IMG/VR virus record: IMGVR_UViG_3300007734_000853
Span: 1 to 27,406 of that record
Source: a virus
DNA length: 27,406 nucleotides
Reading direction: 5' to 3' (one strand)
The notes under the pieces are model-generated. The model was not told where the DNA came from. It saw only the letters and a list, made by a program, of their open reading frames with translations, and did no database searches. The number at the start of each line of letters is the position of its first letter. Position 1 is the first letter of the stretch. Made by a program: the position numbers and the translations under genes. Positions 1 through 27,406 of this stretch are shown here, piece by piece.

Positions 1-1
1 A

Positions 2-784
2 GAGGTCACATATCAAATCGAAAACGAATCGTTCGACATCACCGAATTGTCCGGATCGGGCGCGGGTATTGAGCGCATGATGGGTTTGCAATCCGGCACA
101 ATGTCGTTTTCCGGGCATTTCCCAAAGAGCGCGCCGCGCACGGGCAACAGCGGATTGGTGACATGGGGTTCATCCAACGGGTATGCGCAATATGTTCAGG
201 ATTGGAAATTGGATGTTGATTTCGGCGAAATCGAAATCACCGCATTCAACGCCACCGCGCCGACGGCCAAACGATTCATGCCGAACGGTGTATATCAATG
301 GTCGGGTTCGTACACCGCGCATGCGGTGAACGACAACACGACCGTGGCCTATCGCGTTCCGTCGGCATTGCACGCAACCGCGGCAACCGCGACATTCAAA
401 ATCACGGAAGATGGTGCGAGTGATCCGGCGTTCAGCGGTTCCGCGTTTGTCACGCAAATTTCAAACCCGATCCGCAAACCCGAAAAGCAGGCGTTGGCAT
501 ACACGTTCCAAGGCACGGGGTCATTGACCGAAACCGTTGGTTCAACATTGCCGCCATTGGTTCGCGCCACAACGGGCGCAATTGGAACGCCCGATTGGGA
601 CACCGACGGCGACGGTGTGCCGGATGTTGCGGTGGTGTTCAACACGTTTGTTGGCGCGACAACGCACGCCTACAACGCGAAGGCGTTTCTGAAATCGTTG
701 TCAATTGAGGTTTCACCCGGCCAACCAATCAAGGTTTCGGGTTCATTGCGTTTGAACGACGCAACCACATTTACGGTGACGTAA
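2..784 (+). CDS. Probable phage tail structural protein, 5'-truncated
   Basis: The reading frame is open from base 2, so the gene starts before the window; the first in-frame start codon visible (TTG at 47) is probably internal. About 260 residues are present. They are rich in Thr, Ser, Gly and beta-branched residues, as expected for an all-beta tail tube or major tail protein, but I recognise no specific family. A calcium-loop-like D-x-D-x-DG-x-x-D motif (DTDGDGVPD) lies at bases 599-625. The gene sits 13 bases upstream of the tape measure gene, the usual place of a major tail protein or tail assembly gene, which is the main support for the call. Leucine is almost always TTG and AG/CT dinucleotides are very rare, as in all genes up to 10952. 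Confidence 0.6.
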   Translation, partial: EVTYQIENESFDITELSGSGAGIERMMGLQSGTMSFSGHFPKSAPRTGNSGLVTWGSSNGYAQYVQDWKLDVDFGEIEITAFNATAPTAKRFMPNGVYQWSGSYTAHAVNDNTTVAYRVPSALHATAATATFKITEDGASDPAFSGSAFVTQISNPIRKPEKQALAYTFQGTGSLTETVGSTLPPLVRATTGAIGTPDWDTDGDGVPDVAVVFNTFVGATTHAYNAKAFLKSLSIEVSPGQPIKVSGSLRLNDATTFTVT

Positions 785-797
785 TACCGGGGGCGAC

Positions 798-2423
798 ATG
801 GCAACGGGTGGCGGCGGAACCATCGGTGCGGCAAACATCGAATTGGGCGTGGACACGTCCAAATTGGATGCGGGCATGGCCGCGGCCAAATCAAATGTGG
901 AGGCGCAAACCGCCGCGATTGAATCGACCGCGCAACCGGGCGGTGCGGACGGGAACCGCGCCACATTGCAAAATCAAATCGTCGATTTGGTTGAGCAGGA
1001 ATTAGAGGCCAAAAAGCAATTGGCCGCGGTTGCGAAAAATACGGGCGATCAAACCGTCAGTACATTGACCGAAGAGCAACGATACCAACAAACGTTGTTC
1101 GCGTTGCGCAAATCACAATTGACCGATGAACAATCTATCGTCAATTGGAAAAAACAGGGTTTGGCGGTTCAACAGCAAACCACAACAGCGACGAAAGAAA
1201 CCGCCGCGGCGGTCGATGACATTGCGAAAAATGGAAAACAGGTTGGCGGCCCAAACGCGTTCACCAAGTTTTTCAACGATGATTTGAAGGAGGCCACGAA
1301 ACTATTTGCCGCGTTCGGCAAATTGGCCATTTTCAAACAAGTTGCAATGGACGCGTACAACCTTGGGCAGGCAATCCGCGAATTCGTGATCGGTCAGTTG
1401 ACCACGGGCGCGGAAGAGGTCAAAAAGTTTTCCGAAAATCTTTTGCCCAATGACACGTTGACCCGTGTGAAGGCTTACCAATCCGAGTTGGACACAGTAA
1501 ACGCGCAAATGGCGTTGTTGTCCGAAGCGGATCCGCTTGAAATGGCGGCTAAAAAGTTGGCCGGTATTCCATTGACCGCCGCGGAAATTGATGCCACGTT
1601 CCTGCGATTGCAGGGCGTGACCATGGAAAAACTAAAAGACAAACAAAAAGAATTGAACGATTTGTTGCAACCAAATCTCGATCAGGTGAACGCGATTGCG
1701 CAACGCGAAATTGAGGCGCAACGCGACAAACGACGGGAAATGGTTGAATCGGAAAACTTGCGTTTGCAAATGGCGGGCGCAAAAACCGACACAGACAAAT
1801 TGGATTTGAAATTTCGCGAAGATTTGCGGCAATTGAACAAACGAATTGACGCGGAAAAGGACGACGCAACGCGCCAAAGTTTAGAACAACAAAAACAATT
1901 GTTGTATCAAAACTACCGCGATGAATTGGCGAACATTCAAACAACAGAACAGGAAAAGGCGGACGCGCAATATCAAACACAAAAAGAATTGCGCGACCGC
2001 GAAAGCGAACGGCGCGATGAACGTTTGCAAAACATCCGCGATGAAAATGAGGCCGCACGAATTGCGTTGATTGAAGATCCGCGCAAACGTGCGGAAGAGG
2101 AATTTCAGGCCAACAAACGTCGATTGGAAAAACAGATTGCCGCCGAAACGGATCAGGCAACCAAATACGCGTTGAATGGCAAAATGCAATTGTTGGAGGA
2201 GACACACCAACAAACGTTGCGCAACATCGACCGTGAGGCGAACGAAAAACAAAAGGCGGATGCCAAGATTGCACAACAGCAGGCGGCACAATTGGCGGAA
2301 CAATTCGCGCAATTGCGCGGCGAAATCAATTCGATGTTCAACGCGGGCAACATTGAGGTTGGCATCAATCGTTTGGGTTCGCTGTTGGAAGTGTTGATAC
2401 AAAAGACCGGGGACGGGCGATAA
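798..2423 (+). CDS. Tail length tape measure protein
   Basis: This 541-residue protein would act as the ruler inside a tail tube and determine tail length. The N-terminus (residues about 8-30, IGAANIELGVDTSKLDAGMA) has the form common at the start of tape measure proteins: a beta strand, a VDTSKL-type turn, then a helix. From about residue 230 to 500 the protein is almost entirely charged helix with heptad-like spacing, rich in Glu, Arg, Gln and Lys, so a long coiled coil is expected. A more hydrophobic stretch lies at about 165-205. The ATG follows a G-rich stretch (gggggcgac) with no strong Shine-Dalgarno sequence. The stop overlaps the next start (TAATG). At roughly 1.5 angstrom per residue the tail would be about 80 nm, a short siphovirus-like tail; this is inference. 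Confidence 0.78.
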   Translation: MATGGGGTIGAANIELGVDTSKLDAGMAAAKSNVEAQTAAIESTAQPGGADGNRATLQNQIVDLVEQELEAKKQLAAVAKNTGDQTVSTLTEEQRYQQTLFALRKSQLTDEQSIVNWKKQGLAVQQQTTTATKETAAAVDDIAKNGKQVGGPNAFTKFFNDDLKEATKLFAAFGKLAIFKQVAMDAYNLGQAIREFVIGQLTTGAEEVKKFSENLLPNDTLTRVKAYQSELDTVNAQMALLSEADPLEMAAKKLAGIPLTAAEIDATFLRLQGVTMEKLKDKQKELNDLLQPNLDQVNAIAQREIEAQRDKRREMVESENLRLQMAGAKTDTDKLDLKFREDLRQLNKRIDAEKDDATRQSLEQQKQLLYQNYRDELANIQTTEQEKADAQYQTQKELRDRESERRDERLQNIRDENEAARIALIEDPRKRAEEEFQANKRRLEKQIAAETDQATKYALNGKMQLLEETHQQTLRNIDREANEKQKADAKIAQQQAAQLAEQFAQLRGEINSMFNAGNIEVGINRLGSLLEVLIQKTGDGR

Positions 2424-3313
2424 TGGCAACCATCACGGAAAAAGTAGACGGGCGCAAATACACGCGTGACGCAAACGGCACGGTTGCCGCATCACGGACG
2501 TTCGTTTGTTTGAATGCCGCCAATGAACATTCGGCGCGTGTGGCGTTTGAACAACACCCGGATTCTTCGCAATTCCCGGGCGCAACCGATTTCGGATTGG
2601 TGTTGGATCGGATCGATATTGAGGGCCGCGGCGGTGGTTCGCACTACATCATAAACGCGACATATTCCACGTTTCGCGGTGGGCGACGTGCGACCGAAAC
2701 AACCGCAAACAACAACGTTCCGTTTTGGGGTTGGGAACGCGCCAAGGTTGAGGTTGAAATTCCGTGGTGTTGGGGTGAAAAACTCACGGGCGCATCAAAC
2801 GATCCGGAGGATGTCCGAGTCATTTGGCGCGCGGGCGTTCGGACGATCACGGAACGACGTGTGCGGCGAACGTTGCGCGTGAATTTCGTATCGGATGACA
2901 CGCGGACATTGGATGTCATCGCGGAGCAAGAGGACAACGTGCATGTGATCCGCGGCCAACGATATCATTTCATTGGCGCGGACGTGTCGCAAGATCCGAA
3001 AGACCAAACGCGGTTTGTGATTTCGTACACATGGGAATTGGACCGCGGAACGTATATGCCGTTTGACGGCCAAACGCAATTCATTCCGTTTGGTGATGAA
3101 CGCGTGGCCGCGGCGGATGGTGTGGCATATATACCGTTGACACAAGGCGCAACACCGGATCAGGATGGCGGCGTGTTGTTGCGGTTTCCATATTATCGTT
3201 TGGATTTGATTGCAAACGGTGACCCGCGATTGGCCCCGCGTTGCATCGAATGGTCCGAATTGTTTTTGGATCCGAACGGTTGGCGCGAATTGCCAGGGAT
3301 TCCGAACCTATGA
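2423..3313 (+). CDS. Unrecognised tail-operon protein following the tape measure
   Basis: The 296-residue product has no motif I can name. It begins one base inside the tape measure stop codon (TAATG), so it is translationally coupled. The sequence is mixed alpha/beta with many Trp, Arg and Asp residues (for example IPWCWGEK near residue 113 and YTWELDRGTYMPF near residue 200) and no membrane segment or signal peptide. Genes immediately after the tape measure usually encode distal tail or baseplate proteins, so that is the best guess from position. It overlaps the next gene by ATGA at 3310-3313. Confidence 0.7.
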   Translation: MATITEKVDGRKYTRDANGTVAASRTFVCLNAANEHSARVAFEQHPDSSQFPGATDFGLVLDRIDIEGRGGGSHYIINATYSTFRGGRRATETTANNNVPFWGWERAKVEVEIPWCWGEKLTGASNDPEDVRVIWRAGVRTITERRVRRTLRVNFVSDDTRTLDVIAEQEDNVHVIRGQRYHFIGADVSQDPKDQTRFVISYTWELDRGTYMPFDGQTQFIPFGDERVAAADGVAYIPLTQGATPDQDGGVLLRFPYYRLDLIANGDPRLAPRCIEWSELFLDPNGWRELPGIPNL

Positions 3314-3744
3314 ACGGAATATCAAAAACATTCGATGCGCAACCGCAACCCGTCATTGGGCGAATCGTCGCGGTTCGCGGTGTGCGCAATGCCGATGGTT
3401 TCTATCCTGCGCAAACCGTTTCTTATGATATTGATGCAACCATTTCGGGTTCAGGTGTTATTCGGTTCACGAATCAGGTTCCGCAAATTCGATTGTTCAC
3501 TGGTGATACCGAAATTGATGCGGCACGTTTGATCGGTTGCGCGTGTTTCGGTTTTTCGGTGATGAATCAAATACGGTGGGATTTCTACGAACCGCCCGCG
3601 TTGGGCGGTTGTGGTTCACCGGCATTCCGTCCCGGCATTGCGGGTGTTCCGTCGGACATGTCCGGAACCCCTGACATCGGACCGACAACGCCGGGAGGCA
3701 CGCCATCACCAACGCCAACACCCGCTCCGGGTGGGGAGGTTTGA
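3310..3744 (+). CDS. Small tail-operon protein with Pro/Thr-rich C-terminus
   Basis: I place the start at the ATG at 3310, which overlaps the upstream TGA (ATGA) and has AGGGA about 10 bases upstream; a longer reading from 3241 would run 70 bases into the previous gene. The protein is 144 residues. The first 100 residues look like a compact beta domain with a GCACFGF segment, and the last 35 are a low-complexity tail of Pro, Thr, Gly and Ser (TPSPTPTPAP). Such tails are often flexible linkers in virion proteins. I do not recognise the family. Function is inferred only from the tail operon. Confidence 0.66.
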   Translation: MNGISKTFDAQPQPVIGRIVAVRGVRNADGFYPAQTVSYDIDATISGSGVIRFTNQVPQIRLFTGDTEIDAARLIGCACFGFSVMNQIRWDFYEPPALGGCGSPAFRPGIAGVPSDMSGTPDIGPTTPGGTPSPTPTPAPGGEV

Positions 3745-4104
3745 TTGGATTATGTTTTCACCGGATGCGATTTGAACCGCATTGGTTGCATGCGTGATTT
3801 GGCGGAAAGATTGGTGGTGGTGGACATGGGAACGGATGACGTGTTCAACGTCACCATTGAATTGGTCACGGGTTCATGGTCAACCGCGGTGGCGCACATT
3901 CACTATGCCAATGCGTTGACCGGGCCCTGGGTTGATTTCACAAACAATTTGCGTTTCACAAGTGCGGATAGAACAACGGGATTAGTTGCGCATATCGGGC
4001 GATATGTGCGCGTTGAGGTGACCACAACACCCGGCGCGGAATGTCGCGTTGATGTCATCGTACACACGCGCCGGAGCGCGATTGGCCAAGAGGTTTTGGT
4101 ATGA
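3745..4104 (+). CDS. Small unrecognised tail-operon protein, TTG start
   Basis: The 119-residue protein starts at TTG directly after the previous stop codon. The sequence GGGGAGG at 3733-3739 gives one of the better ribosome binding sites in this half of the window, with five bases between it and the TTG, so this start is well supported. There is no ATG start close by. The protein looks like a single beta-rich domain (alternating VFNVTIELVTGSW and GRYVRVEVTT strands) with three Cys, and it could be a carbohydrate-binding or tail accessory module, but I cannot name a family. It overlaps the next gene by ATGA at 4101-4104. Confidence 0.66.
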   Translation: MDYVFTGCDLNRIGCMRDLAERLVVVDMGTDDVFNVTIELVTGSWSTAVAHIHYANALTGPWVDFTNNLRFTSADRTTGLVAHIGRYVRVEVTTTPGAECRVDVIVHTRRSAIGQEVLV

Positions 4105-4802
4105 CGTTCACGCGCAAATCACCGGATGATTCCGCGCCTGGCGCGACACGTCGCACGGCATCCGTGTTGTTTGATGATCATTTGGCAACAACAATCCCAT
4201 GGGGCAACAGCACGGCATCCGGTGGCGCGGTGTTGCAATCCGGCGCGGCGGTGTCTGACAAGGCAATCGGCACGGTTTCATTTTCAACGGGCGCGACGGC
4301 GACGGGCCGAATTGCGGTGTTGTCGCATGTTGATGGGTTGTGGTTCGGTTCAACGCGGTACACGTTTGAATCACGCGCCGGTTTGTTGAATCTTTCGACC
4401 GCGCAGGAAACATTCACCGTGCGTTTCGGTTTCATGGATTCCGCCACGGGCGATTCAACGGATGGCCATTATTTCCGATATTCGCACGGCGCAAACTCCG
4501 GACGTTGGGAATGCGTCACACGCAACAACGGTGTTGAGGTGCTGACACAAACAACGGTGACCGCCGCGGCGTTGACATCGGGCGAACCATATTCGGTGTT
4601 TCGCATTGATGTTTCATCATCCGGAACGCGCAACGTTTTCACGATTGATGGGCGTGTTGTTGCAACCCATTCAACGGGTCCGAGTGGATCAGCACGCGCA
4701 ACGGGTTTCGGATATTCCATTATCAAAAGCGTCGGAATAACGTTGCGCCAATTGGTTGTAGACTACACATATTTTGTTGCGAACATTCAGGGGGATAGGT
4801 GA
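4101..4802 (+). CDS. Beta-sandwich-like tail protein, possible lectin/LamG-type fold
   Basis: The 233-residue protein is rich in Ser, Thr and Gly. The pattern of strands (FTVRFGFMDSATGD, then FRIDVSSSGTRNVFTIDGRVV, then a final amphipathic strand LRQLVVDYTYFV) is what is seen in concanavalin-like or LamG-like receptor-binding domains, where an 'FTIDGxxV' strand follows a ligand edge. This resemblance is by eye only and no catalytic residues are identifiable. The ATG overlaps the preceding stop (ATGA), with AGAGG nine bases upstream. A role in host attachment or as a tail decoration protein would fit its place in the operon. Confidence 0.66.
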   Translation: MTFTRKSPDDSAPGATRRTASVLFDDHLATTIPWGNSTASGGAVLQSGAAVSDKAIGTVSFSTGATATGRIAVLSHVDGLWFGSTRYTFESRAGLLNLSTAQETFTVRFGFMDSATGDSTDGHYFRYSHGANSGRWECVTRNNGVEVLTQTTVTAAALTSGEPYSVFRIDVSSSGTRNVFTIDGRVVATHSTGPSGSARATGFGYSIIKSVGITLRQLVVDYTYFVANIQGDR

Positions 4803-4981
4803 TGCCCGTTGTTTGGATCATCGCGTGCATCCGTGATCATTCGTTGGTCGATGACGATTCCCAACCGTTCGTTGATGAATTTTGGTCGGATCCCGCGGCA
4901 TGGGCGGCGAAATATTCCGCGTTGGAACCCGCGGAACACAAGGCAATTGAATTGATTGTGGCGGATTTGTCCGGGGCATGA
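4802..4981 (+). CDS. Small hypothetical protein (59 aa)
   Basis: This is a 59-residue acidic protein starting at the ATG at 4802, which overlaps the previous stop as TGATG; a GTG at 4799 would add one residue. A G-rich stretch (GGGGGATAGG) just upstream may serve as the ribosome binding site. The sequence (MPVVWIIACIRDHSL...) has a short hydrophobic start followed by an acidic helical part with several aromatics. No family is recognised. It is kept because it fills the space between two coupled genes and has the same TTG-leucine codon use as its neighbours. Confidence 0.55.
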   Translation: MPVVWIIACIRDHSLVDDDSQPFVDEFWSDPAAWAAKYSALEPAEHKAIELIVADLSGA

Positions 4982-5040
4982 TTGAATCAGGTTGGTATAT
5001 TGGGCATGTGCCAACGTCGGCACGGGCCGATTGGCGATGA
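4978..5040 (+). CDS. Possible 20-residue peptide gene
   Basis: An ATG overlapping the previous stop (ATGA at 4978-4981) opens a 20-residue frame (MIESGWYIGHVPTSARADWR) that ends at 5040. The only support is that it fills the 74-base gap between 4981 and 5056 and copies the ATGA coupling seen throughout the operon. It may instead be a means of carrying ribosomes to the next start. There is no independent evidence of a product. Confidence 0.25.
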   Translation: MIESGWYIGHVPTSARADWR

Positions 5041-5055
5041 ACAGCGGGGTGAACA

Positions 5056-5919
5056 ATGGCGGTGGAATATTTAGTAGACGGCGCAACAACGTTCGCATCA
5101 ACATCGTGGTTGACCGCATCCGGTTCCGCGGGTTCCGGATTCGTAAACACCGCTGAATTGATTGTTCCGGGCGGTGGCGCATCGATCACCGCCGGATTGG
5201 ATCAATCCGCGGCGACATCAACGGGCATTCGGTATTTGATCATTTCCGAAAGTTATTCCGGCAACGTCGGTGACGCATCAACACCGTTGATCACAGAGGC
5301 CACCGACGGAACCGCGGCGGAATGGCGTTCGGACAATACTGAGGGCCGCATTGAACACAACGGAACGGGAACGTTGTTTGTAAAGGGCGACACCAACGGC
5401 ATTGATAATTTGATGCAAAACGGCGCGGGCCGAACGTTGTTGACCGACGGAACCGCAACATATGTGCGAGTGCAACGCGGGACGTTCCAAAACACTGGCG
5501 CATCAACGGTGACAAATTGCACGGTACTTGGCGGAACAGCCAACATCGTGGCCAAATCGACATCCAACACCGCCGGAACATTGTTGAATTTATACGGTGG
5601 CGCGGCGACGATTGCGCGTCCGTTCACAACAATCAACGTTTATGGTGGCGTGTTGACCATCAATGTGACGCAGGCCGCGGCGGTGTCCGCGACAATCAAC
5701 CAATTTGGCGGAACCGTGGTGTTGTTGGCGCACGGCAACAACGGAATCACAACCTACAACCACAATGGCGGGTTGTTTGATCCGTCGCGATTGCGCGTTG
5801 ATACAACAATTGCAACCTATATCCGCCAATTCGGAGCGCAATTCACCGCACGCCCGAACGGTGCGCCGTTGACAATCACCAACACATACCGGAAAGATCC
5901 AAACGTCGGGCCCATCTAA
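5056..5919 (+). CDS. Beta-helix-like repetitive tail protein (possible tail fibre or spike)
   Basis: The 287-residue protein is low in charge and dominated by Thr, Gly, Asn, Ala and Val. From about residue 105 to 260 it shows loosely repeating units of about 20 residues with patterns such as VRVQRGTFQNTGA, VTNCTVLGGTAN, LNLYGGAATI, INVYGGVLTINV and INQFGGTVVLL. Repeated 'x-N-x-Y/F-G-G-x-x-x-I' turns are typical of parallel beta-helices in phage spikes and fibres. No catalytic site is apparent. The start is the ATG at 5056 with AGCGGGGTGA upstream. The stop overlaps the next start (TAATG). A receptor-binding or depolymerase-scaffold role is inference. Confidence 0.68.
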   Translation: MAVEYLVDGATTFASTSWLTASGSAGSGFVNTAELIVPGGGASITAGLDQSAATSTGIRYLIISESYSGNVGDASTPLITEATDGTAAEWRSDNTEGRIEHNGTGTLFVKGDTNGIDNLMQNGAGRTLLTDGTATYVRVQRGTFQNTGASTVTNCTVLGGTANIVAKSTSNTAGTLLNLYGGAATIARPFTTINVYGGVLTINVTQAAAVSATINQFGGTVVLLAHGNNGITTYNHNGGLFDPSRLRVDTTIATYIRQFGAQFTARPNGAPLTITNTYRKDPNVGPI

Positions 5920-7148
5920 TGCCCAACCAAATATTGAGGCAACAAACGCGGTTGAACATCCGCAACAATCGGTTGGTGTTGAACAACACCGGGATCGATT
6001 GTTGTTGCACGAATACGCAGGCGATTCGGTTCCGCGAATGTTGCACGGGTTCACCGTCAATTTGGGTGTTGGCGGACATACTCACACAATACATCACCGC
6101 CATTCGGTACGGTGGCCGATGCTACTCGCGAACCACCGAAACCGTTTTGGTTTCGGATTTGGAAAAGCGTGGAATCGATTGGTTGCAAACATTGGACGGC
6201 GACACAATCCCGTTGTTTGGCAATTGCGGAACGTTGGTTGATTCCGGCCATTGCCCGCCATGCGAACCGCCAACCGATGAATGCTGTTACCGCGTCAACC
6301 GCGCCGCGTGTCGCGTGATTGCGGCGACGGGTCAACCGTACGATTCGCCGGAATGTTGCGTGTTGGGGTCCGGGTATCAATTGACGCGAACCGAAACGGT
6401 TTCGTTCATTCGATTTGGCGCGGGCTATCAACGTCGCACGGATGTTTTGTGTGACCCGTACATTTTCGACACCGCCGCGCCGTTGGAACAATACAACGAA
6501 ACGCACACAACGATTGGCACCGCGGTATGTCCGTCGCAATCTTTCGTCGGTTCGCAAACCTATTCCAAACGCGGTGTGCGTTGGGTGAATGACGGTTTCG
6601 ACGTATTCGGCTCAAACGTCATTCCGCGGAATCCGCGATACATCAACACCGACGCGGATTGGACGCGGCAGGATGTGTTTGATGTTCAGCCGGATCGGTC
6701 ACCATTGGGAACGTTTATTGGGTTCCCTCTCCCCTATTTGTATCTTCCGGAACGCAATCCCGATCCGAACATGCCGCCTCTGTTGTCGATTTGCGATGGG
6801 GAAACGTCGGTGCGTCAGGATTTGAACAACGATGGCAACAACGAATTGGAATTTGATGCGCGCGTGACGGGCGCGTTTTCATGCACATCCGGACGTGTGG
6901 AATACGTTTCAACGGAACGTACGTTGTTTTGTTCCGATTTGGACAACCGCCCGTTTTATGTGACCGAACGTTGGCGGCAAACAATCGAATGGCAAATTCG
7001 GAACATCCAACGCGACCGTTGCACAATCGCGGAATGCAATGAATTAGGACGGATGCCGGACGAAAACGCATTGATCGGAACGCGAACGAATCCGATTGCG
7101 CAACGTGAAACGCGTTGCCAATCATGCCGCGAACAACCGGGGTTGTGA
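5919..7148 (+). CDS. Cysteine-rich virion-associated protein (23 Cys)
   Basis: This is a 409-residue protein with 23 cysteines, many adjacent: CCC at residues 28-30, CC pairs near residues 41, 126 and 152, and CxxC-type pairs including HCPPCEPPTDECC and the C-terminal CQSC. A calcium-loop-like D-x-N-x-DG-x-x-E motif lies at bases 6819-6845. There is no signal peptide or membrane segment. The Cys pattern could bind metal or form disulfides after release of the particle. Its position near the end of the tail operon suggests a tail tip or fibre component, but I recognise no family. It is coupled to the previous gene (TAATG). Confidence 0.68.
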   Translation: MPNQILRQQTRLNIRNNRLVLNNTGIDCCCTNTQAIRFRECCTGSPSIWVLADILTQYITAIRYGGRCYSRTTETVLVSDLEKRGIDWLQTLDGDTIPLFGNCGTLVDSGHCPPCEPPTDECCYRVNRAACRVIAATGQPYDSPECCVLGSGYQLTRTETVSFIRFGAGYQRRTDVLCDPYIFDTAAPLEQYNETHTTIGTAVCPSQSFVGSQTYSKRGVRWVNDGFDVFGSNVIPRNPRYINTDADWTRQDVFDVQPDRSPLGTFIGFPLPYLYLPERNPDPNMPPLLSICDGETSVRQDLNNDGNNELEFDARVTGAFSCTSGRVEYVSTERTLFCSDLDNRPFYVTERWRQTIEWQIRNIQRDRCTIAECNELGRMPDENALIGTRTNPIAQRETRCQSCREQPGL

Positions 7149-7538
7149 TTGGATCCGCACACGATGACACAAATAGGATTGGAACGCGTCATTGGTTTGG
7201 CGCGTGATGGGCGTTTGGAAACGCGGTGGTTGTGGGCCGCGGTTCGCGGCGGTTGGCGGTATGTGTGGGCGGTTGCCGCGGGCGATATTGCGGACGATGC
7301 AACCGCCGCGCAACGCGTCCGAACATGCGCGGTATGTGATGCGGCGGACACCGTGCAAACATCGCGTGCGGGTTTGTGCGCTGTTTATTGCGGAACGGGA
7401 ACCGCGACGGCATCCGGGCCGACGTGCGGTTGTTTGGTCGGCATCACCCGCGACGGCAACCCGATTGAACCCGCGGGGAAGGTTGTTGTTGCGTCCGAGT
7501 CATGCCCGCGGGCGCGGTGGTCATCGGTCACGCGTTGA
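7149..7538 (+). CDS. Small zinc-ribbon-like protein ending the tail operon
   Basis: The 129-residue protein starts at a TTG immediately after the previous TGA; an ATG at 7164 is an alternative that removes five residues. The C-terminal half has the order C-x2-C (residues about 60-63), C-x3-C, C-x-C and finally ESCP-x3-W. This arrangement recalls a small phage and bacterial zinc-ribbon type in which CxxC is followed by CxC and a terminal 'CPxxKW'. Here the terminal Lys is replaced by Arg (CPRARW). The gene overlaps the convergent methyltransferase gene by 11 bases (7528-7538), so the two operons meet tail to tail with no room for a separate terminator. Function unknown. Confidence 0.62.
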   Translation: MDPHTMTQIGLERVIGLARDGRLETRWLWAAVRGGWRYVWAVAAGDIADDATAAQRVRTCAVCDAADTVQTSRAGLCAVYCGTGTATASGPTCGCLVGITRDGNPIEPAGKVVVASESCPRARWSSVTR

Positions 7539-8919
7539 ACAGGTTGTGTGCGGATCCGATCCGGGCCGCGGCGATGTCACAAAAGCCCGTTGATAGGTCG
7601 ATGCCAACGAAACGGAACCCTTCCGCAATTGCCGCCTTTCCCGTTGACCCTGAACCCATGAACGGATCCAATACGGTTCCGCCGGGAGGTGTGACCAATC
7701 GACACAACCACCGCATCAAATCATTGGGTTTGACGGTTGGGTGGTTGTTTCGGCGTTGCAATGGTTCAGCACGCAACGAACCATCCAAATCGCCCGTTCG
7801 TGAACCCGCATCACGCAACGGCAACGATTCGCATCCATCATCCCGATCCGTTGCATCCGCCTTGGCGCAATAAAAGAAACGCGCGGCGGAACCGTTGCCT
7901 TCATCCGGCATCAACCGCACAACCTCTTCCGAACCATCGTGAACAACGTTCGCGGGCCATCGACCCGGCGGATTGATTCGCGCAAATGTTCGGTTGTCTT
8001 TTTGATATATTCCATTTTTTCCGCTGTTGCCATTGCGAATCGTTGTTGTTTGTTCGTTTCCAATCCTACAACCATCGATGTTCAACGCGCCGCATCCGTG
8101 TTCAACAACATTGCCCGCAACGGTCATGCCCGCGGCGATAGGTTTGCGGCACACCAACACGGGTTCCCATGCGGGTTTCAACGCGGTTCCCCAACCTTCC
8201 CACCGCGCCGCGTCGTTTGTGAATGCTGTTGTGATGTCACCTTTGGATCGTCCCAAACGTTGACCGCCTAAACCGCCCATGTCTGAAACATATTTGCCAA
8301 CAACCTTTCTTTGTTTCGTATTTTTACTTTCAACACTACGGATGTCGCATTCACGTTCGACCCATTCCGGAACATCGTTGAACAAATGACGGCACGCCTC
8401 CAAATGTTCACGCGTCATGATTGCGGGTTGTGATTCATTCGCGGTGTAATGTCCGCCCATTTGTGTTTTTGTCGCATCATCTATTTGTTTTGCCGTGACA
8501 TTTTGCGAACGAACCCACGATGTGAACCGCAAACGTCGTTTGCGTTGTTCATCCGTGGCATCCATTTTGTCAATCGCCTTCCCGATATTGTGCGATTTTG
8601 GGAACCCCATCCCATGAACCCACATCACGCAATCACGGATTTCCCAACCCGCATCTTCAATTGCGCACGCCAACCGATGGAACATCCGCGTTCCGCCAAA
8701 CGCCAACAAATGCGCGCCGGGTTTCGCAACGCGCAACGCCTCAACCCAAAACGGTGAACCCGGCACGCCACGATCCCAATCTTTTCCCATGAACGACAAC
8801 CCGTAGGGTGGATCCGTCACAATCGAATCAATCGATTCCGCGGCCATGCCGCGCATGATGTGCAAACAATCACCGTTGAACAATTCCCACATCTTCCCCG
8901 TTGCGTGCGGCGTGTTCAT
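7528..8919 (-). CDS. Site-specific DNA methyltransferase, beta class (N6-adenine or N4-cytosine)
   Basis: The 463-residue enzyme would transfer a methyl group from S-adenosylmethionine to an exocyclic amino group of adenine or cytosine. The catalytic motif IV DPPYG is at residues 36-40. The SAM-binding motif I (DPFMGSGSTG) is near the C-terminus at about 418-427, followed by a GID strand. Catalytic region first and SAM region last is the beta-class order. The DPPY form favours N6-adenine. The long middle part (about 110-350) would hold the target recognition domain. The ATG overlaps the stop of the upstream small gene (ATGA). No partner restriction nuclease is adjacent, so it is probably an orphan enzyme protecting or marking phage DNA. 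It is the last gene of the leftward operon. Confidence 0.9.
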   Translation of the reverse strand: MNTPHATGKMWELFNGDCLHIMRGMAAESIDSIVTDPPYGLSFMGKDWDRGVPGSPFWVEALRVAKPGAHLLAFGGTRMFHRLACAIEDAGWEIRDCVMWVHGMGFPKSHNIGKAIDKMDATDEQRKRRLRFTSWVRSQNVTAKQIDDATKTQMGGHYTANESQPAIMTREHLEACRHLFNDVPEWVERECDIRSVESKNTKQRKVVGKYVSDMGGLGGQRLGRSKGDITTAFTNDAARWEGWGTALKPAWEPVLVCRKPIAAGMTVAGNVVEHGCGALNIDGCRIGNEQTTTIRNGNSGKNGIYQKDNRTFARINPPGRWPANVVHDGSEEVVRLMPDEGNGSAARFFYCAKADATDRDDGCESLPLRDAGSRTGDLDGSLRAEPLQRRNNHPTVKPNDLMRWLCRLVTPPGGTVLDPFMGSGSTGKAAIAEGFRFVGIDLSTGFCDIAAARIGSAHNLFNA

Positions 8920-9080
8920 TGCGATTCCCTTTCGCGTTGTCGCAACATGCGTTCAAACTTGCGTTGTTGTTGTTTGGCGCGGGTGTCACACACCGCACAT
9001 GGCGCGGTGTTGCGTTTGCCGTTCCGCCATTTGCCGATTGTGCGCCGTCCGGTGTTGTCGCAATACGGGCATTTTGTCAT
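8916..9080 (-). CDS. 54-residue zinc-ribbon peptide
   Basis: This short gene is joined by ATGA overlaps to both neighbours (9077-9080 and 8916-8919). It encodes 54 residues with C-P-Y-C at residues 4-7 and C-A-V-C at 28-31, a four-cysteine zinc ribbon of the treble-clef or DnaJ-like spacing, followed by a basic tail (KQQQRKFERMLRQRERE) suited to nucleic acid binding. The N-terminal CPYCDNTG turn is typical of such ribbons. It lies directly before the methyltransferase, so it may be a regulator or accessory DNA-binding factor; that is inference. Codon use matches the operon. Confidence 0.7.
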   Translation of the reverse strand: MTKCPYCDNTGRRTIGKWRNGKRNTAPCAVCDTRAKQQQRKFERMLRQRERESQ

Positions 9081-9292
9081 TGTTTGATTCCTAAGAAATG
9101 CCCGTACCGATCACGCAACAGCGGCACGCGGCGGATTTCATTGCGCAATTCATCCGCAATATATTTCATGGCGCGGCGTTCCAAATAGGCCACATCCATT
9201 GGTTTCATGTTCAGCACTTTTCCAATTTCGGAAAATGACATGCACCATTCAATTGGTTCATTCGTCGTCGGGTTCATCGGTATTCGTTTCAT
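9077..9292 (-). CDS. Sigma-70 region-4-like HTH protein B
   Basis: I choose the ATG at 9292 (71 residues); a TTG at 9310 and an ATG at 9277 are alternatives. Residues about 18-50 (SFSEIGKVLNMKPMDVAYLERRAMKYIADEL) resemble the region 4.2 helix-turn-helix of sigma-70 factors, where 'EIG..L......V..IE..A...I' recognises the -35 element. The protein is far too short to be a complete sigma factor. It aligns with the product of the upstream gene over its whole HTH and in a shared YGH-x-[IL]-G ending, so the two are paralogues. It might modify host RNA polymerase promoter choice or act as a simple repressor. It overlaps the next gene by ATGA and the previous one by about 35 bases. Confidence 0.7.
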   Translation of the reverse strand: MKRIPMNPTTNEPIEWCMSFSEIGKVLNMKPMDVAYLERRAMKYIADELRNEIRRVPLLRDRYGHFLGIKQ

Positions 9293-9491
9293 CGTTCGGT
9301 TCCCTGCCAATCACATGACCATACAACCGCGCCAAACGCGGATCGGCGCGAATGGCCGCCCGTAAACCTTCCTGAATCTTTCGGATTGCATCCCGTTCAA
9401 TCCGCCCCGCAAGGTTGCGATTGATTCCCATTTGACGGGCCGCCTCCCCCAACGTCATCAACGGGCGCAATGTTGGTTTTCGTTGGCGCAT
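9258..9491 (-). CDS. Sigma-70 region-4-like HTH protein A
   Basis: The preferred start is the ATG at 9491 (77 residues), which lies 95 bases inside the RusA gene; upstream GTG/ATG codons at 9518 and 9512 would lengthen the overlap. Residues 13-45 (LGEAARQMGINRNLAGRIER followed by DAIRKIQ) form a sigma region 4.2-like HTH, and LYGHVIG near residue 58 matches the YGHFLG of its downstream paralogue. The last 15 residues are acidic (DETNTDEPDDE). Known roles of free-standing sigma-4-like domains include anti-sigma and transcription-appropriation factors, but nothing here distinguishes these from an ordinary DNA-binding repressor. Confidence 0.68.
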   Translation of the reverse strand: MRQRKPTLRPLMTLGEAARQMGINRNLAGRIERDAIRKIQEGLRAAIRADPRLARLYGHVIGREPNDETNTDEPDDE

Positions 9492-9846
9492 CAATGATTC
9501 CGATCCTGACATACACACGCCCGCCGCGCATCACATGCCCGCGTGTTATCGTCAATTCATCAATTTGTTCATCATCTTTCCACACGCCCGCGTGTGTCAA
9601 CGCATCCAACAACGCTTTGGTGAAATTGTCCAAATCGCGTTTGCGTTTGTCCGGTGGGTGCAACGTCAAATGAACGCGCAACCGTTGATCCAACGGTGTG
9701 AAACCATCGAAATGACAACGCAATGACATCACAACCTGTTCACGGAACGAACGCCCGCGCCGCGATATCAACACACGCGCCCCGAAACGCATGCGCACGA
9801 ACCGCCAATATTGATTCACCGATGGCGGGAACGGAACGAAAAACAT
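9397..9846 (-). CDS. rusA: RusA-family Holliday junction resolvase
   Basis: RusA cuts four-way DNA junctions formed during recombination and replication. The 149-residue protein has the N-terminal PPSVNQYWR strand and turn, and the catalytic acidic signature R-D-L-D-N-F-T-K at residues 70-77 with Asp71 and Asp73, followed by VWKDDEQI (Asp91/Asp92) and the closing strand. These match the conserved acidic residues of the family. RusA is usually about 120 residues; here the frame continues about 30 residues beyond the core (after about residue 118), and this extension lies inside the overlap with the next gene. A very good Shine-Dalgarno sequence (AAGGGAGG) sits upstream, inside the small gene at 9816-9944. 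Confidence 0.88.
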   Translation of the reverse strand: MFFVPFPPSVNQYWRFVRMRFGARVLISRRGRSFREQVVMSLRCHFDGFTPLDQRLRVHLTLHPPDKRKRDLDNFTKALLDALTHAGVWKDDEQIDELTITRGHVMRGGRVYVRIGIIDAPTKTNIAPVDDVGGGGPSNGNQSQPCGAD

Positions 9847-9944
9847 GCCGCGCCTCCCTTCCCAAACATCAACGCGTGTGATGCCACAAACGCAACGGGC
9901 AATCCGAGTGCAATCAACAGCACGATTTGCAATGCGTCATTCAT
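9816..9944 (-). CDS. 42-residue single-pass membrane peptide
   Basis: This short gene starts at an ATG overlapping the stop of the nuclease gene (ATGA at 9941-9944) and ends 31 bases inside rusA. The product has a hydrophobic helix at about residues 5-22 (LQIVLLIALGLPVAFVA) and a short basic tail ending FSFRSRHR. It could be a small membrane protein, or a leader whose translation carries ribosomes past the rusA Shine-Dalgarno sequence that it contains. The coupling and the hydrophobic run are seen directly; any function is unknown. Confidence 0.5.
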   Translation of the reverse strand: MNDALQIVLLIALGLPVAFVASHALMFGKGGAACFSFRSRHR

Positions 9945-10432
9945 TCCACCGCCTCCAACGGATTCACCGCGATTGGCCGCAACAATTCATTGGGAATCCA
10001 CACAACCAAATCGGTGGGATCGTCCGGATCGTTCGCGCGGTCATTGCGTTTGAAATAGGAAAGGCGCAAATCAACAGGGCGTTTCGTGATCCAACACCAT
10101 TCCCAATCACGCGGACGCGCCCAACGGATATCCCAACCGCCGCGTTCCGGCCAACGCCAAACGATGAACGCGGGCCGATTATGTTTCACGTCCCAATCCA
10201 ACACCGCGCGCGCCTTGTGCAAATCGACCATTTGCCGCGGGTATTTCTTTGATAGGTTTTTGATTTCGATTGCGCAAACCGTCGGGCCATCGGGCGTGCG
10301 TTGCGCGGTGTAGTCTATAAACGCGAATTCCTCACCCTCCACCAAATGCGGAACGCCCCATGTCCGCGCAATCACCGCGGCGGTTTTGCGCTGTTCAATC
10401 CGAAACATTTCGTTGTCGTGTTTCATCGTCAT
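9941..10432 (-). CDS. Putative PD-(D/E)XK-superfamily nuclease
   Basis: The start is the ATG at 10432, overlapping the previous stop (ATGA); the longer frame from 10483 would run into the upstream gene. The 163-residue protein has a spaced set of residues that fits a PD-(D/E)XK nuclease core: Glu13 in the first helix (RIEQRKTA), Asp40 in FAFIDY, then E56-I-K58 in VCAIEIKNLSKKYP, followed by a helix (DLHKARAVLDWDVKHNRPAFIVW). The EIK strand and its distance from Asp40 are the main evidence. It lies just upstream of RusA, so a role in DNA processing or recombination is likely. The exact family is not known to me. Confidence 0.62.
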   Translation of the reverse strand: MTMKHDNEMFRIEQRKTAAVIARTWGVPHLVEGEEFAFIDYTAQRTPDGPTVCAIEIKNLSKKYPRQMVDLHKARAVLDWDVKHNRPAFIVWRWPERGGWDIRWARPRDWEWCWITKRPVDLRLSYFKRNDRANDPDDPTDLVVWIPNELLRPIAVNPLEAVE

Positions 10433-10737
10433 CCCACATGCACGGTGTAAACGTTGCCGCGGCCATCGAACCGTTTTTCCCATGTCAACAAGCCCGCGGC
10501 GCGGGCGTGTTTCAACATTCCGATTGTTGTTTGGCGGGTGCGACCCGGTGCAATCAATTCACCAATGGGAACCCGTATCGTGATGTCACGGACAATGCCA
10601 CCATCCGGAATACGGTTCCGCAATCCGGCCATGGCAATTTGAATGACCAACAGCGCGGCACGCGGGCGCGAATGACGCAACGCCCGCATGCCGTTGTTTT
10701 GCATCAACCGTTCCAATGTTTCCCAATTGATATTCAT
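10429..10737 (-). CDS. Winged-helix DNA-binding protein
   Basis: I start the gene at the ATG at 10737, which overlaps the previous stop (ATGA), giving 102 residues. The C-terminal half reads as a winged helix: a helix containing IPIGELIAP-like residues (RVPIGELIA), a recognition helix (RTRQTTIGMLKHARAAGLLTWEK) and a wing with a glycine turn (FDGRGNVYTVHV). Such domains are common in phage replication initiators and transcription regulators. At this size it is more likely a regulator or a replication accessory than a complete initiator. It ends with ATGA overlap onto the nuclease gene. Confidence 0.66.
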   Translation of the reverse strand: MNINWETLERLMQNNGMRALRHSRPRAALLVIQIAMAGLRNRIPDGGIVRDITIRVPIGELIAPGRTRQTTIGMLKHARAAGLLTWEKRFDGRGNVYTVHVG

Positions 10738-10955
10738 TCGATTGGCCGTGTGATGCAATCAACCGCGGCCATTGCCGCGTTGTATCGGTTGACGATGCGG
10801 AACAATTCAACGATGTTGGCCGGATTGGTTCCCGTTGACGGATCCAACGCGCGCGCGCTTTGGTGCATGGTGTCAACCAATGCGCCGATGTCGCGTGCGC
10901 ATTGACAAACCCCGTTCCGATCCGCGGCGCGGCCATGGCATGTTTTGCATGTCAT
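10734..10955 (-). CDS. 73-residue zinc-ribbon protein, first gene on the left side of the composition junction
   Basis: The protein starts MTCKTCHG and has CxxC at residues 3-6 and C-x-C at about 17-19, a small zinc-binding knuckle, followed by a helical part. The body has the AG/CT-poor, TTG-leucine composition of the left half, but its ATG and Shine-Dalgarno sequence (GGAG, 8-9 bases upstream) lie in a 21-bp repeat whose composition is that of the right half. The start is therefore exactly where the two sequence types meet, and its upstream region may not be the native one. It overlaps its neighbours on both sides by ATGA. Confidence 0.62.
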   Translation of the reverse strand: MTCKTCHGRAADRNGVCQCARDIGALVDTMHQSARALDPSTGTNPANIVELFRIVNRYNAAMAAVDCITRPIE

Positions 10956-10972
10956 CGCTCATCCTCCAATGC
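10952..10972. repeat. 21-bp direct repeat, copy 1, at the composition junction
   Basis: Bases 10952-10972 are identical to 11227-11247 (tcatcgctcatcctccaatg plus a final c). On the minus strand each copy contains GGAGG, a spacer and ATGA, so each is a complete translation start site. The left-hand half of the window's composition ends at this copy. Confidence 0.9.
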
Positions 10973-11230
10973 GTTCAGGGTGTCGGTGTTGGTGATCGCT
11001 TGCAGGATTCGGTTGCGGTCTTCTTCGCCAAGCGTATTGAAGAGCATGTCTTCACGTTCGTCGGCATCACGCCACGCCCGAACCTCGTTGCGAAGTGCTT
11101 CGAGTTTGCGCATAGTCACCGCATGTCCATAGCGCAAGCGTTCGTACTGCTTACGCAACTCGTCCAACTCTTCAAGAGTCATTCGATAATCTTCGAGATC
11201 ATAAAATCGCTCGTCGCTTTCTTCGCTCAT
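10952..11230 (-). CDS. Small coiled-coil protein with EVRAWR motif, copy 1
   Basis: The 92-residue, highly charged, mostly helical protein has heptad-like spacing (LEELDELRKQYERLRYGH...). It shares a segment with the product of the upstream gene: LRNEVRAWR here against LVDEVRAWR there, with a following N-x-RIL element, so the two look like diverged duplicates. The ATG at 11230 has a strong Shine-Dalgarno sequence (GGAGG) that is part of the 21-bp repeat. Its last codons form the other repeat copy, which supplies the start of the next gene. Function unknown. Codon use is that of the right half. Confidence 0.66.
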   Translation of the reverse strand: MSEESDERFYDLEDYRMTLEELDELRKQYERLRYGHAVTMRKLEALRNEVRAWRDADEREDMLFNTLGEEDRNRILQAITNTDTLNALEDER

Positions 11231-11247
11231 CGCTCATCCTCCAATGC
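11227..11247. repeat. 21-bp direct repeat, copy 2
   Basis: This is identical to 10952-10972. It provides the ribosome binding site and start codon of the gene at 10952-11230 and encodes the last codons of the gene at 11234-11491 in another frame. The flanking bases differ on both sides. Confidence 0.9.
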
Positions 11248-11491
11248 TCGAACCTTGGATCCCAGGAACATCACGCAAGATCCGCGACGCGTTTGTCTTC
11301 GCGACGGCTTCGATTACGGGGTTCATCCGCTCCATGTTTCCCGGCGTATACCAGAACGCGCGCCAGGCGCGGACCTCATCGACCAGGATACGAATCTGCT
11401 CCGCTTGCGCTTTCATAATCTCGAGCGCTTCATCGATGATCGCGGAGTTACGCTCGAGAACCTTCGCGACGTCTATTTCTTTCTGTTCCAT
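11234..11491 (-). CDS. Small coiled-coil protein with EVRAWR motif, copy 2
   Basis: The ATG at 11491 is preferred because GGGAG lies five bases upstream; a GTG at 11497 overlapping the previous stop (GTGA) is the alternative. The 85-residue protein is mainly helical (VLERNSAIIDEALEIMKAQAEQI) and shares the DEVRAWR and SRIL elements with the downstream gene product. No domain of known function is visible. It lies in the same leftward operon as the lysozyme, so a late or lysis-related role is possible but unsupported. Confidence 0.64.
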   Translation of the reverse strand: MEQKEIDVAKVLERNSAIIDEALEIMKAQAEQIRILVDEVRAWRAFWYTPGNMERMNPVIEAVAKTNASRILRDVPGIQGSSIGG

Positions 11492-11493
11492 AT

Positions 11494-11754
11494 TCACTCC
11501 CAGAAACCAAGTTCACGCGCGGCTTTTATGCTCCGCGACTCCATGAGAAACACCAAGTAAACCGACGCGATCCATCCCGCAACGCGCTTCTCCGCGTCCT
11601 GCTTCGGGTCTTTGCTCCATTCCGCAAAGATGATCGTTATTTTCGCGATCGTATCCGGCGACATGGTTTCAAATGCTTCGCGCAATTCTTCGCGCGCTTG
11701 ATCGTTCTCTGCGATCAGACTCGCGAGCAGGTTTCGACGCGTACTGTTATCCAT
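11494..11754 (-). CDS. Small helical protein (86 aa)
   Basis: The start is the ATG at 11754, two bases after the lysozyme stop, with GGAGG seven bases upstream inside the lysozyme gene. The product is helical and acidic at the start (LLASLIAENDQAREELREAFETM), and has a moderately hydrophobic helix near residues 58-70 (VAGWIASVYLVFLM) which is short for a membrane span but could associate with membranes. I do not recognise a family. Given its position next to the lysozyme, a holin-like or antiholin-like role is conceivable but weakly supported. Confidence 0.6.
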   Translation of the reverse strand: MDNSTRRNLLASLIAENDQAREELREAFETMSPDTIAKITIIFAEWSKDPKQDAEKRVAGWIASVYLVFLMESRSIKAARELGFWE

Positions 11755-11756
11755 GT

Positions 11757-12173
11757 TCAATCCTCCATTGCATCTTCGACCTTCGACCAATATTCCAGCG
11801 TGGCATCCTTTCGATAACCACGAGGCCCGCCGTTATGGATCCTCGCAAGATCCTTCGCGCTCTTACCCTTGCCGTATCGACTTAGATACGCAATGACCAC
11901 ACGCCGGGCGTACTTCTCATCGGTGCGGCAGTCCTCGTACTTGCCGGCCTTGAGCGATGGATCAAACTCACAAGCGTCGATCCAGTAGGCCTTCCAGATC
12001 TGATACATGCCGATTGCCTTCCCGTTATCGCCGTCCTTCACGTTTGGATCGTCGGTCGATTCGACAAAGCGAATCGCATCGAGGAGCGCATCCGTCAGCG
12101 CCGGCGGCCTCGGGCCTGCGAACGCCAAAGCGTTGAGCGATGCGACGATGATGAGTGCGTAGATGGTTCTCAT
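11757..12173 (-). CDS. Exported invertebrate-type (i-type) lysozyme homologue, phage endolysin
   Basis: The enzyme would cleave the glycan strands of peptidoglycan. The ATG at 12173 overlaps the previous stop (ATGA) and begins a Sec-type signal peptide (MRTIYALIIVASLNALAFA, likely cut before Gly20), so export would not need a holin pore. The mature part carries landmarks of the metazoan i-type lysozyme/destabilase family: Glu38 (VES) at the place of the catalytic Glu, Asp47 or Asp49 near the place of the catalytic Asp, then IGMYQIWKAYWIDA, the helix VIAYLSRYG, the strongly conserved LARIHNGGPRG and the closing YWSKV. It has only two Cys, against many disulfides in animal members. A general SLT-type transglycosylase is the alternative, but the IHNGGP and YWID motifs argue for i-type. 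Confidence 0.82.
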   Translation of the reverse strand: MRTIYALIIVASLNALAFAGPRPPALTDALLDAIRFVESTDDPNVKDGDNGKAIGMYQIWKAYWIDACEFDPSLKAGKYEDCRTDEKYARRVVIAYLSRYGKGKSAKDLARIHNGGPRGYRKDATLEYWSKVEDAMED

Positions 12174-12379
12174 GACTTCACCTCGCTCTTGCGCACGTAC
12201 TGGTACTGGTGCGGTGCGATCTTGACGAGCGTCCATTCACCCTTGGCGATGCGCTCACGAGCGGCTTGCAGATCAGCTTCGCTCGGTTCGCCGAAGCGAT
12301 CTTCCATCATGCTCAACATCCGATCCTGATGGTCAATCGCTCGGTCATTCGGGTAATCTCGATAATGCGCCTCGTTCAT
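12170..12379 (-). CDS. Small hypothetical protein upstream of the lysozyme (69 aa)
   Basis: This is the first gene of the leftward operon. The ATG at 12379 is preceded by AAGGATGGAAGTA, which provides a ribosome binding site; upstream ATG codons at 12388 and 12412 lack suitable spacing. The acidic protein (DYPNDRAIDHQDRMLSMMEDRFGEP) ends in a beta hairpin-like segment (EWTLVKIAPHQYQYVRKSE). No family is recognised. It overlaps the lysozyme by ATGA. A promoter with good -35 and -10 boxes is 57-85 bases upstream. Confidence 0.62.
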   Translation of the reverse strand: MNEAHYRDYPNDRAIDHQDRMLSMMEDRFGEPSEADLQAARERIAKGEWTLVKIAPHQYQYVRKSEVKS

Positions 12380-12435
12380 TACTTCCATCCTTCCTGTAAA
12401 CTTCCAGAACATTGCGCCTTATTTGCACCTTACTC

Positions 12436-12464
12436 AGTCTATATCGGCTGTCGCCGCGCGTCAA
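12436..12464 (-). promoter_or_regulatory. Sigma70-type promoter of the leftward lysozyme operon
   Basis: On the minus strand, TTGACG (12464-12459) and TAGACT (12441-12436) are separated by 17 bases, close to the sigma70 consensus. Transcription would begin near 12429 and reach the ATG at 12379. It lies just left of the terminator at 12481-12511, so this operon is insulated from leftward transcription coming from the DnaA-IV-like gene. Confidence 0.6.
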
Positions 12465-12480
12465 CTTCAGCCAAAAAAGA

Positions 12481-12511
12481 AAAACCCCGACGAGGCGATT
12501 GTCGGGGTTTT
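12481..12511 (-). terminator. Rho-independent terminator of the DnaA-IV-like gene
   Basis: An 11-bp perfect inverted repeat (AAAACCCCGAC / GTCGGGGTTTT) has a 9-base loop. On the minus strand the stem is followed by a long T run (TTTT then TCTTTTTT), so it is strongest leftward and ends the transcript of the gene whose stop is at 12565. On the plus strand there are only four Ts, so it may act weakly in that direction. Confidence 0.8.
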
Positions 12512-12564
12512 CTCGCTTCCTTGCGGGACTTGTTGCCGATCACTCGATCCGGTCGGCGTCGGAT

Positions 12565-12855
12565 TCAGGATCTCATCGACCACGGCGCGACGTCGCCGTG
12601 AAGCTTGGTATATAGGCGCATCGGATATAGAAGAGAAGTGTGGCCTGCTTGACCGCAAGAAAGCGCGATCTGCTGCAGCGTCAACGCCGGGCAGTCCATA
12701 TCGTGATGCGCTCGCATGAGCGCGAACACGTGGCCTCGCGCTACCGTCGCTCGATGCGTTCTCGGCGCTCGGAATATCTGCGCGCTGTAGCCTGCGCGAG
12801 CGAGCGCGGCATCTCTGATCTTCGTCACATATGATCGGGGGATTGTGGAAATCAT
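12565..12855 (-). CDS. Small HTH protein resembling DnaA domain IV
   Basis: The 96-residue protein corresponds to the C-terminal DNA-binding domain of DnaA alone, with no AAA+ part. Residues about 40-80 match its pattern: R40 and a helix (GHVFALMRAHHD), then LTLQQIALSCGQAGHTSLLYPMRLY, where L-x-x-I-A and G-x-x-x-x-HTS correspond to the 'slp.IG..fg.rDHTTV' signature that reads the DnaA box. The ATG at 12855 is five bases from a -10 box, so the message is probably leaderless. The gene is transcribed leftward from a promoter overlapping that of the rightward replication operon and has its own terminator, so it is placed as a regulator of that switch or of replication initiation. The region from 12380 to 12564 holds only the promoter and terminator. 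Confidence 0.65.
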   Translation of the reverse strand: MISTIPRSYVTKIRDAALARAGYSAQIFRAPRTHRATVARGHVFALMRAHHDMDCPALTLQQIALSCGQAGHTSLLYPMRLYTKLHGDVAPWSMRS

Positions 12856-12860
12856 GCGAC

Positions 12861-12889
12861 ACAATACGCCTCGACTTGACAGCGGGCAA
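12861..12889 (-). promoter_or_regulatory. Leftward promoter of the DnaA-IV-like gene
   Basis: On the minus strand TTGCCC (12889-12884) and TATTGT (12866-12861) are 17 bases apart. The -10 box ends six bases before the ATG at 12855, so the transcript should start at or almost at the start codon. Its -35 box lies within the spacer of the rightward promoter, and the two cannot easily be occupied together. Confidence 0.5.
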
Positions 12890-12904
12890 GCGGGCGGATA
12901 TCTT
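12876..12904 (+). promoter_or_regulatory. Rightward promoter of the replication operon (leaderless)
   Basis: TTGACA (12876-12881) and TATCTT (12899-12904) are separated by 17 bases. The ATG of the first gene is at 12911, which is where transcription should begin, so the message is probably leaderless; no Shine-Dalgarno sequence precedes the ATG. The spacer contains the direct repeat GCGGGC-AA-GCGGGC (12882-12895), a candidate operator. Confidence 0.65.
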
Positions 12905-12910
12905 TCTTGC

Positions 12911-13300
12911 ATGACAAATATCAACCCAACGCTCGGCGATCTCATTCGTGCATGGAAGGCTCAGAAGTTTCTACTCGAAGAGTGCGAGGCGCAATCGAAG
13001 TCGGCGCGTTCATTGCTCGTCGATATGGAGTCAAACATTGAATCCAAGATGAAAGATCTTGGCATCGACAGCGCATCCGAAGATGGCGTGTCGGTGACTA
13101 CGAAAACCAAGTGGCGAGCGAAGTATGAGCCTGAGATGTGGAGCGATATCGTGAAGTGGGCGGCGAGTTCCGGCCTCGACTACGTAGTGCAACGCCGCCT
13201 GAATGACGCAAAGATCATGGAGCTTGTCGATAACGGCGTGCCGTTGCCGCAAGGCCTGACAGTTGAAAGCTATAACGATCTCGCATTCCGTCGCTCGTAA
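12911..13300 (+). CDS. Conserved phage early protein of unknown function
   Basis: The start is the ATG at 12911, directly downstream of the promoter; the longer frame from 12845 would begin upstream of the transcription start. The 129-residue protein has an N-terminal helical half (LIRAWKAQKFLLEECEAQSKSARSLL) and a C-terminal half ending VQRRLNDAKIMELVDNGVPLPQGLTVESYNDLAFRR. From memory this C-terminal block recurs in small proteins encoded before the replication genes of many tailed phages, but I know of no assigned activity. It heads the rightward replication operon. Confidence 0.75.
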   Translation: MTNINPTLGDLIRAWKAQKFLLEECEAQSKSARSLLVDMESNIESKMKDLGIDSASEDGVSVTTKTKWRAKYEPEMWSDIVKWAASSGLDYVVQRRLNDAKIMELVDNGVPLPQGLTVESYNDLAFRRS

Positions 13301-13365
13301 GCGGCACGAGATCAAACGCGGCAGGGCCCGATCAGCGTAAATCGAGCGGGCGGAGATTCAAGCGT

Positions 13366-14061
13366 ATGAGTACAAAAAACATCACCAAGCACAATCAAGG
13401 CGAACTCGCACCGAGCGAACTGCCCGACGATCTGCGCGGCGGCTTGACCGTCGAGGGCGGCGAATCGTCGCCGCAGCTCGGTCGCATTGCCATGTATCAG
13501 GGCACGTCGCAGGAACAGCAGAAGTACGGAGAGGGCGTGTTCAAGCGCGGCGACTTCATCGACGTGCTCGAAGGCCGCAAGCTCGCCACCTCGCGCATCG
13601 TCGTAGTGCATTGCGAAGTGATCTATCAACGCTGGGACAAAGATCAGGCTCGCCCGGCCTACACCTACACGCACGCGCAACGCAACTTGATCCCTGCTGA
13701 AGATCTCGAATGGGACGGCGAGCTCCCGCCTGCCTGCGCGAAGATGTATCGCTGTATCGTCCTTGTTGACGGTGAGCCTTGGCCTTATCTCTTCATCGTC
13801 AAGCGCACGATGATGAAGGCCTTCGATCATCTGCTCGCGCTCGAAGCACGTCGCACGGCAACTCAGCGCGGATCGGGACTCTACGAACTCGGTGCTGAAG
13901 ATGAGAAGAACGCGGCGGGCAATAGCTACAAGCGTTTGACCGTTCGCCCGATAGGTGACATTCCCGCTACGATGTTCGATGTCTATCGCGCCGCGAAGCG
14001 TGGCATCGAGTCGATCCGCGCCAAGGCCGCGCAGGATGAAGAAGGCTGGCTTCCGATCTGA
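13366..14061 (+). CDS. Conserved phage replication-operon protein, possible ssDNA-binding function
   Basis: The 231-residue protein starts at an ATG with GCGGAG about ten bases upstream. It has the layout GRIAMYQGTSQEQQKYGEGVFKRGDF..., IDVLEGRK, then LVDGEPWPYLFIVKRTMMKAFDHLLALEARR and a closing VRPIGDIPATMFDVYRAAKRG. This resembles a conserved phage family encoded near helicase and primase genes, sometimes suspected to bind single-stranded DNA, but I cannot confirm that activity from motifs. There is no membrane segment. The gap of 90 bases to the next gene contains only its ribosome binding site. Confidence 0.7.
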   Translation: MSTKNITKHNQGELAPSELPDDLRGGLTVEGGESSPQLGRIAMYQGTSQEQQKYGEGVFKRGDFIDVLEGRKLATSRIVVVHCEVIYQRWDKDQARPAYTYTHAQRNLIPAEDLEWDGELPPACAKMYRCIVLVDGEPWPYLFIVKRTMMKAFDHLLALEARRTATQRGSGLYELGAEDEKNAAGNSYKRLTVRPIGDIPATMFDVYRAAKRGIESIRAKAAQDEEGWLPI

Positions 14062-14151
14062 CCCCCTTTGCGTCGTGTTGACGCATCCCCGCAGGTCGTC
14101 GCATCGAAAGATCGGCGGCCTGATTCACCCCCAACGAGAAAGGAATAGCAG

Positions 14152-14379
14152 ATGGAAGCAGGATCGTTCGCCTATCTACGCCTCAAGATCGTCGGAGAAA
14201 TCGACGATCCGAAGGAGCCGTTCTATGACGGGCCTCGCAAGATCTGCGCACCGATGAATAGTCGCGGCGAGATCATCGAGCCCGTGACGCTCTACTACGT
14301 CAAGCCTGAGCAACTGGTCAGCGTCGAAACAGTCAAGGCCGAACGCGATGCGGCGCGTGATGCCGCTCGCACAAACTGA
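14152..14379 (+). CDS. Small hypothetical protein (75 aa) in the replication operon
   Basis: The ATG at 14152 is preceded by GAAAGGA, a Shine-Dalgarno form used repeatedly in this half (also before 14392, 18112 and 21035). The protein has a beta-rich first half (FAYLRLKIVGEID, VTLYYVKPEQLVSV) and a short helical tail (VKAERDAARDAAR). It could be a small OB-like or SH3-like domain, but no family is recognised. It lies 12 bases before the helicase-methyltransferase gene. Confidence 0.66.
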   Translation: MEAGSFAYLRLKIVGEIDDPKEPFYDGPRKICAPMNSRGEIIEPVTLYYVKPEQLVSVETVKAERDAARDAARTN

Positions 14380-14391
14380 AAGGAATAGACA

Positions 14392-16695
14392 ATGGAATAT
14401 GAGAGTTTCATCCAAGGCAAGCACATCGTCACAGAGAAGCACGGCATCGCCGCGCGAGATATCAATGGCAATCTATTCGACTGGCAAGCAACAGTCGTGC
14501 AATGGGCTTGCAAGACCGGACGCGCGGCGATCTTCGCCGACTGCGGACTCGGCAAGACGATCATGCAACTTGAATGGGCGCGCCAGATGTCAGGCAATGG
14601 TGAAGCGTTGATCCTCACGCCGCTTGCCGTTGCTGAACAAACGCTCGCTGAACACAAGAAGTTCGGCATTCAATGCTCGGCCCGCATCGTTTCAAACGAT
14701 TCCGATATCGGCCCCGGAATCAACATCGCAAACTACGAACGCTTGCACAAGTTCAACGCCGCAAGATTCCGTGCCGTTGTGCTCGATGAATCGTCGATCC
14801 TCAAGTCTTATATGGGTAAGACCAAGCAACAGCTCTTGAAGGCGTTCGCTGATACTCCATATCGACTTGCTTGCACGGCTACTCCGGCCCCAAACGATCA
14901 CCTTGAGCTTGGCAATCATTGCCAGTTTCTAGGCCACATGGATAGCTACGAGATGATCGCGCGATGGTTTCAGAATGATCTCATGTGCGCAGGCAAGTAC
15001 ACGCTGAAGCCTCACGCGGCGAAGGACTTCTGGAAGTGGGTATCGACTTGGGCAGTCTCACTTTCAACACCGAGCGATATCGGCGGATGCGATGAAGGGT
15101 ACAAGTTACCCAAGCTCAACGTCGAGAAGATCACGATCGCCGCGCCTCTCAACACTGCGACAAGCGACGCGCTCTTTGTCGATGGTGATCTGTCGGCGAC
15201 GGCATTGCATAAAGAGAAGCGCCGGACTTGCGAACTTCGCGCAGATCGCGCCGCTGAGATCGCCAAGAAAGCGAAAGGCCCAGTCATTGTTTGGTGTGAC
15301 ACTGACTACGAAGCTGATGCGCTGATCGCAAGAATGCCTGAAGCCGTCGAAGTCAGAGGATCGCACAAGGACGAAGACAAACGCGCAAGACTCGCGGCAT
15401 TCACGAGCGGCGAGAAGCGCATCATCATCACAAAGCCTGAAATCGCAGGCTTTGGATTGAACTGGCAACACTGCGCCGATGTGATATTCGTCGGGCTCAG
15501 TTACTCATTCGAGCGTTTCTATCAAGCGGTACGGCGTTCGTATCGCTTTGGACAGAAGAGGCAAGTCAATGTGTACGTCATCGAAGCTGACACCGAATCG
15601 GCGATCGCCGCAAACGTCAGCACGAAAGCGATCGCACACGAAAGCCTCAAGAACTCTATGACTCAAGCAATGAAGGATGCACAGATGGACGAGATTCATG
15701 GTCGCCGCCGTTTGATCGAGATCGCCGAACCCGTCAAGCACGAGGGGGATCGTTGGACACTCTTCGAGGGCGATTGCGTCAAGACCGCAAGCAAGCTCGA
15801 AGATAACTCGATTCATCTCTCTGTCTATTCGCCGCCTTTCGAGAACCTATACGTCTATTCCGATTCGATGGCGGACATGGGCAACTCGAAAGATTCCGAC
15901 GAGTTCTTTGCACACTACATTTATCTCATCCGAGAGATGTACCGAATCACCATGCCGGGCAGATTGTCAGTCGTGCATTGCAAGGATCTTCCCGCTTACA
16001 TGGGCCGCGACGGCGCGGCAGGATTGAAGGACTTCCCCGGCAAGATCATTCAAGCTCACGAGGCTTGCGGCTGGCAGTTTCATTCGCGCGTCACGATCTG
16101 GAAAGACCCAGTAATCGAGATGCAACGCACCAAAAATCACGGTTTGTTGCACAAGTCGCTCTGCGACGATTCATGCAACTCGCGGCAGGGAATGGCTGAC
16201 TACCTTGTCGTATTCCGAAAGTGGGACGGCAAGGATGAAGGATTCCCTGAGCCTGTGCAGGGACACTCTTCACAAGTGCGATTCAAGCGCGGCGAATACG
16301 TCGGCGAGAACGCACCGCATTGGCAAGACTCAGATCGTCTCAATTCGATCAACGTATGGCAGCGATATGCATCGCCTGTCTGGCTTGATATCCGTCAAAC
16401 GAACGTCTTGCAATATCGAGAAGCACGCAATGAAGATGACACCAAGCACATCTGCCCGCTTCAGCTCGATGTGATCGAGCGATCCATTCACCTCTGGAGC
16501 AATTCCGGCGATCTCGTCATGTCGCCCTTCACTGGCATCGGAAGCGAAGGATATTGCGCAGTCAAGATGAATCGTCGTTTCGTCGGATCAGAACTGAAGC
16601 CTGAATACTGCAAGGTAGCTGTCAAGAATCTCCGCAAGGCCGAACGCATGAGCGATGTCGGCGCTGACTTGTTCGTCGGATCGGAGGACGCATGA
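14392..16695 (+). CDS. SNF2-type helicase fused to a DNA methyltransferase
   Basis: The 767-residue protein joins two enzymes. Residues about 30-420 are an SF2/SNF2 translocase: Walker A CGLGKT at 51-56, DES at 132-134 (motif II), TATPAPN (motif III), GFGLNWQHCADVIF (motif V) and QAVRRSYRFGQ (motif VI). Residues about 450-760 are a beta-class methyltransferase: the catalytic motif S-P-P-F at 480-483 and the SAM motif SPFTGIGSEG from 711. S/TPPx motifs are usual for N4-cytosine enzymes, but N6-adenine remains possible. The fusion suggests an enzyme that moves along DNA while methylating, perhaps to protect replicating phage DNA; this is inference. It overlaps the next gene by ATGA. Confidence 0.88.
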   Translation: MEYESFIQGKHIVTEKHGIAARDINGNLFDWQATVVQWACKTGRAAIFADCGLGKTIMQLEWARQMSGNGEALILTPLAVAEQTLAEHKKFGIQCSARIVSNDSDIGPGINIANYERLHKFNAARFRAVVLDESSILKSYMGKTKQQLLKAFADTPYRLACTATPAPNDHLELGNHCQFLGHMDSYEMIARWFQNDLMCAGKYTLKPHAAKDFWKWVSTWAVSLSTPSDIGGCDEGYKLPKLNVEKITIAAPLNTATSDALFVDGDLSATALHKEKRRTCELRADRAAEIAKKAKGPVIVWCDTDYEADALIARMPEAVEVRGSHKDEDKRARLAAFTSGEKRIIITKPEIAGFGLNWQHCADVIFVGLSYSFERFYQAVRRSYRFGQKRQVNVYVIEADTESAIAANVSTKAIAHESLKNSMTQAMKDAQMDEIHGRRRLIEIAEPVKHEGDRWTLFEGDCVKTASKLEDNSIHLSVYSPPFENLYVYSDSMADMGNSKDSDEFFAHYIYLIREMYRITMPGRLSVVHCKDLPAYMGRDGAAGLKDFPGKIIQAHEACGWQFHSRVTIWKDPVIEMQRTKNHGLLHKSLCDDSCNSRQGMADYLVVFRKWDGKDEGFPEPVQGHSSQVRFKRGEYVGENAPHWQDSDRLNSINVWQRYASPVWLDIRQTNVLQYREARNEDDTKHICPLQLDVIERSIHLWSNSGDLVMSPFTGIGSEGYCAVKMNRRFVGSELKPEYCKVAVKNLRKAERMSDVGADLFVGSEDA

Positions 16696-18101
16696 CACTG
16701 AAACTCTTCGCGCATCAGGAGCGATGCGTACGGGCAATGATGCTCAACGCGCGATACGGCCTGTGGCTTGAGCCGGGAATGGGCAAGACCATCACTACGC
16801 TTGAAGCGATCAGGCGCGATGCCGAGATGAACGGCGGTGCGATGCGCACCGTCGTCGTGTGCCCGAAGTCGATCATGTCAACGGCATGGATGAAAGACGC
16901 GCAACACTTCAAGACATCGCTCGATGTGCGCGTGCTTGCATCCGACTCGCCTGCGAAGCGAATCGAGAACATCGAATCAAGAAGCTGGAACGTCGGCCTC
17001 ATCAACTTCGACCAGTTCAAGATGCTCGCGGCGAAGCTCATCGAATCAGGCGTGAAGCGCCTCGTGATCGACGAATCCTCGAAGATCAAGAACCACGACA
17101 GCCAGATCACCAAGGCGGCTATCTGGTTCGCTGATCGCATGGAGTCGGTGTGGTTGCTGTCCGGCACGCCTGCGCCGAACTCGCCGATCGAATACTACGG
17201 GCAGATCCGCGCGATGCGCCGTGATATCTGCGGCGATCTCTACTGGCGTTGGGTGCACTCGATCGCAACGGCACGCAAGGAGCGTGTCTGGCACAAGCCG
17301 CGAAACGCAAGGCCGCGCCAGATCGAAGTGATATCGGGCTGGTCGCAGAACGAGGCGCAGCGCCTCGAGCTTGAACGCCAGCTCGGCCTGTGCAGTATCG
17401 CCATGCGTAAAGTCGATGCGCTCGATCTTCCGAAGCAGCGGGATATCGTGCGCGTCGTGGAGCTTGATGAACGAGAAGCGAAGATGTATCACGATGCGGC
17501 GCATCTCCTTCGCGTGCAACTGCGACAAGGTGACAGCGAGAAGATCAACGCCGAAGCCGCACTCATGAAGCTACGCCAGATCACGGGCGGATACTTCATC
17601 GACAACGGAACGCCGATCAAGATCGGAGGATCGAAGCTTGATAGCCTGAATGAATTGCTCGATGAGATCGGCCCGCAACCGTGCCTGATATGGGCCGAAT
17701 TCCGGCACGAGATCGACGCGATCGTCGCGCTCTGCAAAGAGCGCAAGGAATCGACCGAGTACATCGACGGCAGAACGTCAGGCGATGCAGGCTCGATCGC
17801 CTCGCGCTTTCAGGCAGGCGAGATCCAGCGACTCATTTGTCAGCCGATGGCGGCAGGGCACGGCATCACGCTGACCAAAGCGCACTATGCGATCTACTAC
17901 TCACTGGGCTTTAGTTATGAATTGTTCAAGCAGTCGCGCGATCGCATCCATCGAGTCGGGCAGGATCAGCCGTGCACCTATTACATCTTGACGGCTGAGG
18001 ACACAGTAGACGAGGCCGCGTACGGTGTAGTACGCGGCAAAGGCAAGGTGAGTGATGCATTGCTCGCCGTTCTATCGGGTAACATGAAGGCCCTGAATTG
18101 A
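16692..18101 (+). CDS. SNF2-family (SF2) DNA helicase/translocase
   Basis: This 469-residue ATPase of the SF2/SNF2 type would track along duplex or branched DNA during replication or recombination. Motifs in order: Q-motif-like FAHQ at 6-9, Walker A GMGKT at 29-33, IDES at 126-129, SGTPAPN, MKLRQITGG, then QPMAAGHGITLTKAHYAIYYS (motif V) and QSRDRIHRVGQ (motif VI). It is a distant relative of the helicase half of the preceding gene (LDESS/IDESS and TPAPN in both), so the operon carries two SNF2 motors. GGAGG lies just before the ATG, which overlaps the previous stop (ATGA). No nuclease domain is visible. Confidence 0.88.
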   Translation: MTLKLFAHQERCVRAMMLNARYGLWLEPGMGKTITTLEAIRRDAEMNGGAMRTVVVCPKSIMSTAWMKDAQHFKTSLDVRVLASDSPAKRIENIESRSWNVGLINFDQFKMLAAKLIESGVKRLVIDESSKIKNHDSQITKAAIWFADRMESVWLLSGTPAPNSPIEYYGQIRAMRRDICGDLYWRWVHSIATARKERVWHKPRNARPRQIEVISGWSQNEAQRLELERQLGLCSIAMRKVDALDLPKQRDIVRVVELDEREAKMYHDAAHLLRVQLRQGDSEKINAEAALMKLRQITGGYFIDNGTPIKIGGSKLDSLNELLDEIGPQPCLIWAEFRHEIDAIVALCKERKESTEYIDGRTSGDAGSIASRFQAGEIQRLICQPMAAGHGITLTKAHYAIYYSLGFSYELFKQSRDRIHRVGQDQPCTYYILTAEDTVDEAAYGVVRGKGKVSDALLAVLSGNMKALN

Positions 18102-18111
18102 AAGGACAAGC

Positions 18112-20664
18112 ATGGAAGCGGCAAGTTTCATAAATGCAATATTCGCACCCGATGACGTGATCGAGTTTCGGATGCTTCCCGGCGCGTTCTCGCGCTGGTG
18201 CAACGCGGGCGACTTCGCTTCGATCTGGTCGAAGCTGATCGAAGACAACCGAGCGCAGAACGTCTACTTCGGGCCGAACCCACGCATCGCATCGGGCAAG
18301 AAGACCGACGCGGATACAAAGCTCGCCCGCTGTGTGTGGGTTGACATTGATAACTTCGATGATCTCAACTTCGTCCTCCGTACTCTGAGCGAAGCAAGCC
18401 TGCCTGCGCCGTCGTTCGTTATTGCATCAGGTGGCGGGTTCCACGTCTACTGGATGCTTGACGAACCGCTCGAAGATCTCGCACGATGGACACGCATTCA
18501 GAAGGGCCTGATTCAACGTCTGAAGGCGAACGGATTGACGCAAGTAGACGGAGCGATCCACAACCCGTCACGCATCATGCGACTGCCCGGCACGATCAAC
18601 CAAAAGCGCGATCGGAAGATGTGCGAGGTGATCGTATCGAGCATCGGCACGTCGTACGATGTCGCCGAGTTCCCTGAAGTCTCAGGCGATACGCTTGAGC
18701 TTACCGGCTACGCCGAAGGCACACGCACGCTCGAAGACTTCACGCCGAGTAGTAAGACGCTCGAATTCATCAACGGCAAGGTGAAGCCCGGCGAACGCAA
18801 CAACACGCTCTTCTCGGCGGCGTGCGAGTTTGCGGCCAACGGCATCGCATGGGTCGAGGCCGAGAAGATCCTGACAACGGCGGCGCTGAAGTGCGGGCTC
18901 GGACTCGATGAAGCCTCGCAAGCGATTCGCAGCGGGTACTCGAAGCCCCGCACGATCAAGGTTACAGCGCCGGACGCAGGAACGATCATGGATTCAATCG
19001 CGCAGAACGTCGCGGCGACTTTCGAGAGTGCCGAGCCTGAGCCCGTAAAGCTTTCAGGATCGACGGAAGAAGCCGCGCCGTGTGCAAGTCAGGCCGATCC
19101 ACAGGATGCGCCCAAGACGATCCCTCTCATCTCAAACGGATGGAAGGGCACGATTGTCGATGAGAACGGCAAGGCTAAGACGATCAACTACGTCAGGCCG
19201 ATCACTGAGATCGGTGAACATATCCTCAAGACCTGCGACGGTTGGCCGAAGGCCGTCGGAGATGCGCTCTTCGTGCTCGATAAGGTCGCACACAAGCCGC
19301 GCGTCAGGTACATGAATAAGACGCAGGAACTCTTCGCATGGTTACAAGCGAAGGCCTACACGCTCTGGATCGAGGGCGAAGGTCGAATCCGTGGCGTAGC
19401 CGGCGCGGCTGGCTGGCAGACAGCGGCGACGAAATCAGAAATACTTGAGCACCTGATAAAGACCGTTCCCGATCGCTACGTCGCCGTCAGCGAGCTTCCG
19501 CATGAGCCTGCGATGCAGGGCATGTTCTACGTGCCGATCGACTTGCCGCCCGCTACTGGTCAGCATCTTGAAGAGTTCGTCTCGATGTTCAACGTCGCAA
19601 GCGATGACGATCGACTTCTGATGAAGGCGGCAGTCTGCACGCCAGCGTGGGGCGGTGCGCCGGGAACACGGCCGGGCTTCCTGTTCGAGGCCGACGGGCC
19701 CGGCGCAGGCAAGACGGCGACGGTATTCGCTATCGCTCGGATATATAACGGTGCGCATCTCGTCAGCGATCCGAAGATGCCGTGGAATGAAACACTCAAA
19801 CAGATGTTCAGCGGGCCGAGTGCGTCGGCGCGAATGCTGGTATTCGACAACGCCAAGGAAGTAGTCGAAGGGCAAGCGATCGAGGCCGCGATCACAGCGC
19901 CGACGATCTCAGGGTGGAAGGCCTACTTCGGCACGATTCAACGCCCGAACGATCTCACGGTGATGATAACCAGCAACAACGCGCAGACCTCGGCGGACAT
20001 GGCACAGCGCGTCGTGGTGATCCGAATGGGCGAACCCAAGAAGGGCATCGACTGGCAGGCGCGTATGGATGCCTTTCTTGCCGAGCATCGCCTCGACGTG
20101 TTGGCGGACGTGCTCGCGCTGCTCAAAGCCGCGCCGAAGTACAGGCCTGACCAGATCCTCGGCGACCGCTTCAGCGGTTGGCAGCGGGCGATCCTTGCCA
20201 AGATCGACGGCGCTGATCGACTCAGCAGGACGATCTTCGATCGCCGTGAGGCGGTCGATGCAGACAGCAAGCGCGGCGAAGAGATCGCACGCCTGATCTA
20301 CGAGCTGGCGACGGTGCGCGTCGGGGCATCGCGCTACTTCGACCTTCCAGCCTATACCCTGTGGCGTCGCTTGTGCGACGTTGGGTACTGGACGAACGAG
20401 CGCCGCCTCGAAGTCGATGCCAAGTCGATCGCCGACTGCTCCAAGTGGGCGCAGCGCAAGGTTGCCCGATGGTCAGGCTTGCTAACTGGTGTCAAGACTG
20501 AGGCGGGCGAAGTGCGGCGCGTCATGACTCCGCGAGAGTCAGGAAGCGACGGCGCGGCGGTCAAGTCGGCGGTGCTACGCTTCGATCTGAGCGTATTCGA
20601 GCGCCACTTCAAGCCCGAAGAGATGCCGGTCACTGACCGATACGGCAATGAGATCCCGATCTAG
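18112..20664 (+). CDS. Primase-helicase (AEP-like primase plus P-loop helicase)
   Basis: This 850-residue multifunctional replication protein would prime and unwind DNA at the fork. The N-terminal part has the archaeo-eukaryotic primase (PrimPol/RepB-like) signature: VDID at 77-80 (metal-binding Asp78 and Asp80), SGGGFHVYW at 106-114 (His111) and RIMRLPGT at 154-161. The C-terminal part is a P-loop helicase: Walker A GPGAGKT at 529-535, Walker B MLVFDN near 575-580 and a MITSNN sensor strand, consistent with an SF3/D5-like or VirE-like helicase core. A GAAAGGA Shine-Dalgarno sequence precedes the ATG. It is the last gene of the replication operon and is followed by a terminator and a large inverted repeat. 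Confidence 0.85.
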   Translation: MEAASFINAIFAPDDVIEFRMLPGAFSRWCNAGDFASIWSKLIEDNRAQNVYFGPNPRIASGKKTDADTKLARCVWVDIDNFDDLNFVLRTLSEASLPAPSFVIASGGGFHVYWMLDEPLEDLARWTRIQKGLIQRLKANGLTQVDGAIHNPSRIMRLPGTINQKRDRKMCEVIVSSIGTSYDVAEFPEVSGDTLELTGYAEGTRTLEDFTPSSKTLEFINGKVKPGERNNTLFSAACEFAANGIAWVEAEKILTTAALKCGLGLDEASQAIRSGYSKPRTIKVTAPDAGTIMDSIAQNVAATFESAEPEPVKLSGSTEEAAPCASQADPQDAPKTIPLISNGWKGTIVDENGKAKTINYVRPITEIGEHILKTCDGWPKAVGDALFVLDKVAHKPRVRYMNKTQELFAWLQAKAYTLWIEGEGRIRGVAGAAGWQTAATKSEILEHLIKTVPDRYVAVSELPHEPAMQGMFYVPIDLPPATGQHLEEFVSMFNVASDDDRLLMKAAVCTPAWGGAPGTRPGFLFEADGPGAGKTATVFAIARIYNGAHLVSDPKMPWNETLKQMFSGPSASARMLVFDNAKEVVEGQAIEAAITAPTISGWKAYFGTIQRPNDLTVMITSNNAQTSADMAQRVVVIRMGEPKKGIDWQARMDAFLAEHRLDVLADVLALLKAAPKYRPDQILGDRFSGWQRAILAKIDGADRLSRTIFDRREAVDADSKRGEEIARLIYELATVRVGASRYFDLPAYTLWRRLCDVGYWTNERRLEVDAKSIADCSKWAQRKVARWSGLLTGVKTEAGEVRRVMTPRESGSDGAAVKSAVLRFDLSVFERHFKPEEMPVTDRYGNEIPI

Positions 20665-20713
20665 CCAAACAAACTCCGCACCATTGCGGACATACTGGTA
20701 GGGAGTGCGGTAG

Positions 20714-20750
20714 TGCGCGGCGTCGGGTATCCGGCGCCGTGTGCGTTTTT
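20714..20750 (+). terminator. Rho-independent terminator after the primase-helicase
   Basis: A GC-rich stem (left arm 20714-20726, loop GTAT, right arm 20731-20743, with three G-T pairs in the outer part and one inside) is followed by GCGTTTTT... (five Ts, 20746-20750). It lies 50 bases after the primase-helicase stop codon and is oriented to end the rightward replication transcript. Confidence 0.7.
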
Positions 20751-20778
20751 ACGCTGAAATCAAGGGTAGACGGTATCC

Positions 20779-20889
20779 ATGGACGGCTGGGACGGCTGGG
20801 ACGGTAGGTTCAAACTCTCTATACCTATTCTACTTCTCTTTTACCCTACAGGGTTTTAGACTACAGTCTCAGCCGTCCCAGCCGTCCAT
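20779..20889. repeat. Long inverted repeat made of 9-bp units; candidate replication origin or regulator site
   Basis: A perfect 20-bp arm (20779-20798, ATGGACGGCTGGGACGGCTG) is inverted at 20870-20889, with 71 bases between. Each arm is made of tandem GGACGGCTG units: two plus a third imperfect unit (GGACGGTAG, 20799-20807) on the left, and two on the right. The space between is pyrimidine-rich and AT-rich (20807-20845) and holds a small hairpin (ACCCT-AC-AGGGT, 20843-20854). No convincing gene occupies 20665-21034. Repeated sites flanking an AT-rich segment next to a primase-helicase gene are what an origin would look like; an RNA hairpin or regulator-binding site is also possible. Confidence 0.8.
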
Positions 20890-20966
20890 AGGAATAATAA
20901 GCGATTATCGGACTCAGACATATAGGGGCTGTTTTCCACACTGGAAATATTCCGATTCGACTGGAC

Positions 20967-20993
20967 TTGACAAGGCAGGAGCGCCGATATATC
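20967..20993 (+). promoter_or_regulatory. Possible promoter for the 21035 gene cluster
   Basis: TTGACA (20967-20972) is followed by TATATC (20988-20993) with a 15-base spacer, shorter than ideal; ATATCG with 16 bases is an alternative. It lies 42 bases before the ATG at 21035 and after the primase terminator, where a new promoter would be needed. Confidence 0.4.
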
Positions 20994-21034
20994 GTCTAGA
21001 TATCAAAGCCCTACCGGGCAGAAAGGAATGACCG

Positions 21035-21256
21035 ATGGAAGATGTCATGACTGCGATCGAAAGTGTGTACGATCGCCTGCGAGCGGCGCAGGAAGAGAAC
21101 GCCAAGCTTCGCAAGCTCGTCGCCGACTACAAGGAGCTTTACGAGGACATGAAGGCGCACCGTGACGAGTGCTTCACGCTCGCTCACACGTCGATCGACG
21201 AGCTGAAGACCATGCGCAAGCGCATCGCCGCAGTGCTCGATGGAGGTGAAGCATGA
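21035..21256 (+). CDS. Small coiled-coil protein (73 aa)
   Basis: A GAAAGGA Shine-Dalgarno sequence lies ten bases before the ATG. The product is helical throughout, with a heptad pattern (VYDRLRAAQEENAKLRKLVADYKELYEDM) typical of a short dimeric coiled coil, and a second helix (IDELKTMRKRIAAVL). It has no other recognisable domain. It overlaps the next gene by ATGA at 21253-21256, and its end (GGAGGTGAAGC) supplies the next ribosome binding site. Confidence 0.68.
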   Translation: MEDVMTAIESVYDRLRAAQEENAKLRKLVADYKELYEDMKAHRDECFTLAHTSIDELKTMRKRIAAVLDGGEA

Positions 21257-21465
21257 AAGATCAAGTCTTCATCGTCGAATGGTTTGGGCTCACCGACGTC
21301 TTCGCCTCGAAGGAAGAAGCCGTCGAAGCCTACAAGGATGAGAAGGTCGGCGCCGAATGGTTTGAGAAGCACGGCAAGTATGTTCCGGCAACTGACTCCC
21401 GTGTGCACCACATCGTGAAGTGGTCGAAGGCCGCTGAGGATCTGCTCAAGAATATCAATCCTTGA
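21253..21465 (+). CDS. Small hypothetical protein (70 aa)
   Basis: The ATG overlaps the preceding stop (ATGA) and has GGAGG seven bases upstream. The 70-residue alpha/beta protein begins MKDQVFIVEWFGLTDVFASKEEAVEAYKDEK and contains the short VHHIVKW strand. The layout of a strand, a helix and another strand resembles small phage accessory proteins, but no family can be named. It is coupled to the genes on both sides. Confidence 0.66.
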   Translation: MKDQVFIVEWFGLTDVFASKEEAVEAYKDEKVGAEWFEKHGKYVPATDSRVHHIVKWSKAAEDLLKNINP

Positions 21466-21548
21466 TCCGTGTCGGTTCAAGCTCGAAGGCGACCAGCTCC
21501 GTGAGTCGCCTAAGAGCCTGCACCGACGCGGGAGAATGGAAAGCACTC

Positions 21549-21806
21549 ATGGACGATTCGCTGGTCAGCTATATCGAGAAGAGACTCATGCAAGACATCA
21601 AGAACGCCAAGGACTTCTACGCCGCTGAAGATGTCATCGACCCACGATCAGCGCCGCCGAGCGGCGAGGCCCGGCGTGCAGGCGATCACCAGATCAATCG
21701 CATCGTCGAAGAATTGACGATTGCACTCGGTTCGTCGGGTGAAGCACGCCAAACTCATCTGCGAACCGCCAGAGTTCTACTGGCGATGATCGCGCCGACT
21801 GACTAA
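21549..21806 (+). CDS. Small helical protein (85 aa)
   Basis: I choose the ATG at 21549, with GGAAAG five bases upstream. A TTG at 21462 that overlaps the previous stop (TTGA) would add 29 residues and would close the 83-base gap, so the start is uncertain. The protein has two helical parts (YIEKRLMQDIKNAKDFYAAEDV and INRIVEELTIALGSSGEARQTHLRTARVLLAMI) separated by a polar linker. No family is recognised. Confidence 0.55.
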   Translation: MDDSLVSYIEKRLMQDIKNAKDFYAAEDVIDPRSAPPSGEARRAGDHQINRIVEELTIALGSSGEARQTHLRTARVLLAMIAPTD

Positions 21807-21914
21807 ACTCTCCTGTGCTCGGCTGTGGTGCGCAGGGAGAGCCTGCGACCTGTTCCCCCACGCCGTCCTTCCATCCGGCGCTCCTTCGAATAGCATGAAG
21901 CACCGAGCAAGCGC

Positions 21915-21950
21915 AGAGCCCAGTCCCACGGCTGGGCTCTGTTGTTTTTG
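21915..21950 (+). terminator. Rho-independent terminator before the lipoprotein gene
   Basis: A perfect 9-bp stem (AGAGCCCAG, 21915-21923 / CTGGGCTCT, 21932-21940) with an 8-base loop is followed by GTTGTTTTTG. It ends transcription of the small genes at 21035-21806. A second possible hairpin (CTCTCC / GGAGAG, about 21808-21842) lies upstream in the same gap. Confidence 0.82.
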
Positions 21951-21968
21951 GTGCGGTATATTCGAGGC

Positions 21969-22712
21969 ATGAATAAGACAACCTATTCCGTGATCGGCAT
22001 CGCCGTCGTGCTATCACTCGTGCTCGCCTTCAGCGGGTGCTCGGTCAAGAGCGTGTCGCCGTTCTCCGGCAAGGAAGTCACCGCCGAACAGCTCGCCGCT
22101 GAAGCGAAGGTCGAGGAAGTCAAGATCGCCAAGGAAGCGACGAACGCCAAGGCAGACGCAGAACGCAAGCTCGCCGAAGTGCAAGCCGCACAGCGCAAGG
22201 CGAAGAGCATCTTTGACCGTGCCGTCGCAAAGATCCAAGCCGACGCAAAGGCTCAAGTCGATGTGATCGCAGGCGAGTATGAGCAAAGCCAGATCGAAGC
22301 CGATCGCATCACGGCGCAGATCGTCGGAGACACTTCGGCGAAGATCGCCGAGCTCGATGCGATTCAAGTCGCCAACGATGAAGCGGCAAGGGCCGCACTC
22401 GCCGATATCGAAGCCAAGCAAGCCAAGTACCAAACCTTCCTCAGCGTCGGTCAAACGCTCGCCGCAGGACTCGGACCCTACGGCGGTATCGCTTCAGGCT
22501 TGCTCGGACTTGGCGGCGTTCTATTCGGTGTGTCAAAGCGCAAAGATGCGCAGTCAGCGCACGAGGCCGCCGGACGAATCATCGACGCGATCGACGTGCT
22601 GAAGACCAAGCGGCCTGAAGTCGCCGATGCGATGAAGGCCGAGGCCAAGCTCCTCAGCGATTGGATGGGCTCCGATGCCGTCAAGCTTGTGAATAAGGTG
22701 CAACAGTCATGA
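21969..22712 (+). CDS. Lipoprotein with coiled coil and C-terminal membrane segment, spanin candidate
   Basis: The ATG at 21969 starts a 247-residue protein with a lipoprotein signal: basic start, hydrophobic helix (VIGIAVVLSLVLAF) and a lipobox FSGC with lipidated Cys24. Residues 40-155 are a charged Ala/Lys/Glu/Gln-rich helix expected to form a coiled coil across the periplasm, and residues about 164-188 (LAAGLGPYGGIASGLLGLGGVLFGV) form a glycine-rich membrane segment, followed by about 60 more residues. A lipid anchor at one end and a membrane helix at the other is the layout of unimolecular spanins, which fuse inner and outer membranes at lysis. The 60-residue tail is longer than usual. 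A TATATT box ends six bases before the ATG, so the message may be leaderless. Confidence 0.68.
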   Translation: MNKTTYSVIGIAVVLSLVLAFSGCSVKSVSPFSGKEVTAEQLAAEAKVEEVKIAKEATNAKADAERKLAEVQAAQRKAKSIFDRAVAKIQADAKAQVDVIAGEYEQSQIEADRITAQIVGDTSAKIAELDAIQVANDEAARAALADIEAKQAKYQTFLSVGQTLAAGLGPYGGIASGLLGLGGVLFGVSKRKDAQSAHEAAGRIIDAIDVLKTKRPEVADAMKAEAKLLSDWMGSDAVKLVNKVQQS

Positions 22713-22999
22713 ATGAGCAAAGCCTCACAGAAATGCTGATCGAAGTGCGTGACAGCGTGCGAGAGATCAAGCACAATCAAGACTTGATTCAACAATCGCA
22801 CCAGTTGACACACTCTGAAGTAGTGCGCTTGCGTCGTATCATCACTGGTGAAAGCGAGCCCGAGCGTGGCCTGGTGCTACGTGTCGATCGTCTAGAGCGA
22901 AGCCACGAGCGCACGTCAACGATCTCACAGACGGCGATTGGTGCGGCGATCACAGCGATCGTCGGTGCGATGCTTGCGGCGATAGGAATACGTCTATGA
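22709..22999 (+). CDS. XhlA-like coiled-coil protein with C-terminal membrane helix
   Basis: The 96-residue protein is coupled to the previous gene (ATGA). Residues 1-70 are charged helix (VRDSVREIKHNQDLIQQ, then LRVDRLERSHERT), and residues about 74-94 (AIGAAITAIVGAMLAAIGIRL) form a single membrane-spanning helix at the very C-terminus. This N-in, tail-anchored layout and the 'GLVLRVDRLE' element resemble XhlA-type phage proteins that assist holins or anchor virion complexes. With the spanin-like gene before it, a membrane role in lysis is likely; it is not established. Confidence 0.66.
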   Translation: MNEQSLTEMLIEVRDSVREIKHNQDLIQQSHQLTHSEVVRLRRIITGESEPERGLVLRVDRLERSHERTSTISQTAIGAAITAIVGAMLAAIGIRL

Positions 23000-23424
23000 G
23001 CGACAACGAGCGCCACTCGGACGACGGCGCACATCTCCCGAGTGCGCAGGGAGGGGCGAAGTTCAACGCACTTGACCCCAACGATCCGAAAGATCAGGCC
23101 CTTGTGCGTTCGGCGATGAAGCGATGGCCGAAGCGGTGGCGAGGCCTCGACGATGCGAAGAAAGAGAAGTTCGTCGAAGGGCTTGAAGAGGCGCATGACA
23201 CGGCGAGAGAGATCATGCGACGAGGAAGCGTCGATAGCAAGGACAGGCTCGACGCCGCCGGACTTGTGCTCAGTGCGATCAAGACTGCGGCGATGATCGA
23301 GGCGCAGAACCAAGCCGACGAGCACCTTGAAGACAAGAACGCAAGGCTAGATGCTGGCGCAGTGACGGATCGAGTGGAGACACCGATCAAGTTCATCAAA
23401 GGCATCGACGGCGATGCGCTGTGA
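22996..23424 (+). CDS. Probable terminase small subunit
   Basis: The 142-residue protein starts at an ATG overlapping the previous stop (ATGA). It is basic and helical in the middle (VRSAMKRWPKRWRGLDDAKKEKFVEGLEEAHDTAREIM), with a long helix (LDAAGLVLSAIKTAAMIEAQNQADEHLEDKNARLD) suited to oligomerisation, and an acidic flexible start. In tailed phages the gene one or two places before the large terminase normally encodes the DNA-recognising small subunit, and the length fits. No clear HTH could be assigned by eye, so the call rests on position and helical architecture. Confidence 0.55.
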   Translation: MSDNERHSDDGAHLPSAQGGAKFNALDPNDPKDQALVRSAMKRWPKRWRGLDDAKKEKFVEGLEEAHDTAREIMRRGSVDSKDRLDAAGLVLSAIKTAAMIEAQNQADEHLEDKNARLDAGAVTDRVETPIKFIKGIDGDAL

Positions 23425-23433
23425 GCGTGGTGG

Positions 23434-23439
23434 TAAACT
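23434..23439 (+). promoter_or_regulatory. Possible extended -10 promoter before the terminase genes
   Basis: TGG-TAAACT (23431-23439) has the extended -10 form, but no clear -35 box is found at 17 bases. It lies 21 bases before the ATG at 23461, with GGAGGTGACACC between, a strong ribosome binding site. Confidence 0.3.
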
Positions 23440-23460
23440 CGCCTCATCGGAGGTGACACC

Positions 23461-23787
23461 ATGCCAGTCGATCCCGAAGAGTTTCGAGAGGTGCTGAGAG
23501 AGTTGGTCGAAGGTGGGTCGATCGTCGAGCATGATGGGCGCTTCTATGCTCGAGGCTTTGAGCCCGAGGAAGCACGCAAGGTCAATCCGAAAGATGAGCA
23601 GTTCGAGATGATGGGCGGCCCGATGGACGGCGCGAAGATCGGCCTGAGTCGAGATTGCACGCACGTGGTCTACTTCATCGGCGTATCGTGGGTGATCTAT
23701 GTTCGATACGGCGATCAGAATCGCATGATCCACATCGGCAACTGCGAGACTGAGGAAGAGGCCGATAGGCTCATTGAAGATGACTGA
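23461..23787 (+). CDS. Small hypothetical protein before the terminase (108 aa)
   Basis: The ATG is preceded by GGAGG with seven bases spacing, one of the strongest start sites in the window. The protein has a helical acidic N-terminus (EEFREVLRELVEGG), then a beta-rich domain (FEMMGGPMDGAKIGL, THVVYFIGVSWVIYVRYGD) that looks like a small barrel, and an acidic helix at the end. No family is recognised. Its stop codon overlaps the terminase start by eight bases, so it is coupled to packaging gene expression. Confidence 0.7.
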   Translation: MPVDPEEFREVLRELVEGGSIVEHDGRFYARGFEPEEARKVNPKDEQFEMMGGPMDGAKIGLSRDCTHVVYFIGVSWVIYVRYGDQNRMIHIGNCETEEEADRLIEDD

Positions 23788-25081
23788 GACTATCAAAGAG
23801 TTTGAGCCTGTCGGTGCGCATCGTGAGCTATGGGGCGCTCGTGATCCTCGCATCTTGGTCGAAGGCCCGGCTGGCACAGGCAAGACTCGCAACGAGCTGG
23901 AGCGCATCAATGCGCTGTGCTGGAAGTACCCGAAGAGTCGGCATCTGATCTGCCGTAAGACTCGGGCGAGCATGAGCGAATCGGTACTGGTGACGTGGGA
24001 GCGTGACGTGCACGCCGACACGATGCACCTATTCGGCATGGTGCGCAGAGCGAACCGAGAAGCGTACACGTATCCGAACGGGTCGATCGTCGTAGTCGGA
24101 GGCCTCGACAAGCCAGAGCGCACGTATTCCGCTGAGTACGACACGATTCATGTCTTCGAGTCGATCGAGACAACCGAGGACGAGGTGCAACAGCTATTGC
24201 GAGCGTTGCGGTCAGGGCGGATGCCGTATCAACAGCTCGTATGTGATACGAATCCCGGTAGCGAGCGGCACTGGCTGAACATGCGAGCGAACGGCGGATG
24301 GTTCAAGCGCATCGTCACGAGGCTCACCGACAACCCGCGCTTCTACGCTGACGGCGACTGGACGCATGACGGCAAGCAGTTCCTATCGAGTCTCGAGGCT
24401 CTGACGGGCCATCGTCGCCTGCGCTTGTTCGAGGGCAAGTGGTGTAGCACCGAAGGCCTCGTCTATTCCGAGTTCGACTCAGCGGTGCACGTCATCGACA
24501 AGATGCCGAGCGGCTGGCAGTCGTGGCGCAAGTTCCGAAGCATCGACTTCGGCTACGTCGATCCGTTCGTGTGCCAGTGGTGGGCGGATAGCGGCGAGGC
24601 GCTGTATCTGTATCGTGAACTGTACATGTCAGGCCGCATCGTCGAAGACCATGCAAGGAAGATCCTCGAGATGTCGAAGGGCGAAGACTACGTGGCGACG
24701 GTCAGCGACCATGCCCGAGAGGATCGGGAGACTCTGCACCGCTACGGCGTGTTCACAAGCCCGGCTGAGAAGGACATCGACCGAGGGTGCGACCTTGTAC
24801 GCTCACGGTTACGCATTCAACCAAACGGCAAGCCGAAGCTTTACATCTTGTCGCAGGCGCTCGCCGAATCCGATCGCAGGCTTGCGGCGTCGAAGCGACC
24901 GACTTCAACACGTGAAGAGTTCGACGCTTATATCTGGGAATCGAGGCGGGACGGTCAGGCGAAGGAGCGACCGCTTGACCGAGATAATCACGGTATGGAT
25001 GCGATGCGGTACGCTGTATGCGCCGCCGAAGGCATCGGCATATCGCAACCGTATCTCGGAGTCATCGACACATGGGACTGA
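23780..25081 (+). CDS. terL: Terminase large subunit
   Basis: TerL drives ATP-dependent packaging of phage DNA into the capsid and cuts the concatemer. The ATG at 23780 gives 433 residues; a TTG at 23774 would add two. The ATPase domain has Walker A GPAGTGKT at 29-36 and a Walker B strand DTIHVFES at 121-128. The usual Asp before the catalytic Glu127 is Phe126. A C-motif-like segment CDTNPGS follows. The RNase H-like nuclease domain has Asp256 (SIDFGY), Asp310 (SDHARED) and Asp407 (HGMDAMRY), the expected three acidic positions. The gene overlaps the small gene before it by 8 bases and the portal gene after it by 10. Length is normal for the family. Confidence 0.9.
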   Translation: MTETIKEFEPVGAHRELWGARDPRILVEGPAGTGKTRNELERINALCWKYPKSRHLICRKTRASMSESVLVTWERDVHADTMHLFGMVRRANREAYTYPNGSIVVVGGLDKPERTYSAEYDTIHVFESIETTEDEVQQLLRALRSGRMPYQQLVCDTNPGSERHWLNMRANGGWFKRIVTRLTDNPRFYADGDWTHDGKQFLSSLEALTGHRRLRLFEGKWCSTEGLVYSEFDSAVHVIDKMPSGWQSWRKFRSIDFGYVDPFVCQWWADSGEALYLYRELYMSGRIVEDHARKILEMSKGEDYVATVSDHAREDRETLHRYGVFTSPAEKDIDRGCDLVRSRLRIQPNGKPKLYILSQALAESDRRLAASKRPTSTREEFDAYIWESRRDGQAKERPLDRDNHGMDAMRYAVCAAEGIGISQPYLGVIDTWD

Positions 25082-27406
25082 TCGACAACTTGCTCAAAGC
25101 AATGCGCCGGGAGCCTACGGAGGTTGACCGTGAATACACGGCATCGACGATCCGCACCGCCGACACGATTCAGAATACGCAAGTCAGTCAGAACCCAAAG
25201 GACTTCGCCCGTGTAGGCCGTGCGCTTGCGGGAAGCATCTACAACGCCGCCACGCTCGTCGCACGTGAAGCGGCGAAGGGCGAGCTGAAGCTGTATCGCA
25301 AGAAGTCCGGCGTGCGTGGATCGAAGGCGATGCAGGCCAACGCCGCCGAAGATGTCGAGCAGGTGACCGATCACCCCGTCCTTGATCTGTTGCACGATCC
25401 AGATCCGAGCACGACGTACTGCGACTTCATGACGATGGTCTACTGGTATCGTGAAGTCACGGGCAAGGCGTATATCTGGGTCGGCGGTCCGAAGCCTGTC
25501 GGCCTATTCCTGCTTCATCCGCAATACACCAAGCCGATCGTATCGAAGGGCGTCGGCATCGAAGAATTCATGTACGGGCGTGACAATTTGCAACCGATGC
25601 GGGTGCCTGCGTCCGAGGTGATTATCACCCGCTACATGCCGGACCCGTTCGCACCGTGGGACGGCATCTCATGGGTCAACTCCGTCGAGCAGTATGCCGA
25701 CATGGAGAATGCCGCCGTTTCGTCCGAGGTGATGCGCTGGCGCAACTCTGGCCAGTACGGCATGATCGTCAAAGCGCCTGCAAGCTACAACGATCTGCAA
25801 TTGAAGCAACTCGAATCTTCGCTAAGAGGCAAGGGCGGCCCGCTTGCGGCCGGCCGTGCGCTCATCGTGAGGGATCTCGAAGTGGTCGAAGCGGGAAGCA
25901 AGCCGCACGAGATGAATTACCTCGAAGGGCTTGAGCAAGCCGAGCGTGCGATCTATCGAGCGGCTGGCGTGCCCGAGGCGATCTGGAAGCTGAACGATGC
26001 GAACCTTGCGAGCGCATCGGCGGCAGATCCGATCTGGCAGCGCAACATCTACGAGCGGCAGCAGCGAGTGGCGCAGGACTTGACCGAGTGGCTACTGCCG
26101 ATGTTCGGCATCGAGCCCGGCACGATGTGGTTCGCCTATGACAATCCATCGCAGGACGATGTGGAATTGCAGACGAATCGCATGGCGGCAGGCTTCACGA
26201 ATGGCGCCGTGTATCTCAACGAGTACCGTCAGGCGTTGGGCTTGAACCCGTTGCCTGAAGAGCAGAACGTACTCGGCAAGCCGCAACCGATGCCGATGAT
26301 GCCGAGCGTACCGATCCCCGTGCAGGAGATCGAGGAGCCCGAGGAAGAGGAAGTCGATAGCGAGGATATCGAGATCGAGGACGAGGAGATCGTCGATGAA
26401 GAGATCAGCGACAAGGCGAAGCGATACCTCGACGCTATCGAGCGAATCCGTGCCGAGCGAAAGTCTCATGACGGTGGAGCCGATGTTTCAACGCCAACTG
26501 GCGAACCTGTTAGCAGTGCGCCTGCTGATGCTAGTGGCAAGGCGGCAGATCGAAGCGCACCCAAAGGCGCAAGGGAAGAGGCCAAGCGTGGACTCGCATG
26601 GCGAGAAGAGTACGGACGAGGCGGGACTGCTGTCGGCGTGGCTAGAGCCCGAGACATCGCCAACGGAGCGAACCTGAGCGATAGCACGATCATGCGCATG
26701 GTCAGCTACTTCGCACGGCACGAGGTTGACAAGCAGGGCCAAGGCTGGAGTCCAGGCGAAGACGGATATCCGTCAGCCGGAAGAATCGCTTGGGCCTTGT
26801 GGGGCGGCGATCCCGGCAGGACATGGGCGAACGCTGAAGCGGCGAAGATGGACGCAGACGAAGAGAAGATGTGCGAGCCGAAGATGTGCGAGCCTGAGTC
26901 GAAGGTGATCGACGGCGAGAAGATCAAGCCGCCGAGCGAGCTGACCGAGGCCGAGCTTGCGCTGCTTGCCGAGCGCCTGCGCCCGTTCATGCACGGCGAT
27001 AAGGCCGAGGAGCATGTCGCACAAGTCGCCGACGAAGGCCCGATGAATCCTGATGCAGTCGAGGTCGAGCCGATGCCGATCGACGCCGCCGAGTGCACAT
27101 GCTCGAAGTGCATCGACACCAAGGCAACGCCTGACGATGATGAACGCCTCACGCCGAGCGAGAAGATGAAGCGTGAGATCAAGCGTGCGCTGGAGATGTG
27201 GATGCAGTCAGCATTGCTCAATGCGATCAGCTCGCTAGGCATGGACGGCAAGTTCGACGAGTCGGCGTTCGATCCGAAGAAGCTCGAAGAAGTGACCAAG
27301 CAAGTCATCGAGCGAGCGTTCGAGGCAGGCGCATCGGCGAGGCTCGACGCATCGGGTATGCGTGACGTGCCGCCACTGTCAACGAATCCGGCCCGTGACT
27401 ACCTAA
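25072..27406 (+). CDS. HK97-type portal protein with long C-terminal fusion, 3'-truncated
   Basis: The frame from the ATG at 25072 runs without a stop to the window end (778 residues visible). Residues 1 to about 400 are a portal protein, the dodecameric ring at the capsid vertex: the AGSIYNAATLVAREAAK, DHPVLDLLHDPDP, AYIWVGG and AAGVPEAIWKLNDANLASASA blocks are typical. Residues about 418-447 are a strongly acidic linker rich in Glu and Asp. Residues about 504-587 form a separate module (RGGTAVGVARARDIANG ... YPSAGRIAWALWGGDPGRTWA) that I recall from various phage head-gene products. A C-x-C-x2-C cluster lies at 675-680. Portals of this type are usually near 400-450 residues, so this is an unusually long fusion. 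Confidence 0.85.
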   Translation, partial: MGLIDNLLKAMRREPTEVDREYTASTIRTADTIQNTQVSQNPKDFARVGRALAGSIYNAATLVAREAAKGELKLYRKKSGVRGSKAMQANAAEDVEQVTDHPVLDLLHDPDPSTTYCDFMTMVYWYREVTGKAYIWVGGPKPVGLFLLHPQYTKPIVSKGVGIEEFMYGRDNLQPMRVPASEVIITRYMPDPFAPWDGISWVNSVEQYADMENAAVSSEVMRWRNSGQYGMIVKAPASYNDLQLKQLESSLRGKGGPLAAGRALIVRDLEVVEAGSKPHEMNYLEGLEQAERAIYRAAGVPEAIWKLNDANLASASAADPIWQRNIYERQQRVAQDLTEWLLPMFGIEPGTMWFAYDNPSQDDVELQTNRMAAGFTNGAVYLNEYRQALGLNPLPEEQNVLGKPQPMPMMPSVPIPVQEIEEPEEEEVDSEDIEIEDEEIVDEEISDKAKRYLDAIERIRAERKSHDGGADVSTPTGEPVSSAPADASGKAADRSAPKGAREEAKRGLAWREEYGRGGTAVGVARARDIANGANLSDSTIMRMVSYFARHEVDKQGQGWSPGEDGYPSAGRIAWALWGGDPGRTWANAEAAKMDADEEKMCEPKMCEPESKVIDGEKIKPPSELTEAELALLAERLRPFMHGDKAEEHVAQVADEGPMNPDAVEVEPMPIDAAECTCSKCIDTKATPDDDERLTPSEKMKREIKRALEMWMQSALLNAISSLGMDGKFDESAFDPKKLEEVTKQVIERAFEAGASARLDASGMRDVPPLSTNPARDYL

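Follow-up and report, generated by a model that had tools for sequence, protein, structure and literature searches.

A viral contig that most probably joins two related freshwater phages inside one small common gene through an assembly error, and a phage lineage starved of AG and CT

The stretch analyzed here (the window) covers positions 1 to 27,406 of the IMG/VR virus record IMGVR_UViG_3300007734_000853. It is an incomplete linear contig that begins in a tail tube gene (1) and ends in a portal gene (27406), and its left half contains PHROG matches to a major tail protein, N6_N4_Mtase, and RusA. The terminase, portal, and major tail genes of the window, along with the capsid and prohead protease genes of a relative (contig G011), place it among the tailed phages (Caudoviricetes). 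A preliminary description of this DNA viewed the gene content of its halves as complementary, with tail genes on the left and packaging and replication genes on the right; this distribution stands, with the refinement that the right half is also devoid of capsid and tail genes. An imperfect inverted repeat with 43-nt arms (84% complementary) and a 25-nt loop lies downstream of the primase gene, at 20779-20889. Coordinates of the main features are given in Table 1.

Table 1. Features of the window, from left to right, with lineages A and B as described in the text.
Feature	Position	Strand	Remarks
Left (A-type) half, AG/CT-starved phage DNA	1-10951		rho(AG) mostly 0.15-0.18
Left half genes	1-10951		Tail tube, coiled-coil/tape-measure-like, tail genes, DNA methyltransferase, RusA, small genes
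Departure from near-clonal twin L002	8832-10353		5 mismatches in 1-8831; 96.8% identity from 8940
Left-type small gene MTCKTCHG...	10734-10955	-	Start codon inside repeat copy 1
Repeat copy 1, GCATTGGAGGATGAGCGATGA on the - strand	10952-10972	-	ALEDER-stop of gene 10952-11230, RBS GGAGG, ATG of gene 10734-10955
Foreign small gene, 92 aa, EVRAWR...NALEDER	10952-11230	-	Ordinary AG/CT; foreign within A context
Inferred common 296-bp segment (gene and both repeat copies)	10952-11247		Probable assembly crossover interval
119-bp identical match to one end of A-type contig G008	11129-11247		G008 AG-starved beyond the repeat
Repeat copy 2, RBS and start of gene 10952-11230	11227-11247	-	Upstream gene reads the copy out of frame (...SSIGG-stop)
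Right-type small gene	11234-11497	-	87% identical protein in CA/TG-poor lineage (G013)
Right (B-type) half, ordinary AG/CT	11248-27406		83-92% blocks to G005 between 11756 and 27402
Right half genes	11248-27406		Destabilase-family lysozyme-like, SNF2-methyltransferase, SNF2 helicase, primase, terminase, portal

The two halves have nearly equal G+C content and are separated by an abrupt step in AG/CT. Measured per kb, rho(AG/CT) is 0.15-0.18 (~0.17) in nine of the first eleven kb, rises to 0.27 and 0.41 where a coiled-coil gene lies (the two kb at 1-3 kb), and is between 0.84 and 1.10, with no gradient, from 11001 to 27406. A two-state changepoint analysis placed the step after base 10957 (log-likelihood ratio 439), with a support interval within 4 lnL of 10918-11023. 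This is the sharpness of a single gene and rules out a gradual change. The preliminary description had likewise proposed a sharp junction, as opposed to a gradual change, and had located it at a 21-bp repeat; the changepoint indeed falls within copy 1. Its counts of AG plus CT (1 in 10681-10957 and 11 in 10981-11100) were reproduced exactly, and the switch in leucine codons that it reported is evident from TTG, which accounts for 195/226 on the left and 55/350 on the right. Lysine AAG shows a similar pattern (27/105 in the left half and 240/275 in the right half). A change in ribosome binding sites had also been noted; some of the left sites, previously called weak, read GGGGG, the G.U-wobble counterpart of GGAGG.

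In order to place each half among its relatives, a step that the preliminary description had suggested, IMG/VR was scanned with one protein from each half and with a terminase alignment, an approach by which only close relatives are detectable. Both halves were found elsewhere, in contigs of uniform composition. Besides the left half of the window, lineage A contains nine contigs (L002, G002, G003, G004, L005, G008, L027, L028, and G011) from several samples, all AG-starved in every stretch measured (rho(AG) ~0.2); G003, G004, and L005 represent one strain from three samples. In the contigs of lineage B (G005, G006, L039-L043, and G016), AG is near 1. The terminases of A and B are 69-70% identical and gene order is collinear, indicating that the two are cousins; each lineage retains its own composition.

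The left half of the window is 99.5% identical to L002 over 1-10353 and 85-94% identical to G002, which is AG-starved over 24.7 kb. A second, subtler breakpoint occurs near the start of the methyltransferase gene, where identity to L002 falls from 99.9% to ~96.8%; it suggests recombination or strain switching among A phages, and may be a sign of strain mixing. G011 (~30.0 kb) has a 127-bp terminal repeat and is therefore very probably complete and circular. It encodes a capsid protein, a prohead protease, a PD-(D/E)XK nuclease, a weak RecT match, and a destabilase-type gene, and carries tail, replication, terminase, and portal genes together, AG-starved in every stretch measured. Both G002 and G011 pass straight across the counterpart of the junction into AG-starved replication and packaging genes. 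Among B contigs, G005 has ordinary DNA also to the left of its match to the window (11756-27402), and in G016 the portal is followed by tail genes of ordinary, non-starved composition. Since A and B contigs each continue with their own composition, the window joins an A left part to a B right part, a combination that it alone displays among the A and B contigs; all others are uniform.

The 21-bp repeat reported at the junction proved exact on recheck. In 200 simulated windows of the same two compositions, the longest repeats measured 13-20 bp, so a chance origin of the 21-bp repeat is unlikely. On the minus strand, the repeated word is the stop/RBS/start overlap of a tandem small-gene family, and the junction therefore resembles a start site. 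In copy 1, as in contigs G007 and G008, a small protein ends within the word (ALEDER-stop), which also contains a GGAGG site and the start codon of the following gene. Gene 10734-10955 had been characterized as having a left-type body and a right-type start; consistent with this, it contains 0.5 AG+CT per 100 bp and its start region is the repeat. Its protein has a 93% identical counterpart in G002. An exact-word scan of IMG/VR viral contigs recovered the word in two other contigs only.

The family of gene 10952-11230 is arranged in tandem, carries an EVRAWR-like motif, and has AG-starved members in the A genomes G008, G002, and G011. The first 34 codons of the gene are identical in G008. Apart from G008, its closest relative is found in G007, a 48.6-kb contig that otherwise differs greatly; identity is 93% over 136 bp, the word included, and G007 contains further relatives. 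At 45206-46007 of G007 (in L017), two nearby small genes match the N-terminal and C-terminal parts of gene 10952-11230 separately, which suggests module shuffling in the family. The CA/TG-poor cousin G013 matches window 11234-12173, but its counterpart of 11234-11497 is followed by a different gene, judged by eye to be DNA methyltransferase-like. Small genes of this region have thus been exchanged between lineages (93% over 136 bp for G007 and 76-85% for G013), and the relatives in G007 together with the differing neighbor in G013 mark the region as a small-gene exchange spot. The small-gene region of a B-type contig also contains a coding-like stretch of tandem repeats (RMSTAMRRSSALRRST...; L008 of G006, 52-563).

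Contig G008, an AG-starved A-type sequence from a sample other than that of the window, bears most directly on the junction. It is identical to the window at 119 of 119 positions (11129-11247); beyond the word come 98 bases from the beginning of gene 10952-11230, and there the contig stops. G008 thus enters the foreign gene from the side opposite to the left half of the window, implying a common 296-bp segment (10952-11247), which is longer than typical k-mers and reads. In A, the word that lies upstream of this gene is in frame as the ...INALEDER-stop of the adjoining A gene. The composition of the segment is not A-like (ln odds -47), and B is, weakly, the best of six composition models. The far end of G008 overlaps L002 at 98% upstream of window base 1, and combining the left part of the window, the segment, and G008 gives a ring estimate of 29.2 kb, near the ~30.0 kb of G011. 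The gene is absent from G002 and G011; in G002, homology to window 8940-10967 (90.6%) is followed by ~200 bp and then by DNA 93% identical to G008. In A, the segment is supported from both flanks (the window and G008), and in B by the window alone. The exact gene was not found beside the lysozyme-like gene in the B relatives G005 and G006. No contig spanning A-left, the gene, and A-right was found, and two scans by flank pattern added no other spanning contig. MEGAHIT uses k=119, and the 119-bp match at a contig end is only suggestive as a sign of an assembler k-mer.

We favor, with a probability of roughly 0.7, a composite window in which A (1-10951) and B (right of ~11247) were joined within the 296-bp segment by the assembler. 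An A strain would have acquired a 275-bp cassette, made up of the gene and one word, by recombination at the word. The import would be recent and the donor a phage of ordinary AG/CT composition, leaving the order A-right, word, gene, word, A-left. The same 296-bp segment would be present in a B phage from the same sample, and a short-read assembler failing to span these identical bases may have left A and continued in B. Because 296 identical bases in co-existing A and B genomes defeat short-read assembly and invite a chimera, we infer that the join is computational and not biological. The preliminary description had proposed either a chimera or recombination at the repeat. Two genomes do meet there, and the assembly join is the better of its two options; the shared short word that it named is probably not the exact route, since the 119 identical bases of G008 imply the 296-bp segment. 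Counting against a chimera are its low base rate and the position of the junction at a gene boundary, where real phage recombination often falls. In simulated viromes, chimeras represent <5% of contigs of at least 10 kb, and regions common to co-existing viruses are named as the cause (PMC5610896, PMC11443906).

The gene-boundary position, in a hypervariable small-gene region, would also suit a real recombinant, that is, a viable phage with an A tail and B replication and packaging genes that arose when A and B recombined in this region. Although the collinear gene order of A and B and the small-gene exchange seen with G007 and G013 make such an event conceivable, and although it would yield an identical sequence, we consider it unlikely. 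It needs a second, unseen junction between the portal (27406) and the tail tube (1), where A/B similarity is low; exact-word and protein scans of the searched IMG/VR records found the same combination in no other contig, and the remaining A and B contigs are all uniform. It is also improbable that the 21-bp word by itself produced the chimera, with an A strain lacking the gene and with the window and G008 as separate false joins. The exact word is present in both contexts, and G002 and G011 lack the gene, but a false join would be required in each of two samples, both times tying one A strain to one particular gene through a word much shorter than final k-mers usually are. A single natural genome whose composition natively falls into two regimes (early/late or strand-linked) would account for the complementary gene content and nearly equal G+C. 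This is highly improbable given the abrupt step, and is contradicted by relatives in which A-type replication, terminase, and portal genes are AG-starved (G008, G003, and G011) and B-type tail genes are not (G016).

What is new in these results lies with the AG/CT-starved lineage; the join, most likely, is artefactual. On the coding strand of A, the depletion extends to both AG and CT and to each of the three codon phases (observed/expected 0.13-0.30), with little influence of flanking bases except for AGG and TAG, indicating a DNA-level and not a codon-level effect. The depletion of both dinucleotides on the coding strand disfavors RNA-level selection. In the terminase, only four AG are kept in A from the 144 AG/CT sites of B; the B sites become AA, CG, GG, TT, GT, and AT, which is incompatible with a single mutation type (e.g., C-to-T at CT), and the replacements include two-step Ser AGY-to-TCN changes. 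GGGGG can pair with the anti-Shine-Dalgarno sequence CCUCC through G.U wobble. Of its 62 occurrences in five A sequences, 40 immediately precede a start codon, against a background of about 22%; in B, 1 of 13 does so. Gene starts in these counts are mechanical, and the five sequences are partly homologous regions, not all independent. The enrichment was noted in the A genomes G011, G002, G008, and G004 (L056/L057, L015/L016, L014, and L019). As a lead from these counts, GGGGG apparently replaces GGAGG in A as a wobble Shine-Dalgarno sequence compatible with AG avoidance.

AG/CT values range from 0.64 to 1.13 in 79 other phage contigs with a related methyltransferase and from 0.54 to 1.06 in sampled Phycisphaerae loci; the nearest cellular terminase relatives belong mostly to Planctomycetota/Phycisphaerae. 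Host composition was provisionally rejected as the cause, as the Phycisphaerae samples are only mildly AG-poor, and no host with the same AG/CT signature was found among the sampled loci. Other dinucleotides deviate in further terminase relatives: L032 and L033 have CA/TG at 0.57-0.59 with GA at 1.67, and L036 has CG at 0.67 with CA at 1.6. Judging from L031-L037, the dinucleotide signature seems to change rapidly among these phages. Tentatively, a DNA-directed activity, host's or phage-encoded, that attacks or mutates AG/CT almost free of context may have driven the rewriting of the A genome, including its ribosome binding sites. The B cousins, with 69% identical terminases, were not rewritten.

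The contig is unfit for use as one genome, and doing so would lead gene-sharing or host-prediction analyses astray. Lineage A, on the other hand, is reproducible, its close cousins without the avoidance provide a natural contrast on the forces that remove a dinucleotide genome-wide, and foreign DNA in it is visible at single-gene resolution. A limited literature search found no earlier description of an AG/CT-starved lineage, and to our knowledge this avoidance, comparable in strength to vertebrate CpG depletion, is one of the strongest in phages. Like the CpG depletion of vertebrates and their viruses and the restriction-site avoidance of phages, it is a genome-wide avoidance of a short word on both strands; it differs in that rho is ~0.17 whatever the codon phase and in almost every context.

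Among known phages and genomes, the terminase large subunit family is shared with distant Thermobifida/Streptomyces phages (38-41% amino acid identity) and with Phycisphaerae genomes (45-47%), also distant, whose sampled loci are not AG-starved. The junction resembles those of chimeric viral-metagenome contigs, in which co-existing related genomes are joined at an identical, unresolvable stretch (PMC5610896, PMC11443906), but differs in its five-fold dinucleotide step, which makes the join unusually conspicuous, and in that the common stretch appears to be a recently transferred small gene. As in the modular mosaicism of tailed phages, exchange takes place at gene boundaries among collinear relatives, here in a small-gene hot spot between the resolvase and lysozyme-like genes. 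The evidence here supports the exchange of a single 92-aa gene together with its RBS word, and not of half a genome.
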